From the NCBI GenBank assembly GCA_009838195.1, contig VXSC01000011.1, positions 124,001 to 188,000 on the forward strand: a stretch of DNA of 64,000 bases, written 5' to 3'. Below are positions 1 to 64,000 of the stretch, piece by piece (the first letter of the stretch is position 1; every line of letters begins with the position of its first letter). This DNA comes from Rhodothermaceae bacterium. GTDB taxonomy: Bacteria; Bacteroidota; Rhodothermia; Rhodothermales; Bin80. The notes under the pieces are model-generated. The model was not told the origin of the DNA, searched no databases, and saw only the letters and a program-made list of their open reading frames with translations. The position numbers and the translations under genes are program-made.

Positions 1-298
1 TTTCTGCGGAGGAACGGCCACTTTCATAAGCATCTATGGCAGTCTCCATACAATTCATCATAAGATCAAAACACTGGTCCGTTTTAAGGCATTCGCAATT
101 GCCGGAATTTTTGGACGGGACTGTGCTTGCTTCGGGGATTTCTGCTTTGGCCACTACTGTCAGGAAGGTATTCTCGATAGGGATTATGCTTGGATCGGGG
201 ATTTCTGCTTTGGATGCTACCGTCAGGAAGGAGAGTAGCATTGCAACAGATAGCATTTTTGCTGTGTGCTTTGTGGTCTGAAGGATTCGGTTGGTCAT
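1..298 (-). CDS. Secreted protein, truncated by the left window edge
   Basis: An open frame reads leftward from ATG at 298-296 and is still open at the window edge, giving 99 residues. The N-terminus looks like a Sec signal peptide: basic residues, then the hydrophobic stretch MLSVAMLLSFLTVASKA. The next part repeats the end of that stretch: FLTVASKAEIPDP is followed 21 residues later by FLTVVAKAEIPEA, matching a 63-bp direct repeat in the DNA. After it comes a Cys-rich segment (NCECLKTDQCFDLMMNC). No family is recognised. The rightward frame over the same DNA (36-281) carries the same repeat but no signal peptide, so the leftward reading is preferred. It lies next to decayed DNA and could itself be decaying. 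Confidence 0.55.
   Translation of the reverse strand, partial: MTNRILQTTKHTAKMLSVAMLLSFLTVASKAEIPDPSIIPIENTFLTVVAKAEIPEASTVPSKNSGNCECLKTDQCFDLMMNCMETAIDAYESGRSSAE
133..213. repeat. 63-bp direct repeat, two units
   Basis: The 18-mer CGGGGATTTCTGCTTTGG occurs at 133-150 and again at 196-213, an offset of exactly 63 bp. This keeps the leftward reading frame and duplicates 21 residues at the signal-peptide/mature boundary of the gene described above. Confidence 0.7.
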
Positions 299-365
299 TG
301 TACTACAAATGGATGTTGGTTGATATTGTTCAGTTCCTGCTTCCAAAATCAAATGCTGGTAACTA

Positions 366-380
366 GAGCCTCTTGCAAAA
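366..380 (+). repeat. Left terminal inverted repeat
   Basis: GAGCCTCTTGCAAAA, perfect 15-bp partner of 1146-1160. Confidence 0.6.
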
Positions 381-1145
381 CTCCAAAATCTGAAATCAGG
401 GGGAGGCTCTTTACCATTTATGCGCATAAAAAGGTGGCATAACTTGATTTGAATCATTTCAATTATTATAGATCCGCCCTGTGTGCGACGAATTGGGACC
501 CCATGAGGTCGATTGATTTGACCTTCCATACGAGTTGATAGCAGCACGGCACTCGCCTTGTGAACGTTCTCCCGCCAGCAGGTCATAATGGACAGATTTT
601 TAAGTCTTGTGAAATATAGTAATATTTCGAATACTTTTCCGTCAATTACATTCTTTCACTGTTAAATCACGGATAATATTGGTTGCATTTCTGTTAATTT
701 GCGATGAATTTATTTCTTAGGGCCAGAGCATTGAACCATCACAATCGCTTTATCAGCCAGCGCACGACGTGAGATTCAGATCCTTATTTAAAACAAATCG
801 AGATATGGGCGAATGAATAAATCCAAGGGAACTGCGGCAAGGCGGGCGATTGAACCTCCCTCTTCATCTTATTCAAGATGTCTCGACCGGGTACTCTATT
901 GTGCTGATCAAGAAGTTAAAGATCTGCTGAGGTCGAACATGGATCCATGAGCCTCACTCGAAATTCTGTGTTCTGGTGCTAGGTGATCCGGTTTACTGGG
1001 TCATCCGTAGGAGTTGATCCACGGCAAGTACCGCCACACCGAACATTAGATGCACATGACCTTCTGATAACTACGTACCCTGATTCACCAATCAGAACCA
1101 GAGTCCTCAAAAGACCAAATGTGTAAAAAGTCCTAGATCTAGGAT

Positions 1146-1160
1146 TTTTGCAAGAGGCTC
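1146..1160 (-). repeat. Right terminal inverted repeat
   Basis: TTTTGCAAGAGGCTC, exact reverse complement of 366-380. Confidence 0.6.
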
Positions 1161-1447
1161 ACTGGCCTGAGACTCTCGAGTCAATTCACCGATCATCGCT
1201 ACCTACCTGCAAGCGATCTTGATGTAGCGCAAGTATACAAAATGCTCTGATATTGAAACCGACTCATAGAGGGACGTTCTGCGGGGTTTGATGAATTTTC
1301 TGCTGGGAATTCAGGATCGCTCCCGCGGTTCAAAGAAAGCATAGACATTCCCAATCATTCCGGCCAAGATCGGATTTCTTCCGTCGGACCGTATTATCGT
1401 TGTCTCGTACTTCAGTGGTATAATTGCTGTGGTCTCATCCGTCATGA

Positions 1448-1804
1448 TTTCCGAAGATCTACAGATCAACTCGGGGAGCGTTGGCTGCGAGTGCACTGGC
1501 AATCGGCACCTCTCTTCCTGATATTGTGGTCGCACTCAATGTTGTCCGTCGCGGCCGGCATAAACTCCTAGTCGGTCATATCTTCCAATCAAACATCTTC
1601 GACGCATTTCTGATTATGGGAGTTTGTGGTCTGATTGTACCACTTCCAGAGGTTGCAACGGGTTCGTCAAATATCTCAATTATTGCCGCAACTCTGCTCA
1701 CCTTTCCTCTCTTGTGGACGTTGCGGTCGAAAAAACTTACCCTGTTGGGCGGGCTAGGACTATTTCTCGGCTTTCTCTTTTTCGTTTGGCGGCTCTACTG
1801 GTAA
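1448..1804 (+). pseudogene. C-terminal remnant of a Na+/Ca2+ exchanger (CaCA family)
   Basis: The frame carries IGTSLPDIVVALNVVRRG followed by GHIFQSNIFDAFLIMG, the signature of the second alpha-repeat of K+-dependent or YrbG-type Na+/Ca2+ exchangers (family consensus GTSLPELV ... GNVVGSNIFN). Two more hydrophobic segments follow, ending at TAA 1802-1804. Full-length members have about 310-360 residues and ten membrane segments. Here only about 115 residues remain, and an in-frame TGA at 1445-1447 blocks any extension. The first alpha-repeat, which completes the ion site, is missing, so the fragment should not transport. A TTG at 1481 could start translation but this looks like a relic. It lies 287 bp after the inverted-repeat element. 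Confidence 0.7.
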
Positions 1805-1944
1805 CCGGGCCGATCGAAGCAACCGTATTGAGTAGATATGTTGGCTGGCCGAGGAGTCGTGATACAGCAATTTTAACTTATGTCGTCTCCCGAATCCCAA
1901 CTCGGCTAAACCGCACTCTTAATTTTGTAGTTTCGCGCCGCGAT

Positions 1945-2994
1945 TCACCACTCAACTCCCCACACAACAATGGTGGAATCTGTTGCCTGATAGATCCTTC
2001 CATTCTGGTAAATGGTGTAGTAGCGATCCTGTTCAGGTGGAAACATGGAATGTTGGTATTCTCCAGTCCTTACATCATAAACATCAATCACTATAGTTTT
2101 ATCTGGAGCCTCGGATGGGCCAACTCCTAATACAAAAAGCTTGTCGTTTTCTACAGTATTACTGCTAGTATGAAAATATCGGCCAACATTACGACGGCCT
2201 TGCATTCCTCCACGCATGACCGTTTCCATCTCTGGTTCTTCAAATTCATCCTCGTATCCTATTGTTGTTCTGGCATAAACGAGTGTGCCATTTGGTTCGT
2301 ACTGCAGGATTAAAGGATACTGGTGAAATACACAGAGTACGTTCTCGTTATATGTTAGAATAGTGCCCCCTAATCCCATGAATCCTTCTTTTCCTTCGTC
2401 CACAAGACTCGAAGAAGAGATGATTTCAAATACGTCGCCATCAAGTCTGGACTCAAGTAGCGTAGAACCGTTCGCGAACTTTACGTATTCTCGCCCCGTG
2501 GCGGTAATCTGATACCCAAATGGTTGATCTTTTTCTTTTTTCTCTTGCAAAACATTACCATCAATCGAAAAAGAAACGGTCTTTCGACCATAAGTATCCA
2601 CCACATAAACTATCGAATCACCTGTTATGCCAAAGTCAGTGACATTAAGTAGTTCTCCCGGACCTTCCCCACCACCTTCGTTTCCGTAAGAGACAAGGTG
2701 TTCTCCAGATGGGGAGAATTTTAGAACCTTATTGAAATCGTCCAATGCGTAGAGATTCCCCCGCCTGTCGACGGACACGGGAACTGGGCGATAGAGAAAA
2801 ATATCCGTCGCATCCGGTACCGTGAACAACTTCTCATAGGAAACTTCAAGGAATTTCCTCTCTGAGACGCTTTGTTCTGATAGTCTGTCCAGATATAATT
2901 GTCCGAAACGAACCGGGGTGTCTCCCTCTTCCGTCTGACAGGAAACCAGCAACAGGATTATCCCCAACCCTACTCCAAAGAATAACTTGCGCAT
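1945..2994 (-). CDS. 6-bladed beta-propeller lipoprotein
   Basis: 349 residues with a lipoprotein signal ending LLLVSC, Cys19 being the lipidation site, so it should be membrane-anchored and periplasmic or surface exposed. The body has repeated NHL-like blades such as VSVDRRGNLYALDDF followed by VLKFSPSGEHLVSYG with GGGEGPGELLNVTDF. This layout is common in the poorly characterised 6-bladed propeller proteins of Bacteroidota. No enzymatic residues are recognised. A second member of the same class lies at 46418-47725. It stands alone on the minus strand with 156 bp to the divergent TRAP gene; its 3' end faces the exchanger remnant. Confidence 0.8.
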   Translation of the reverse strand: MRKLFFGVGLGIILLLVSCQTEEGDTPVRFGQLYLDRLSEQSVSERKFLEVSYEKLFTVPDATDIFLYRPVPVSVDRRGNLYALDDFNKVLKFSPSGEHLVSYGNEGGGEGPGELLNVTDFGITGDSIVYVVDTYGRKTVSFSIDGNVLQEKKEKDQPFGYQITATGREYVKFANGSTLLESRLDGDVFEIISSSSLVDEGKEGFMGLGGTILTYNENVLCVFHQYPLILQYEPNGTLVYARTTIGYEDEFEEPEMETVMRGGMQGRRNVGRYFHTSSNTVENDKLFVLGVGPSEAPDKTIVIDVYDVRTGEYQHSMFPPEQDRYYTIYQNGRIYQATDSTIVVWGVEW

Positions 2995-3150
2995 ATGTAG
3001 TGTTTTTGGACGAGATTCTACCGCGATTTATGTGGATTGATCAATTTGGATTCCGACCAGATATAGAGGATTGGTGGGATTGGTCTTTGGGAACTATTCC
3101 CTAATTTAACCCCCGGCCATTCACTGCTCGCGGTAACCTCAGGTACACCA

Positions 3151-3774
3151 ATGACTCTCAACGAGGTCATTTCGGCTTCTGCTTCTCGGATTGAGAAAGT
3201 ATCCGACTTCTTCGGAAAGATGACCTGGTATTGCACCCTCCTCATGGTCATCTCGGGTGCCTACAACGCGATCGTGCGCTCGCTGGCCGGCTGGGCACAC
3301 ATCAATCCGTCAGATGCTAGCACGTTTAAAAGAGTCCTGCACTGGGTCGGTGAAGTCGCAAGGCAGGGAAGCTCGAATACTTTTATTGAAATTCAGTGGT
3401 ATTTCTTCAGCCTGATCTTCCTAATGGGGGCCGCCCATGCACTGAAGGCCGGTGCGCATGTGCGGGTTGACATATTCTATAATCGCCTCTCCAGGCGTGC
3501 TAAAGCCTGGACCAATGTATTGGGCACGTTGATCTTTCTCCTCCCCTTCTGTGCACTAATGATCGGAACTTCGTGGCCAGCCGTGACGGATTCCTGGACC
3601 CGACTGGAAGGATCTCCCGATCCTGGTGGATTACCTCGTTACCCGCTACTGACGATCATCCCCCTTGCGTTTATACTGTTGATGGCACAAGGGCTAGCCT
3701 TTGCTGCACGCGAAGCTTTACACCTGTTGCACCCCCCTGAACTGAACCATCAAATCAAGGAAAATGGGATTTGA
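3151..3774 (+). CDS. TRAP transporter small membrane subunit (DctQ/TakQ-type)
   Basis: 207 residues with four predicted membrane segments. The order of features fits DctQ subunits: ...FIEIQWYFFSLIFLMGAAHAL, then HVRVDIFYNRLS after the second helix. The long insertion after helix 1 and the loop LEGSPDPGGLPRYPL before the last helix are typical of the large-Q TRAP systems that go with TakP-like binding proteins for 2-oxo acids (family knowledge). The stop overlaps the start of the large subunit by 11 bp, so the two are translationally coupled. The binding protein is encoded downstream on the opposite strand. Confidence 0.85.
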   Translation: MTLNEVISASASRIEKVSDFFGKMTWYCTLLMVISGAYNAIVRSLAGWAHINPSDASTFKRVLHWVGEVARQGSSNTFIEIQWYFFSLIFLMGAAHALKAGAHVRVDIFYNRLSRRAKAWTNVLGTLIFLLPFCALMIGTSWPAVTDSWTRLEGSPDPGGLPRYPLLTIIPLAFILLMAQGLAFAAREALHLLHPPELNHQIKENGI

Positions 3775-5110
3775 ATGGCTGGCACCGCTCATGTTTGCGG
3801 TAGCATTGATTCTGATTTTCTCGGGCTATCCAGTCGCCTTTGCTCTTGGAGGTGTATCTCTCATTTTTGCCGTAATCGGGGTCAGCATCGGCTACTTTGA
3901 CTGGCATTTGATGCTGGCATTGCCGGATCGATTATTTGGCATCATGTCAAATTACACGCTTTTGGCTGTCCCCTTTTTCATCTTCATGGGAACGATGCTG
4001 GAAAAGAGTCATCTTGCACGAGATCTATTGCATACAATTGGTCTGCTCTTTGGTCCTGTGCGTGGGGGGCTGGCATTCGCAGTCATATTCGTGGGGGTAC
4101 TCCTTGCCGCTGCAACGGGCATTGTTGGTGCGAGCGTGGTTGCCATGGGCATGATTGCTCTTCCCGTCATGCTCAATAACGGGTATTCGAAAGAGCTCTC
4201 CGTCGGTGTGATTACAGCAACGGGAACGCTGGGGCAAATCATTCCTCCCAGCGTCGTCCTGGTCGTTCTTGCCGATCAACTGGGAGTCTCTGTTGGTGAT
4301 CTCTTTATTGGAGCCCTGGTTCCTGGTGTCCTCCTCGCATTGCTTTATGCGTTGTACGCAACAGGAGTTGCTCTGATAAAACCGTCTGCAGCACCCGCAA
4401 TCCCGAAGACGGTACGCGAACTGGAGCACGGAGAGCTGCTACGAAAAATTTTCCTGGTCATGCTCCCGCCCCTGCTACTCATCTTTGTTGTGCTAGGGAG
4501 TATTTTTGCCGGGATCGCAACTCCCACGGAGTCCGGTGCTTTAGGGGCTGTTGGTGCAATTATTCTGGCAGCACTCAATGGCCGTCTGAACAAAAAGGCC
4601 TTGATGCAGACTATGGAAGAGACAGCAAAACTCACCGCAATGGTGATGATGCTTTTGATTGCTTCAACCGCATTCGCGCTCATCTTTAGAGGACTTGACG
4701 GCGGAATCTGGATTGAGGATCTTCTGATTAATCTTCCCGGAGGAGTCATTGGATTCCTTCTTCTTGCCAATCTCGCCATCTTTATTCTGGGATTCTTTAT
4801 TGATTTCTTTGAGATTGCGTTCATCATCATTCCACTGATGGTACTGCCTGCTGCTCATCTGTTGAGCCCGATGCTTGGCGTACCCGAAAGCACGGCCTTG
4901 GTCTGGTTTGGTGTCATGGTCGGCATGAACCTGCAGACCTCTTTCCTAACACCACCGTTCGGGTTCGCGCTCTTCTATCTTCGGGGTGTCGCACCACTCG
5001 AAATGAAGACCGAAGCAATTTACCGGGGAGCAGTTCCCTTCATCGGAATCCAGGTGCTGGGACTGATTCTGCTGATCCTGTTCCCCGACTTGGTTCTGTG
5101 GGCACTCTGA
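3764..5110 (+). CDS. TRAP transporter large permease (DctM/TakM-type)
   Basis: 448 residues, almost entirely hydrophobic, about 12 helices. DctM hallmarks are visible: ALPDRLFGIMSNYTLLAVP near residue 60, GIVGASVVAMGMIALPVM near 135, ATGTLGQIIPPSVVLVVL, and FAGIATPTESGALGAVGA near 255. It forms the ion-coupled translocation channel in the inner membrane together with the preceding Q subunit. The stop lies only 5 bp from the stop of the convergent binding-protein gene, so the complete P-Q-M set is present but split over two opposing transcripts. Confidence 0.88.
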   Translation: MGFEWLAPLMFAVALILIFSGYPVAFALGGVSLIFAVIGVSIGYFDWHLMLALPDRLFGIMSNYTLLAVPFFIFMGTMLEKSHLARDLLHTIGLLFGPVRGGLAFAVIFVGVLLAAATGIVGASVVAMGMIALPVMLNNGYSKELSVGVITATGTLGQIIPPSVVLVVLADQLGVSVGDLFIGALVPGVLLALLYALYATGVALIKPSAAPAIPKTVRELEHGELLRKIFLVMLPPLLLIFVVLGSIFAGIATPTESGALGAVGAIILAALNGRLNKKALMQTMEETAKLTAMVMMLLIASTAFALIFRGLDGGIWIEDLLINLPGGVIGFLLLANLAIFILGFFIDFFEIAFIIIPLMVLPAAHLLSPMLGVPESTALVWFGVMVGMNLQTSFLTPPFGFALFYLRGVAPLEMKTEAIYRGAVPFIGIQVLGLILLILFPDLVLWAL

Positions 5111-5115
5111 CCCGC

Positions 5116-6231
5116 TTATACGCCAGCTTCTCCGTGGCTATTCATGTATGAAAGCATCTCGTATTCCGCGGTGTGAATCCACTCATCGGAATCATGGCGC
5201 CAAGCAAGGAAAGAATCGTGTACACGTGCAAACCCCGGGTCTTCTCGCTCGTCCTGCAGAAGATCCTGCGAAACGGTGTACGCCGCATCCATGACATCTC
5301 TGGGAAACGAGCGCAATTCTATATCAGAGTTTACAATCCGCCGAAAGGCAGGTGGGTTCAGGGCATCGTACCTTGCAAGCATATACTGATTCGCTTCGGC
5401 CATCGCGACCTCCAGAGCCGCCTGGTATGCTGATGGAAGCTCCTGCATTGACTGTTGGTTGACAAAGAAAGAAAGGTTTGCAGATGGCTCCCACCACCCT
5501 GGATAGTAGTAATAGCTTGCCACCTGATTAAATCCGAGCTTTTCATCATCGTAGGGACCAACCCATTCCGCAGCATCAATCGCACCGCGCTCGAGTGCAG
5601 GATAGATTTCCCCTCCGGGAATCTGCTGCACAGTTACTCCCAACTGATCCATCACCCGCCCGCCCAGACCGGGGATCCGCATGGAAAGTCCGCTTAAGTC
5701 CAGTAGACTGTTGATCTCCCGATTAAACCACCCACCCATCTGTGCTCCGGTGTTCCCTCCTGGATAATTCAGAACTCCATAATCTGCGAACAACTCTCTG
5801 AGAATCTCCTGCCCACCACCTTCATAAACCCAGCTATTGTATTGGCGAGCCGTCAAACCGAAAGGAATCGTGGTTTCAAAAGCAAATGCCGGATTCTTAC
5901 CGATATAGTAATATCCAGCCGAGTGTCCCATTTGTACAGTACCCTTCTGCACAGAATCAAGGACTTCAAACGCAGGGACGACCTCTCCGGCAGGATAAAC
6001 ACGAATGGTAAATCTTCCATCGGTCAACTGACTGACACGGTTACTCATTACTTCAGCGGCACCGTAAATCGTATCCAGAGAACGGGCAAAACTAGATGCA
6101 AGTCGCCATCGAAGGGTTGGGGTACTTGATTGAACAGCGGGAGAGTCGGCACTCTGGGTGCCGCATCCAGCGAGAACCGTCCCTGCTGCAGCACCAAGAG
6201 CAGTGGATCTGATAAAATGTCTACGTTTCAT
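5116..6231 (-). CDS. TRAP substrate-binding protein, TakP-like (2-oxo acid type)
   Basis: 371 residues. The N-terminus MKRRHFIRST ... VLAGC is a twin-arginine signal merged with a lipobox (Cys23), so export as a folded lipoprotein is likely. The family Arg that clamps the substrate carboxylate is in LSGLSMRIPGLGG, and AAEWVGPYDDEKLGF plus YYYYPGWWEPSAN are typical of TakP-like proteins, which bind 2-oxo acids in Rhodobacter. Substrate assignment is by family resemblance only. It is the second gene of a two-gene minus operon, starting 2 bp after the stop of the SDR gene. Its partners are the convergent Q and M genes. Confidence 0.85.
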   Translation of the reverse strand: MKRRHFIRSTALGAAAGTVLAGCGTQSADSPAVQSSTPTLRWRLASSFARSLDTIYGAAEVMSNRVSQLTDGRFTIRVYPAGEVVPAFEVLDSVQKGTVQMGHSAGYYYIGKNPAFAFETTIPFGLTARQYNSWVYEGGGQEILRELFADYGVLNYPGGNTGAQMGGWFNREINSLLDLSGLSMRIPGLGGRVMDQLGVTVQQIPGGEIYPALERGAIDAAEWVGPYDDEKLGFNQVASYYYYPGWWEPSANLSFFVNQQSMQELPSAYQAALEVAMAEANQYMLARYDALNPPAFRRIVNSDIELRSFPRDVMDAAYTVSQDLLQDEREDPGFARVHDSFLAWRHDSDEWIHTAEYEMLSYMNSHGEAGV

Positions 6232-6233
6232 GG

Positions 6234-6941
6234 TTATCCGCGTGGTCGAAGAGGTCGCATGACGACCTCGGAAATCAAATAATTGTCCGGCGATTGAAGG
6301 ACGTGAATCACAGTGGACGCAATATCCTCCGGTTGCATGGGGTTCGGCGCACCTGAAGAGCCTGCAACACGACCAAATTCCGTCGCTACACTGCCCGGGC
6401 AGATAGAGGTGACTTTGATGCCATCGCCGCGCAGTTCTTTCATCGTTGCCTCACTAAAGCCACGGAGGCCGAATTTTGTCGCATTGTATGCACTCAAATT
6501 TGCGTTTCCAACCAAGCCGGCAACCGATGCAATATTAACAATATGCCCTCCAAATCCTGTCTGCTGATTCTGTGCCTTCATGAGTGGAACTGCCGCACGT
6601 GTACAAAGATACACGCCCGTCAAGTTCGTATCCATTTGAATCGTCCAATCCTCTTGCGACTGGACATCAATCGGTGCAAAACGTCCAAGTCCTGCATTAT
6701 TGATTAGAATATCTACACGATCCAACCCTGAAAACGCATCTCTCACCGAGGCTTCATCCGTCACATCACATTCGACAGGCCTGAATTCTGAACCTATTTC
6801 TGCCTCCAGCGATTTCAGACGGTTCAACCTGCGTGCAAGTCCATACACTCTACTGCCTTGACTCCCCAGATGCCGGGCGAACTCGCTTCCGAGTCCACTG
6901 CTGGCACCGGTCACAACGGCGATTTTATTACGTAGATTCAT
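6234..6941 (-). CDS. Short-chain dehydrogenase/reductase
   Basis: 235 residues, a classical SDR. The cofactor loop is TGASSGLG near residue 12, INNAGLG follows near 80, the catalytic Ser is in NIASVAG, and YNATK supplies Tyr and Lys. The dinucleotide preference is probably NADP(H), judging from ARR after strand 2. The substrate is not determinable; its close linkage with a 2-oxo acid TRAP binding protein suggests a keto or hydroxy acid, but this is inference. It heads the operon with the binding protein and is divergent from the aminotransferase, with 60 bp between the starts. Confidence 0.85.
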   Translation of the reverse strand: MNLRNKIAVVTGASSGLGSEFARHLGSQGSRVYGLARRLNRLKSLEAEIGSEFRPVECDVTDEASVRDAFSGLDRVDILINNAGLGRFAPIDVQSQEDWTIQMDTNLTGVYLCTRAAVPLMKAQNQQTGFGGHIVNIASVAGLVGNANLSAYNATKFGLRGFSEATMKELRGDGIKVTSICPGSVATEFGRVAGSSGAPNPMQPEDIASTVIHVLQSPDNYLISEVVMRPLRPRG

Positions 6942-7001
6942 GCGTTCTTTCTGTGGTAGCGTTTACCTTGAACCCCAGCTATATTCACCTGTTCGTGTGG
7001 A

Positions 7002-8210
7002 ATGGATGACTCTCCAATGAAAGCGGATATTGCTCCCCACCTTGCTTGGACCAGTGACCACCCCCTCGGCTATGAAGTGGAGCGGGCAGAGGGACCGTTC
7101 CTGTTTCTGACGAACGGACGCCGACTGATTGACTTCATCAGCGGGATTGCCGTCTCTTCCCTGGGACATCGACACCCGAAGGTCTTGGAGGCCATTCGAG
7201 ACCAACTTAAAAAACATCTCCATGTCATGGTTTATGGCGAGTTGATCCAAGCACCACAAGTACAGTTTTCCAATCAACTCGCTGATATACTTCCACCCTC
7301 GCTTGACTGCGTCTACTTCACCATGTCGGGAACCGAGGCGAACGAAGGAGCCCTCAAACTGGCCAAGAAGTATACTGGCCGCAGTCGGATGGTTGCCTTT
7401 GAACAATCATATCACGGTGACTCTCATGGCTCATTGAGCGTTACTGGACGGAATATTTACCAAGACCCATTTCGACCCTTGCTTCCAGGAATCACCTTCC
7501 TGCCCTTTGGGGACTTTGAAGCCCTGACTGCAATTGATGATCAGGTTGCGTGCGTAATTGCGGAACCGATCCAGGGCGAAGGTGGAATGCGAGTCCCTCC
7601 ACCAGGCTGGTTCAAAGCCTTGCGCTCCAGATGCAGTGATGTGGAAGCCCTCTTGATTCTGGACGAAATCCAGACCGGTTTTGGCCGGACTGGTCATCTA
7701 TTTGCGTTTGAGCATGAAGAGATTGTGCCAGATATTCTGACCCTGGCCAAAGCAATGGGAGGGGGAATGCCACTGGGTGCTTTCGTCTCCAGTGCTGAAA
7801 TAATGGACTCGCTTAGACGCGATCCACCACTCAGCCATGTGACGACCTTTGGTGGTCATCCGGTATCGTGCGCAGCTGCCAGCGCCGCGCTACAGGTGAT
7901 GCTGGATGAAAAACTGGCGGAGCGTGCAGTATGGGTGGGCAAGCGGATACGGTCTAAACTCAGGGATGCGCCCATGGCAAATCTGCGTGGTACAGGGGCC
8001 ATGCTTGGTTTGGATCTGCCAAGTTCGTCAATCGCTGAACAGGTCGTGAAAACCTGTATGAATCATGGAGTGCTTCTGGGCTGGACACTCCACTCTGGGA
8101 CCGTCATCCGACTCGCTCCCCCTCTCAATATCCCCGAAGAAGTCCTAGACGAGGCCTTGGACGTGATCTCCAGTGCACTTGGCCAGGCACACGCCGAACG
8201 TAGCGCATAG
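7002..8210 (+). CDS. Class III PLP-dependent aminotransferase
   Basis: 402 residues, fold type I, of the acetylornithine/4-aminobutyrate aminotransferase group. Visible are the substrate-side motif DFISGIAVSSLGHRHP, SGTEANEGALKLAKKY for the PLP phosphate, LDEIQTGFGRTG with the Asp that contacts the pyridine nitrogen, and LAKAMGGGMPLGAF with the Schiff-base Lys. ATG 7002 is used; ATG 7017 is an alternative costing five residues. Neighbouring 2-oxo acid TRAP genes and an SDR suggest keto/amino acid interconversion, but the exact substrate cannot be read. No arginine biosynthesis genes are nearby, which argues against ArgD. Confidence 0.88.
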   Translation: MDDSPMKADIAPHLAWTSDHPLGYEVERAEGPFLFLTNGRRLIDFISGIAVSSLGHRHPKVLEAIRDQLKKHLHVMVYGELIQAPQVQFSNQLADILPPSLDCVYFTMSGTEANEGALKLAKKYTGRSRMVAFEQSYHGDSHGSLSVTGRNIYQDPFRPLLPGITFLPFGDFEALTAIDDQVACVIAEPIQGEGGMRVPPPGWFKALRSRCSDVEALLILDEIQTGFGRTGHLFAFEHEEIVPDILTLAKAMGGGMPLGAFVSSAEIMDSLRRDPPLSHVTTFGGHPVSCAAASAALQVMLDEKLAERAVWVGKRIRSKLRDAPMANLRGTGAMLGLDLPSSSIAEQVVKTCMNHGVLLGWTLHSGTVIRLAPPLNIPEEVLDEALDVISSALGQAHAERSA

Positions 8211-8273
8211 ACGGTTGACAACAAGGTTGTGACCCAGGCAGTACTCAACGCGCTGGCCAATACCCTCCTGTGG

Positions 8274-9218
8274 TCAATCAGATCCTGTTACAACCTCAGT
8301 AATCTCGTACGGCTGGTTTTCCTTCATGCGCCCGCGCAAAATGAGATCCCCCAAAAATCCTGTGCACATGAACTGAACCCCCACCATAATGAGCAATACA
8401 CCGAGCAAAAGGGAAGGGCGATCACCCACTGGGTTATCGTAAACAAACTTATCAACCGTGATCCATAAACTGATTACAAAGCCCCCCAGAAAGGCCAACA
8501 ACCCCATCGACCCGAAAAAATGCATGGGACGGGCACCAAAACGGGTCAGAAACATCACCGTCATGAGATCCAAGCAGCCTCGGACATAACGCTCAAACCC
8601 GAATTTTGACCGTCCATGCTGGCGGCTCCGATGATTTACCCGCTGCTCACTAATCTGGGTGAAGCCCTCCCATTTGGCCAACAGTGGCATGTACCGGTGC
8701 ATCTCCCCGTAGATCTTCATTGATTTGACGACTTCAAGCCGGTATGCTTTCAGGCCACAATTAAAGTCATGCAGCGCAATCCCTGACACAATCCGGGTGA
8801 CAAGGTTGAAGAAGCGACTGGGGAGGGTTTTGGTCCAAGGGTCTTTTCGAACTTTTTTCCAACCACTAACCAGATCCTGTCCTGCGTCCACCGCGGCTAC
8901 CAGTGATGGGATTTCGCTCGGATCGTCCTGCAGGTCCGCATCCATTGTGATCACAACGCGTGCGCTCACATACTCAAACCCGGCTGCAAGTGCCGCACTT
9001 TTTCCATAGTTGCGTCGGAGCTGAATCCCATTGAAGCGTTTGTCCGCATCGCACTGACGAAGGATTTCAGTCCAGGAATCGTCACCGGAGCCGTCGTCTA
9101 TTAACCAGACCTCAAAGGTCAATCCGGCCTCTTCACAACTGAACCGGATCTCATTGGCGAGAGATGCAATGGAGGCAGTCTCTTCATAGACAGGAACAAC
9201 AATGCCGACATCCAACAT
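8274..9218 (-). CDS. GT2 glycosyltransferase with two C-terminal membrane helices
   Basis: 314 residues. The GT-A domain has VVPVYEE, LIDDGSGDDS and the metal site MDADLQDDP near residue 93, as in dolichol-phosphate-mannose synthase-like or undecaprenyl-phosphate glycosyltransferases (DPM1/GtrB/ArnC group). Two helices at about 235-257 and 268-292 anchor it, as in GtrB. It probably moves a sugar from a nucleotide donor to a polyprenyl phosphate; the sugar is unknown. The start is 6 bp after the gyrB stop, so it is likely co-transcribed with gyrB. Confidence 0.88.
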   Translation of the reverse strand: MLDVGIVVPVYEETASIASLANEIRFSCEEAGLTFEVWLIDDGSGDDSWTEILRQCDADKRFNGIQLRRNYGKSAALAAGFEYVSARVVITMDADLQDDPSEIPSLVAAVDAGQDLVSGWKKVRKDPWTKTLPSRFFNLVTRIVSGIALHDFNCGLKAYRLEVVKSMKIYGEMHRYMPLLAKWEGFTQISEQRVNHRSRQHGRSKFGFERYVRGCLDLMTVMFLTRFGARPMHFFGSMGLLAFLGGFVISLWITVDKFVYDNPVGDRPSLLLGVLLIMVGVQFMCTGFLGDLILRGRMKENQPYEITEVVTGSD

Positions 9219-9224
9219 GGGCGA

Positions 9225-11510
<2,286 letters not shown>

Positions 11511-12842
11511 TCAGGCCTCCCCGGGGAGCCGCTTCAATCCTCTGTGGGGTGCAAGCAGGCGCATAAGCTCGTCCGACTTGTCATTTGTAATACGGAAACG
11601 CACATGAAGCGCCTCTTCGCTAGCGAGCTCCCCATTGCTGCTCACCTGGACCAGTTCCTGACCGAGCACCTCGCCTAGTCGCCGAATCTCTGCCAAAGTG
11701 CGACCATCGGTGACCGGGATCAAGGCGGAGTCCTCAACCTGTGTTCCCCGAACCATGTCTTCAACACGACTGGTCAGGGTATTCAGGCCGATTCCGCGTA
11801 AAGCAGCGATCGGGATTGCTTCCGGGTAATCACGTTTCAAAGCAGGCAAGATTTCCGAGGGCGCTTCCAGCGCATCAATCTTGTTAAAAACCAGCAGGGT
11901 AGGGATCTCCAGAGCACCGATTTCCTGCAGCGTCTGGCGCACAACTGTCATCTGATTTTCAAAACCTGGATGTGCAGTACTGACCACATGAAGCAACACA
12001 TCACTTTGGCGCACTTCGTCAAGTGTGCTCTTGAAGCTCTCAATCAGTTTGTGTGGCAGTTTACGGATGAATCCAACGGTATCCGAGAGCAATACTGTTG
12101 TTGAACTGGAGAGTGGCCACTGACGCGTGGTTGCATCCAGGGTTGCAAAAAGCCGATCCTCTGCGAAGACTCCACTCTGAGAAAGGGCGTTCATCAGGGT
12201 GGATTTTCCTGCATTCGTGTAGCCTACAAGAGCGATTCTGCAATATTTTGCTCTTCGTCTTCTTTGCGTTCTGCGCTGCTGATCTATTCGCTTCAGGCGT
12301 TCGCGGAGCGTCGCCATACGCTGCCCGATCAGTCTGCGGTCCGTTTCAATCTGGGTCTCTCCAGGGCCTCGTGTCCCGATCCCTCCCTGTTGCCTTGAGA
12401 GGTGTGTCCACTGCCTTGTCAACCGTGTACGCAGATAATCCAGTTGTGCCAGTTCGACTTGGGTTTTAGCTATTGCCGTTTTTGCACGCTTTGCAAAAAT
12501 ATCCAAAATGAGTTGGGGTCGGTCAATGAGCTTACAACCAATTAACCGCTCGAGGTTTCGGACCTGGTTTGGGCTCAACTCATCATCAAACAATACGGTA
12601 TTGATTTTTTCGTTTTGCACGATCTCTGCAATCTCTTCGACTTTTCCCGAGCCGATATAGGTCGCTGGATTCGGTCTTTGCAGGACCTGCTTCACGCGAC
12701 CAGCTACGGATGCGCCAGCCGTTTCCGCCAATTGTGCCAACTCATCAAGAGAGTCGTCCCCACTGCCTTTTGCGTACACCGCGCCTACCAGTAGGACCGT
12801 CTCCTTATGCGGCTCACCCGTAATGTGTAGTTTTCGTCCCAT
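11511..12842 (-). CDS. hflX: Ribosome-associated GTPase HflX
   Basis: 443 residues. An N-terminal HflX domain (residues about 15-115, with LQRPNPATYIGSGKVEEI) is followed by a coiled linker with GGIGTRGPGETQIETDRR near 153-170. The G domain has G1 GYTNAGKS at 207-214, G3 DTVG at 254-257 and G4 NKID at 320-323. HflX binds 50S/70S ribosomes and splits stalled ones in a GTP-dependent manner. It starts 3 bp after the stop of the BatA-like gene, so the two form a minus-strand operon. Confidence 0.95.
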   Translation of the reverse strand: MGRKLHITGEPHKETVLLVGAVYAKGSGDDSLDELAQLAETAGASVAGRVKQVLQRPNPATYIGSGKVEEIAEIVQNEKINTVLFDDELSPNQVRNLERLIGCKLIDRPQLILDIFAKRAKTAIAKTQVELAQLDYLRTRLTRQWTHLSRQQGGIGTRGPGETQIETDRRLIGQRMATLRERLKRIDQQRRTQRRRRAKYCRIALVGYTNAGKSTLMNALSQSGVFAEDRLFATLDATTRQWPLSSSTTVLLSDTVGFIRKLPHKLIESFKSTLDEVRQSDVLLHVVSTAHPGFENQMTVVRQTLQEIGALEIPTLLVFNKIDALEAPSEILPALKRDYPEAIPIAALRGIGLNTLTSRVEDMVRGTQVEDSALIPVTDGRTLAEIRRLGEVLGQELVQVSSNGELASEEALHVRFRITNDKSDELMRLLAPHRGLKRLPGEA

Positions 12843-12845
12843 ACT

Positions 12846-14876
12846 TTAACGGCTCCTCCAACGTGAAGCAAGGATCATTTCTGCTGCCAGAAGAAGAAGC
12901 GCCAGCACCAAAAAGTGACGCCAGAGCTCTACGCCTACGCGTGCCTGCCTCATCGCACCGTCGTCCTGGGAATCCGCCTCCAGGATATCAACTGGAGCAT
13001 CCAGCGCTTCTTCAAGCAGGCCGCCAGCTTCCTCCGGAACTGCATAAGATAAACGGGATTCCCTAGGATCAAGTCCAACACTGACAAGCCGTACAGGACG
13101 ATTTTCCATCCGTACCTGCGTGATTCCCGGTGAATCCGCTTCGAATTCAATCAGGCTTGCACCAAAGACTTGGCGCTCTGTCGGCATTTGTTCGGTTCCA
13201 TCGGGCATTTCCAGTGTGATTTGTCCCTGTACCGCAGCGACCCTGATCGTAGCCTGTTCACCAACCAGGACTTCTTCACCCTGGACGGATCCCCCGGCGG
13301 AGAGATAATGTGCTGCCCGGTACATCAGTGGAACAAATAAACCGCGGACCGGCAAATCACTCCATGACAACTCCGGCGCGACTGCCAGGAAGAGTATATG
13401 ACCATTCTTGTACTGGATTTCCTGTAAAAACGGGGTCTGACCCAGAAGCGTGATCAAGGTCTGCTCTACGGCGGCTCCTGGCACGTATCGTGCAGCGCGG
13501 TGAACACGCACCGCTTCTAATCTCTGGGTACGCTCTGAAGCCGTAAAGACCCCCTCGAACAGTGGATGCTCAAAATCTGCCGATTCAATGGAAGTCTCCT
13601 GCTCCTCAATCGCTACATGCCCTGCATCGAACGTCTCCATAAGAATATTCACCGGAGCCGGATCTGCACCTGGGAAAATCAGCAATCCTCCTCCATCTTG
13701 AACATACTGATCAAGCCTACTAACTTCCCCACTACTCAGCTCACCCGGTCCGATCAGAAAGATTGCTGAATACTGGCTCAGGGGTGCAGCCGCCAATCCA
13801 CGCTGTGGGATTTTCGTTGTCTGCAGTCCACCGGATTCATTCTGCAGAGAAAGAGCCAGTTCCACATGACTTGTCTGCGCCTGACGCCCATGTACCACCA
13901 GGATATCCCTTCGCTCCGGCACATCGAGAGTGAAATACCGCTGATTATCCTCTGCTAACCCATCATCCTCTGTCACCACGTAACCCGCAATCCATCCTCG
14001 CGTCTCTGCTGCTCCTCGAAGCGATACACGGACCGGCACCTCAGGTGCAAGCGCAACGCTGGTTTGCGCAACCCGATTATCTTCCAGATACAAACTCACG
14101 GCGTAATCATCGATTGGCGAGACTCCGTGATTGATCACGGTCGCCTCAACCGCAACCGGTGTGCCCGGATCCACAATTCGGCTGACTACCTGTACACCGG
14201 CAATCCCCACGTTGGGCCTCACTTCCGTTCCACCAACAGGAATCAACATCACACGAACGTCCCCCTGCAGGGATGTCTGCAGAGAATCCATCAACGTGGA
14301 CTCCTGGAGATCTCCCAGGTAATAGACGATCCTGTTTAGGTGCGTTGCCTCCTGACCCAGCAACTCGGCTGCCTGCCGTATCGCTGAGACCGCTGCTATG
14401 GTCACGTAAGTTGGCTGCAACCCCATTAAATCGTTGATGGGTTCAAGCTGCTGCGCATCTGACCGCATGATAAAGATCTCATCCCCTGGGGCAGCTGACT
14501 GCACGATGGACTGCGCCATTGCTTTTGCCTGGTCCAGACGTGTTCCGTCAGAGTCCCGCTGCATCATGGACAAGGATGCATCAATTGCCAGTACCATCGA
14601 GACACTGGAACGCCCAAAAAACTGCGTGCTGGAGGATCCAACCAGCGTTGGACGCGCAAACACAAAAACCAGAGCACATAGTGCTAATGTCCTCAAAACA
14701 AGGAGCAGCCAGTTGCGGATACGCACTCGCTGCACAGCCATTTGCTGGATGGACCGCAGCAGAGCAAGTGAACTGTACTCCAGACGCCTTGGCCGTCGGA
14801 AATTGAACAGATGTACGAGTAGGGGAAGAACCGCTGCAATCAATCCTATTAAGACCAGCGGATTAACAAAAATCAT
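12846..14876 (-). CDS. BatA-type membrane protein with vWA domain
   Basis: 676 residues from ATG 14876, chosen because MIFVNPLVLIGLIAAVLPLL is the canonical start of the N-terminal double-membrane domain; the frame is open further upstream without support. Helices lie near 5-22 and 55-78. The vWA domain has a DASLS metal site at 99-103. A beta-rich middle (CARDB-like) and a GATase-like segment (FLIGPGELSSGEVSRLDQYV) follow, then a C-terminal helix near 650-670. Such Bacteroidota proteins accompany Bat-type stress or aerotolerance modules, but no batB-E or moxR gene is near. It is upstream of hflX in the same operon. Confidence 0.82.
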   Translation of the reverse strand: MIFVNPLVLIGLIAAVLPLLVHLFNFRRPRRLEYSSLALLRSIQQMAVQRVRIRNWLLLVLRTLALCALVFVFARPTLVGSSSTQFFGRSSVSMVLAIDASLSMMQRDSDGTRLDQAKAMAQSIVQSAAPGDEIFIMRSDAQQLEPINDLMGLQPTYVTIAAVSAIRQAAELLGQEATHLNRIVYYLGDLQESTLMDSLQTSLQGDVRVMLIPVGGTEVRPNVGIAGVQVVSRIVDPGTPVAVEATVINHGVSPIDDYAVSLYLEDNRVAQTSVALAPEVPVRVSLRGAAETRGWIAGYVVTEDDGLAEDNQRYFTLDVPERRDILVVHGRQAQTSHVELALSLQNESGGLQTTKIPQRGLAAAPLSQYSAIFLIGPGELSSGEVSRLDQYVQDGGGLLIFPGADPAPVNILMETFDAGHVAIEEQETSIESADFEHPLFEGVFTASERTQRLEAVRVHRAARYVPGAAVEQTLITLLGQTPFLQEIQYKNGHILFLAVAPELSWSDLPVRGLFVPLMYRAAHYLSAGGSVQGEEVLVGEQATIRVAAVQGQITLEMPDGTEQMPTERQVFGASLIEFEADSPGITQVRMENRPVRLVSVGLDPRESRLSYAVPEEAGGLLEEALDAPVDILEADSQDDGAMRQARVGVELWRHFLVLALLLLAAEMILASRWRSR

Positions 14877-14988
14877 ATAGTAAAGTGTGCACTCGTACCG
14901 GCACTCACTTGCTACAGATGCACCGCCACACGGTTCCGAGAGCAAGTTGCCTGAATGTGCGTAAAAAAGGGTTTGATCTCAAATTCGT

Positions 14989-17829
14989 ATGCCTCATTTG
15001 AGTCCCCGCGATTACATCACGGTCCGGGGGGCCCGTCAGCATAACTTAAAGGGCTTTGATTTGACCTTGCCGAAGCGCCGCCTCGTGGTCGTAACCGGTC
15101 CCTCCGGTTCTGGTAAGTCAAGCTTGGCCTTTGACACTATTTTTGCAGAGGGCCAGAGACGTTACATGGAGAGCTTGAGCTCCTATGCGCGCCAATTTCT
15201 GGAGCGAATGGATAAGCCCGATGTGGATTTTATTACGGGGCTCGCGCCAGCCATCGCCATCGAGCAACGCATGCTCTCGAAAAACCCGCGTTCAACGGTA
15301 GCCACACAAACGGAAATCTATGACCATCTCCGTATGCTCTATGCCCAAATCGGCAAGATCGTTTCTCCGATCAGTGGGAATGTGGTCACCCGGGATACCC
15401 CTCGTTCCGTTGCCAATACCCTTCGGACCAGCTTACCTGACGGCACGCGATTCTATTTGACCTTTCCCACTCGAAATAGTGACTCCAGTTCTCCCCCTTT
15501 GAATGTCCTCCTAGAGAGAGGCTTCCATCGACTGCTTTATGTCTCCGAGGGAGAAAAGATTAACCTGTTTGATCTGACGAAGTCGGGGGCTGATGATCTT
15601 CCGGTCCCGTTAAATTTGACTTGGGTGCTACTTGACCGCCTAATGACCCGGAAAGATGACGAGAAGGTGACAAGCCGCATTGCCGACTCGGTTGAGTTGG
15701 CGTTTCGCGAGGGGCATGGGGACTGCTCTGTCTTTGTCCCTTCGAAGACCTCACGGGATCTTCTCGAATCCAGACTGGATTTCTGCAAGTGGCTCGAATT
15801 GGACGGGATAACTTTTTCGAAGCCACATCCGAAGATGTTCTCCTTTACCAGCCCCTTGGGTGCTTGCCCCTCTTGTAACGGGTATGGCCGATCGAAGGGA
15901 GTGGACCGGGACCTGGTTGTCCCCGATCCAAAGCTGTCTCTCGTTGAAGGAGCCCTAAAGCCATTTGAAGGATCTCGCTGGGGTGAATTCAGAGACGGCA
16001 TGCTTCGGTGTGCAAAGAAGATGAGGATCGATACTCAGGTGCCGTACGAGAGCCTTCCCGAAGAACATAAGCATGTTTTATGGCATGGGGATGGATTCTC
16101 CTACAAGGGGGTTTTTGGTTTCTTCCGGTATCTGCAACGGAATACCTACAGCAAAACACATCGCTTTCACAATGCCCGGTTTATGGGCTTCGGTGATTGT
16201 ATTCAGTGCAACGGAGCACGTCTTTGTCAGGATGCCTTGTATGTGCAGGTTGGTGGCAAACATCTTGGTCAGGTGGTTGAGATGACGATACAGGAGGCCA
16301 AAGAGTTTTTTGATCATCTCGAACTTTCCCGCTATGATCAGGAGGCCGCCGAGATCCTGCTCCACGAAATCCGCAAACGTCTCCGCTTCCTGATTGATGT
16401 TGGTCTTGAGTACATCACCCTGGGGCGACTATCCGAGACGCTCAGCGGGGGAGAGAGTCAACGAATCCGCTTAGCCACAGCGCTCGGAAGCGCTCTCGTT
16501 GGAGCCCTTTATGTCCTTGATGAGCCCACGATTGGGCTCCATCCAAGAGATACGTTGCGGCTGGTGGCGATTCTCAAGCGCATGCGTGATTTGGGCAACA
16601 CCGTGATCGTCGTTGAGCACGACCCGGATGTGATCCGCAGCGCAGATCATATCGTTGACCTGGGACCTGAATCGGGAAACCGGGGAGGCGAATTGATCTT
16701 CCAGGGCCCAATCAGCGAAATGCTTGAGCACGAAAATTCAAGGACCGGTGCTTACCTCAGCGGGAATGAATCGATTCCCGTTCCCGAAAAACGCCGCAAA
16801 CCTGATTGGACTCGTGTCGCTGAAGTTAAGGGGGCAAACCTCCACAATCTGAAAAACCTTGATGTAAAATTCCCCCTGGAACTGATTACCTGTGTGACTG
16901 GAGTCAGCGGCTCAGGTAAATCCACGCTGGTCCAGGAAATTTTATACAGGGGGTTAAAAGACACGCTTAGCCCCGAATTTGCTAACCCGGACTCTCTTCC
17001 TTGTACGTCACTGAGAGTTCACAAAAGTATCAAGTCAGTCCAGATTGTTGACCAATCACCGATCGGGCGATCTTCACGCTCGAACCCGGTGACTTACGTG
17101 AAGGCATTTGACATCATCCGGCACCTTTTTTCGCAAACCTCCCAATCAAAACTACACAACTATCAACCCGGTTTTTTTTCGTTCAATATCCCAGGAGGTC
17201 GCTGTTCCGAATGCGATGGTGAAGGAGCGGTCACTGTGGAAATGCAGTTCCTGGCCGATCTCCATCTTCCCTGCGAAGAATGTAACGGTACCCGTTACAG
17301 CGACGAAGCACTGCATGTGCTCTACAAGGGAAAGAATATCCACGAGGTGCTCAACCTGTCTATCGATCAGGCGCTAGAGTTTTTTGGTGACAATGCCCGC
17401 CTATGTCGGCTGCTTTCGCCGCTGCAGACCGTTGGACTCGGCTATCTGAAGTTAGGACAACCTGCGCCCACATTGTCTGGCGGGGAGGCACAGCGAATTA
17501 AGTTGGCGAGTTGCCTGGTTCAGCAACCGAATCACCATGTCTTTTACATATTTGACGAGCCGACAACCGGATTACATTTTGTAGACGTGCAGAAGTTGAT
17601 CCATGCGTTTGAGCAACTCGTTGAAGCAAAACACACGGTTGTCATCATAGAACACAACCTGGATACGCTCAAATGTGCCGACCATATCATTGACCTAGGA
17701 CCCGAGGGCGGCTCAAATGGTGGGCGCATTGTTGCCTCCGGGACTCCAGAAGAGGTCATCCGTGTTCCTGAAAGTCATACTGGGCGTTTTCTGGCTCCTT
17801 TGCTGGAACTAAAAAAGGTGCCCGCCTGA
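14989..17829 (+). CDS. uvrA: Excinuclease ABC subunit A
   Basis: 946 residues with two ABC modules. Module 1 has Walker A GPSGSGKSSLAFDT, signature LSGGESQRIRLA and Walker B VLDEPTIGLHPRD. Module 2 has GVSGSGKSTL, LSGGEAQRIKLA and IFDEPTTGLHFVD. Zinc modules are CPSCNGYG...CIQCNGARL and CSECDGEG...CEECNGTR. It detects bulky DNA lesions with UvrB. After the UvrB-binding region it carries SPISGNVV instead of the Cys-containing turn of E. coli UvrA, which I recall as usual for Bacteroidota homologues. It runs divergently from the BatA-like gene, 112 bp apart. Confidence 0.95.
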   Translation: MPHLSPRDYITVRGARQHNLKGFDLTLPKRRLVVVTGPSGSGKSSLAFDTIFAEGQRRYMESLSSYARQFLERMDKPDVDFITGLAPAIAIEQRMLSKNPRSTVATQTEIYDHLRMLYAQIGKIVSPISGNVVTRDTPRSVANTLRTSLPDGTRFYLTFPTRNSDSSSPPLNVLLERGFHRLLYVSEGEKINLFDLTKSGADDLPVPLNLTWVLLDRLMTRKDDEKVTSRIADSVELAFREGHGDCSVFVPSKTSRDLLESRLDFCKWLELDGITFSKPHPKMFSFTSPLGACPSCNGYGRSKGVDRDLVVPDPKLSLVEGALKPFEGSRWGEFRDGMLRCAKKMRIDTQVPYESLPEEHKHVLWHGDGFSYKGVFGFFRYLQRNTYSKTHRFHNARFMGFGDCIQCNGARLCQDALYVQVGGKHLGQVVEMTIQEAKEFFDHLELSRYDQEAAEILLHEIRKRLRFLIDVGLEYITLGRLSETLSGGESQRIRLATALGSALVGALYVLDEPTIGLHPRDTLRLVAILKRMRDLGNTVIVVEHDPDVIRSADHIVDLGPESGNRGGELIFQGPISEMLEHENSRTGAYLSGNESIPVPEKRRKPDWTRVAEVKGANLHNLKNLDVKFPLELITCVTGVSGSGKSTLVQEILYRGLKDTLSPEFANPDSLPCTSLRVHKSIKSVQIVDQSPIGRSSRSNPVTYVKAFDIIRHLFSQTSQSKLHNYQPGFFSFNIPGGRCSECDGEGAVTVEMQFLADLHLPCEECNGTRYSDEALHVLYKGKNIHEVLNLSIDQALEFFGDNARLCRLLSPLQTVGLGYLKLGQPAPTLSGGEAQRIKLASCLVQQPNHHVFYIFDEPTTGLHFVDVQKLIHAFEQLVEAKHTVVIIEHNLDTLKCADHIIDLGPEGGSNGGRIVASGTPEEVIRVPESHTGRFLAPLLELKKVPA

Positions 17830-17907
17830 GTCCTGCTGTTACTTTCTTGCAATTGGTTGCGACTCCCCCTTGGGTACGTGTGCAATTTTCTACTTTGAGC
17901 TTGATTC

Positions 17908-19170
17908 ATGTCACCATTTACGGATGTGTCTGTTCATGCACCGGTAGCCGGAAGGCGAATTGCATTATTCGCGGGTGCCTATAACCATATTTCGGATGGT
18001 GTTGCGCTGACGCTCAACCGCCTAGTTCGTTATCTGGAGGGTCGCGGTGCCAAAGTGCTTATTTTTGCTCCAACCACCAACAAGCCGCCCGCTCTTTCTC
18101 ACAACGGTACGCTGATTTCGGTACCGTCCATTCCGGTTCCTGGCCGAAGTGACTATCGCCTGAGTGTTGGCATTTCCAGAAAGGGATGGTCCCGCCTGGA
18201 AGCATTTGAGCCGGACTTGGTTCACATTGCTACTCCGGACTACGCTGGTGCACAGGCGCTAAAATGGGCAAGGTCCCGTCAGGTCCCCGTCGTATCCTCG
18301 TTTCACACACACTTCACCGCCTACCTGAAATACTTTGCAGAGTATAATCCACTCTACCGTATGGATTTCCTGGAGGATACAGCATGGCGGTATGGACGCT
18401 GGTTCTACTCTCAGGTTGAGCATATCTACGTTCCTTCCCCCAGCATTGGCGACATGTTGCGTTCCAATGGAATCACAAATGGAATCCGGGTATGGGCACG
18501 AGGCGTAGATCCAAAGCGGTTTTCTCCTGATCACCGAAGTCAAAAATGGCGCTTCGCTCAAGGCTTTGAGAATGACGACGTAGTGGTTTCCTACGTCGGG
18601 CGGCTTGTGTGGGAGAAAAATCTAGCTGTTTTTGCCGACGTGCTTGAAAATCTGAGTGCGGCAGGAATTGCACATAAGGGCCTGATCGTCGGTGACGGCC
18701 CGGCACAGGATACACTCAAGGGGCGTCTCAAAGATACGGTGTTTACTGGCCCTCTGGAGGGAAAAGAACTTGCCACTGCATATGCGTCCGGTGATGTCTT
18801 CCTGTTCCCCAGCGACACGGAAACCTTTGGCAACGTAACCCTGGAAGCCATGGCTTCGGGTCTTCCGACGGTATGCGCCAACGCAAGTGGTAGTGACCTT
18901 CTCGTCCTTGATGGCAAAACTGGCTATCTGGCTCCCCCACGGGATACTTCGGCGTTTCTTGAATGCGTAACCCGGCTTATCTCTGATCATCAGCTCCGGG
19001 AAACGTTGGGCAGAGCGGCCCGCGAGCGGGCGATGGCTTTCGAGTGGACCAATATTATGGGCCACCTAGCCAGCTACTATCAAGAGATCTGGCGGGAATT
19101 CCCCGGAAAGCATGGTAATGCTCTTGCCACATCCGGATCTGGACGACGCATTCGGAAAGCGGTTGCTTAG
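17908..19170 (+). CDS. GT4 glycosyltransferase, mannosyltransferase-like
   Basis: 420 residues, GT-B fold. The N-terminal half has FAGAYNHISDGVALTLNRLV and SFHTHFTAYLKYF; the C-terminal half has SYVGRLVWEKNL, LIVGDGP and the donor-site block SDTETFGNVTLEAMASGLP with two conserved Glu residues. The pattern matches GDP-mannose-dependent alpha-mannosyltransferases (MgtA/PimB-like) and the sulfoquinovosyltransferase SQD2 group, so a lipid acceptor is plausible but unproven. It starts 78 bp after uvrA and ends 2 bp before a second GT4 gene, so the pair probably acts in one glycolipid or glycan pathway. Confidence 0.88.
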   Translation: MSPFTDVSVHAPVAGRRIALFAGAYNHISDGVALTLNRLVRYLEGRGAKVLIFAPTTNKPPALSHNGTLISVPSIPVPGRSDYRLSVGISRKGWSRLEAFEPDLVHIATPDYAGAQALKWARSRQVPVVSSFHTHFTAYLKYFAEYNPLYRMDFLEDTAWRYGRWFYSQVEHIYVPSPSIGDMLRSNGITNGIRVWARGVDPKRFSPDHRSQKWRFAQGFENDDVVVSYVGRLVWEKNLAVFADVLENLSAAGIAHKGLIVGDGPAQDTLKGRLKDTVFTGPLEGKELATAYASGDVFLFPSDTETFGNVTLEAMASGLPTVCANASGSDLLVLDGKTGYLAPPRDTSAFLECVTRLISDHQLRETLGRAARERAMAFEWTNIMGHLASYYQEIWREFPGKHGNALATSGSGRRIRKAVA

Positions 19171-19172
19171 TT

Positions 19173-20261
19173 TTGCGTCTGCTATTTGTTTCTCACTCGT
19201 TCCCCCCTGAGGATAGCCCCCTTGAGAGTATCGGGGGGATGCAGCGCGTTGCCGTAGAACTTGCAGATGTACTGGCAGAACGAGATGATCTACAGTATCG
19301 GCAGTTGGTGCTGCGCAGTGCATGGAAGTGGCACCATATTCAGTGTGCTCCCTGGCTTGCAGTAACAGCGGCTCGCCTGCACCAGATCGCCTCACAAGGA
19401 CAGATAGACGTCGTGCTGTTTTCGTCCATGGTAACGGGAGCTCTCGCGACACTCATACGCAAACGGTGCTCGGCTGCAAACATTCAGTTAGCTGCCATTG
19501 CTCACGGCCGGGATGTAACTCTTCCGGGAATCTATCAGACCTTACAGGTTCGCCGTACCTTGAAGACCCTCGACTGTGTTTTGCCCGTGAGTCGGGCGAC
19601 CGGGCTTGAATGTGAAAAGCGGGGCATGCCCCCGTCACGGATTCAAGTCATTCCGAATGGAGTCACCGTATCAAGATACACGGTTGGACCTGGGAGCGAG
19701 GGCGGCGTGCAAAAACTGCTTAGCGTCGGCCGTCTGGTAAAACGGAAAGGCTTTGCCTGGTTTGTCGACCAAGTCTTGCCAATGCTGCCGTCACACATCG
19801 AATACTGGATCGCCGGCACGGGGCCCGAGTCAGAAGCCATCCGGCACGCCGCCGCAGCACGTGGGCTTGAAGCGCGCGTGCATCTACTCGGCCGCTGCTC
19901 CGATGAACATCTCGAAAAACTCTACGGCGAGTCCGATCTTCTGATTATGCCGAATCTACCTGTTGAGGGAGATATGGAGGGCTTCGGCGTCGTCATGCTG
20001 GAAGCTGGTTCATCCGGCACACCGGCCATCGCTGCGAACCTCGAAGGGATCCGGGATGTCATTACTAATGATGTCAATGGGCGGCTTGTGCCAAGTGGCG
20101 ATGCCTCAGCCTTCAAGAATGCCATCCTGAACTACCCCACCTCCCCGACAGCCCGGAAGAAGGCGCACAACCATACCACCGCAAAATTCAGTTGGCCCAG
20201 TGTAGCGGAACTCTATGTTCGCCACCTCCGTGAACTACATACCGGCACACTCACCAACTAA
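19173..20261 (+). CDS. GT4 glycosyltransferase
   Basis: 362 residues from TTG 19173, two bases after the previous stop, consistent with translational coupling. GT-B features are LFVSHSFPPEDSPLESIGGM at the start, LLSVGRLVKRKGFAWFVD, and the donor-site block NLPVEGDMEGFGVVMLEAGS. There is no membrane segment. The acceptor is unknown. Its 3' end overlaps the convergent TPR gene by 27 bp, so the two transcripts share a complementary tail. Confidence 0.85.
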   Translation: MRLLFVSHSFPPEDSPLESIGGMQRVAVELADVLAERDDLQYRQLVLRSAWKWHHIQCAPWLAVTAARLHQIASQGQIDVVLFSSMVTGALATLIRKRCSAANIQLAAIAHGRDVTLPGIYQTLQVRRTLKTLDCVLPVSRATGLECEKRGMPPSRIQVIPNGVTVSRYTVGPGSEGGVQKLLSVGRLVKRKGFAWFVDQVLPMLPSHIEYWIAGTGPESEAIRHAAAARGLEARVHLLGRCSDEHLEKLYGESDLLIMPNLPVEGDMEGFGVVMLEAGSSGTPAIAANLEGIRDVITNDVNGRLVPSGDASAFKNAILNYPTSPTARKKAHNHTTAKFSWPSVAELYVRHLRELHTGTLTN

Positions 20262-21440
20262 CTCCGCCTTATCCTCCTGACCTGTCTGGGCATACGCCTG
20301 GAACAAGGCCGCACATATTGCCACTAAGGAACGTCCCTCTTCCATTTCTGCGTACTCCTTCGCCGCTTCCAATGGTATGATTGATTCCTCATATAATCCT
20401 CTGCGCTCCGCCGCAAGGACATCTATCTCCGCCATGATGCCCGCTTCGTCTTCGTCTGAAAGTTCGTCCCGTCGTTCACGCATATCATCGTCCATGGCAT
20501 TAATTTGCTGCTGAATCGCGTTTGCCTTGTTGATATAAGCAGCCCCCAGGTTATAGTACGCGTCTACATATCCTTCATCCAGCAAGGTCGCCTCACGAAG
20601 CTCCTCAATAGCTTCATCAAAACGTTCTGCCTGAAGTAAGAGGGATCCATAGTTGTATCGATAGATCGAATTTTCTGGATTATTGGCAACGGCGTTGCCA
20701 TAGGTTTCCAGTGCACGATCATCCTGTCCTGTTTCTGAGTATGCATTCAACAGATAATTTTGCAACTCAGCGTTGTTGGGAAAGTGACCACTGGCCTCTT
20801 CCAGAAGAGGTACGGCCTCCGCAGCACGGTCACTTGTGAGGTAGATCCGCGCCAAGAAACTGTATAATTCGGGATCCGCACCACCTTTTTCAAGTGCCAG
20901 CTTCAGTGGTTCAATCGCTGCATCACTATCACCAGCTCCAAGTAGAGCGTAGGCCCAGTTTACATAGGATCCTGACGAATCTGGAAAGACGATCGCGGTC
21001 GCCTGAAAATGCCTTGCAGAATTCTGAAAGTGTTCCGCCTGCAGGGCATCATCACCTGCCACAGACTGAGCATTGTTGAATTCCGTGATCCCCGCGTTGA
21101 ATGTTTGCATATAAAAGATCTGCAATCGGCCGATCACACCGTCAGCTTCACCGGAATCAAGCTCAAGAACTTTTCGATACGCCTCGGTCATTGCTTCTAT
21201 ATGCCCCAGGTACTCATCCATAGAGCTTTGCGAGGCTTGTGCATCGTGAACTCGAGCCAGTAAATCCCAAGTTCTATGATCATCCGGCTTGTCCGCCAAT
21301 AGCTCTTGCGCCAAACTCATAGCCTCCTCGATTTCTCCCCGCTCAAGAGCCCGATTTGCTCTGCGAAGTTGTGCCTGACTTTGAGGAACTACCGCCAGAG
21401 CGGCAAAAATCAATGCGAAGATGAAAGAAAATCGTTTCAT
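20235..21440 (-). CDS. Secreted or periplasmic TPR protein
   Basis: 401 residues from ATG 21440, chosen because it begins a clean signal peptide (MKRFSFIFALIFAALAVV, cleaved after SQAQ). About eight helical TPR units follow, for example RALERGEIEEAMSLAQELL and YNLGAAYINKANAIQQQINA. The C-terminal part includes a charged coiled segment (DDDMRERRDELSDEDE). It should be a protein-binding scaffold in the periplasm; the partner is unknown. A strong hairpin lies about 120 bp upstream. The 3' end overlaps the GT4 gene. Confidence 0.8.
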   Translation of the reverse strand: MKRFSFIFALIFAALAVVPQSQAQLRRANRALERGEIEEAMSLAQELLADKPDDHRTWDLLARVHDAQASQSSMDEYLGHIEAMTEAYRKVLELDSGEADGVIGRLQIFYMQTFNAGITEFNNAQSVAGDDALQAEHFQNSARHFQATAIVFPDSSGSYVNWAYALLGAGDSDAAIEPLKLALEKGGADPELYSFLARIYLTSDRAAEAVPLLEEASGHFPNNAELQNYLLNAYSETGQDDRALETYGNAVANNPENSIYRYNYGSLLLQAERFDEAIEELREATLLDEGYVDAYYNLGAAYINKANAIQQQINAMDDDMRERRDELSDEDEAGIMAEIDVLAAERRGLYEESIIPLEAAKEYAEMEEGRSLVAICAALFQAYAQTGQEDKAELVGECAGM

Positions 21441-21557
21441 GGTACCACACTTTTGTTGTTCGTTGCTGTCCAGATTCAGGGAGATGTAAAACATAGAAGC
21501 CCTTTGAATAGTGGCCACACACCTCAATACGTAAATATACAGAAGTTTCCCCTCAGC

Positions 21558-21591
21558 GTTCCGCGGGAACCCCACCCATTGGGGATCCCGC
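21558..21591 (-). promoter_or_regulatory. Mutually exclusive hairpins upstream of the TPR gene
   Basis: GCGGGAACCCC (21563-21573) pairs with GGGGATCCCGC (21581-21591), an 11-bp stem with one A:A mismatch and a 7-nt loop. The same left arm can instead fold as GTTCC-GCG-GGAAC (21558-21570). The two folds cannot coexist. No T-run follows on either strand. Confidence 0.4.
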
Positions 21592-21871
21592 CTGTGTGAT
21601 TAAACATTACGAATGCCAGCGGAGCTCCGTCGTCTACTCCCAATTGAAAATGACGGGATCTCCATGGTTCAATATGAACTCGCGAGCATTGTCAAGGGCC
21701 TGAATCTGAGGTTCTCTCGAAATCTCTATAATCTGACACAAAACCTGTCGCACACACTAAGCTCCCCGTGTGAAAAGGTGCACGCTCCGAGTAAATTCTG
21801 GGAATAGGGTCTTCGCTGAAACTGCACTTGCGCCCCTCATGGGCCGAACGGCAAATCAAATCTATTAAGTT

Positions 21872-21887
21872 GTATGATATGTGATAT
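21872..21887 (+). promoter_or_regulatory. Candidate GntR-family operator upstream of PL17
   Basis: GTATGATATGTGATAT, 47 bp upstream of ATG 21935. It matches 12 of 16 positions with the copy at 46200-46185, and 9 of 16 with the copy at 35781-35766. Proposed target of the FadR-type regulator encoded at 28069. Confidence 0.45.
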
Positions 21888-21934
21888 ATTTCAAGTATAT
21901 TTCCTGCGGATTGCAAACCAAAAATGATTTCTTA

Positions 21935-24133
21935 ATGCAACGTTTCCTGTTATTTGTTTTTCTTGTATGCACTGCACCCGTTACCGCTTGGGGACAGCAT
22001 GCAGGTATCTTCATTTCGCAAGAGGAAGCGCTCGCAATTCGAGAAGCACAAGGACACTACCCCCTGCTTGATGAGGCAATCACTCTGGCAAAAGAGACAA
22101 TGGAAACTGCATTCGCAATTCCTATGGAAGTCCCCAACCCCGGAGAAGCTGGAGGATACGAGCATGAACGGCACAAGCAAAACTACCGTGAAATGCGCTA
22201 CGCCGGTCTGCTCTACAGTATTACGGGTGAGGACAAATACGCAGCTTTTGTCCGCGACATGCTGGAAATGTATGCCATTTTATATCCAACACTTGGCCCA
22301 CATCCGCTGGCACATCACCAGAAGCCCGGGAAACTTTTCCATCAAACTCTCAACGAGGAAGTGTGGCTTGTACACACCAGCATTGCTTACGATTGCGTGT
22401 ACGACTGGCTCTCGGAAGAAGAGCGGACCCGGTTCGAAAGCAACATCTTTCGACCCATGGCGGATTGGTTTCTTGTCCGTAACAAAGCGGAGTTTGACCG
22501 AATTCATAATCATGGCACCTGGGCCGTGGCTGCGGTCGGTATGATTGCATATGTATTGGGAGATCTGTCATTGGTTGAGAAATCTCTGCACGGCTCAGAT
22601 CTGGATGGGAAGGGAGGCTTTCTCGCGCAACTTGACCTCTTGTTCTCACCGGATGGGTACTACATGGAAGGACCTTACTATATCCGATATGCGCTCATGC
22701 CCTTCTTCTACTTTGCGGAAGCGGTGGAGCGCATGCAACCCGAAGTGGGCATCTACGAATACCGTGATCAGATCCTCAAAAAAGCATACTATTCAGCGGT
22801 TCAGACGTCTTTCCCCGATGGGGTTTTCCCACCGATTAATGACGCTTCGTTAACCATGGATGTAGCAGCACCAGAGGTCATTCTGGCTAACTCTCTGGCC
22901 TATGACCGCTATGGAATGGATGAAGATCTTCTGGGAGTAGCCAAAGTTCAGGGACGGGTTTCCTTGAATGGGTCCGGATTAGCGCTTGCCCGCGATTTTG
23001 AATCCAGTGAATCGGATCCACTGATTGCCTGGCCTTCGGTCGAATTCAGCGATGGAAGTGATGGCCTCTCCGGTGGACTTGGAATTCTCCGAATGGGCCA
23101 GGATACAGATCAGTCTATGCTCCTCATGAAATACGGTGTGCATGGGGGAGGACATGGACACTTTGATAAATTGCACTTCATCTTTTTCGATCAGGATCGA
23201 CAGGTTATTCGAGACTACGGCTTCGGAAGATGGATCAATGTAGAACCGAAGTTTGGCGGACGTTACCTGCCGGAAAACAACTCCTATGCCATGCAGACCG
23301 TTGCACACAATACGGTGGTCGTTGATGGCGTGTCGCAAAATATGGGTGATGAAGACGCTGCTGAATCAATGTCCGCCAAACGACATTTTTTTGAATCAGA
23401 GAATCCGCCCGCAATTGCGATGAGCGCACATGCTGACACCTACTACGACGGCGTAGACATGCAGCGCACCATGCTTCTTGTCAATGATGAAACACTTCCA
23501 TATCCGGTTGTTGTAGACCTGTTTCGCTTGCGTAGTGATGTAGTGCACCAATACGATTACCCGCTGCATTATTCTGGCCAATACATCACCTCAAACCTGC
23601 AATTGGAAACCAATACGGATGCGTTGGAACCCCTGGGAGATGATCACGGATACCAGCATATCTGGCAAACCGCACATGCCCAACGAGATTCAACCATTCA
23701 GTATACCTGGCTCGACGGTAACCGGTACTACTCATTGATCTCTTCGGCATGGCCCGGAACCGAAGTTTATCTTGGACGCACGGGAGCAAACGATCCGAAT
23801 TTTAATCTACAGTCGCATCCTCTTTTAATCCTGCGCCGACAGGCTGACACGCATTTGTTTGCCTCCGTCATTGAACCCCATGGCTACTTTAATGAAGCTC
23901 GAGAGCGCTCTGTACAAGCCAGGCCCCGGATCACGGGTGTGGAGGTGGTGGGCCATTCAGACGTAGCCAGTGTGATCCGTATCAATGGTCAGGACGGCCT
24001 GCATTGGCAAATAATCGTTTCAAACCTTTCCGAGGAAATCACCGAACAGCAGGAGGTTGTATTCGGTGATCAATCTTTCCAGTGGACCGGGAGATACCAT
24101 GTCGACTTCCAGAACAACCAAGAAGCGAATTAA
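21935..24133 (+). CDS. PL17 oligoalginate lyase
   Basis: 732 residues from ATG 21935, chosen for the signal peptide (MQRFLLFVFLVCTAPVTAWG). An (alpha/alpha) toroid N-domain and a heparinase II/III-like beta-sandwich follow. Active-site residues of the PL17 family (Alg17c from Saccharophagus: Asn201, His202, Tyr258) are recognisable as Asn192-His193 in HNHGTW and Tyr248 in MEGPYYIRYA, with the later His in GVHGGGHGHFDKLHF (403-415). PL17 enzymes release unsaturated uronate monomer (which becomes DEH) from oligoalginate. There is no T9SS tail, so a periplasmic location is likely. It is the first gene of the rightward arm of the locus. Confidence 0.88.
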   Translation: MQRFLLFVFLVCTAPVTAWGQHAGIFISQEEALAIREAQGHYPLLDEAITLAKETMETAFAIPMEVPNPGEAGGYEHERHKQNYREMRYAGLLYSITGEDKYAAFVRDMLEMYAILYPTLGPHPLAHHQKPGKLFHQTLNEEVWLVHTSIAYDCVYDWLSEEERTRFESNIFRPMADWFLVRNKAEFDRIHNHGTWAVAAVGMIAYVLGDLSLVEKSLHGSDLDGKGGFLAQLDLLFSPDGYYMEGPYYIRYALMPFFYFAEAVERMQPEVGIYEYRDQILKKAYYSAVQTSFPDGVFPPINDASLTMDVAAPEVILANSLAYDRYGMDEDLLGVAKVQGRVSLNGSGLALARDFESSESDPLIAWPSVEFSDGSDGLSGGLGILRMGQDTDQSMLLMKYGVHGGGHGHFDKLHFIFFDQDRQVIRDYGFGRWINVEPKFGGRYLPENNSYAMQTVAHNTVVVDGVSQNMGDEDAAESMSAKRHFFESENPPAIAMSAHADTYYDGVDMQRTMLLVNDETLPYPVVVDLFRLRSDVVHQYDYPLHYSGQYITSNLQLETNTDALEPLGDDHGYQHIWQTAHAQRDSTIQYTWLDGNRYYSLISSAWPGTEVYLGRTGANDPNFNLQSHPLLILRRQADTHLFASVIEPHGYFNEARERSVQARPRITGVEVVGHSDVASVIRINGQDGLHWQIIVSNLSEEITEQQEVVFGDQSFQWTGRYHVDFQNNQEAN

Positions 24134-24220
24134 CATGCAGCCACCCGTTTCTCAGAGCCACACCCCAATTACTCTCTAACCATTTTTCACTACAACGTAC
24201 TATCATAAATCAAATACAGC

Positions 24221-24979
24221 ATGACTCTTGATCTGAACAAAAAAGTAGCACTGGTCACCGGTGGCGGCAGAGACATCGGAAGATGGATCGTCTACAATTT
24301 GGCCAAAGCGGGTGCTTCTGTCATTGTTAATTATCACTCCAGTAAAGAAGCGGCGGAGGAAACGGTTGCAGAAGTGACCGGGTTCGGTGGCCAGGCCATT
24401 GCGATTCAAGCCGACATTACGCAAGGTGCGGAAGTGAACCGGCTGCTTGCTGAAGGCACTGAAGCTTTTGGTGGAACCCTGGACATCCTGGTCAACAATG
24501 CCGGAGGCCTCCTGGCTCGCAAGAAGCTTGACGAGATGGACGAATCCTTCTGGGATGCCGTTATGGCCGTAAATCTCAAATCTGTTTTTCTGGTTTCTCA
24601 GGCGGCATTGGCCTACATGAAGCCCGGAGGCACAATCATAAACCTGTCCTCCCTCGCGGCGCGTGATGGTGGCGGAGGTGGATCCATTGCCTATGCGACA
24701 GCAAAGGGAGGTGTTCTAACGATGACCCGCGGAATGGCGAAAGAATTGTCCGCGCGTAAAATCCGTGTAAACTGCGTCTCACCAGGCCTGATTAATACAA
24801 CTTTTCACGACACCTTCACATCTGATGAGGTTCGGAAAATGGTTGCCGGCAAGACAGCGTCAGGTCGTGAGGGGGAGTCACAGGATGTAGCGAATGTGGT
24901 CACCTTTCTGGCATCGGACGCTTCGGAGTATGTGAATGGTGAATCCATCGAGATAAACGGCGGCCTGTACTTCATTTGA
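24221..24979 (+). CDS. SDR, probable DEH reductase
   Basis: 252 residues, classical SDR: cofactor loop TGGGRDIG near residue 14, NNAGG near 91, Ser in INLSSLAA, and Tyr/Lys in YATAKGG. The C-terminus is GESIEINGGLYFI. In alginate loci such an SDR reduces 4-deoxy-L-erythro-5-hexoseulose uronate (DEH) to 2-keto-3-deoxygluconate. That role is inferred here from its position between PL17 and a TRAP transporter. It is cytoplasmic with no signal peptide. The second SDR in the window (6234) is clearly different in sequence. Confidence 0.82.
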   Translation: MTLDLNKKVALVTGGGRDIGRWIVYNLAKAGASVIVNYHSSKEAAEETVAEVTGFGGQAIAIQADITQGAEVNRLLAEGTEAFGGTLDILVNNAGGLLARKKLDEMDESFWDAVMAVNLKSVFLVSQAALAYMKPGGTIINLSSLAARDGGGGGSIAYATAKGGVLTMTRGMAKELSARKIRVNCVSPGLINTTFHDTFTSDEVRKMVAGKTASGREGESQDVANVVTFLASDASEYVNGESIEINGGLYFI

Positions 24980-25081
24980 ACCTTGACACGGAATCGATTG
25001 CTGTAATGAATGAACTTGTCCTGTTTGTCGTCTTGAGAACCAACCGGATTGACATGGACCGCTGGATTCAATAACTGCGGA

Positions 25082-26083
25082 ATGAGACTGACTGGTAAGT
25101 ACCTGCTGTTTTCCTTGCTACTTGTCCCACTACTTCTAAGTAGCGGGGGCTGTAACTCTTCTGAGGACAGCATTGAACTCCGGCTGGCCCATGTACTGGA
25201 TTCCACGCACCCTGTACACCTTGGAATGGCGTTTATGGGAGATCGTCTGGAGGAACTCTCCGGCGGTACGATAAGCGTAAAGATCTATCCCAGTAGCCAG
25301 TTGGGGAATGAGCGAGAGTCCGTCGAACTCCTCCAACTCGGTACCCTGGATATGGCGAAGACCTCTTCCAGTGTGATTGAGAATTTTGTGCCTGCCATGG
25401 GAGTCTACAGTCTGCCCTATCTCTTTGAAGATCAGGACCACCTCTGGGAAACCCTCCTGGGGGATGTAGGACAGGACATCCTTCTGCAGGGTGAACCGTA
25501 CCGAATCCGCGGGCTGTGCTATTACGACGCCGGATTCCGAAGCTTTTACATCCACGATAAAAGAGTGGAGACACCGGATGACCTTGAAGGATTGAAAATT
25601 CGTGTGATGCGAAGCAATCTTTCTATCCAAACGATCAACCTGCTCGGCGCAAACGCCACGCCAATGGCTTATGGAGAGCTCTACACTGCATTGCAACAGG
25701 GTGTCGTGGACGGTGCAGAAAACAATCCTCCAAATTTCTACGGCTCTAAACACTTTGAGCAGGCCCGTTATTACACTCTGGATGAACATTCGGCTCCTCC
25801 AGATGTCCTGCTGATTGGCACGCATACTTGGAATAAACTGTCTCCTTTGCAGAGGCAATGGTTAACACAAGCCGTGGAAGAATCCGTAACCTTCCAGCGT
25901 GATTTATGGGAAGAAGCCAGTCAGGAGGCTCTGCGGGCCGTAGCAGAAGACGGGGTTACGGTCATTCGGCCGGAAAAGCGTCCCTTCCAAGAGGCAGTAT
26001 CACCGCTCTATGAATCTCTTGAGGGTACTGAGCTTGGGCTGTGGGCCAGTCGAATCCGGTCACCTAATCCCAACCTTCCGTGA
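25082..26083 (+). CDS. TRAP substrate-binding lipoprotein (DctP family)
   Basis: 333 residues from ATG 25082, chosen to start the lipoprotein signal (MRLTGKYLLFSLLLVPLLL, Cys in SSGGC). DctP features are LRLAHVLDSTHPVHLGM, GGTISVKIYPSSQLG, the carboxylate-binding Arg in LEGLKIRVMRS, and ALQQGVVDGAENNPPN. Together these fit binding proteins for sugar acids and uronates. In this locus the natural candidate ligand is DEH or another alginate-derived monomer, by inference. It heads a P-Q-M set reading rightward, with 3 bp to the Q gene. Confidence 0.87.
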   Translation: MRLTGKYLLFSLLLVPLLLSSGGCNSSEDSIELRLAHVLDSTHPVHLGMAFMGDRLEELSGGTISVKIYPSSQLGNERESVELLQLGTLDMAKTSSSVIENFVPAMGVYSLPYLFEDQDHLWETLLGDVGQDILLQGEPYRIRGLCYYDAGFRSFYIHDKRVETPDDLEGLKIRVMRSNLSIQTINLLGANATPMAYGELYTALQQGVVDGAENNPPNFYGSKHFEQARYYTLDEHSAPPDVLLIGTHTWNKLSPLQRQWLTQAVEESVTFQRDLWEEASQEALRAVAEDGVTVIRPEKRPFQEAVSPLYESLEGTELGLWASRIRSPNPNLP

Positions 26084-26086
26084 CCG

Positions 26087-26596
26087 TTGACGACGCGTAT
26101 TCTGGACAAAGCTCTTGCAGGACTATTGGTCACCTTGATGTCGATTATGGTCGTCACCGTGTCCTGGCAGGTCATTACGCGTTTTTTGCTCAACAACCCC
26201 AGTTCCTATACAGAAGAACTCGCCACTTACCTGCTCATCTGGATTAGCTTGCTCGGTGCTGCGTATGCCCTGCGTGTGCGCGCACATTTGGGTATTGACG
26301 TGCTTGTACGAAGACTGAAAGCTTCCCGGCAACAATCGGTTCATGTCTTTGCCCACCTTGTCATTATCCTCTTTTCCATGGTCGCACTGGTTTTCGGGGG
26401 AAGCTGGCTCGTATATGTGACTTTGGACCTGAATCAGCTTTCTGCAGCCTTCCAAGTCCCGATTGGATACGTGTACCTGGTACTTCCGCTCAGTGGACTT
26501 TTGATGACCTACTACAGTGTCATTGCTCTTCGAGAAAATCCTGGTCAACAGGAGGACTCCACCCTCACGGCTGACCGCATTCCAAATACCTCCTGA
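26087..26596 (+). CDS. TRAP transporter small membrane subunit (DctQ)
   Basis: 169 residues from TTG 26087, three bases after the P-gene stop. Four membrane helices; the conserved YTEELATYLLIWISLLGAAY and RAHLGIDVLVRRL are typical of DctQ. It is the compact type, unlike the larger Q at 3151. It joins the P and M subunits in the inner membrane. Confidence 0.87.
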   Translation: MTTRILDKALAGLLVTLMSIMVVTVSWQVITRFLLNNPSSYTEELATYLLIWISLLGAAYALRVRAHLGIDVLVRRLKASRQQSVHVFAHLVIILFSMVALVFGGSWLVYVTLDLNQLSAAFQVPIGYVYLVLPLSGLLMTYYSVIALRENPGQQEDSTLTADRIPNTS

Positions 26597-26610
26597 ACTG
26601 GATCTGATAG

Positions 26611-27903
26611 ATGGGTGTTGCCGTATTTGTACTTGTCGTGAGCTTCTTGATTCTGCTGCTGCTGGATGTGCCAGTGGCTTATTGCCTTGGCATGGCGACC
26701 CTGCTGACCATGGTGGTAGCAGTGGATTTGGTGCCTGCGGTCAGCACAACAGCACAGCGCATTGCCACAGGCCTGGACAGTTTTACGCTACTGGCCATCC
26801 CCTTTTTCATTCTGGCAGGCAATCTGATGGGGCGGGGTGGAATTGCACGCCGTCTCATTGCACTTGCTCGTGCTTTGATCGGGGCTTTCCCCGGAGGCCT
26901 CGCACTTGTAAATATCATTGCGTGTATGCTGTTTGGTTCAATTTCAGGTTCCGGGATCGCCGCGGCAGCTGCAATTGGATCTGTCATGCATCCCAAGATG
27001 GTTGACGGCGGCTACGCACCTGGTTTCAGCACTGCTGTTAATGTGTCCTCTGCTACAACTGGATTGCTCATCCCTCCAAGCAATGTCCTGATCGTGTATT
27101 CGCTTGCCAGTGGCACCGTATCGGTCGCCGCACTCTTCATCGCTGGGTACCTGCCTGGAATTCTCATTGGCGGGTTCCTAATGGCCGTAACCGCGTTCGT
27201 CGCACACAAGAAAGGGTATGGCAGGGGCGAACGCGTGGCACTTCGGGAAGTGTTCATGCACTTCGTGCACGCCCTGCCCAGCCTCACCCTAGTCGTGGTC
27301 GTAATTGGGGGAATCATCGCAGGAATCTTTACCGCGACGGAAGCTGCTGCGATTGCCGTCCTCTATGCCCTTGCACTCGTACTGCTCTATCGTGAGGTGC
27401 AACTACGCGACCTCTATGATGTGTTGCTCAACAGTGTGACCACGACTGCCGTAGTGATGCTCCTTATTGGCACTTCTCTAGCACTCTCCTGGGTCCTTTC
27501 TTTTGAGGGGATTCCGCAGGGAATCGCCGAATCCCTTTTAGCAATTAGTGATAACAAGATTGTCGTGCTATTGCTCATCAATGTGTTGTTGTTGATGGTG
27601 GGTACCTTCATGGATATGACCCCGGCGATTCTGATCTTTACTCCCATTTTCCTGCCGGTGGTCGTAGGCTTCGGAATTGACCCACTCCACTTCGGGATCC
27701 TGATGGTGGCGAATCTTTGCATCGGCCTCTGCACTCCACCTGTGGGGACGGTTCTCTTTGCCGGTGCGGGTATTTCCAAGGTGAGTGTCCAGGCAATCAT
27801 TCGGCCTCTCGCTCCACTGTATATTGCGATGCTGGTCGCGCTAATCCTGATCACCTTCGTTCCGCAGATAACGCTGCTTGTTCCCCGATTATTTGGCTTT
27901 TAA
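26611..27903 (+). CDS. TRAP transporter large permease (DctM)
   Basis: 430 residues, about 12 helices. DctM motifs are LDSFTLLAIPFFILAGNLM near 55, FGSISGSGIAAAAAIGSVM near 110, IPPSNVLIVYSL, IAGIFTATEAAAIAVLYA near 235 and NLCIGLCTPPVGTVLFAGA near 370. It forms the ion-driven channel for the ligand bound by the 25082 lipoprotein. It is separated by 165 bp from the regulator gene that follows on the same strand. Confidence 0.9.
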   Translation: MGVAVFVLVVSFLILLLLDVPVAYCLGMATLLTMVVAVDLVPAVSTTAQRIATGLDSFTLLAIPFFILAGNLMGRGGIARRLIALARALIGAFPGGLALVNIIACMLFGSISGSGIAAAAAIGSVMHPKMVDGGYAPGFSTAVNVSSATTGLLIPPSNVLIVYSLASGTVSVAALFIAGYLPGILIGGFLMAVTAFVAHKKGYGRGERVALREVFMHFVHALPSLTLVVVVIGGIIAGIFTATEAAAIAVLYALALVLLYREVQLRDLYDVLLNSVTTTAVVMLLIGTSLALSWVLSFEGIPQGIAESLLAISDNKIVVLLLINVLLLMVGTFMDMTPAILIFTPIFLPVVVGFGIDPLHFGILMVANLCIGLCTPPVGTVLFAGAGISKVSVQAIIRPLAPLYIAMLVALILITFVPQITLLVPRLFGF

Positions 27904-28068
27904 TCTGAACTCGGTAATGAAACAGTTCTATCCTGTCCTTGCACCTTGTCACTTGACGACTCGTGATATCATTCCCTTTTCGCCAGAGAATGCACCCTCA
28001 CAATTGCTTTGTCGTGCACTCTTTCTCCTCAAACAGCGTAGAATAGTGCTTTTTGACCCTGATTTGTT

Positions 28069-28818
28069 ATGACCCAAAAATTCACACCCGTAGGGAAACC
28101 ACAGTTACTCAGTCATTCGGTGGTTGAAGCCATCGAGAACTCCATCCGCAAAAACGATCTGCGGCCTGGAATGCGACTTGCATCCGAATTAGACCTGTGT
28201 TCTCAATTTGGAGTAAGCCGAACCGTGCTACGGGAGGCACTGCGCATGCTTTCTGGACGCGGCCTGATTCGTATCGAAAAAGGGCGCGGTATCTTCGTCT
28301 CCGAGCTCTCTGCTGAGACGGTGAGTACTCCACTGCAAATGTATCTCCAGCAGCACAGTGGAGACCTGAAGTATATTGATCTCATTAAGGCCCGGCAACT
28401 GATTGAACCGCCAATCGCTGCCGAAGCGGCACTTTATCATACCCCCGATGATGCGAGGCAACTCAAGGAGGACTTTGACGCAATGAGTTCATGGACCGGA
28501 GGAAATGAAGAACTCGCCAATTTGGATCTTGCATTCCACCAACATATCGCAATCGCATCCGGCAATAGTGTCGTACCACTTTTGATCGCACCCATCCACG
28601 CACTCATGCCACAAGTCAAATCATCGGTCCATAAAGCGGTGGAAGATGCAAAATACTCGGCTATTGAATGGCATCGGCGTATCTTAGATGCCATTCTGGA
28701 GCGAGACCCGGAAGCTGCACGTGTTAACATGGAATATCACCTAGTCGAATCAGGAAAACATATCTCCCGGATGTTAGCCGCCCAGACCTCATCCGAAATC
28801 CTGGAGAATGCTGCCTGA
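28069..28818 (+). CDS. GntR-family regulator, FadR subfamily (FCD domain)
   Basis: 249 residues. The winged helix spans about 14-75, with LASELDLCSQFGVSRTVLRE for the recognition region and LIRIEKGRGIFVSE for the wing. An all-helical FCD domain follows (about 95-235), with metal/ligand residues in LDLAFHQHIAIASGN and HRRILDAILERDPEAA. In alginate loci such regulators respond to an intermediate and control lyase and transport genes. The 16-bp motif at three promoters of this locus is a candidate operator. No convincing copy precedes this gene itself. Confidence 0.88.
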   Translation: MTQKFTPVGKPQLLSHSVVEAIENSIRKNDLRPGMRLASELDLCSQFGVSRTVLREALRMLSGRGLIRIEKGRGIFVSELSAETVSTPLQMYLQQHSGDLKYIDLIKARQLIEPPIAAEAALYHTPDDARQLKEDFDAMSSWTGGNEELANLDLAFHQHIAIASGNSVVPLLIAPIHALMPQVKSSVHKAVEDAKYSAIEWHRRILDAILERDPEAARVNMEYHLVESGKHISRMLAAQTSSEILENAA

Positions 28819-28887
28819 TTCGGGCCTCGCTGCAAGCTGTTGTCCTAATTTCGTCAACCGCCCCCGCTGATTGTTCTCTTATGTCGA

Positions 28888-28909
28888 GCCCGTATCAGGG
28901 GGCCTTTTT
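28888..28909 (+). terminator. Weak terminator after the regulator gene
   Basis: GCCC (28888-28891) can pair with GGGC (28900-28903) and is followed by five T (28905-28909). The stem is short, and it overlaps the end of the convergent PL6 fusion gene. Confidence 0.25.
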
Positions 28910-31615
28910 CGAAAGCCGTCGTCTGAGTTGATGCAGATACAAGGAAGAGACCGATACCTCGCCCAACCAATTTATGCCTTCCTGATAGCCGCCTGCCCCA
29001 ATCTGCATTCGCACTGGTACATTGCTTGACAGCCCTACGATCACTCCACCCTCCAGCTCCCCCAGATAAACAGGTAGGCGTATTGCCTCTGCTTGCGGAT
29101 AGACTACTTTGGTGTTCCACAGTATTGGTGATGACCGTACATCCAGATCCAAAAGGGGTCCGCCGGCTGAATCAGCTTGAATTGTGACAGACTCAAACAA
29201 ACTGGGATAAATACAACCCGTATCATAGATACGGCCGATCAGGCCAGAGGTCACAACATTGAACCCACCACGGCCCTCGCAGCCAACCGTGTGCACTGCA
29301 TTTGAGTGTACACGAATATTCTTCATCAAAATGTATCTGGAATCCCGTGCATGAATCCCATAATGACCTCCCCGCCCTTGAACCAAAACCTCGTCAAGAG
29401 TTACCTGAGACGCTGAATCCAGAATGATGGCCGCATCCGCATTGCTGACCTCTATATTTCGTACCCACCCGTGCCGCACATCCTCGAAATACAACGCGTT
29501 GTATCCGTCTTCCAGATGATGTCCTCCATACGGCACTTCAGCAAACTCGAAGCTGAGATGCTCTATACCAACTTCAATCGCGTGTTCTACCATGCTCACC
29601 TGTGGTTCAAGTCTTGGCGTAAGATTAACCAGCAGAGGTTCTTTGGTGTGCACGATACTCCCTTCCAGTGCCGTGATCGTGACGTCCTGAAAGCGCTGTT
29701 GCTTGCCTGTGATCCACCAAATTCTCATATCCCCCGGGAAAGTCAGACTCTCCGGCTCTGATACCTCCAACACATGTGTCCCCCGGTGCCCCTGAAGAAT
29801 CGAGGAAACCGATCCTGCTTCCTGTTTCGGTTTTGGCCGAACCCAAATTACCCCACCCCGACCCGAGTACGGTGACCGTATCCTCCCTTGCACCGTGAGC
29901 GAATCGTACGATCCCTCAAAGTCAGTAGACACATCCATCGCCCCAAGGGGCCTCTCCACACTGATCACAGTCTTGCCTGCCCCACTGCCCCGCAAAATCA
30001 GACTGTCCCGCTCCAGAAAGAGCACTTGTGACAAGTGAAATCGGCCCTCCGGGATTCCAATGACCACCCATCCTTGCTGAGTTTCCGCTGCCTGGATCGC
30101 CCTTTTGAAGGCTTCGGTGTCATCGTTCATATCATCACCCGTTGCACCGTAATCGGTCACCTTCAGGGTTGATTCAAGATCTGGCGGCGAATCTTCTCCC
30201 CACTGATAACCCGCATAGGAAAAATCCGCCGGTGTGCGGACCGTATCTTCCAGAATCTTGGGCGACCAGGGCTGTCCCCACCATGAAGGACCGACATCAG
30301 ATGGGGAAAGAGGGGGGTAGGTCGGCGTGGCACCTTTCCCTGATGCTGAACCTGTAGGGGAGGGCTGCTGCATACCATGGGCCCCGCTCACCAGATCTGG
30401 ATCCTCCCACTGAATACCCTCCGGTTCTGGGATCCCCAATTGCGTGCCGTAAAACACATTTCCTTCCCAAATAACGTCCTCCACAGACACATGTGCGGTC
30501 ACGACCGGCTTTTCGCTGTCTGTGAGGAGGACATTGTCCCTGAATAACACATTTTCCGGCAAAAGTGTTTTTTCTCCGTCGGCTCCCAACCCGAAAAAAA
30601 TGCTCACCTCTGTTCCAACAAAGGTGTTTCGGGCAATCGTGGGCCGCTTCACCTGAAAGTACCGGTTCAAGGGTGAGTTAGGAATGCCATTCATCACCGA
30701 AAGGGTTGCGCGTGATGAATCGCCTTTTAACTCAGAAAAATAGTTGTGGACAACCGTATGATCCTCTCCTATAACCCGCACCCCGCCGGTTCCTGGTTCT
30801 CCTCTGCCCAGGAACCAGTTTTCTCTGACTACCGCATGATTGCCATGACGAAGCGTCAGGGCGCCTTGCGCCTCCAGAAATGTGTTGTGACGATAGGTAT
30901 TATGCCCCGTCTTGTTTGAAATAATTTCGTGCTCCCCATTGGTGTGCTCGAACAGATTGTGCTCTACAACCGTGTACGAGTCCTGCATGGAACGGCTGCT
31001 CGTGCCAATGCGAATAGTTTCGCCGCCATTCTTACCCAACTCAGGTCGCGGACCAAAATGGTTATGATCTACCCGGTGGTAATTGGGGATATCGTTCGGT
31101 GGATCTTCGAGCCATACGACAAATGTAGCACCATCGTGCGTCTTCCCGGCAAAATAGCAGTGGTCCACCCGGTTGTGTGTACCGTACAGGGAAACCCATT
31201 TGTATTGCAACAACCAGTTTGCAGGGTTATACTCTGTCACCGCACAATTCGTCACCCTGCTGTGATGTGCCATCCTGTCCGTGCGAAAAGCAATTACATG
31301 CCCCCGCTCCAGCGCTCCTCGATGAAACCATAATCCCTCTACTTTCAGATACTTCCCCCCAATCCGAAGCCGAGAGCGTCCCGTCAGAATTACCTCTCCT
31401 GGTGATTCTGCGCGAACCGTTATGGAATCCCCTTCTGCGCCGTCTGCATCAAATATCAGATCTGCGTCGTGCCACGTACCGTTGGCCATTACGATCACAT
31501 CGCCCGGATGGGCCTGGCGCACCGCTTCCTGGAACTCCTCCACTGTGCGTACCTGCGTAGTATCCGGTACCACGGACACGGCGACTGCCAATATTAGAGT
31601 GACTAGCCCGATCAA
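28895..31615 (-). CDS. PL6 alginate lyase fused to a second beta-helix domain
   Basis: 906 residues from TTG 31615; its TTGA overlaps the stop of the upstream PL6 gene by 4 bp. A short signal segment (IGLVTLILAVAVSVV) precedes a PL6 right-handed beta-helix (about 22-415). The catalytic pair corresponding to chondroitinase B Lys250/Arg271 is Lys235 (EIISNKTGHN) and Arg256 (LTLRHGN). A Gly/Pro/Ser-rich linker (415-445) leads to a second domain (about 465-900) that begins DFSYAGYQWGE and has VTDYGATGDDMNDDTEAF, the pectate-lyase-3/DUF4955 type of helix. There is no T9SS tail. Activity of the second domain is unknown. Confidence 0.87.
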   Translation of the reverse strand: MIGLVTLILAVAVSVVPDTTQVRTVEEFQEAVRQAHPGDVIVMANGTWHDADLIFDADGAEGDSITVRAESPGEVILTGRSRLRIGGKYLKVEGLWFHRGALERGHVIAFRTDRMAHHSRVTNCAVTEYNPANWLLQYKWVSLYGTHNRVDHCYFAGKTHDGATFVVWLEDPPNDIPNYHRVDHNHFGPRPELGKNGGETIRIGTSSRSMQDSYTVVEHNLFEHTNGEHEIISNKTGHNTYRHNTFLEAQGALTLRHGNHAVVRENWFLGRGEPGTGGVRVIGEDHTVVHNYFSELKGDSSRATLSVMNGIPNSPLNRYFQVKRPTIARNTFVGTEVSIFFGLGADGEKTLLPENVLFRDNVLLTDSEKPVVTAHVSVEDVIWEGNVFYGTQLGIPEPEGIQWEDPDLVSGAHGMQQPSPTGSASGKGATPTYPPLSPSDVGPSWWGQPWSPKILEDTVRTPADFSYAGYQWGEDSPPDLESTLKVTDYGATGDDMNDDTEAFKRAIQAAETQQGWVVIGIPEGRFHLSQVLFLERDSLILRGSGAGKTVISVERPLGAMDVSTDFEGSYDSLTVQGRIRSPYSGRGGVIWVRPKPKQEAGSVSSILQGHRGTHVLEVSEPESLTFPGDMRIWWITGKQQRFQDVTITALEGSIVHTKEPLLVNLTPRLEPQVSMVEHAIEVGIEHLSFEFAEVPYGGHHLEDGYNALYFEDVRHGWVRNIEVSNADAAIILDSASQVTLDEVLVQGRGGHYGIHARDSRYILMKNIRVHSNAVHTVGCEGRGGFNVVTSGLIGRIYDTGCIYPSLFESVTIQADSAGGPLLDLDVRSSPILWNTKVVYPQAEAIRLPVYLGELEGGVIVGLSSNVPVRMQIGAGGYQEGINWLGEVSVSSLYLHQLRRRLSKKAP

Positions 31616-33360
31616 TGCTTTACCAAGGTTTGCTTCATAGGATTTCCGTCTACCTCAATGACAACAAAATAAACCCCGGGTGCAAGTCCGGACCCGTCAA
31701 ACAGGGCAGAATGGTCTCCCAGACTCCGGGGACCATCCATCAGTGTAACAATCTCACGCCCTAACAAATCATAGATACTCAGCTGTACGTGGCTAGGTTG
31801 CTCGAGTGTAAAATCGACTGAAACCATAGACCGAAACGGATTCGGGTATCCCTGAATCATTGCATGCCGTGCTTCTGGCACTGGAAGTTCGGTGTTCAAG
31901 ACGGTACCGAGATACGACGGGCCCACGTCCTTTGAGGTAAGGGGCCTGTAGAGGATTGGAGCCAAGCTAACTTCGTCTGCTCCAATATCAGGTTTCCCGT
32001 CTCGCTGTTGCCCATCAATATCATCGGACACAAAATCCACGGAAGTCGCTGTCCCTACCGCGACACTTGTATTGGAAAGAACCCATAGATCTTGTTCAGC
32101 CTGCAGTTCAGGGTCTGCAACGAGGATGCCGTCAACCTCCTCAATGCCAAGATCGGCTCCGTAAAATACATTGGACATGTAGGAGACATTGGTCGGTGTG
32201 TCCTCATATTCTATGATCGGTCCATTCGGGGTCACGACCAGATTATTTACAATCTGGAGGCCATCCGGGGAAAGGGACTGCTCTGAACTCCTGCCTGCTC
32301 CCAGGACGAACGTCTCTTCCACATTAACAAAGGTATTGAAGGCTACCACTGCATCCTTGACCTGGAAATATCGGTTCAACGGAGAATTCGGGACACCGTT
32401 GACGATAGACACGGCGGCACGATAACCCGTGCCTTCCAAATCCTGAAAATAGTTGTTGTACACCCTGTGCCGCTCTCCAATGATTCGAACTCCACCCGAC
32501 CTCGACTTTCCTTCCCCTAAGAAGTAGTTGCCGTAGACACTGGCTTCATTCCCGTGCCGCAGGGTAAGTGTACCTGAGGATCTGCGAAACGTATTGTGGC
32601 GAAAAATATTGTTACCACTCTTGTTCGAGATAATCTCGATCTCTCCGTCACATTCCTCAAATAGGTTGTGCTCCACGGTCACATTCGCGTCCTGCATGGA
32701 TCGGCTACTGGTACCAATTCGAAGAGATTCCCCACCATTCTTGGGCAGCGCCGGGCGGTGTCCGAAGTAGTTCTGATCAATCCGGTGCCACACCGGATCA
32801 TCATTGGGCGGATCGCGCAACCAGACGACAACCGTCGCACCATCATGGGTTTTGCCAGCAAAATGACAATGGTCAACACGATTATGGGAGCCGTAGATCG
32901 AAACCCACTTGTACTCCGTCAGATAGCTTGGGGGATTGTAGTTGGTAATAGTACAATTCGTAAGCCGACTGTGGCTACTCAGGCGCGAAGACGAACGTCT
33001 AAATTCAATAATATGCCCACTGCGCAATGATCCTTGATCAAACCACAAGCCATCGACCTTGAGGTAGGATCCGCCAATCTCCAGGCGGGAAGAGCCAGTC
33101 AGGATTACCTGCCCGGGGGTTTCGGCCCGGAGTGTGATGGTGTCTCTCTCCGCACCTTCATTATGAAATTCAATGACGACATCGGTCCAGGTACCATTTG
33201 CCATGATGACGGTGTCTCCCGGCCCCGAAGACGCAATCGCGTCAGAAAGTTCCTGTGGGGTACTAGCCAAACGCTCCATCTGCGCTTGAGCCACAGATGG
33301 AGCGAGAAGCAAGTACAACACACACTTAACGATGTATTTCCGATATAGAATCTGGAACAC
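31612..33360 (-). CDS. PL6 alginate lyase with T9SS sorting domain
   Basis: 582 residues from GTG 33360, 4 bp after the preceding stop. This start gives a proper signal peptide (VKCVLYLLLAPSVAQA), while ATG 33405 would overlap the upstream gene. The PL6 beta-helix has Lys247 (EIISNKSGNN) and Arg268 (LTLRHGN), close to the Lys250/Arg271 numbering of chondroitinase B. The C-terminus is a T9SS type-A domain (GYPNPF at about 504-509, IYDLLGREIVTL, ending QTLVKH), so it is expected at the cell surface. It depolymerises alginate or a related uronate polymer. The downstream gene is a paralogue. Confidence 0.9.
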   Translation of the reverse strand: MFQILYRKYIVKCVLYLLLAPSVAQAQMERLASTPQELSDAIASSGPGDTVIMANGTWTDVVIEFHNEGAERDTITLRAETPGQVILTGSSRLEIGGSYLKVDGLWFDQGSLRSGHIIEFRRSSSRLSSHSRLTNCTITNYNPPSYLTEYKWVSIYGSHNRVDHCHFAGKTHDGATVVVWLRDPPNDDPVWHRIDQNYFGHRPALPKNGGESLRIGTSSRSMQDANVTVEHNLFEECDGEIEIISNKSGNNIFRHNTFRRSSGTLTLRHGNEASVYGNYFLGEGKSRSGGVRIIGERHRVYNNYFQDLEGTGYRAAVSIVNGVPNSPLNRYFQVKDAVVAFNTFVNVEETFVLGAGRSSEQSLSPDGLQIVNNLVVTPNGPIIEYEDTPTNVSYMSNVFYGADLGIEEVDGILVADPELQAEQDLWVLSNTSVAVGTATSVDFVSDDIDGQQRDGKPDIGADEVSLAPILYRPLTSKDVGPSYLGTVLNTELPVPEARHAMIQGYPNPFRSMVSVDFTLEQPSHVQLSIYDLLGREIVTLMDGPRSLGDHSALFDGSGLAPGVYFVVIEVDGNPMKQTLVKH

Positions 33361-33364
33361 TAGA

Positions 33365-35722
33365 TCACTTGACCACCACCAGTTTACGCCATGTGCTCTC
33401 ACCATCTACAGTAAGTCTGTAGAAATAGGTGCCCGCTCCCTGTTGTTGCATCGAAAGGGAAACGGAGTAGGAACCTGCAGAATCATATCCGTCCTTGAGG
33501 CGGGCAACGCTTCTGCCTAACAGATCAAATACCTCCAGCGTAACATGGCCATCACGACCTAGGTGGTACGGGATCGTGGTTTCAATATTGAACGGATTGG
33601 GATAATTCTGATCCAGTACGATATCGGTTTCGCTTGGGATCGGAGTGTCTTCTTCTACGGCCACGCCTGACGTTATCCACCGCATGTCCCCTATTCCCAT
33701 TCCATCAGTCCCCATTGTAAGAAGTGGAGAATCCGCAGGGAGTGTGAAATCCAGCATATCTGGATTAGCAAATTGAGGATCAATTTCAGAAATCGCCTCT
33801 TGCGTAGAACTGCCACCCAACTGGATCTTCGAAACCATGAAGAGGTTGCTGTGCGATATGCTTGATGTGCCCGTGAGGTTGACACTCCATCTCTCTTCAT
33901 CCACTAAGCTGTTTGCAATAATGCTGTTGGTGATCCGGGCCGTTTGAACACCTCTTGGGTAAATTGCACGCCCGTTGCTGTGCCCGCAATTGTGACAGGT
34001 AAGATGATCGATAATAACTTCAGGCTCAGGCGTAGCTGGATCGGTATCGCCGCTGTAGATATAGATCGCCGATGCCCTGGTATTGGCCATCGTTGTATTG
34101 GATACCTCGAAATATTTCACATTAAAGAGCCCTGAGTCCGTTTCTTCATCCTTGGTCCGAATCCCTTCTTTACCGCTGCCACTCAAAATCGAATTGCGGA
34201 AGATCATCGAATCAGCAAATGTCCCAGGATACTGCCGTAAAAAATTCCCGTCGCTGCCAGCGACCACATCGTGGAGGAAACTGTTGGTGACTTTGACTAC
34301 GGTTGAAGAATCGACCGCACCACGAACGCGGAGCAAGTACTTGGCATTGAAATCCGTCCCGGCCTGTCCATCAATTTCAATACCGTCAAGGTGAAGGGAA
34401 TTGAGGACTTCAAAGACAACCCGCGTGCTCTCATCCACTTCATTGTTCTTGATGACCGGCCTCTCATCCAATCCAGCAGCTGCCCGGATTGTAAGTGGAA
34501 TTGTAATATCTATACGGTCGTCGTTGAGATACTCACCTCCTGAATCGACCAGTTCGATAATATCACCTGCTTCTGCTGCATCAACAGCATCTGCGAGCGT
34601 GTTTTGTCCCGCCGAAATCTTGTGAACGGCAGCCGTCTTCGGGGCCCATCTGGAATCACCTGGAGATGAACCGTCCGTGCCCTTTCCGATCAACGGGCTC
34701 CCTTCCATGAGCGTAAAGTCACCATTTGCTGCATCGGCAAACATTGGATCCACAGCATACAGGTTCATAATGGTCGGTGCCCCTCCTCCTGTCCAGGCTC
34801 CATCATCACTGACATTGAGCGTGTCACTATATGCCAAAGTAGCCCCGGTCTCCAACCAGGGTGCACCCAGCGTCTTTCCAGTCCCATTTACAATGTCATA
34901 GTTATCCACCATAATGGTGTTGGTCACCGTTGAGTTCTCCGCATATTTGAGATTTAGAAAATAATGACCCACATTGTGCATGGTCACTCGATCAATGACA
35001 ACTTCCGGGCCGGGTGTATTTGGATCTTGATCTCCACCGTACACGCTGATTGCATCGTTCTTAATATTCCAGAAAGTAGAATTGGAGACCTCGAAATACT
35101 TCACATTAAAAAACCCGAAGCCTGGACGATCACTGTCTTCATCACGCGCCCGGATTCCTTCCTTGCCGGTATTAAAGACCAGCGTGTTTCGGATTATGAT
35201 TGAATCCGCCATGGTCTGACCATAGGCTCGGAATGCATTCCCGTCACTTCCATGAACAATATCATGAAAGTAGCAGTCGAAAATTTTCAGCACGTAGTTC
35301 TTCTTTACATTCTCTCCCGCATCGCCGGAGCCGCTACCGGTACGGATCGCGTACTTGGTCGTCAGTCCCTGGTGTGCCAGCCCGTCAAATTCAAGACCGA
35401 TCAGGGTCATATCGCCATAGAGACGAATGATATCCTTCGTGCTGTCTTCTCCGTTATTTATCAGCACCGGGCGGTTCGTAAGCCCCGGGGCCGCCATGAT
35501 CGTGAGCGAGAGCGAACTGTCTGGTTTAAGTTCATCGTCGTTTAGATACTGGCCTCCGTCCGTTGTTAAGACGAGCGTGTCTCCCGGCGCAGCGGCCGCC
35601 ACCGCATCAAGTAATGTGTTCTGGCCAGCTTCTACTTCAATTTTCGTCTGGGAAAAAGCAGGCTTGGCTACCAAAAATACCAAGGCAATCATGAGCCCAA
35701 AACAGGTAGTAATTGTACGCAT
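33365..35722 (-). CDS. Surface protein with two tandem beta-helix units and T9SS domain
   Basis: 785 residues from ATG 35722, chosen for the signal peptide (MRTITTCFGLMIALVFLVA). Two homologous units follow (about 25-370 and 372-690). Each starts with AGQNTL.DAV and contains GSDGN, GKEGIR.(R/K)DE and FNVKYFEVSN. The fold is a parallel beta-helix of the DUF4957/DUF5123 kind seen in polysaccharide loci; I cannot assign a lyase family or catalytic residues. The C-terminus is a T9SS type-A domain (YPNPF, FDLLGRSVARL, WRKLVVVK). It could be a lyase or a surface glycan binder. An operator-like motif lies 44 bp upstream. Confidence 0.8.
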   Translation of the reverse strand: MRTITTCFGLMIALVFLVAKPAFSQTKIEVEAGQNTLLDAVAAAAPGDTLVLTTDGGQYLNDDELKPDSSLSLTIMAAPGLTNRPVLINNGEDSTKDIIRLYGDMTLIGLEFDGLAHQGLTTKYAIRTGSGSGDAGENVKKNYVLKIFDCYFHDIVHGSDGNAFRAYGQTMADSIIIRNTLVFNTGKEGIRARDEDSDRPGFGFFNVKYFEVSNSTFWNIKNDAISVYGGDQDPNTPGPEVVIDRVTMHNVGHYFLNLKYAENSTVTNTIMVDNYDIVNGTGKTLGAPWLETGATLAYSDTLNVSDDGAWTGGGAPTIMNLYAVDPMFADAANGDFTLMEGSPLIGKGTDGSSPGDSRWAPKTAAVHKISAGQNTLADAVDAAEAGDIIELVDSGGEYLNDDRIDITIPLTIRAAAGLDERPVIKNNEVDESTRVVFEVLNSLHLDGIEIDGQAGTDFNAKYLLRVRGAVDSSTVVKVTNSFLHDVVAGSDGNFLRQYPGTFADSMIFRNSILSGSGKEGIRTKDEETDSGLFNVKYFEVSNTTMANTRASAIYIYSGDTDPATPEPEVIIDHLTCHNCGHSNGRAIYPRGVQTARITNSIIANSLVDEERWSVNLTGTSSISHSNLFMVSKIQLGGSSTQEAISEIDPQFANPDMLDFTLPADSPLLTMGTDGMGIGDMRWITSGVAVEEDTPIPSETDIVLDQNYPNPFNIETTIPYHLGRDGHVTLEVFDLLGRSVARLKDGYDSAGSYSVSLSMQQQGAGTYFYRLTVDGESTWRKLVVVK

Positions 35723-35995
35723 GTGTAAATCCGTTCTAATTAAAGGTGTGTGCAATATGCATTACACGTATGATGTAATACAAGTTAATAAATAGTTTCA
35801 GCAATTGCAAACTTTTGTGTCATTCTCCCTCACTAAAGAGACGACCACGCATTCGCCCTTCAATAACAAAGGGGACTCCGGGCCCAAAGTGGATCATTCT
35901 CTGACCGATGGATTCAATCTGTAACTCATAGCGTCCTTAAGCGCACTGCACCCCGTATGCTCCTGATCTATAATCTGGACTCTACCAAACCCTGG
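35723..35995. other. Internal promoter region within the leftward arm
   Basis: 273 bp between the heparinase-fold gene and the tandem beta-helix gene, much longer than other gaps in this arm. It carries the operator-like motif at 35766-35781, so a second promoter is likely here. Confidence 0.5.
35766..35781 (-). promoter_or_regulatory. Candidate GntR-family operator, internal promoter
   Basis: Read leftward: GTATTACATCATACGT. It matches 13 of 16 positions with the copy at 46200-46185. It lies in a wider dyad ATTAC-N9-GTAAT (35761-35779), 44 bp upstream of ATG 35722. Confidence 0.5.
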
Positions 35996-38608
35996 TTACC
36001 TGATGCGCACAACCCGACCAAACTGAAGTACACCGCTCGCATCCGTCAGACGGACAAGATATACGGCAGCGGGAGCGGGCGAACCAAACATCGTATACCC
36101 ATCCCACACGATGCGGACCGTTTTCTCGCCAACTAAGCTTTCTCCTTCAAGCTCTCGTATCCGCTGACCCAAGAGGTTGTACACCTCCACACTAAAAGGA
36201 CCGTGGTGTCGTACTGGTACCTCCAGAGTTATATCGTGACTGAATGGATTTGGATAGGCTTGCAATAGATATGGAAAGATGGGATCGGGGATCGGTTCAA
36301 CGCTCGTTCTTTTTAAACCAATCAATAGACGATCTCCCTGAAGTGTGAATGGGCTTGTCTGCTCATTCACACGTACCTCCTGGACCGATGCCGCATCCAT
36401 CATGACGACTTCAATCTGCGCTGATGGATGCACCGAAGGCATAGCAATATCAAGGATCCCGCTTACGCTGGCATCCAGTGCAAGCGTTACCTTTGAATCC
36501 GAATATATCTCTACCTCAGTACCCTTGAATGAATTCGCTTCTCGAACAGCTACATTCTGCCACCCTGAATCAGTGCTTCGCAGCCATGCGAACGTCGCGT
36601 CTGTCGTGAACATATCCAGTTCGCGAGGCTCTGATCGTTGCTGCAGAAAAACATAGTCCAACGTATCCGATCGACTGAGCATAGCGGCTACATAGTCCTC
36701 TGTGCTTAAGTCTTCAACTTCTGGAACCGGGGCCTCTGGAGAGGCCGGCAGAAGTAGCTGAATGAATGCCGCTTCCTGGCCGACCTGCGCTGCTTCAATG
36801 TAGCGTTCACGCCGCTCATCTTTGAAAAGGCTAACGTACCCAATTTCCGCGCTTAGATCAGCCGATTCAGGTAGAATAAATGCATCCAGCCTCGCGGCAG
36901 CTCCATAGCGGTTTGCGAAAGGAGACCATGATATAAAGTTTCCCTCCTGATTGAACGCCCCACGCCCATGCAAATAAGTCCTGTAGGTATGTTCCTGCGA
37001 GCCGTAGAGCAGATCCGAGACAACAAAAAAGTCTTGATCAATAAAAGCAATCGCCCGGCGTAAACGCACATCATCTGGACGGAGATAGCCTGTTTCCTTT
37101 TCTGCAAACCCAAAGAATTTGGAATCGATCTCGTGGCGGGCTAGAGGAGTGACGTTATATGTATACGGTGTCCTAAGCAGGTTATCCGTCACAGGCTGAT
37201 ATCCATCAGCCGTCACAATATTATGCGCCTTAGCAGTGAGATACCAGGATCCACGCCGATCATCAGAGAATCCGGCAGGGCCATAGCCCGCATCCGGGGC
37301 CAAAATGGCATCGTTCCCTCCCAGGAAAAAAGATAATTGGTCTGGATGATTATGGTTGTCCGCCTCGGCAACACCGTGGAAAAGCAGGTATCGGTCATCC
37401 GATGCGGGTTCCCAGCTCCTGCGAAAAACGACCTGTCCCCCTTCGAGGAATTGATTTGGGGATACGGATGGAGCAGCGGCTTCAATAGAGTCGTCGAACA
37501 ATATATACTCGTCAATTTCCCACGTTACATCTACGGTGGCGCCCGTGTAATTATGCTCAATCAAGCGGGTGTTCGCAAAATTCCACTGACAGATCGCGGC
37601 AAAGTCTACACTGGGATTCAATTCCGTTGGTTTGCCTCTGTATGCAGCCGCCACCATATGCGTAGGGGCCGGTTTGAGATAAGAGTCTTCTATATTCGGG
37701 ATCTGTCCACGCCCCGTGCGCACTCTGACCGGCCACTCGAATGCCGGCTGATATGCATCAAATAGATCCACCCCTGACACGTTCAGATAGTGCCACAGAA
37801 AGGGGATAAAATTCACGGCATTGTACATCCAGTAGTGTCCGCCTTCGCGGTAGATTCCATCTGCGCTAAACTGATATCTTGTCACGGTATTTGCTGCCTC
37901 CAGAGCATGCGAGAGCCAGTCCGAGGCCTGATCATGGTCTGAAAGCACTAGTGCAGCCGTACCGATTGCCCAAGCCGGCTTGGATCGATGGTTGTGCGGG
38001 CGAGGGGCAAGCCGATCACCAACCATAATATTGTCGCGCAAGTACTGCGTCTCTTCTGCGATGCGACGGCGAATCTCGTCGTTCTGATCCGAAGTCAGTT
38101 GATCGAAAACCCAGTCGTAAGCAGCCGCATAATTCTGCAGCCAGGTTGCACGATAAATCTCATCATATGGCTTTTCTCCGGTCTGCGGTACGCCGTCATA
38201 GGCTACCAGCAACGCCTCAATCGCGGTTTGAAGCGCGGTGGAATCCTCTTCAATCAACCACCAAAAGGCCAAGGTCTTTGCAGCCAGGGGCCTGTCATTT
38301 TCATCCAGAGTAGATGGATCCCTTTCCCTGTACCTGCGAGCATCCGCCCCGAAACGCTGCCAAAGGGCATAGTAGCTTGAACTCTCGTCATTCTTGCGCG
38401 AACGAAGCTCCGGGATGAAGTCGGCAGTAAAGTACAGAGACGGGTGCTGCTCCACAGCGGGCAATACTGGCGTGGTATCTGTTTCAAAACCCGTATACGT
38501 GTCGTACTTGGGATGTTGAGCGGCGACTTGCGCCGCCGGGATCAATAGACCAAGCAACAGCAACCGATACCAGGCAGCAGCACCAAACCGGCCGGGAAGC
38601 GATATCAT
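35996..38608 (-). CDS. Heparinase II/III-fold polysaccharide lyase with T9SS domain
   Basis: 870 residues from ATG 38608 (a TTG two codons upstream is less likely). The signal peptide ends ...VAAQ. An alpha-toroid (about 60-370) and a heparinase II/III-like sandwich (390-690) are seen. Candidate active-site residues are Asn-His in PHNHRSKPAWAIG, Tyr in DGIYREGGHYWMYN and His in EADNHNHPDQLSFF. A T9SS type-A domain closes it (YPNPFSHDITLEVP, YNLLGQRIREL). It differs from the PL17 enzyme of this locus; PL15/PL17/PL39-like or another heparinase-fold family is possible. Expected at the surface as an alginate or uronan lyase. Confidence 0.8.
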   Translation of the reverse strand: MISLPGRFGAAAWYRLLLLGLLIPAAQVAAQHPKYDTYTGFETDTTPVLPAVEQHPSLYFTADFIPELRSRKNDESSSYYALWQRFGADARRYRERDPSTLDENDRPLAAKTLAFWWLIEEDSTALQTAIEALLVAYDGVPQTGEKPYDEIYRATWLQNYAAAYDWVFDQLTSDQNDEIRRRIAEETQYLRDNIMVGDRLAPRPHNHRSKPAWAIGTAALVLSDHDQASDWLSHALEAANTVTRYQFSADGIYREGGHYWMYNAVNFIPFLWHYLNVSGVDLFDAYQPAFEWPVRVRTGRGQIPNIEDSYLKPAPTHMVAAAYRGKPTELNPSVDFAAICQWNFANTRLIEHNYTGATVDVTWEIDEYILFDDSIEAAAPSVSPNQFLEGGQVVFRRSWEPASDDRYLLFHGVAEADNHNHPDQLSFFLGGNDAILAPDAGYGPAGFSDDRRGSWYLTAKAHNIVTADGYQPVTDNLLRTPYTYNVTPLARHEIDSKFFGFAEKETGYLRPDDVRLRRAIAFIDQDFFVVSDLLYGSQEHTYRTYLHGRGAFNQEGNFISWSPFANRYGAAARLDAFILPESADLSAEIGYVSLFKDERRERYIEAAQVGQEAAFIQLLLPASPEAPVPEVEDLSTEDYVAAMLSRSDTLDYVFLQQRSEPRELDMFTTDATFAWLRSTDSGWQNVAVREANSFKGTEVEIYSDSKVTLALDASVSGILDIAMPSVHPSAQIEVVMMDAASVQEVRVNEQTSPFTLQGDRLLIGLKRTSVEPIPDPIFPYLLQAYPNPFSHDITLEVPVRHHGPFSVEVYNLLGQRIRELEGESLVGEKTVRIVWDGYTMFGSPAPAAVYLVRLTDASGVLQFGRVVRIR

Positions 38609-38637
38609 GAACAATCCTCGTGTCTGTTGGCTGCACT

Positions 38638-38660
38638 CGGCATCATATCTATAGATGCCG
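38638..38660 (-). promoter_or_regulatory. Intercistronic hairpin
   Basis: CGGCATC (38638-38644) and GATGCCG (38654-38660) form a perfect 7-bp inverted repeat with a 9-nt AT-rich spacer, in the 63-bp gap between the FadL-like and heparinase-fold genes. No T-run follows, so it could be an mRNA-stability element or operator. Confidence 0.35.
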
Positions 38661-38671
38661 ATTTCTCTTCC

Positions 38672-40072
38672 CTATAAGGCATAGGTTACACCCACGAGCA
38701 CGCTGTGTTTACGTACCCGGTTGTAATCAACATTGGATTCCCATCTATCCTGATAGTGCAGGTTCTGGAATTCATACGCGAGGTCCAGTGTAAGAATCGA
38801 AATGCCCGTTCCGAGCCCAATACTGAATGCATCTCCGGTAGCAGTCTGCCCAACCAAGCCAAACCCTTCGATCCGGAACGGCTGGGGATCGCGCCGAAAC
38901 CCGGCACGCAGGAATGTAGCACCGTGCAGGTTCCATTCTGCACCCAGTCCGATGCCCTGAACCATCCCCCAATCCGGGCCGGAACCCATTGCACTGCCGA
39001 GAACTTTCAAATCCGAGAAGTTCTGCCAGAAGTAGTCTGCAGCCAATACAATCGAAGGGATGGGACGCAGAACAACGCCTGTCCCAATGCGGGCCGGGAT
39101 CTCAACCTGATGCTCTCCCACCTGCGTGTGATTGCGTGCTCCGCTTTCCTGCGTCTGTTCTCGCCCCATGTTGGTGAACTTTTGACGCAAGTTGCTCGCA
39201 AACTGGTACGTGACCCCTACGGTAATCATATCGTACTGCCACTGCATTCCAAACACTCCTCTCCAGCCACTATACTCAGAGGTTCCATCCCACGCGAGAG
39301 ATCCTGTAGCAGTCTCATAACTGTAGTCATGCGCATCTTCCCTCAACAGAAACAGCCCTACATTGCGGGTATTTTGACGGTCCGTTGAGCTCCCCCAGAT
39401 CCGGGAAACACGCAAACCAACATGAAAGCTCTCATGCAACTCGAACCCAACTGATGAGGAGACCGCCTGCAGGTGCCCAGTGCGTTCCCTTTCGAAAGCA
39501 GACCATTGGACAGGGATCTCCTCCCCCGGCTTAGGCCGCTCAACAGGATCTGGACGGAACTGACCGATGTAGGGGTCCAGTACGTTGTCATTTCGGTCAT
39601 AGTCGCTCAACCGCGCAATCTGATGAAATACAATCCCTAGCGTCAATGTTTGATCTCCCACTTCCAGTGGAACCGCCCCCGCCATGGTCGCCAGTCGAAA
39701 GGAACTCTGATTGTAGGTCCAGTCCGGTTCTGAAAGCGGTTCACTTCGATAGTCTTCTGGATCCGCAAAATACAATGACATCCCCGCATAGTACCGGTTC
39801 GGGTTCCAGTGCTGCGTTTCCGCCCAGTCCTGCCGAAACCAGGCACCACTTGTAGAAAATGCCGGGCGTGAAAGACTCGCGAGCCCCGCCGGATTCAGAA
39901 TCGCAGATTCTATGGATCCCGAAAGGGCAGTGACCGCACTGCCCATTCCCCGGGCACGGGCCGTCATCAACTCCTGGCGCTCCAACCCCTGAATGGAAAG
40001 TGGTTGCATCACCCCCTGCCCGTAGGACATTGGTGCCACAAGCAGCAGCAGTAGCGGAAGTCGTCGAAACAT
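38672..40072 (-). CDS. Outer-membrane barrel, FadL/OmpP1-like
   Basis: 466 residues with signal peptide MFRRLPLLLLLVAPMSYG. The N-terminal block MTARARGMGSAVTALSGS followed by ILNPAGLASL is the typical start of FadL/TodX-like barrels in Bacteroidota (also of PorV). Alternating beta-strands run to the C-terminus VLVGVTYAL. FadL proteins let small or hydrophobic molecules cross laterally; a role with oligosaccharides here is only suggested by linkage. It starts 10 bp after the stop of the PorV-like gene, within the TonB receptor operon. Confidence 0.8.
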   Translation of the reverse strand: MFRRLPLLLLLVAPMSYGQGVMQPLSIQGLERQELMTARARGMGSAVTALSGSIESAILNPAGLASLSRPAFSTSGAWFRQDWAETQHWNPNRYYAGMSLYFADPEDYRSEPLSEPDWTYNQSSFRLATMAGAVPLEVGDQTLTLGIVFHQIARLSDYDRNDNVLDPYIGQFRPDPVERPKPGEEIPVQWSAFERERTGHLQAVSSSVGFELHESFHVGLRVSRIWGSSTDRQNTRNVGLFLLREDAHDYSYETATGSLAWDGTSEYSGWRGVFGMQWQYDMITVGVTYQFASNLRQKFTNMGREQTQESGARNHTQVGEHQVEIPARIGTGVVLRPIPSIVLAADYFWQNFSDLKVLGSAMGSGPDWGMVQGIGLGAEWNLHGATFLRAGFRRDPQPFRIEGFGLVGQTATGDAFSIGLGTGISILTLDLAYEFQNLHYQDRWESNVDYNRVRKHSVLVGVTYAL

Positions 40073-40082
40073 CTATTGAGGG

Positions 40083-41081
40083 TTAGTCTATCGAAAGGGA
40101 GAATCCAAGCCGGTGCACGGCTCCGAAGGCATCACTCATGCTGCTGTAGCTGTAATCGAATCCAACTCCAAGAGAGCCCAGTGGCTGGCGGATGCCGAGT
40201 CCGAAACTGTAAGATGCAATATCGTAGTTGTGCTGATATCCACCCCGCACAAAGATCCGCTGCAAAAACGCGTATTCCAGTCCTGTCGCCCACTGCTGGT
40301 CATAATCATTGGGCTGAATGAGGTCAAAAGAGGCAGTCAGGCGACTGTCCTCCCGGAATGAAATGAGACCGGTGCTGCCAATTACATCTACTGCGCCACC
40401 AATCCGAAACCGCAACGGAACTGGATAGGAATCCTCACCAAAGGATACCGGTGCGCCAAAATTCATAACCGATGCTCCCAGTCGAAGAGACCGAAACCCC
40501 GTCGCATATGTCATTCCAAAGTCAAACAGGAAGGCATCTGCTTCGGAAAGCCAGAGGCTTTCGCGTGCCATCTTGACCGTCAAACCGGCAGAAAACCTGT
40601 CCGTGAATGCTCTGGCATAGGAGAGACCAAGCACCCAGCTTCGCAGCGAAAAGGTCGTGCCAGTCAGACCCGGGTTGTAGACCTGCGTCCCTCCTTGATC
40701 GACAAATCCGAGATGATCTACTCTCGTCTCCTGAAAATCCCCCATGTCTGCCATGTAGAAATGTGCCCCTGCATATCCCCAGGATCCAAGCGATATACCA
40801 TAGGCGGCTCCGTAGTGCGCCGCATCCAAAAACCAGTCAACCCGGTCAATCACCAGGCTGTGCCCCACAGTGCGTGTCAGCCCAGCCGGATTCCAATACA
40901 ATGCGCGCGCGCCCTCAGCCATCGCGATATAGGCCGTGCCAATCCCGACAGAACGGGCATCGGGAGCCACACTCAAAAATTGCATGGAGGATGTCCCCAC
41001 CTTCTGGGCCCAAACAGGCGACACACGGACTCCGCCGGCAAGCAAAAAGGCGATTAGAATTATGCTGGATACTTTTCTCAT
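40083..41081 (-). CDS. PorV/PorQ-family outer-membrane protein
   Basis: 332 residues from ATG 41081, which overlaps the upstream stop by 4 bp (ATGA) and starts a signal peptide (MRKVSSIILIAFLLAGG, ending VWAQ). The block FLSVAPDARSVGIGTAYIAM followed by LYWNPAGLTR is the PorV/PorQ hallmark. PorV is the T9SS shuttle that carries sorting-domain cargo to the attachment complex. A dedicated copy next to four T9SS-sorted proteins may serve them, or may be a structural part of an import complex. This is inference; the main T9SS genes are not in the window. Confidence 0.85.
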   Translation of the reverse strand: MRKVSSIILIAFLLAGGVRVSPVWAQKVGTSSMQFLSVAPDARSVGIGTAYIAMAEGARALYWNPAGLTRTVGHSLVIDRVDWFLDAAHYGAAYGISLGSWGYAGAHFYMADMGDFQETRVDHLGFVDQGGTQVYNPGLTGTTFSLRSWVLGLSYARAFTDRFSAGLTVKMARESLWLSEADAFLFDFGMTYATGFRSLRLGASVMNFGAPVSFGEDSYPVPLRFRIGGAVDVIGSTGLISFREDSRLTASFDLIQPNDYDQQWATGLEYAFLQRIFVRGGYQHNYDIASYSFGLGIRQPLGSLGVGFDYSYSSMSDAFGAVHRLGFSLSID

Positions 41082-43321
41082 TTGATCACCACAAATTTGC
41101 CGCGATATGTTTCCCCCTCCGGTGTGCGTACCACAAAGAAGTAGACCCCGGAAGCGATCTCCTGATCGTTGCGGGTTACCTGAAACCAAGGTGTGGAGTA
41201 CTGTGCCGCATCGTGCTCAATCGTGTCAATCAGTTGCCCACTGTAAGAATAAATCTCGATAGTGGCTTGACTTGGCAATCCATAGAAACCAATTTGCTGT
41301 GCTGAATTCTCGCCTCCTCCCGTTGCAAAACCACTATTGAGGTGGAAGGGATTGGGCACAGCATGTACTTCGCCCAGCGTTTCGGCCGCTCCAAGCCTAG
41401 AGACGACCTCCATAAGGTTGGTCTTGCCGCTTTCATTGCCCTGGGCATCTATGGAGGTAACGGCATACCACTGCGACTCGCCAACGGTCGTTTCTGCGTC
41501 AATGAATTCATACAAGTCTGCTTCCGTCAGATGACTCGAACTGCCGACCGGGATCTCTGCCAAGGTTTGCCAGGGACCGATCGCTGCCTGTGATTTTTGG
41601 ACCCGATAGGTCACGACTGGGCCGGTCAACCTTGGATGCGCAAAGGATTCCTGTGCACGACCCCAGCGGAGAACCGAGTGAGCCCGGTCGTTATTGGTAA
41701 CCATCACGATCGGGGCCGGTGGTGGCGCGGGCACTTGGTAGACCCCGTCTCGTGGATTATCCTCCGGCCAGAGCGGCAGCACTGGTGGCCTGCCTGTATA
41801 TGCATTGTAGGCCATATCCGCCACATCCTTCACGGTTCGAACGTCTGAGTTTACGTAGTCCGGGTAGCCATATTCCGCAATGTAATTCTCTACAAGTACC
41901 CGCCCAGATGACGGGTCCATGACCTGATCCGCAAAGTGAGGAACCTCATGCCACGGAAGCTGCTCGTCAATCACCTCTCCGAGTCCTCCCCCTTCATCCC
42001 ATTCCCCTGGTCCACTGGCGGCACCGTATCCAACTACTTCCGCCGACGAAAATTCAATCTTAGCTCCTACAGGAAGAATGTATGGCCCAAACACAATGTG
42101 GTGGCCGACTGCCTTGTAAGATTGCCTGAAGTTGAAGGCGCCCCGTCCAATCCACCTCAACGAATCCGGGTCTTCGGTATTTGGCGGGGGCGGGAAGACC
42201 GTTTCACGATAAGGCGTATAAGTACCACTCCAACGCGTGTACGGGACAAGCTTGGGGATCATCTTGTCCTCCCTGGAATTTCCGCTCTCAACCTTGTTCA
42301 TGAACGGTTGTTTGAGCGTGCTGTCACTGTCGATCATGCGCTCATTGGCAACCCTCGGGTCAAGCGCAAACGTGTTTCCCTTTGTCGCCAAGTGGCTGCG
42401 ATCATAGTACAACATCTGGATCCCAGGTGCCTGCGGAGACATCAGTCCTCCCCCCTGCTCACCACTGCTGGCAAAACTTGCAAAGTACTTTGGGTCCGGT
42501 TTACCGGATTCTGCAAAGTCGGCGTTCACGCCATTGCCAATGTTCACCACGTACCTCAACCAGCGATGTCGATCAAAATAGCCGCGTAAATCATTCTTGT
42601 ACATGAAATCATACTCCCACGTACCGTACCACCGTTGAAATCCCAGCATCGAGGGAGCAACTCCGTAATGAAACCCGATGAGCACCTCATGGAGCGTCTC
42701 ATCAGTATCAGGGCTGCCATCCCCATCCTTATCCCCAGTGTTTTCGAACGTGTACTCGAATATGATCAGGTCATCGTAGTCTGGGTAGCTCCAGGCTCGC
42801 GAGGTTCGTGTGACCGTGATTCCGGTATTGGTCCCCCATTGAGCGACAATAATTTCCTCTGCTTCATTGGGATCGTAAGCCGGATTCAAGCTTCCGTCTT
42901 CCAACAAAGGATAATTCTCCATACGCTCAATGGAGATCGGGAACGAATACACCCCTGCCACGGTGATTGGCACATGCTGCCCGGACGATCCACCAAACGA
43001 AAACATGCGTTCGTCAAGGTTGAATATGTTCGTTCCGCTGTACGAAGCTGCAATTGAAATCCCGCCTCCGATAATATTGTGCTGGCCACTGTACTGAAGT
43101 CCATCAATGGTTGTGGCAGAATTCCCAGGCCATTCCATGAGTGGATCCAGCGTAATATCATGGTCTCTATAAAACCACTTGCGACCGATCTCGCCAGTAT
43201 TATAGACGGTCTCGTGCAGCATACCTCGACGATGCACACGCTTATCCCGCAAGACTTGCGCCTCTGCAACCGACAGTGTCGCTGCCGTTGCCACGAGAAT
43301 AAATATCAGAATGCGGTCCAT
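41078..43321 (-). CDS. Large T9SS-sorted surface protein paired with the TonB receptor
   Basis: 747 residues. Signal peptide MDRILIFILVATAATLS, then a long beta-rich region with no recognised enzyme motif (WPGNSATTIDGLQYSG, EYTFENTGDKDGDGSPDTDE, an Asp-rich possible Ca2+ loop). A fibronectin-like segment follows (about 545-645), and a type-A sorting domain (VPNPFHLNSGF near 663, EIYSYSGQLIDTI, YRGKFVVIK). Its place directly after a SusC-like receptor is where susD usually sits, but the sequence does not look like SusD: no lipobox and no TPR-like helices. It may be a surface glycan-binding partner. The function is unknown. Confidence 0.75.
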   Translation of the reverse strand: MDRILIFILVATAATLSVAEAQVLRDKRVHRRGMLHETVYNTGEIGRKWFYRDHDITLDPLMEWPGNSATTIDGLQYSGQHNIIGGGISIAASYSGTNIFNLDERMFSFGGSSGQHVPITVAGVYSFPISIERMENYPLLEDGSLNPAYDPNEAEEIIVAQWGTNTGITVTRTSRAWSYPDYDDLIIFEYTFENTGDKDGDGSPDTDETLHEVLIGFHYGVAPSMLGFQRWYGTWEYDFMYKNDLRGYFDRHRWLRYVVNIGNGVNADFAESGKPDPKYFASFASSGEQGGGLMSPQAPGIQMLYYDRSHLATKGNTFALDPRVANERMIDSDSTLKQPFMNKVESGNSREDKMIPKLVPYTRWSGTYTPYRETVFPPPPNTEDPDSLRWIGRGAFNFRQSYKAVGHHIVFGPYILPVGAKIEFSSAEVVGYGAASGPGEWDEGGGLGEVIDEQLPWHEVPHFADQVMDPSSGRVLVENYIAEYGYPDYVNSDVRTVKDVADMAYNAYTGRPPVLPLWPEDNPRDGVYQVPAPPPAPIVMVTNNDRAHSVLRWGRAQESFAHPRLTGPVVTYRVQKSQAAIGPWQTLAEIPVGSSSHLTEADLYEFIDAETTVGESQWYAVTSIDAQGNESGKTNLMEVVSRLGAAETLGEVHAVPNPFHLNSGFATGGGENSAQQIGFYGLPSQATIEIYSYSGQLIDTIEHDAAQYSTPWFQVTRNDQEIASGVYFFVVRTPEGETYRGKFVVIK

Positions 43322-43342
43322 AGGATTGCAGCAGTGTTAAGG

Positions 43343-46168
43343 TTACATGTTGAAGACCACACCCAATCGAATTGAGCGAGGTGCGTTGTCGTAGATACGG
43401 AACGTCTGCGTGGCAGCAAGATCGGGGTTGTTGCTATCCGGCAGGGCGAACTCAATATCCTCTCCATTCTCGTAGCGACGTAACGTTTCGGCATCCAAGA
43501 AAACTCTGTTGTAGTCGAATACACGCGCATTGAAGAGGTTGAAGAACTCAACGAAAACATCTAGCTCGGTAAAGCCTGCACCGACGGTTTTCGTCACCTT
43601 GAGGTCTGTATTATGCTCCCAGGGTGTACGCTCTGTGTTCAGCTTTGCAAAATTGTCCCCCAGTAATTCACTGGGCGTATAGGGCCTGCCACTCCTGGAA
43701 TCATGCAAAAAGTTGATTCTGAGACGACCCAGTGGATAGCCACCGGCAATTCTGGGGCCCCAGTTCTGTGGCAGATTGACTCCGGCAATCAATACAAGCG
43801 CATGCCGCCGGTCAAAATTGAGCAGGATGTCTCGCGGGCTCGGGGCTTGGGTTTGCTCGTTGGTCTCATCAATGATGGGGCTGCGTCCGGTGGGCGTTGA
43901 ATTTTTCCCAGTAGCCACCGAGAAATGATACCTGGCTGATCCGGAAATAAACCCTCTACGCTTATTCAGACGCAGACTGAAGCCGCGAATATTTGCGTAA
44001 TCCCGATTCCCGAGCGACTCATACAGATTATCGTTTGAATCAATGTAGACCACGCGCTGGATCAAGTTTTTCACGTCTTTATAGTATCCGCTCACATCAA
44101 GCGTGAACCCGCTTGCGATGCCCAGCACCAAGCCTACATCGTAGCTTTTGGTTTCTTCCGGCTTCAAGAGGGGATTCCCAAGGCGCCTTGGCTCCACAGT
44201 CCCCAAGTTTTCGTTGAAGAGCGTCGTTCTGCTGCCAATCAGGCTTTCCAGACCGGGGCGCTTGAGATAGCTGCCGTAGTTGAGGTGGAATACCGCGCGT
44301 TCATTAATTGGGAATGAAAACCCAAGTCTGGGTTGTAACCGTGCTACGATGGGAGTATCCTCGGTTGCAGCATCTCTCTCATTGATCAGTGCTGGATTTG
44401 ACGGATCCCTGAATGGGGAAAACGTATCGGTGTAGTACTGCACATTCTGATCATAGAAATCCAGACGCAATCCTACATTTGTGATCATCCCCTTGAATTC
44501 CATCTTGTCCTGAATGTACACGGCCCCTTCGTAGGGTCTCGCTTGATAGAATTCCTGTACGGCACTGGACCGGGAGGAATGATTCAGTCGATTCTCGACA
44601 TCAATATCGTACAGGTTGCCCTGAATCCCCACTTTGATTTCGTGATTATTGGAGACCTGGCTGGTCAGAAACCCGACCGCTGAATAGGTCCAGGATTCCT
44701 CATCGAAAAAGTCATCATCCATCACCCCGGTTCGGAACCCATCCTCCCAGTAAAGTCGTTCCCAGACGGAACCGTCCGAGATGTCATCCCGAAAACGCTC
44801 TGGATCAATAACATCCACCCCTTCGGTGAGCTTTGTTCGCATACCATTCACAGTAAGCTCATAGTAGGTGCGATCACTCAGGACATGGGAGTAGACAAGT
44901 CCTACCCCCGCACTCCGGTCCAGGATTTTGTTCGCGCCAATCACACGATCATAGACCCATCTGTAGAAACCGCCCGAAGAATAGCTGAATTCCTGCTGGT
45001 AGGTGTTACCGTACATTGCATTCAGCTTCAATTTCATGCCTGGCCCGGGCTTCATCACCAGGTTCCCCATCACCTGCATCTGCCTGTCAGCTTCCGGCGT
45101 TGGCAGCATCGGCCATACCCTGTTGATCTGGGTTGCTACGAACAGGCGGCTGGTCTCGGAAATTGGCCCACCAAGAGTAAAATCAATGAGTGCATCCCAG
45201 CGGTTATTGTACTCATATCCAACATCGCGGTGGGTCCTCCTCCACAGATCGTATGCAAGCTGCGCTCCTTCCTCAGGATCAACCCTCGACCCAAATCCAC
45301 GACCTATCGCGCCCTGCCACCTCGGTTTATCATCATTTTCAGGATCAGGAGCTTCCCACCACTCCAGGTTATTCATAAGGCGGATATAGGGATTGTTTGC
45401 CGGGTCAAACACACTTCCCCCGAAGTGCTTGTAGCTAGGTGCACGTGTACGAACCTCAGCACGACTACTCCAAGAGTCTCCACCTTCCTTGGTTGAGATG
45501 TTGATGACCCCACTCATCGCATTGCCATACTCGGCCGCAAACCCACTCGTAATGACCTCTACCTCTTCCACCGCACTCAGCATGGGTGTAAATGAACGCG
45601 ATGAATTCAGGGGATTAACAATCCCCATCCCAGCCAGCACGTAGAGTTCTTCGTTAGATCGTCCCCCTCTGAAATGCCCGTCATTCACCTCTGCCTGAAG
45701 TCCCAGCACATCAGACAGGTCAGTAATGCCGGCAATCTGCTCCACCTCTTCTGGACGGATGATTTCCAAGGTGGCTGTCTGATCAACTTCAACATCCGGA
45801 CGCTCAGCAATGACGAGTAGTTCCTCTCCTTCGGCTGTTGCTTCCTCCAGGATAAAATCAATTGTTGTCGTCTTATTGATGTTGACGATGACCTCGGACT
45901 GCGTCACGGCTCGGAATCCGATAAAAGATGCACGCAGGTTGTAGGTGCCCGGCTCTACATTCAGAATAAAAAACCGGCCATCTATGTCCGTGGATGATCC
46001 TCTGGTTGTACCGGTAATCACCACATTCACGCCAACCATCCCTTCTCCGGTCACATCCGTAACGACACCCGTAATTTTGCCGGATTGGGCATTCGCGGGA
46101 ACGGATGCCATTAGATGCACGAGAACGAGAACGGCCGCGCATGCGAGACCTTGAAGGTACTGAGTCAT
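43343..46168 (-). CDS. SusC-like TonB-dependent receptor
   Basis: 941 residues from ATG 46168, chosen for the signal peptide (MTQYLQGLACAAVLVLVHLM, cleaved after ANAQ); an ATG at 46198 lies inside the operator-like motif. A carboxypeptidase-regulatory-like domain (about 30-110: GKITGVVTDVTGEGMVGVNV), a plug (about 120-230: FRGGRSNEELYVLAGM, VEVITSGFAAEYGNAMSGVI) and a 22-strand barrel follow. The C-terminus is SIRLGVVFNM. It imports ligands with TonB energy, here probably oligoalginate. It leads the operon TonB receptor, T9SS protein, PorV-like, FadL-like and lyases. No susD gene follows. Confidence 0.9.
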   Translation of the reverse strand: MTQYLQGLACAAVLVLVHLMASVPANAQSGKITGVVTDVTGEGMVGVNVVITGTTRGSSTDIDGRFFILNVEPGTYNLRASFIGFRAVTQSEVIVNINKTTTIDFILEEATAEGEELLVIAERPDVEVDQTATLEIIRPEEVEQIAGITDLSDVLGLQAEVNDGHFRGGRSNEELYVLAGMGIVNPLNSSRSFTPMLSAVEEVEVITSGFAAEYGNAMSGVINISTKEGGDSWSSRAEVRTRAPSYKHFGGSVFDPANNPYIRLMNNLEWWEAPDPENDDKPRWQGAIGRGFGSRVDPEEGAQLAYDLWRRTHRDVGYEYNNRWDALIDFTLGGPISETSRLFVATQINRVWPMLPTPEADRQMQVMGNLVMKPGPGMKLKLNAMYGNTYQQEFSYSSGGFYRWVYDRVIGANKILDRSAGVGLVYSHVLSDRTYYELTVNGMRTKLTEGVDVIDPERFRDDISDGSVWERLYWEDGFRTGVMDDDFFDEESWTYSAVGFLTSQVSNNHEIKVGIQGNLYDIDVENRLNHSSRSSAVQEFYQARPYEGAVYIQDKMEFKGMITNVGLRLDFYDQNVQYYTDTFSPFRDPSNPALINERDAATEDTPIVARLQPRLGFSFPINERAVFHLNYGSYLKRPGLESLIGSRTTLFNENLGTVEPRRLGNPLLKPEETKSYDVGLVLGIASGFTLDVSGYYKDVKNLIQRVVYIDSNDNLYESLGNRDYANIRGFSLRLNKRRGFISGSARYHFSVATGKNSTPTGRSPIIDETNEQTQAPSPRDILLNFDRRHALVLIAGVNLPQNWGPRIAGGYPLGRLRINFLHDSRSGRPYTPSELLGDNFAKLNTERTPWEHNTDLKVTKTVGAGFTELDVFVEFFNLFNARVFDYNRVFLDAETLRRYENGEDIEFALPDSNNPDLAATQTFRIYDNAPRSIRLGVVFNM

Positions 46169-46184
46169 AGCCAGTGCATAGAAT

Positions 46185-46200
46185 ATGTAAGATGTCATAC
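46185..46200 (-). promoter_or_regulatory. Candidate GntR-family operator at the TonB receptor operon
   Basis: Read leftward: GTATGACATCTTACAT, 16 bp upstream of ATG 46168. It has an imperfect dyad GTATGA-CA-TCTTAC. It is the best-matching member of the three-site set (13 of 16 and 12 of 16 against the other two). Confidence 0.5.
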
Positions 46201-46417
46201 ATATTTTACGAAAAAATATTCAGATATGCAAACCAGTTCCGATCCTATCACATCCTCTGCTTTTTTGCCAATAATTCTGCGGGATTCGGCAATCTTTGTG
46301 TCGGCCGAATCCGGCTTTCGCGATCTGAAAAGAACAATCTGGCACGTTTTTTGACGACATCGCTCATCAAAAACGCATTTCACCTACATCTCGTTACTCG
46401 CAGCTTAATCCTATACC

Positions 46418-47725
46418 ATGCGTCCAAACATGAATACCTGTCGAAGTGCTGCCTCCGGTACCCTATCACTCACGAGGCAACGTCCCATCGTGTTGTCGTG
46501 CAGATGGTTGATAGATTCCATCCACTCATCGATAATAGGATGTCTTGTGATTTTGATTATTTCTGGCTGCAATCAAACAGACACATCAATACGAGATAAC
46601 GACGATTACCAAACGGAGACATCAACAAATGACAATTCCGCTTCGGTGACTCCCTATACAGCAGATACGCTGGCGAAAGATAGAACTGATAATCAAACAG
46701 AAACATCAACGAATGACGACGATTCCGCTTCAGTGCCCCCCTATTCAGCCACGATCACACTGAACGAAGTCGGTGAGATTGAGCTCTTTATGACAGATGA
46801 GGCTATCCTGAGTCTACCGCATACCGTACATATTGATAGTAGGGGGAATATTTTTTGGGCTGAATCCAGACCCCCCATTTACGTATTCAATAGTGACGGC
46901 GTATTTATTGGATCAATTGGTGCATACGGGGCTGGTCCAGGCGAGTTGAGAGACATAGAGACGTTCAACATCGATAGTGGGGGGAATTTCCATGTTTTTG
47001 ACGCCAGTATCAGCCGAATTAGCCGATTCTCATCAGACTTTTCTTTCGTCCGCAGTTATAGTATTGCTGCTGATCGTTCTAGTAGAGCAATCCTGAATAA
47101 CCAAGACCACTTTGTGATGCTTCGCGAGGCGTGGTATAATGGTTTAAAGCCAGCGCTGGTGATCTATGATCAAAATGGCAAAATGATCTCCAGTTCAGGC
47201 GAAATGCCCATTTCGGCGAAGGTCCAAAACAGCCTTTCTCCAGGCGGTGGTATTGCTGTTGACACAGAAGATAATATCTACTACTCGTACATATCCGATC
47301 ACAGGATATGGAAAACAGACTCAAAGGGAGATCTAATTGATGTTTTTGATTCCGAACCCTCATATTACATTGCTCCAGATGAAGGATTATTGAATCAATT
47401 AGAGAAACGTGATTCTCCCCCTAACCCTGAAGTCCTCACCGAGCGCCTGCGTCATTTTTATTCTATCTCACGAATTGCAGGAATACACGCCGTCAAGGAA
47501 AGGGATCTAATATTCCAAGAAATCATGACCCCTGATTATGACAACGGGGAGAGAGAGCTTCGAGTAGATCTTGAAGTCTGGCATAGCTCGGGGTTTAAAA
47601 TTGGAACTGTCATTTCAAGCCCCGGCAACGTCTCTTTCATAGACGAATCCCACATCTACTACGTGAATCTTCCGAGTGGAGATGAAAATCCTTCTCTGGT
47701 AGTCTACACCTACGATATACTGTGA
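46418..47725 (+). CDS. 6-bladed beta-propeller lipoprotein with repeated linker
   Basis: 435 residues. A long N-region leads to a lipobox (CLVILIISGC, Cys51), so the true start may be later. An Asp/Thr/Asn-rich linker with repeats follows: NQTDTS, YQTETSTNDNSASVTPY and NQTETSTNDDDSASVPPY. From about residue 110 blades of the NHL type run to the end (VHIDSRGNIFWAESRPPIYVF, GAGPGELRDIETFNID). It is of the same class as the protein at 1945-2994. It starts 250 bp from the divergent TonB receptor, so it may be co-regulated with the locus. Confidence 0.78.
   Translation: MRPNMNTCRSAASGTLSLTRQRPIVLSCRWLIDSIHSSIIGCLVILIISGCNQTDTSIRDNDDYQTETSTNDNSASVTPYTADTLAKDRTDNQTETSTNDDDSASVPPYSATITLNEVGEIELFMTDEAILSLPHTVHIDSRGNIFWAESRPPIYVFNSDGVFIGSIGAYGAGPGELRDIETFNIDSGGNFHVFDASISRISRFSSDFSFVRSYSIAADRSSRAILNNQDHFVMLREAWYNGLKPALVIYDQNGKMISSSGEMPISAKVQNSLSPGGGIAVDTEDNIYYSYISDHRIWKTDSKGDLIDVFDSEPSYYIAPDEGLLNQLEKRDSPPNPEVLTERLRHFYSISRIAGIHAVKERDLIFQEIMTPDYDNGERELRVDLEVWHSSGFKIGTVISSPGNVSFIDESHIYYVNLPSGDENPSLVVYTYDIL
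46571..46755 (+). repeat. In-frame linker repeat, three units
   Basis: Related units begin at about 46571 (AATCAAACAGACACATCAA), 46607 (ACCAAACGGAGACATCAACA) and 46691 (AATCAAACAGAAACATCAAC). The last two are longest and encode (N/Y)QTETSTNDxxSASVxPY. Confidence 0.65.
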
Positions 47726-47802
47726 AATGTATTGCCTCCCGACAAAAGCAATAACGCGTGTTCCGAATTTGAGCCTATAAATTTAACCGTATTGAATCCA
47801 GC

Positions 47803-48110
47803 ATGAAATTTCGTTCTCTTGCGTTAGATAGACTGTCCTACGTATTGCTTAGGATTTTAGCGGTTCTTATGCCCCACTTCTCGTCAAATTAAGTCAGTCC
47901 TAATCGATATCTGAGGATTGAGGCTTGAGATGTTCAGCTCTTGTGTGGAGGCGATGGACATAGCTACAGAAGAGATTGCGTTCAAGCTCCCGGTGGTTGT
48001 ATTTGGATCTCACTGAGTGGGCGATTTAGATGTCAGTACTCAGGTAGGCAAAATAACTCTGACGATGCGGTTTACCGCACGGATCTAGGACCCTTGCAGG
48101 TTCAGAGGTT
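47803..48110 (+). pseudogene. Possible degraded small secreted Kazal-like protein
   Basis: A short frame at 47803-47892 encodes 29 residues resembling a signal peptide (MKFRSLALDRLSYVLLRILA). It stops, and in another frame 47938-48030 encodes LCGGDGHSYRRDC followed by further Cys residues. C-x6-Y-x3-C is the core of Kazal-type protease inhibitors (typical VCGSDGxTYxNxC). A frameshifted or deleted gene would explain both pieces, but this is weak evidence from two short stretches. The rest of the 383 bp between 47726 and 48108 shows nothing else. Confidence 0.3.
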
Positions 48111-50607
48111 AGCTGGATGGTCTATGATCTTCCTGCACCTGGATCAGCGCCGGTAAAAACAGTAGTGCAGCTAACAGTGTCGACCCAATCCCCGTGATCG
48201 CAAGGGATCCGATCGTGTTCAGACCCGGATGAAAACTCAAGAGTAGCCCCCCAAATCCCACCATCGTCGTCACTGCTCCCATCGTAACATGCTCCCCCGT
48301 TGAGCGCAGGATGCGCCAAAGCGTCCCCGCCCCTTCCTCTCGATAACGATGGACTAAATGAGCTCCCGCATCGTTGCCAATCCCAATAATTGCCGGGATC
48401 ACGAACAGATTGTAGAAATTGAGGCGCATACCAAACAGCTGCATAAACAAAATCATCCAGATCACGCCAACAACCAGCGGCAACATTGCCAAAAGCGCCC
48501 ACCGAAACCGACCAAAATTGACCCACATCAATAGCGTCACAATAATCAGCGTCGCCAATATCATGTACGGGCTTTCCTGCCGCATCAGACGCAGAACATC
48601 GGCGGCAACAATTGATGGAGATCCTGCGTGGTACGTTTTCCCGTCCGCGGTCGTGACGTTTGCTACATCTTCAGCAAAAGCCATGGACTTGCGTCCATCT
48701 GAGAGCCCCACTCCCGGCAGGATCGTGATATAACCCCCTAGCTCCCCCGTCTTGGACATGAAGCGCTGACTCAACAGCTCCGGTACATCCTCCACCGCAA
48801 GCGGTGTCCGTGTCTGCGCAGCCCTTCGAATGCGTTCCAGGTCGGCATCTCCTGCCAGAACCGGATCCGTTAGCAGTGAATCCCGGATGTAGGCAATCTG
48901 TGCGATCCTTGCCGTTTGTTTCTCCGGCTCCAGTGGAAACCGGTCCTGAAGCGTTTCCACGCCCCGGATAGTGGTTCGAAAACTGTCTGTATCAATTACA
49001 TGCAGAACGGTATCCCTCTCTATTCTCCTCCGTAGCGCTTCTGCAACCGCAGGTGCCTCCGCTGGATGATCCACAACAATGTATGCGGGGTTCCTGCGAT
49101 TAAAATCGCTGTATGCGGCCGCAACTTTCGAGTTGACTGCGATCCAATCCTCATATTCCGGCTCCAAAACGGAAAACCGATATTCGAACTCAACCCTCGG
49201 CGCCATAAACAAGGCAATGACCGTAACGAGAGCACATCCCGCCAAGAGTCCACGAGCTCCAACCAGAGGTCCACGTACGACCGTTTTTATCGGTCGACTC
49301 CGCTCAAAATGTAATATCCTCCAGCGCTCACACAGTACCAACAGTGCTGGCAGTACATGGAGGGTGGAAATCAATGCAACCAACACTCCGGTCCCCGCCA
49401 AGAATCCAAATTCGCTGAACCCTTTAAAGTCCGCCGCGACCAACACGTACATTGCAGCAGCCGTGGTAAATGCCCCCACCGCAATCGCCTGCCCGGTGCT
49501 CATGAACGTGTTCTCTGCGGCAACCTCCACGCTGTGACCCGCCCCCCTTTCCTCTATATAGCGTGCATAAAAATGGATTCCGTAGTCAATGCCCAACCCA
49601 AAAAGAACCAGTCCAAGCGTTGAACTGAACAGATTCAGGGTCTCATAAGCCAAAAACCCTATCGCCGCGGTCCAGGCTAAACTCATCAGAAGAGGGATTC
49701 CAATCAATAGAGCCGTCACCGGTGCACGTGCGAGCTCGGACCAGACCGCCTTCCTTCCGCGCAACTGTATTGCCTTGACAAAGAAGTAAGCCATCAGTAC
49801 CAAAAGTACTGCGAGAGCACCCGCGCCAAAAGAACCGACGACATCGTCCGTAATGGCACGCACTTCTATACGTTGTCTCCATAATCGGCCGGCGAGATAC
49901 GTCCGCATCTCTGTGTGATAGGTGGAAGGCCCCACCTGCTGGATTACACTGCGAAGACGACCATAAACGGCTTCTATGTAATCCACATTGGAGGAGGAGC
50001 CTGGAACAAAGAAGCGAACGACCAGAATCGTGCTGTCTGCGCTCACCCGATACTCTGGCCCTACAATCTGATCGAAGATCTCTTCCAAAGACTCAACCTC
50101 CGTGTCCTCCTCCTCTTCCTCGTCATCTAGGCTGAAAAAGAACGGATTCGCCGCGAGCTTGGCCTCTACGATCTGATCCTCCAGCCAGGTTGTCAGTGTG
50201 CTTAATTCCTCATCCGTCGCGAAATACAACCCGTTATCCGCCATAAATTCTGTATCCCTCCTTAGCTCCTCCCTCAAAAACAGTGGCTCGTCTGTTATCG
50301 AATCCCGCAATGCCATCACTTGGGGAACCAGAGCTTGTGCAAATGCCAGATTGTCGGTAAATGAAGGGCTTTCAATTGCCAGATCCACCGAAACTTCCCC
50401 TGCACCTATCGTATCCCGGATTTTCTCAAGAGACGCAACACTGGGATAAGACTCGGGAATCAGGTTGGCAAAATCCGGGTCGATCGTCAACCGCCCTGCG
50501 AGCATTACACTGCCAATGGAAATCAAGAGAGCCGTCACCAGCACGGGGCCAGGATACCGTACCACAGTGCGGATCCATCCACGTAACCGGGCAAAGAGGA
50601 ACGTCAT
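48109..50607 (-). CDS. RND/MMPL-family exporter
   Basis: 832 residues with two copies of the MMPL/SSD module: helix 1, a large periplasmic loop, then five to six helices (about 255-430), and the same again (loop 460-660, helices 670-825). The first loop contains a very acidic run (DDEEEEEDTEVESLEEIFD). Motifs in the membrane part are LGIDYGIHFYARYIEE and IGNDAGAHLVHRYREE, which carry the proton-relay Asp. Proteins of this type include the hopanoid transporter HpnN and mycobacterial lipid exporters; the lipid is unknown here. The start overlaps the DUF3047 stop by 4 bp, so they form one operon. Confidence 0.87.
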   Translation of the reverse strand: MTFLFARLRGWIRTVVRYPGPVLVTALLISIGSVMLAGRLTIDPDFANLIPESYPSVASLEKIRDTIGAGEVSVDLAIESPSFTDNLAFAQALVPQVMALRDSITDEPLFLREELRRDTEFMADNGLYFATDEELSTLTTWLEDQIVEAKLAANPFFFSLDDEEEEEDTEVESLEEIFDQIVGPEYRVSADSTILVVRFFVPGSSSNVDYIEAVYGRLRSVIQQVGPSTYHTEMRTYLAGRLWRQRIEVRAITDDVVGSFGAGALAVLLVLMAYFFVKAIQLRGRKAVWSELARAPVTALLIGIPLLMSLAWTAAIGFLAYETLNLFSSTLGLVLFGLGIDYGIHFYARYIEERGAGHSVEVAAENTFMSTGQAIAVGAFTTAAAMYVLVAADFKGFSEFGFLAGTGVLVALISTLHVLPALLVLCERWRILHFERSRPIKTVVRGPLVGARGLLAGCALVTVIALFMAPRVEFEYRFSVLEPEYEDWIAVNSKVAAAYSDFNRRNPAYIVVDHPAEAPAVAEALRRRIERDTVLHVIDTDSFRTTIRGVETLQDRFPLEPEKQTARIAQIAYIRDSLLTDPVLAGDADLERIRRAAQTRTPLAVEDVPELLSQRFMSKTGELGGYITILPGVGLSDGRKSMAFAEDVANVTTADGKTYHAGSPSIVAADVLRLMRQESPYMILATLIIVTLLMWVNFGRFRWALLAMLPLVVGVIWMILFMQLFGMRLNFYNLFVIPAIIGIGNDAGAHLVHRYREEGAGTLWRILRSTGEHVTMGAVTTMVGFGGLLLSFHPGLNTIGSLAITGIGSTLLAALLFLPALIQVQEDHRPSS

Positions 50608-51314
50608 TCTCCAGAAAGTGCTACGATGTCGTCAAAGTATACATCGGCCACTCCTCCTGTATTGTCACTGTCATTCCATAACATGATATAAAGCGGGAAT
50701 TGTGGAGGTTGTCTGCCAAAGAACATCTCATAATCCTCGACGACATTCCGTTCAATCTCAATCCACCCCTCGTTGATCTCAAGAGCTGAGGAAACAACCA
50801 ATGCCTGAAGCTTCCCATAACGAGCTAATGCCCCCTTGGGCAGTGTACTGCTGTAGGTGTACTTGATCGTACAGGGTCGCCCAAGCCAGTCATTACACTC
50901 AAACGCAATATACAGGGCCGCTCCGGTGTCGTTCAGGCTTCTCCGGTCTTCTCTTGCCCCTTCTGGCAACTGATCCGCCCGCCAGCGCCAACGCAACCGG
51001 GGAAATTGGTCCACATCCCATTCAAGCCCATCCCCTTTTGGCAAAGCGATCTGCACAGACTCCCCTTGTGTATATGCCCGCAGAACCTGCCCTCCCTCTC
51101 CCATAACCACCTTCACGTAATCATTGGGTTTGGCATGATCCGGTGGAAGGACTCGCATCGTTCTTGACCGTTTGTCCGGTATTCTCCATAAACTGGGAAG
51201 ACCATCTATTTCATAGCTCCCAAAGTCCTCAATGACCAGAGACTTCTGGGCAGAGGCACTCGGGGTACATGAACTCGCAAAAATGAACAGAGAAAGGATT
51301 GTGATCGCGCGCAT
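50604..51314 (-). CDS. DUF3047 protein, secreted
   Basis: 236 residues with an N-terminal signal (MRAITILSLFIFASSC, a possible lipobox at Cys16). DUF3047 hallmarks are RWRWRADQLP, DTGAALYIAFE, IKYTYSSTLPKG, ERNVVEDYEMFFG and MLWNDSDNTGG with a final acidic DDI. The fold is a jelly-roll-like beta-sandwich and the function is unknown. ATGA overlap with the MMPL exporter gene suggests that the two act together in envelope lipid or polymer transport. Confidence 0.82.
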   Translation of the reverse strand: MRAITILSLFIFASSCTPSASAQKSLVIEDFGSYEIDGLPSLWRIPDKRSRTMRVLPPDHAKPNDYVKVVMGEGGQVLRAYTQGESVQIALPKGDGLEWDVDQFPRLRWRWRADQLPEGAREDRRSLNDTGAALYIAFECNDWLGRPCTIKYTYSSTLPKGALARYGKLQALVVSSALEINEGWIEIERNVVEDYEMFFGRQPPQFPLYIMLWNDSDNTGGVADVYFDDIVALSGE

Positions 51315-51332
51315 TTTTGGGAAAAAGGCCGG

Positions 51333-51354
51333 GCTTCTTGACGCGTCAAGAAGC
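51333..51354 (-). terminator. Perfect 22-bp palindrome followed by T-run
   Basis: Each arm is GCTTCTTGACG / CGTCAAGAAGC. Read leftward it starts at the stop codon of the flippase-like gene and is followed six bases later by TTTTT, so a rho-independent terminator is likely. It would separate this gene from the DUF3047/MMPL operon, 19 bp before its ATG. Confidence 0.6.
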
Positions 51355-52289
51355 TATTTGGTCACAGGGATCGCCTCTTTTGGCATTTGAACCGAAAGGG
51401 TTGTAAAAAAGAGTAGATTAATCAGTCGGTTTACTAATGCCACAGCCACAAAGAGTGCAGCGATGTGCGGTTCGGAAACAGTCAACGCCCCCGCAATACC
51501 CACTGCAACTCCAGCGACAACAAGGTCCTGGTTCGGTATGAACGGTAGTCTGTAGACGACAATAGAAGTTGCAGCATATGTAAACCATGTCTCTAATGGA
51601 ACTTCAGGCATTGCAAGATGCCACATGGTGATTTCCAGAACCTGCCTTACAAGTACACGGGCAACATGAAGCCCAAAAACAATTCGTGTTTCCTTCCACG
51701 GCATAGAGAAAAGCCATTTCCGGCGCGTAAACACAAGCACTAAAAGGATTAGCAGGGTACCGCCAATTCCACCAATAAGGACGGCTGCCTGTGTTTCTCC
51801 GATCAGATCGCGCACATTCACCTGTCCCTCCAGGGCAAAAAAAGCAAGCAACAGTAGTGCAGTCAGTGTCGAGGCAACCGCGGAAACAATATTCATATCC
51901 CGAATACACTCCATCAGCGACCGACTCGACATCGCGACATGATCCCGGGCCCAGGCGAAGATGTATACTTCGCCGGAGTACCCCAAAACATCTCTGTTCA
52001 GGATACGCTTTTTGATAAAGGCCCGGATTGCAGGACCTGGACGGAAATCCCATACAACCCGGTAAGCCAAAAACTGTATCGTGGGCAAAAGGAAGTACAG
52101 TACGACCAGCAGCACGTAGAACCCGGGATTCCTCGGCAGCGCCTGAAACACGCTGCGGAAATCATACTCGCGCAATTGCCACACCATGAACAAAACGATG
52201 CCAATGGTGAAACTTATCCGCGCAATGCGCAGAATACGTTTGCCTCGCCGCGTCGTGCTCAATTCTGTTAGACGTTCCTGTATCTTCAT
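51354..52289 (-). CDS. Flippase-like membrane protein (LPG-synthase TM domain type)
   Basis: 311 residues, about eight hydrophobic segments, with a basic N-terminus (KIQERLTELSTTRRGKR). The pattern LRIARISFTIGIVLFMVWQL, then VLGYSGEVYIFAWARDH and YRLPFIPNQDLVVAGVAVG, resembles the AglD2/LPG_synthase_TM (YbhN-like) family of lipid-flipping or sugar-lipid handling proteins. The C-terminal catalytic domain of MprF is absent. It precedes the DUF3047-MMPL operon but is separated from it by a probable terminator. Confidence 0.7.
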   Translation of the reverse strand: MKIQERLTELSTTRRGKRILRIARISFTIGIVLFMVWQLREYDFRSVFQALPRNPGFYVLLVVLYFLLPTIQFLAYRVVWDFRPGPAIRAFIKKRILNRDVLGYSGEVYIFAWARDHVAMSSRSLMECIRDMNIVSAVASTLTALLLLAFFALEGQVNVRDLIGETQAAVLIGGIGGTLLILLVLVFTRRKWLFSMPWKETRIVFGLHVARVLVRQVLEITMWHLAMPEVPLETWFTYAATSIVVYRLPFIPNQDLVVAGVAVGIAGALTVSEPHIAALFVAVALVNRLINLLFFTTLSVQMPKEAIPVTK

Positions 52290-52379
52290 GATCGAGGCGG
52301 TGACCTTTCCGTAGATTGCCCGAATGAAGGTCTATATTGTATCTTTAGCAAAATCCTTTCTGTCACCTACGTCCTGGCT

Positions 52380-52817
52380 ATGATTCAGCAAAAACCCGGC
52401 CACTCATTTGAGTCTCTCAAGATTGGCGATTCGTATGACTTCCATCGCTTCATTAGTGAGGACGATGTCCTAACATTCGCCCAGATCACCGGAGACGACA
52501 ACCCTCTCCATGTGGATGCTGAATATGCCAAAAACACCCGTTTTGGAGATCGTATTGTCCATGGCATATTCCTTCTAGGGCTCATCTCGAAGGTTCTTGG
52601 ACGGGACTTTCCCGGCCCCGGTAGTGTGGCAGTATCTATTTCATGTCGGTTTCTGCGTCCTGTACGTGTCAACTCGGAAGTGCGTGTTTCGGTCAAGATT
52701 ATTGAAAAATTAGAGCAGCGGCGCTATGCGAAGGTGGAAACCTTCGTATTCACTGATGCCAATAAAAAAGCTTTAGTTGGAGAAGCGACCATTATACCTC
52801 CGACGGATCCGGAATGA
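52380..52817 (+). CDS. MaoC-family (R)-specific enoyl hydratase
   Basis: 145 residues, one hot-dog domain. The hydratase-2 active site is FAQITGDDNPLHVDAEYA, with Asp and His near residues 40-45, and FGDRIVHGIFLLGLISKVL. Such enzymes hydrate enoyl-CoA to (R)-3-hydroxyacyl-CoA (PhaJ-like), but other thioester substrates occur. ATG 52380 starts the protein. Its last 26 bp overlap the end of convergent recF. Confidence 0.87.
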   Translation: MIQQKPGHSFESLKIGDSYDFHRFISEDDVLTFAQITGDDNPLHVDAEYAKNTRFGDRIVHGIFLLGLISKVLGRDFPGPGSVAVSISCRFLRPVRVNSEVRVSVKIIEKLEQRRYAKVETFVFTDANKKALVGEATIIPPTDPE

Positions 52818-53937
52818 TTTCTCCGTGAAGAACTTGGATGCATTGGTTAGAAGCTCCCTTTTGCACAATCCGGGAGCGTATTCTATCGGCATCTGCAACG
52901 GTTACGATGCTCTGTCCCGTAGGTGCGTCCTGCAGCCAATCTAAAATCACGTCGGTCCGCTCCTGGTCCAGAGAATCAAATACGTCATCAAGTAACAGTA
53001 TTGGCTTTTCTTCCAACCGGGAGTCCAGATAATAGTACTGCGCCAACTTGAGTGCAATAGCAAACGAACGGTGTTGACCGGTTGAGGCAAAGCGCCGCAC
53101 CAGCTGCCCATTCAGCTTAAAAACTAGTTCGTCGCGGTGAGGGCCAACGGTGGTTCGCCCCAATTCTCTGTCACGACTGGCCGCTTCCCCAAGCGCAGAT
53201 ATAAGTGCCTTCTCTGCCTCTTCAGCAGACGAATGTTTCTCTTCTGGAATGGGACCCTGATAAGTAATCGCCGGTTCTTCAATCGCCTCTCCGAGCTGTT
53301 GCCATGCACGTTTAAGTTCTTCGCTGAACTTTTGAAGAAAGGCGGCACGCAGGGCAACAATTCGTCCTCCGATCCTGGCCAGAACGGCATTGAGCGGTTT
53401 AATCATGTCCATGTCCAACGGATTCATACGATTGCGGACCAAGTATTCATTGCGCTGTCTCAGAGCACGACGGTATCCGATGAGATCTTCCAGATGAGCC
53501 GGTCTCGCCTGACTAAGCATGCTGTTCAGAAATTTTCGACGCTCCTCCGGCCCGCCATACGTCAGGTTCTGATCACTGGGTGCAAATAGAACGATCGGAA
53601 CAACCCCAACAATATCCGCTAGTCGATCAAGTGGAGCACCGTTGATAAACATGCGCTTCCCTTGTCGTACAGCAAATGCAATCCGTATTTCCACTTCCCG
53701 CCGCAGGGACCCCTCAAATTTGCCCTCGACCTCAAAAAATGGTTGGCTACGCTGAAGCACGTAGCGATCTACACTAGTTAGAAAACTCTTGGAAAGACAG
53801 AGGTAGTGAATCGCCTCCAGGATATTGGTCTTGCCGGCGCCGTTTGGTCCGTACAGCAGGTTTATCCCAGGCGCCAATGTCAACGTCGTGTCAGCATGCG
53901 CCCGCATACCTCGAAGACAGAGTGAGCGCAGGATCAT
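52792..53937 (-). CDS. recF: DNA replication and repair protein RecF
   Basis: 381 residues of the SMC-like ATPase RecF: Walker A YGPNGAGKTNILEAI near residue 31, FAPSDQNLTYGGPEERRKFL near 118, the signature region FASTGQHRSFAIALKLA near 287 and Walker B ILLLDDVFDSLDQERTDVI near 318. RecF with RecOR loads RecA at gaps. In many bacteria it sits in dnaA-dnaN-recF-gyrB; here dnaA and dnaN are absent and gyrB is 42 kb away. It ends inside the MaoC gene (26 bp overlap). Confidence 0.95.
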   Translation of the reverse strand: MILRSLCLRGMRAHADTTLTLAPGINLLYGPNGAGKTNILEAIHYLCLSKSFLTSVDRYVLQRSQPFFEVEGKFEGSLRREVEIRIAFAVRQGKRMFINGAPLDRLADIVGVVPIVLFAPSDQNLTYGGPEERRKFLNSMLSQARPAHLEDLIGYRRALRQRNEYLVRNRMNPLDMDMIKPLNAVLARIGGRIVALRAAFLQKFSEELKRAWQQLGEAIEEPAITYQGPIPEEKHSSAEEAEKALISALGEAASRDRELGRTTVGPHRDELVFKLNGQLVRRFASTGQHRSFAIALKLAQYYYLDSRLEEKPILLLDDVFDSLDQERTDVILDWLQDAPTGQSIVTVADADRIRSRIVQKGASNQCIQVLHGEIIPDPSEV

Positions 53938-54041
53938 TGCATCAGGTATATAATTCCCTTACGCAATCTTGGTATATTCGTTCGCATGTTGGTTCATTTA
54001 CACGACCAAAGCGTATACCAGCCTTTTACTCCCATCCATCA

Positions 54042-54956
54042 ATGACGGCACCTCCGCCTCTGTTCGAAGAGCTTCAAAGCCTAGTTACCGAACAGCGCAA
54101 TCCGCGCTCAATGAATATTGACAACGCATCCGTAGAGGAAATCCTCACGATTATCAATACGGAGGACCATCTTGTCCCCCAAGCCGTGAAGGAACAACTC
54201 CCCTATATTGCAAAAGCGGTGGAAATTGTAACGACAGCACTGGAAGGCGGTGGACGCCTGATATATATTGGCGCGGGCACCAGTGGGCGTCTCGGAATTC
54301 TGGATGCATCCGAATGCCCCCCTACGTTTGGGTCTTCTCCCGAAGATATTCAGGGGATTATTGCCGGCGGAAAGGAAGCTGTTTTCCGATCGCAGGAGGG
54401 CGCCGAAGATGTAGCCTCCGATGGCGCAGAGGCCCTTCGCGAAAGAGGATTGCATGCAAATGATGTGGTTTGTGGTATCGCGGCGAGCCGACGTACTCCT
54501 TTTGTGATAGGAGCAATGGCTGAAGCCCGCAAAACGGGATGCAAGACGCTCTTCATCACCTGCAATCCCCGTTCCACATTTGATCTAGATGTGGATGTAG
54601 CTATTTGTGTCGTTGTAGGCCCGGAAGTCATCATGGGATCAACTCGCATGAAGAGCGGAACTGCCCAGAAACTGGTCCTGAACATGATCACAACTGCTTC
54701 TATGATTCGCTTGGGGAAAGTCTATCAGAATATGATGGTTGATCTGCAGATGACCGCCGAAAAGCTGACCCAAAGATCCCGTCGCACGGTCATGACCGTT
54801 ACCGGACTGAACTATGAGGAGGCAACGAAAGCGCTTAAAGCTGCCGACGGTCATGTGAAAACAGCTCTGGTCATGATTCTCGGTGATGTTTCGAAAGAGG
54901 AGGCCTTGGAAAGATTAGAAAAATCGAATGGATTTGTGCGAGGTGCTCTGGAGTAG
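54042..54956 (+). CDS. murQ: N-acetylmuramic acid 6-phosphate etherase
   Basis: 304 residues from ATG 54042, which gives the usual family length; the frame is open 66 codons upstream but that part overlaps recF and is not conserved-looking. The SIS domain shows YIGAGTSGRLGILDASECPPTFG, the phosphate-binding GIAASRRTPFV, and VGPEVIMGSTRMKSGTAQKLVLNM. Catalytic Glu is expected in the DASECPP stretch. It cleaves the lactyl ether of MurNAc-6-P in peptidoglycan recycling. No amgK, murU or anmK is adjacent. Confidence 0.93.
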   Translation: MTAPPPLFEELQSLVTEQRNPRSMNIDNASVEEILTIINTEDHLVPQAVKEQLPYIAKAVEIVTTALEGGGRLIYIGAGTSGRLGILDASECPPTFGSSPEDIQGIIAGGKEAVFRSQEGAEDVASDGAEALRERGLHANDVVCGIAASRRTPFVIGAMAEARKTGCKTLFITCNPRSTFDLDVDVAICVVVGPEVIMGSTRMKSGTAQKLVLNMITTASMIRLGKVYQNMMVDLQMTAEKLTQRSRRTVMTVTGLNYEEATKALKAADGHVKTALVMILGDVSKEEALERLEKSNGFVRGALE

Positions 54957-54991
54957 CCTTTATTGAATCCAAAAATCGTTTGGCGGCGCAA

Positions 54992-55007
54992 TGTTTCACG
55001 TGAAACA
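54992..55007. promoter_or_regulatory. parS site
   Basis: TGTTTCACGTGAAACA, a perfect 16-bp match to the bacterial parS consensus bound by ParB/Spo0J. It lies between murQ and mfd. Together with the base before it, it encodes a mini-frame ATG...TAG (MFHVKH) at 54991-55011. Confidence 0.9.
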
Positions 55008-55027
55008 CTAGAAAGTTCGCTTTTGGT

Positions 55028-58000
55028 TTGGCTGATAATCCGTTACAACGACTGTCTTCCCGATTCTCTGGGGTTTCTTCTTTTCAGGCGTTTTACACAT
55101 GGTGTACACAGGCCAGAGGAGCTCACGTGTGCCTTTTACGAGATGCCCCTGGATCATTACCTGCATTTTTGCTCCAGCACGCCTGGAAATCTGGACGCTC
55201 CCTGGCTTGCATTCTGCCAGAATCAGAAGATGCACGCCTGCTGCACGGTGATTTGACGGAACTAGGCCTACCAAGCCTCTTGTTTCCCCCGTTCGGATCC
55301 ACACCGTACGATGACGAGCAGGTTGAAGATTCGGCTCCCATGGTCCGGCGGCATGATGTGCTGCAACAGCTTGATATGCACGAGCAGACTGTGGTGGTTG
55401 CCGGCCTACAGGCGGTCCTGGAGCGGATGCCTGCACCGGAAAAAACGCTGGCGGAGTCCGTTACCGTGCGTGTACAGGACCATACTCCACCAGATCAACT
55501 CGTTGACCTGCTTGCTGAAAAAGGGTTTATCCCCGTCTCCTTCGTGCAGGAAGCCGGTGAATTCGCATGGCGGGGCGGGATTGTCGACGTATTCCCGTTT
55601 TCCGGAGGACTGCCTCTGCGCCTCGAGTTCTTCGGCAATGAGCTTGAGTCGATCCGGGAATTTGATGCCGTCAGTCAACGGTCTGTCAGCCGCCTGAGTA
55701 GCGCCCGGCTGGTCCCCCAACCGATCCACGCCTCCAGGGGGACTCCCTGGGTTTCTCTGCTGGATTCAATCACCGATGATACCCTCCTGGTTCTTTTTGA
55801 AGAACCCCGACTGAAGGAAATCGCCGATGCCGTGTGGCAGGATATTCGCAAGCGATACAAATCAAAAGCCCAATCCGGGGCGGAATGTCCGGTTCCAGAA
55901 TCACGATATCTAACACCGGATGTATTCACTTGCGGCTATGCATCAAAGCCCCAGATTCATGTTCATGCATCGGATTCAAGTCCTGAAACCGTGATCCAGG
56001 TCGGTGCTCGTCCGCAGCCCTCCTTTGGCGGCCATATGGATCTCGTTCGCTTGGACTTGACAGAGCCTAGCCGGAAGCACACCCACATCATCTGTGATAG
56101 CTCCGCCCAGCAAAAGCGTTTAGAATCGTTGCTGGACGAGCTGCAGGACTCTGACAAGTTGACCTTTCTGGTCGCATCACTTCACAGCGGATTTACGCTG
56201 CCAGACATTGGCCTGGCAGTCTACACCGATCACGAAATATTCGGCCGGTATTTCCGTCCACGCACTCGAAAAGCCTCCCGTACGGGCGGGCTTCGCCTCC
56301 AGGAACTGCAAAATCTTAAACCCGGGGACTTTGTTGTGCACAAGGAATTTGGAATCGGTAAGTTCGCGGGGCTTAAAGTGATCACGGTCAAAGGGCGCAG
56401 CCAGGAGGCCGTGCGGCTCATTTACGCGCGTGACGATGTCGTATTCGTGAATGTGAACGCTCTGTACAAGCTCAGCAAATATGCGGGAAAAGACGGCCAA
56501 GTCCCTTCACTGACCCGATTAGGATCAGGACAATGGGAACGCACCAAAAGCAGGGCAAAAAAGCGGATTAAGGATATTGCACGGAGATTGATCAACCTCT
56601 ATGCCCAGCGCAAATCTTCCGAGGGGTATACTTTTTCGCCGGATTCGATTTGGCAAAAAGAGCTGGAAGCTTCTTTTCCGTGGCAGGATACACCCGATCA
56701 GTATGAAGCATCGGAGGCGGTCAAACGTGACATGGAATCTGCGACCCCGATGGATCGCCTGGTTTGTGGGGATGTTGGCTTTGGAAAGACGGAGGTAGCG
56801 GTTCGGGCTGCGTTTAAAGCCGTTCAGGATGGGAAACAGGTTGCATTGCTTGTCCCCACGACAGTTCTGGCTCGGCAGCACTACCTCACGTTTCGTAAAC
56901 GCCTGGAGCAGTTTCCCGTACGGGTCGACGTGCTCTCACGCCGTGTCAAGGGTGTAGCCGCCCGAAAACTGCTTGCTGATGTGAGCCAGGGAAAAGTAGA
57001 TGTTCTTGTTGGCACCCATCGACTGGTTTCCAAGGATGTCTCCTTTTCAGATCTGGGGCTTCTGATCATAGACGAGGAGCAGCGGTTCGGGGTTCGAATC
57101 AAGGAAAAGCTGCGCGAACTGCGCGTCAATGTGGATACGCTGACCTTGACCGCGACTCCAATCCCCCGTACGCTGCAATTTTCTCTCATCGGTGCGCGTG
57201 ACCTTTCTATCATCAATACTGCACCACCAAACCGGCAACCCATCCACACGCAAATTCATTCCTCCGACTGGGCACTGATCAGTGATGCGATTCTTTATGA
57301 AGTTAACCGCGGAGGGCAGGTCTTCTTTATTCACAACCGTGTGGCTTCCATTGGAGACAAGCTGATCAAGCTGCAGGACCTTGTCCCTGGTGTCCGCTTT
57401 CGCATTGGTCACGGTCAAATGCCCGGCGCAGAGCTTGAGCAGGTTATGACCGACTTTGTTGATCACAAGTTTGATGTCCTGTTATGCACTTCCATCGTGG
57501 AGAATGGGCTTGATATCGCAAATGCCAACACCATTATTGTTGATCGGGCACACTTATTTGGCCTGGCAGAGATTCATCAGTTGCGTGGGCGGGTCGGTCG
57601 AAGTGATCGCAAAGCATTTTGTTATCTGCTGGTCCCTTCCATTCATGCTCTGAGCCGGGATGCTCGGCAGCGCCTGCAGGCCGTTGAGCAATTCAGTGAC
57701 CTTGGGAGTGGATTCCATCTTGCCATGAGGGATCTGGATATCCGGGGCGCGGGAAACATTCTCGGTGGGGAGCAAAGCGGTTTTATTGCAGACCTTGGGC
57801 TCAGTACGTATTACCAGATGCTGGATGAGGCTGTTAGAGAGCTGCGCAATGAGGATTTTCCCGAACTCTTCAAGGATGTTGACCTCCCGCTGCCGGAAGA
57901 TACCCTTGTCGATCTTGAGGTGAATGCCTCCCTTCCCAAACCCTATGTGTCCAATGACCTCGAACGCCTGGCCCTCTATCGCAGGATTGGAGAAGCTACA

Positions 58001-58402
58001 GAGCAATCTGCACTTGACGAATTAGAAGCGGAGCTCCGTGACCGGTTTGGCCCACTTCCAATCCCGGCTTCTCAACTGTTTCTGGGAGCCGGTATGCGAC
58101 TGATTGGGCAAACCCTGCGTCTTCCCCGGATCTCATACCGAAACCAGCGGCTATTTTTGCGCTTGCCGGACAGCCACGAGGATCAACAATTCTACCTAGA
58201 ACAGTTTGATTCATTTTTAGGAGCGCTCGACGCGCTCCCGAATCAGTACGTTCTCAAAGAATCAAAGGCGGGTAAGATGCGCGCTATTGTGCAGGATGTT
58301 CCGTCGGTGGAGGCGGCTTATGAGATTCTTTGCCAGATAGCAGCGGAGCAGACCTCACCTGAACCAGAAACCGGGAAGAACCCGACACCGGTATCTGTTT
58401 GA
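55028..58402 (+). CDS. mfd: Transcription-repair coupling factor Mfd
   Basis: 1124 residues from TTG 55028, 20 bp after a parS site. Order of domains: UvrB-homology region (about 25-300, PPFGSTPYDDEQVEDSAP), RNA-polymerase-interacting domain (about 430-500, GDFVVHKEFGIGKFAGL), RecG-type translocase (about 540-900) with Walker A GDVGFGKTEVAVRAA, DEEQRFGV box and TATPIPRTLQFSL, and a TRCF C-domain (about 990-1090). It removes stalled polymerase and recruits UvrA, whose gene is also in the window. The last 119 bp overlap convergent rsmG. Confidence 0.95.
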   Translation: MADNPLQRLSSRFSGVSSFQAFYTWCTQARGAHVCLLRDAPGSLPAFLLQHAWKSGRSLACILPESEDARLLHGDLTELGLPSLLFPPFGSTPYDDEQVEDSAPMVRRHDVLQQLDMHEQTVVVAGLQAVLERMPAPEKTLAESVTVRVQDHTPPDQLVDLLAEKGFIPVSFVQEAGEFAWRGGIVDVFPFSGGLPLRLEFFGNELESIREFDAVSQRSVSRLSSARLVPQPIHASRGTPWVSLLDSITDDTLLVLFEEPRLKEIADAVWQDIRKRYKSKAQSGAECPVPESRYLTPDVFTCGYASKPQIHVHASDSSPETVIQVGARPQPSFGGHMDLVRLDLTEPSRKHTHIICDSSAQQKRLESLLDELQDSDKLTFLVASLHSGFTLPDIGLAVYTDHEIFGRYFRPRTRKASRTGGLRLQELQNLKPGDFVVHKEFGIGKFAGLKVITVKGRSQEAVRLIYARDDVVFVNVNALYKLSKYAGKDGQVPSLTRLGSGQWERTKSRAKKRIKDIARRLINLYAQRKSSEGYTFSPDSIWQKELEASFPWQDTPDQYEASEAVKRDMESATPMDRLVCGDVGFGKTEVAVRAAFKAVQDGKQVALLVPTTVLARQHYLTFRKRLEQFPVRVDVLSRRVKGVAARKLLADVSQGKVDVLVGTHRLVSKDVSFSDLGLLIIDEEQRFGVRIKEKLRELRVNVDTLTLTATPIPRTLQFSLIGARDLSIINTAPPNRQPIHTQIHSSDWALISDAILYEVNRGGQVFFIHNRVASIGDKLIKLQDLVPGVRFRIGHGQMPGAELEQVMTDFVDHKFDVLLCTSIVENGLDIANANTIIVDRAHLFGLAEIHQLRGRVGRSDRKAFCYLLVPSIHALSRDARQRLQAVEQFSDLGSGFHLAMRDLDIRGAGNILGGEQSGFIADLGLSTYYQMLDEAVRELRNEDFPELFKDVDLPLPEDTLVDLEVNASLPKPYVSNDLERLALYRRIGEATEQSALDELEAELRDRFGPLPIPASQLFLGAGMRLIGQTLRLPRISYRNQRLFLRLPDSHEDQQFYLEQFDSFLGALDALPNQYVLKESKAGKMRAIVQDVPSVEAAYEILCQIAAEQTSPEPETGKNPTPVSV

Positions 58403-58940
58403 TTTGAATCGCCGGGAAACCCGTTACCAGTTCCCTTTGCTCAGCTCTCAAGTCACCCCCTTTGAGACAATAGAGGACTCCTTCCGATGTCGCAACACGC
58501 GTGTGCCACTGCCACAGGGTGCGAAGTGGGGCGGTCGCTCGCGACACGCTGCATTGGATCTCAAAGGGAAACTCCTCTGCCCGGCCATGCCACGGATATA
58601 AATTCAGCAGATCCAGCTCCCGCTTGAATGCCGTGACCGCGTGAATTTTTTTCTGAGCGGCATCAACTGCATACACCTTCACATCTGGAAGCATAACTGC
58701 CATGGGGATCGCGGGCAACCCTGCCCCCGTGCCCCAGTCTGCAAGCGAAGATCCCGCGGTAAATGGCTGCTCTACAAAGGCCAGACACTCCTGAATATGT
58801 TCAATAAATCCTTCCGCTGTCGTGCGCCTCGAGAGCAAGTTCAACCGCTTGTTGTAGCTCTGCAGGAGATTGGCGTAGGCTCGAAGCTTTTCCCGCTGCC
58901 AAGGTCGGATTGATAGCGGGAAATGTTTCACGTGAAACAT
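58284..58940 (-). CDS. rsmG: 16S rRNA m7G527 methyltransferase RsmG
   Basis: 218 residues. The SAM-binding loop is ADWGTGAGLPAIPMAV near residue 68, then VYAVDAAQKK, and SRATAPLRTLWQW near 133. RsmG methylates G527 of 16S rRNA. The first six codons encode MFHVKH because the start codon is built into a parS site (58924-58939). The last 119 bp are antisense to the end of mfd; the extra C-terminal tail (SGKESHKPPPPTEHPAQ) falls in this overlap. It is the last gene of a yidC-mnmE-mnmG-rsmG run, 19 bp after mnmG. Confidence 0.93.
   Translation of the reverse strand: MFHVKHFPLSIRPWQREKLRAYANLLQSYNKRLNLLSRRTTAEGFIEHIQECLAFVEQPFTAGSSLADWGTGAGLPAIPMAVMLPDVKVYAVDAAQKKIHAVTAFKRELDLLNLYPWHGRAEEFPFEIQCSVSRATAPLRTLWQWHTRVATSEGVLYCLKGGDLRAEQRELVTGFPAIQIKQIPVSGSSRFLVQVRSAPLLSGKESHKPPPPTEHPAQ
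58924..58939. promoter_or_regulatory. parS site overlapping the rsmG start
   Basis: TGTTTCACGTGAAACA, a perfect parS, 3.93 kb from the other copy. It covers the rsmG start codon from its second base, so ParB binding and rsmG translation use the same DNA. Confidence 0.9.
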
Positions 58941-58959
58941 TGTTTTTGTCTACTCTCTC

Positions 58960-60828
58960 TCAGCGCTCCAAGAGCACCATCAAAACGGCAATATCCGCTG
59001 GACTTACGCCGCTGATTCTCGAAGCCTGTCCGAGCGTTTCGGGTTGGATTTTGCTTAATTTTTCTCGGGCTTCCATGGTAATATTATTGACTTCAGCAAA
59101 GTTGAAGCTTCGGGGAATTTGCCGGCTCTCCATCGCAATCATCTTTTTTGCTTCTTCCTCCTGCCTTGCTACATATCCGGCATATTTGATCGAGATTTCC
59201 GCAAGTTGTTCGACCGGTTCCATTCCTGGAGCTGGGTCCACGATCTGACTGGCAATCCCGGCCGCCTCCAACAGATCCTTCAGGCCCACCTCTGGACGCC
59301 GTACGACCTGAATGGCCTTGATCGGCTCATTAATTGGAGTAGTTCCAGCTTCTTTCAAATAATAATTACATGATTCAGGGTGAATTGTATGCTCTGATAA
59401 CCTCGCAATTATCGCTTTTACCGCTTCCTGACGCACTCGCATTCGCTGATAGCGGGCTTCGGATACCAGCCCGAGGCGTTGTCCCAGAGGGGTGAGTCGC
59501 TCGTCTGCGTTATCCTGACGAAGCAGCATACGATGTTCTGCTCTGGACGTGAACATCCGATACGGCTCCTCCGTCCCTTTGGCAATCAGGTCATCAATCA
59601 GGACCCCGATGTATGCCTCCGAGCGGCGAAGAATCACCGGACTTTCTGCGCCAAGCCCGCGGACCGCATTGATCCCTGCCATGAGCCCCTGCGCGGCCGC
59701 TTCCTCATACCCGGTCGTGCCGTTGATCTGTCCTGCAAAAAACAACCCCCGAACCCTCTTCGTCTCTAGGGAATACTGAAGCTGATGCGGCGGAAAATAG
59801 TCATACTCAATCGCATACCCTGGGCGCAGCATATGGACATGCTGCAACCCTGGCGCCTTGCGCAGGGCCTCTTCCTGGATTTCTTCCGGCAAACTCGTCG
59901 AAAATCCGTTTACGTACACCTCTGTTGTTCGTCGACCTTCCGGCTCCAGAAAAAGCTGGTGACGCTCCTTTGCGGCAAATCGATCAATCTTGTCTTCTAT
60001 GGAAGGACAGTATCTCGGGCCCGCACCCTCGATCCGTCCCGCAAACATTGGGCTTTGCTCAAATCCCTTTCGCAGGACTGCATGCACCTCTGGATTGGTC
60101 CAGGTGAGATGACAGCTGAGTTGATCCTTGGTCAATTCATCGGTCATAAAGGAGAAGGGGCTTGGATTTTCATCTCCCGGCTGCTCTGTTGTTGCAGCAT
60201 AGTCAATCGTAGTTCCATCTACACGTGGTGGCGTACCTGTCTTCAGTCGGCCACTTTCAAACCCTAATTCATGCAATTGGCCGGTCAGACCGGTGCTTTG
60301 CCGCTCCCCCATACGCCCACCCCCAAACTGACGCTCCCCAACATGAATCAACCCGTTCATGAACGTACCGTTTGTGAGGATCACGGCCTTCGCGCCATAG
60401 GTGCGACCCAGTCGAGTCCGTACTCCACAAATCCGGCCATGGTCCACCTCAAGGGCCGTCACCATGTCGGCACGCATGTAGAGTCCCGGGATGTTTTCCA
60501 AGGCTTCCCGTACAAAGGTTGCATACTCGATCCGGTCTGATTGTGCACGGGGTCCCCATACTGCCGGCCCTTTCCGGCGATTCAGCATCCTGAACTGAAT
60601 ACCGGCCGCGTCTGCTGCAGAGCCCATGATGCCTCCCAGCGCATCAATCTCACGCACAATGTGCCCCTTGCCAATCCCGCCAATTGCTGGATTGCAGGAC
60701 ATCCGGCCAATCGCTTCTAGGCTCATAGTGATCAGAAGTGTACGAGCACCCATACGAGCAGTGGCTGCTGCCGCCTCTGTCCCTGCGTGCCCGCCACCAA
60801 CCACAATAACGTCAAAGCTTGAGTCCAT
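58960..60828 (-). CDS. mnmG: tRNA uridine 5-carboxymethylaminomethyl modification enzyme MnmG
   Basis: 622 residues from ATG 60828, chosen because the FAD-binding fold starts immediately ([18 protein letters not shown]). Further blocks are [39 protein letters not shown], and the Cys-containing [13 protein letters not shown] of the active site. The C-terminal helical domain binds MnmE. With MnmE it makes the cmnm5U34 modification. A frame open to 60897 overlaps mnmE and is not used. The gap to mnmE is 7 bp. Confidence 0.94.
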
Positions 60829-60835
60829 CTCTGTA

Positions 60836-62182
60836 CTACTTACCAATGCAAAATCTCGAAAAGATTGTCCCCAGTACCGTCTCGTTGGTAATAACACCGG
60901 TAATCATTCCCAGTTCACGCGCGGCAGCACGCAAATCCAATGAAAAAACGTCCGGCGGCTGATTTGCATTCAGTGCCGTTCTCGCACCCAATAGTGCCTG
61001 GTGTGCACTCTTAAGGTGGGTTTTATGCCTTGCATTGATCACCGTTCTGGTTGCGTCAGCATTCCCAAAGCTCTTTGTCGCCTGCTCAAGCAGTGCACGA
61101 ACCAGAGGCTCCACCGCCTTGGGACCATCGATTGCCGCCAACTGCAATCCTATCCTTTTTCCATCCGGGACAAGATCTGCTTTGTTTCCAACCAGGACCA
61201 CTGGCATGTTGTCCAGGTTATTCAGTGCAGTTTGATCTTCTTCTAGAAGCCCGCAGGCGAGATCATAGACATAAACCACGATATCTGCCTTGTTGATCAT
61301 TCGATAAGCACGCTGAACGCCTTCCTGCTCAATGGAGTCTGTGCTTTTTCGCAGCCCTGCAGTATCCATAAAGCGAAATCGCAATCCTCCAAGTTCAGCA
61401 TCAACCTCCAGTACGTCTCTGGTCGTCCCCGGCTCTTTGCTTACAATTGCCCGGTCTCGACCCGACAGGCTGTTCAGTAAAGTGGACTTCCCTGCATTCG
61501 GTCGACCGGCAATTACAACCCGAATTCCCTCTCTCACAACGGTCCCAAGGCTTGTTGACTCAAGTAATTCCTGCACCTGTCCCAACGCGTTCTCAATCAG
61601 ATTGCGGAGCGTGGTCCGATCTGCAAATTCGACATCCTCATCGGTGAAATCAATTTCGAGTTCCGCCAGTGCGCACAATTCGAGGATTGCGGTCCGCAAC
61701 GCTTCAAGTCCTTCTGAATAATACCCTTCATAGGCTGCCAAGGAAACCCTGTGTGCCTGCTCACTGGAGGCATGGATCAAGTCCGCGACTGCTTCTGCCT
61801 GGGCAAGATCCATTTTTCCCGCCAGGAAGGCACGCTGAGTGAACTCGCCCGGCTGTGCCAGTCGGGCACCCTGGTCGACCAGGCTTTGCAGCACCAATGC
61901 CGCCACATAGTCCCCTCCGTGGCAGGTAATCTCCACTACATCCTCCCCGGTTGCGGTACGGGGTTTGCGAAATACCGTCGCCACAACCTGATCTATCCTG
62001 GAGCCCTCAGGACTTTCCCACATGCCAACATGCGCAGTGTGGGACGCAGCCGTCTCAAGGCTCTGCCCCGAAAAACAGGTGGACGCGATTGGACAGGCCT
62101 CGGGCCCGGACACACGAACTATTGAAAGCGCCGCAAGACCGGGTGCGGTCGCAATCGCCGCAATCGTATCCTGGGCGAGCAT
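60836..62182 (-). CDS. mnmE: tRNA modification GTPase MnmE
   Basis: 448 residues. N-terminal THF-binding domain ([22 protein letters not shown]), helical domain, and a G domain with [20 protein letters not shown] near 227, [21 protein letters not shown] and GNKADL. The C-terminus FCIGK contains the family's CxGK motif with the essential Cys. It is the GTPase partner of MnmG. It starts 6 bp after the yidC stop, so yidC, mnmE, mnmG and rsmG look like one transcript. Confidence 0.95.
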
Positions 62183-62188
62183 GGTGAA

Positions 62189-63970
62189 TCACTTACGAGC
62201 CTTCTTTCCAGAGCCTTTGACAACTCCTCTTACCGGCTTGATTTTGCTTGATTTTTTGACTGCGGTTTTTTCTGAAGCAGCTTTCTTCTTCATCGATTTA
62301 TTGATGAACTGCTGCTGCACCGCCGAAAAAACGTTGAAACAGAAATAATATAAGCTTAGTCCAGATGGCAAACGATTGAAAAACACGAAAATCATCACCG
62401 GCATCATATACATAAAGATTTTTGCCTGCGGCCCGGATGCGGGGGTTGCCTGCATCCGCATCTGCACGATCATGGACAGGCCCATGAGAATCGTGAAGCC
62501 TGCAACGAAGTCCCCATAAAACGGAATTGCAAATGGCAGATTCAAGATTACATCCGGAGCGGACAGGTCGGGAGCCCAGAGAAAGCCCTGCTGTCGAATT
62601 TCGATGGATTGCTGCAAAAACTGCCACAGAGCAATGATGATTGGGTACTGCAACAGCATCGGCAAACAGGCTCCCAGAGGATTGGTGCCGGACTCGCGAT
62701 ACATCTTGATGGTCGCCTCCTGCTGCTTTTGCGGATTGTCAGGATATTTTTCCTTGATCTCCTGCATTTTGGGTTGCAGTTCCCGCATTTTCGCCATACT
62801 CTTGTAAGAGCTGAGCGTCAACGGAAGCAGAACCACCTTGATCAACAAGCAAAAGACGATGATCACCAGACCATAACTTTCAATGATGCTGCTCAGGAAT
62901 CCGAATACTGGAATAAACACCGCGATTGCGAGCGGCCTTGTCATCCACTCAAAAGCATCCCAGCCATAGTCTACCATCCCGTAGACCCCGTCATAGCGAC
63001 TGATCTTGCGGTATTCAAGCGGACCCAGATAGATTCGGTAGGTATCTGGAGCTTCATCCGGGGGACCAACAAACAGGCTAGCACGAAAATCGACAGTTAC
63101 CTCCGGGTCGTCAACTTCTCCGAGACGCTCACCGAGCAGCTCCGCCTCTCTTGCCGGGTCATCGGCCAGGACCACCGCACCGAAATACTTATTCTTCACC
63201 CCGACCCAGGACACATTGCCCCGCAGCGTCCGATCCGCGACCTGGTCTCTCTGTAGGTTAATTCCCTCCACATCATTCCCACTTCGGGCATATGCACCGA
63301 CCTTATTGACTTCTTCTTTTCGATAATCCACATCTTCACTGAACGGGATGGCACCATTCCAGACCAGCTCATACCCTTCCGCCGTCTGGAATCCAGCTGC
63401 GTTGAAATGAGCGACTTCCAGACCGACCTCGTAGTCACCGGGAGTGAACGTGTACGTCAACCGCAGACGGCCGCTACCAATTGCAGCTTCAAATACCACG
63501 GTAGCTGGACTTTGGACTGCATTGATTGTATCGGTTGAATCATGCTGCGTAAACAGTATGGTTCGTGTATCAATGTTGCGCGCCCCTGGCGACTGAAATC
63601 CCACACTGATCGCCCCGGGACTGGTGCTGTCTATCAGTTGAACCCGGCTGACCTGATCGTACTTGAAATACTCTTTGAGTTCAAAACTCTTCAGGGTTGC
63701 CCCCAAATCCGAGAGTCGAGCAGTATACAGATCAGTTTCTACTGTTATTTCGCGTGCTGTCTGTGCAGGAGTCGCAGTAGCTGGAACATTTGCCAAATCC
63801 GGCACGACCTGTTCCTCTTGGCTTCCATTTGGCGGCTGCGTCACCTCCTCCATCGGTTGCTCCGTTACCTCCTCTACCGGTTCTGGAGGCGGTGGGGAGG
63901 GCATCATCATCATCCACACGATCATGATCGCCGTGATCAGCACGACTGCGATTATCGTATCTCGGTCCAC
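62189..63970 (-). CDS. yidC: Membrane protein insertase YidC
   Basis: 593 residues from GTG 63970, preceded by AAGGGAG at a Shine-Dalgarno distance. TM1 (IIAVVLITAIMIVWMMMM) is followed by a Pro/Glu-rich linker (PPPPEPVEEVTEQP), the large periplasmic beta-domain (about 70-335) and the insertase core (about 370-570), with SYKSMAKMRELQPKMQEIKEKY in the C1 coiled region. The C-terminus is strongly basic (KKKAASEKTAVKKSSK...), as in YidC proteins that help bind ribosomes. It inserts membrane proteins alone or with SecYEG. Confidence 0.94.
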   Translation of the reverse strand: MDRDTIIAVVLITAIMIVWMMMMPSPPPPEPVEEVTEQPMEEVTQPPNGSQEEQVVPDLANVPATATPAQTAREITVETDLYTARLSDLGATLKSFELKEYFKYDQVSRVQLIDSTSPGAISVGFQSPGARNIDTRTILFTQHDSTDTINAVQSPATVVFEAAIGSGRLRLTYTFTPGDYEVGLEVAHFNAAGFQTAEGYELVWNGAIPFSEDVDYRKEEVNKVGAYARSGNDVEGINLQRDQVADRTLRGNVSWVGVKNKYFGAVVLADDPAREAELLGERLGEVDDPEVTVDFRASLFVGPPDEAPDTYRIYLGPLEYRKISRYDGVYGMVDYGWDAFEWMTRPLAIAVFIPVFGFLSSIIESYGLVIIVFCLLIKVVLLPLTLSSYKSMAKMRELQPKMQEIKEKYPDNPQKQQEATIKMYRESGTNPLGACLPMLLQYPIIIALWQFLQQSIEIRQQGFLWAPDLSAPDVILNLPFAIPFYGDFVAGFTILMGLSMIVQMRMQATPASGPQAKIFMYMMPVMIFVFFNRLPSGLSLYYFCFNVFSAVQQQFINKSMKKKAASEKTAVKKSSKIKPVRGVVKGSGKKARK

Positions 63971-64000
63971 GAGTTAGTCTCCCTTATTTAATGATTGATG

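Follow-up and report, generated by a model that had tools for sequence, protein, structure and literature searches.

A TonB-dependent receptor, a T9SS-tailed partner and a PorV-family barrel form a recurrent, co-inherited unit at a predicted alginate locus of Rhodothermaceae

In this work, we analyzed a stretch of 64,000 nucleotides (hereafter, the window) on contig C11 of the genome of a Rhodothermaceae bacterium (3.0 Mb, 99% complete), in which a TonB-dependent receptor gene is followed by genes encoding a T9SS-tailed protein, referred to below as the partner, and an outer-membrane barrel of the PorV/PorQ family. These three genes (the trio) constitute one evolving, co-inherited unit, in which the PorV/PorQ family and the type A class of tails (the latter at a marginal score), both already known, occur in a new combination. 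The interpretation that we favor, with a probability of roughly 0.55, is that they are one copy of a recurrent uptake module, in which a capture subunit exported by the T9SS would be held at the receptor by a barrel of its own.

The trio lies on the minus strand together with a fourth gene. The receptor (43343-46198; 951 aa) was recognized by PF00593 and PF13620/PF13715 (Pfam) and by its predicted structure, that of a TonB receptor; the partner (41078-43321; 747 aa), by the T9SS sorting model TIGR04183 and its AF2 model; the PorV/PorQ-family outer-membrane barrel (40083-41081; 332 aa), by NF033709 and a match to the PorV of a SprA complex; and gene 4, a barrel of the FadL superfamily (38672-40072; 466 aa), by PF03349, the BamG model and its conserved position. 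Re-reading of the open reading frames reproduced exactly the common direction of the four genes and the gaps of 21, -4 and 10 bp given in a preliminary description of this DNA. The receptor gene itself, which that description placed at 43343-46168, was also recovered, but its end had to be moved: position 46168 is an in-frame ATG at codon 11, and the open reading frame runs to another ATG 30 bases upstream, at 46198. The ATG of the PorV/PorQ-family barrel (41081) overlaps the stop codon of the partner (ATGA), and this start was preferred to the one at 41189, an artefact of taking the longest open reading frame. The four-gene order, kept across several phyla, and the trio order, observed in 28/28 trios examined, are far beyond chance. 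Upstream of the receptor, a divergent gene encodes a DUF5128 six-bladed propeller protein (46418-47725), weaker homologues of which are found near the orthologous loci of two relatives (L070, L072).

The preliminary description took the receptor for a SusC-like protein lacking its SusD. The first part of this proposal is ruled out by the scores and by the phylogeny. The receptor, composed of a CarboxypepD_reg N-domain, a plug and a barrel, reached 72.4 bits on the SusC/RagA model TIGR04056, against a cut-off of 368.25, and the receptors of other trios scored between 44 and 83 bits, whereas SusC proteins encoded beside SusD in the same group reached 642 and 745 bits. Likewise, the TIGR04057 signature gave no match in the window receptor and matched two true SusC proteins at 62-68 bits. 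The genome under study encodes three SusC proteins above the TIGR04056 cut-off, all of them next to a SusD-like gene and outside the trios, and in the receptor tree the trio receptors form one clade (support 95/95) with SusC apart. The predicted structure (pLDDT 76) is that of a plugged TonB receptor nearest to siderophore and B12 receptors (Z 30-36), the best match being PirA (Z 35.7). Failure on the SusC model and the separate clade thus point to a distinct receptor lineage with its own partner, rather than to a SusC that has lost its SusD. The second part of the proposal was borne out, as genome scans with PF07980 and PF14322 (SusD/RagB) found nothing at the receptor locus, and no SusD was found in the alginate locus of the window.

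Six copies of the trio are present in this genome, twelve in another member of the Rhodothermales (G018) and ten in Stygiobacter (G019), and in all 28 the three genes share the same strand and the same order. The third gene of a trio accounts for most PorV_fam genes above the cut-off in these genomes (6/10, 12/16 and 10/14, respectively). Of 148 genomes sampled across the phylum, 81 contained trio-type barrels when the limit was set at E <= 1e-40; this limit is close to specific without being entirely so, as it gave 7 matches for the 6 trios of the genome under study. Within each genome, the paralogue distances of receptor, partner and barrel were correlated (Mantel r 0.68-0.93, p <= 0.014; n=6, 12 and 10), which shows co-inheritance; operon linkage, however, is not proof of protein contact. 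Gene 4 is missing from the other five trios of the genome and was thus excluded as a component of the general unit, its position being conserved beside the alginate trio. The four-gene arrangement is therefore the alginate version of a unit that in general consists of the first three genes. As to its identity, gene 4 scored below the curated cut-offs of both Toluene_X (PF03349, 27.2 vs 29.7) and BamG (NF053685, 66.8 vs 250 bits), the BamG score being the higher; its sequence places it in the FadL superfamily, as a confirmed member of neither family.

The barrel and the tail of the partner each belong to a group of their own. The window barrel scored 180.1 bits on the PorV_fam model NF033709 (cut-off 90) and matched the PorV of the SprA complex 6h3i (E 2.9e-5), in agreement with the separate PorV-family barrel that the preliminary description had assigned to the unit. 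It remained below the cut-offs for canonical PorV (NF033710, 54.9 vs 250 bits), PorQ (NF033711, 64.5 vs 220 bits) and PorP/SprF (24 vs 90.55). The same genome encodes elsewhere a canonical PorV adjoining PorU (G000:C32, 299.9 bits, cut-off 250), a PorQ (222.4 bits) and a PorV2-like barrel. A trio-barrel HMM built from other genomes gave 314-385 bits for trio barrels and 102-162 bits for other PorV-family barrels. In the barrel tree all trio barrels fall on one side of a split (88/93), which they share with three non-trio, unnamed barrels, and a strict trio clade was consequently rejected. The partner scored 24.8 bits on the type A sorting model TIGR04183, marginally above the cut-off of 23, and some other trio partners fall below it; neither the type B tail model TIGR04131 (12.8 vs 35 bits) nor the PorZ model (17.7 bits, cut-off 260) was matched. 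In the tail tree, the 28 trio-partner tails group in a single clade (99/99), to the exclusion of enzyme and PorU tails. A trio-tail HMM built from the other two genomes gave 107-129 bits for the trio tails of the genome under study and 11-33 bits for its enzyme tails, and an enzyme-tail HMM gave 10-26 bits for trio tails. At four other loci (L130:4192-7702, L145, L155 and L160), a PorV-family barrel is encoded next to a protein of ~530-560 aa with a T9SS tail, and no TonB receptor accompanies them. NCBIfam did not support PorZ for these tail proteins or PorQ for their barrels; they represent tail/barrel pairs of another type, distinct from PorV-PorU and not confirmed as PorQ-PorZ, and for want of such support the proposal that PorQ is closest to the trio barrels was abandoned.

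Special T9SS tails can be received, and possibly retained, by cognate barrels, as in PorZ-PorQ and in type B cargo with PorP/SprF, and a protective and anchoring role of the barrel towards the tail has been suggested (PMC10202324). By this parallel, we propose that the trio barrel would take the partner's tail class and keep the partner in the outer membrane, beside the receptor; that the barrel anchors the partner in this way seems to us an even bet. The main rival is a barrel that serves as a dedicated shuttle from SprA to PorU only, after which the tail would be cut and the partner linked to lipopolysaccharide or released, so that the trio would be an expression unit without a stable complex. 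This explanation draws on the description of canonical PorV as the shuttle for type A cargo (PMC10202324), on a trio tail that is barely over the type A cut-off and on the presence of PorU in the genome; PorU may indeed cut the partner's tail and release the protein. However, the enzymes of the same locus bear ordinary type A tails and have no barrel gene of their own, a general PorV is already available in the genome, and the trio tails constitute a separate class that is co-inherited with the barrel. On balance, we consider a shuttle-only role unlikely.

The preliminary description had characterized the partner as a T9SS-sorted protein without lipobox or TPR helices, and all three features were confirmed. 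There is no lipobox at the N-terminus and no cysteine among the 747 residues, and the AF2 model (36-sequence alignment, pLDDT 80, pTM 0.80) consists of 35% strand and 11% helix. Structure prediction of the partner alone gave a signal peptide, a super-beta-sandwich at about residues 20-530, an FN3 domain at about 531-640, also supported by Foldseek matches to FN3 pairs, and the trio-type CTD at 645-747. No SusD chain appeared among the 50 matches listed in the fold search, which does not count as a test on its own, nor did Pfam detect PF07980 or PF14322 in the partner. When its profile was searched against PDB sequences, the sole match concerned the tail and was at chance level (PG93, E 0.21). 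The super-beta-sandwich of the model matched the N-terminal domain of enzymes of the GH15/GH94/GH116/GH149 type, with Z 14-19 over some 240-290 residues (3.2-4.4 A); the domain layout of GH149 was used for comparison (PMC6771811). As judged from this model, the partner does not have the fold of SusD, nor that of a complete enzyme, and sharing a super-beta-sandwich with these enzymes is not proof of sugar binding. Nor is the N-domain shared by all partners, as had been considered: it is common to one group, in which it aligns over 562 columns (E 5.5e-34), whereas the larger partners (1125-1277 aa) align to the window partner by their tail alone, without detectable similarity in their N-terminal parts, and those of the sulfatase-locus group by FN3 and tail alone. 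The fold matches to domains of glycoside hydrolases and phosphorylases, and the fact that many non-SusC TonB receptors act alone, give some ground to an alternative: the partner could be an enzyme, or a surface protein with a structural role, whose gene is co-expressed with that of an ordinary, self-sufficient TonB receptor. Nonetheless, the matched domain is the non-catalytic N-domain, the model lacks the catalytic (alpha/alpha)6 barrel, no catalytic Pfam domain was found in the partner, and the partner is closely co-inherited, one to one, with the receptor (r 0.83-0.93), all of which make this alternative quite improbable. Instead, a partner positioned as the capture subunit above the receptor, with which it would form a complex, is slightly favored.

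The polysaccharide-uptake context put forward in the preliminary description was corroborated by predicted alginate lyases on both sides of the unit. Downstream of gene 4, on the minus strand, are encoded a heparinase II/III-like polysaccharide lyase (35996-38614; PF07940, PF16332, TIGR04183 28.2), a DUF5123/right-handed beta-helix protein (33365-35755; PF17161, PF13229, PF18962) and two PL6-type (Chondroitinas_B) lyases (31612-33405, PF14592 1.6e-109, PF18962; and 28895-31615, PF14592 6.4e-109); all of these proteins but the last, three of the four, carry T9SS tails. They are followed on the plus strand by genes for a GntR/FCD regulator (28069-28818; PF00392, PF07729), a TRAP transporter (25049-27903), with DctM at 26611-27903 (PF06808 2.1e-120) and candidate DctP (25049-26083) and DctQ (26087-26596) genes named from position and homology only, a short-chain dehydrogenase (24221-24979; PF13561/PF00106), which, judging by its place in the locus, probably reduces the unsaturated uronate product, and a PL17-type oligoalginate lyase (21881-24133; PF05426 2.3e-14 and PF07940 6.2e-24). 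Since both PL6 and PL17 lyase genes are present, the locus was assigned to alginate on its gene content. A second gene set resembling a TRAP transporter lies at 3151-6231, close to the window's left end.

This arrangement is not confined to one genome. In a profile-guided scan of one genome per species, which returned 44 loci, the order receptor, partner, PorV-type barrel and FadL-type barrel was kept in MAGs of Rhodothermales, Ignavibacteria/Melioribacteraceae/Stygiobacter, Calditrichota, KSB1 and Neomarinimicrobiota, followed by DUF5123/PL6 genes and often also by PL17, GntR, dehydrogenase or TRAP genes; homologues of the TRAP transporter adjoin other alginate trios. Partners outside Rhodothermales are 38-51% identical over their full length. 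No SusD was recognized in any of the orthologous alginate loci examined in these MAGs, and among genomes with an alginate locus SusD_RagB was undetected in 16 of 30, and SusD-like_3 in 19 of 23. The SprA translocon was present in 23 of 23 genomes and scored 1676 bits in the genome under study. Although no susD gene was seen tied to the alginate receptor elsewhere, a paralogous trio is preceded directly by a SusC and SusD pair and followed by two sulfatases (L077:2441-14458), putatively one sulfated-glycan locus in which both uptake systems adjoin. Besides PL6 and PL17, genes found beside trios encode GH16 with CBM6/35, alpha-amylase with a CBM20 protein (GH13/CBM20), sulfatases, GHL10, CBM9 and a carbohydrate esterase, so that conservation is not restricted to loci unrelated to polysaccharides, and some trios have only neighbours without a clear glycan role (amidase, FG-GAP proteins). 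At L066:3478-16427, genes for a T9SS-tailed CBM20 starch-binding protein and a T9SS-tailed alpha-amylase come after the trio, in what from its sequence appears to be a starch locus that has neither SusC nor SusD. That trios should serve non-glycan nutrients (peptides, metals, vitamins), alginate being one of several uses, is very improbable: the likeness of the receptor model to siderophore/B12 receptors and the amidase or FG-GAP genes would fit it, but the alginate association is kept across phyla and polysaccharide-active genes occur in several other trio contexts.

Taken together, these results are compatible with the following model for an uptake module with a barrel-held partner. The partner would be exported to the cell surface by the T9SS through SprA, and would serve there as the subunit that captures substrate above the receptor, the role that SusD fills in SusCD, while the receptor would provide the energised import channel. 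Surface lyases would cut alginate, the N-domain of the partner would capture the oligomers over the receptor, TonB-driven import through the trio, together with the FadL-like barrel, would bring them in, PL17 would finish their degradation and the TRAP transporter would take the product inside. That alginate oligomers are the cargo is, from the genes around the unit, likely.

Comparison with known systems suggests that the trio functions like SusCD and perhaps resembles BtuB-BtuG in structure, being a member of neither, as it lacks the features of SusC and SusD. With SusCD it shares a TonB receptor beside a gene for a surface partner, amid polysaccharide-degrading genes, and multiple paralogous copies per genome with different enzymes at each. 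However, its receptor falls short of the SusC model and lacks the signature, its partner is a T9SS-tailed beta protein instead of a lipidated TPR-type SusD, and a PorV-family barrel is always added. With the B12 uptake system BtuB-BtuG of Bacteroides it has in common a non-SusC TonB receptor under a non-SusD surface partner, and the structural matches of the receptor include 8blw and 8p97/8p98. BtuG, however, is a surface lipoprotein and not T9SS cargo, and we know of no cognate PorV-like barrel for BtuB-BtuG. In Flavobacteriia, alginate loci comprise PL6/PL7/PL17 with SusCD, a dehydrogenase and a regulator; the window locus follows the same substrate logic (PL6, PL17, dehydrogenase, regulator), but with the trio and the FadL-like barrel at the outer membrane and TRAP at the inner membrane in place of SusCD. 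As in PorZ-PorQ and type B cargo with PorP/SprF, a T9SS tail class is paired with its own PorV-like barrel; in contrast to these, the trio tail is neither type B nor PorZ, the barrel is neither PorP/SprF nor PorQ, and the unit includes a TonB receptor.

We found no description of the trio in the open-licence full-text literature, subscription papers being outside this scope. In the xylan locus of Rhodothermus marinus, Rmar_1070-1072 are listed as a TonB receptor, a hypothetical protein with a Por-secretion tail and a hypothetical protein, beside the T9SS-tailed xylanase RmXyn10A, with a SusCD pair further down that locus (PMC6987092, Table 1). These genes, which the published table does not describe as a unit (PMC6987092), are probably an unrecognised trio, Rmar_1072 being the candidate barrel by its position there. 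Altogether, there is a fair chance that the trio merits a class of its own.

Alginate is a polysaccharide of brown algae, and the hosts of these loci are marine bacteria related to Bacteroidota, in whose superphylum SusC/SusD pairs are the usual predictor of polysaccharide uptake. By this rule, glycan uptake goes unnoticed in the roughly half of alginate-locus genomes in which no SusD can be detected. With many copies per genome and in several phyla, the trio may be a widespread alternative for catching and importing polysaccharides. The broadest form of this proposal, for which the chances appear balanced, is that the trio represents a third general TonB uptake architecture for large substrates, beside SusCD and solo receptors: a three-protein outer-membrane complex with a T9SS-delivered capture subunit kept on a PorV-family barrel, present in many copies per genome in Rhodothermia, Ignavibacteria, Calditrichota, KSB1 and Neomarinimicrobiota and outnumbering SusCD there. 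If this is true, the trio would join two fields, T9SS and TonB uptake, many unexplained PorV paralogues would gain a function, a new T9SS tail class with its own barrel would be defined, and the combination of tail, barrel and receptor would serve as a marker for glycan loci in poorly studied phyla.
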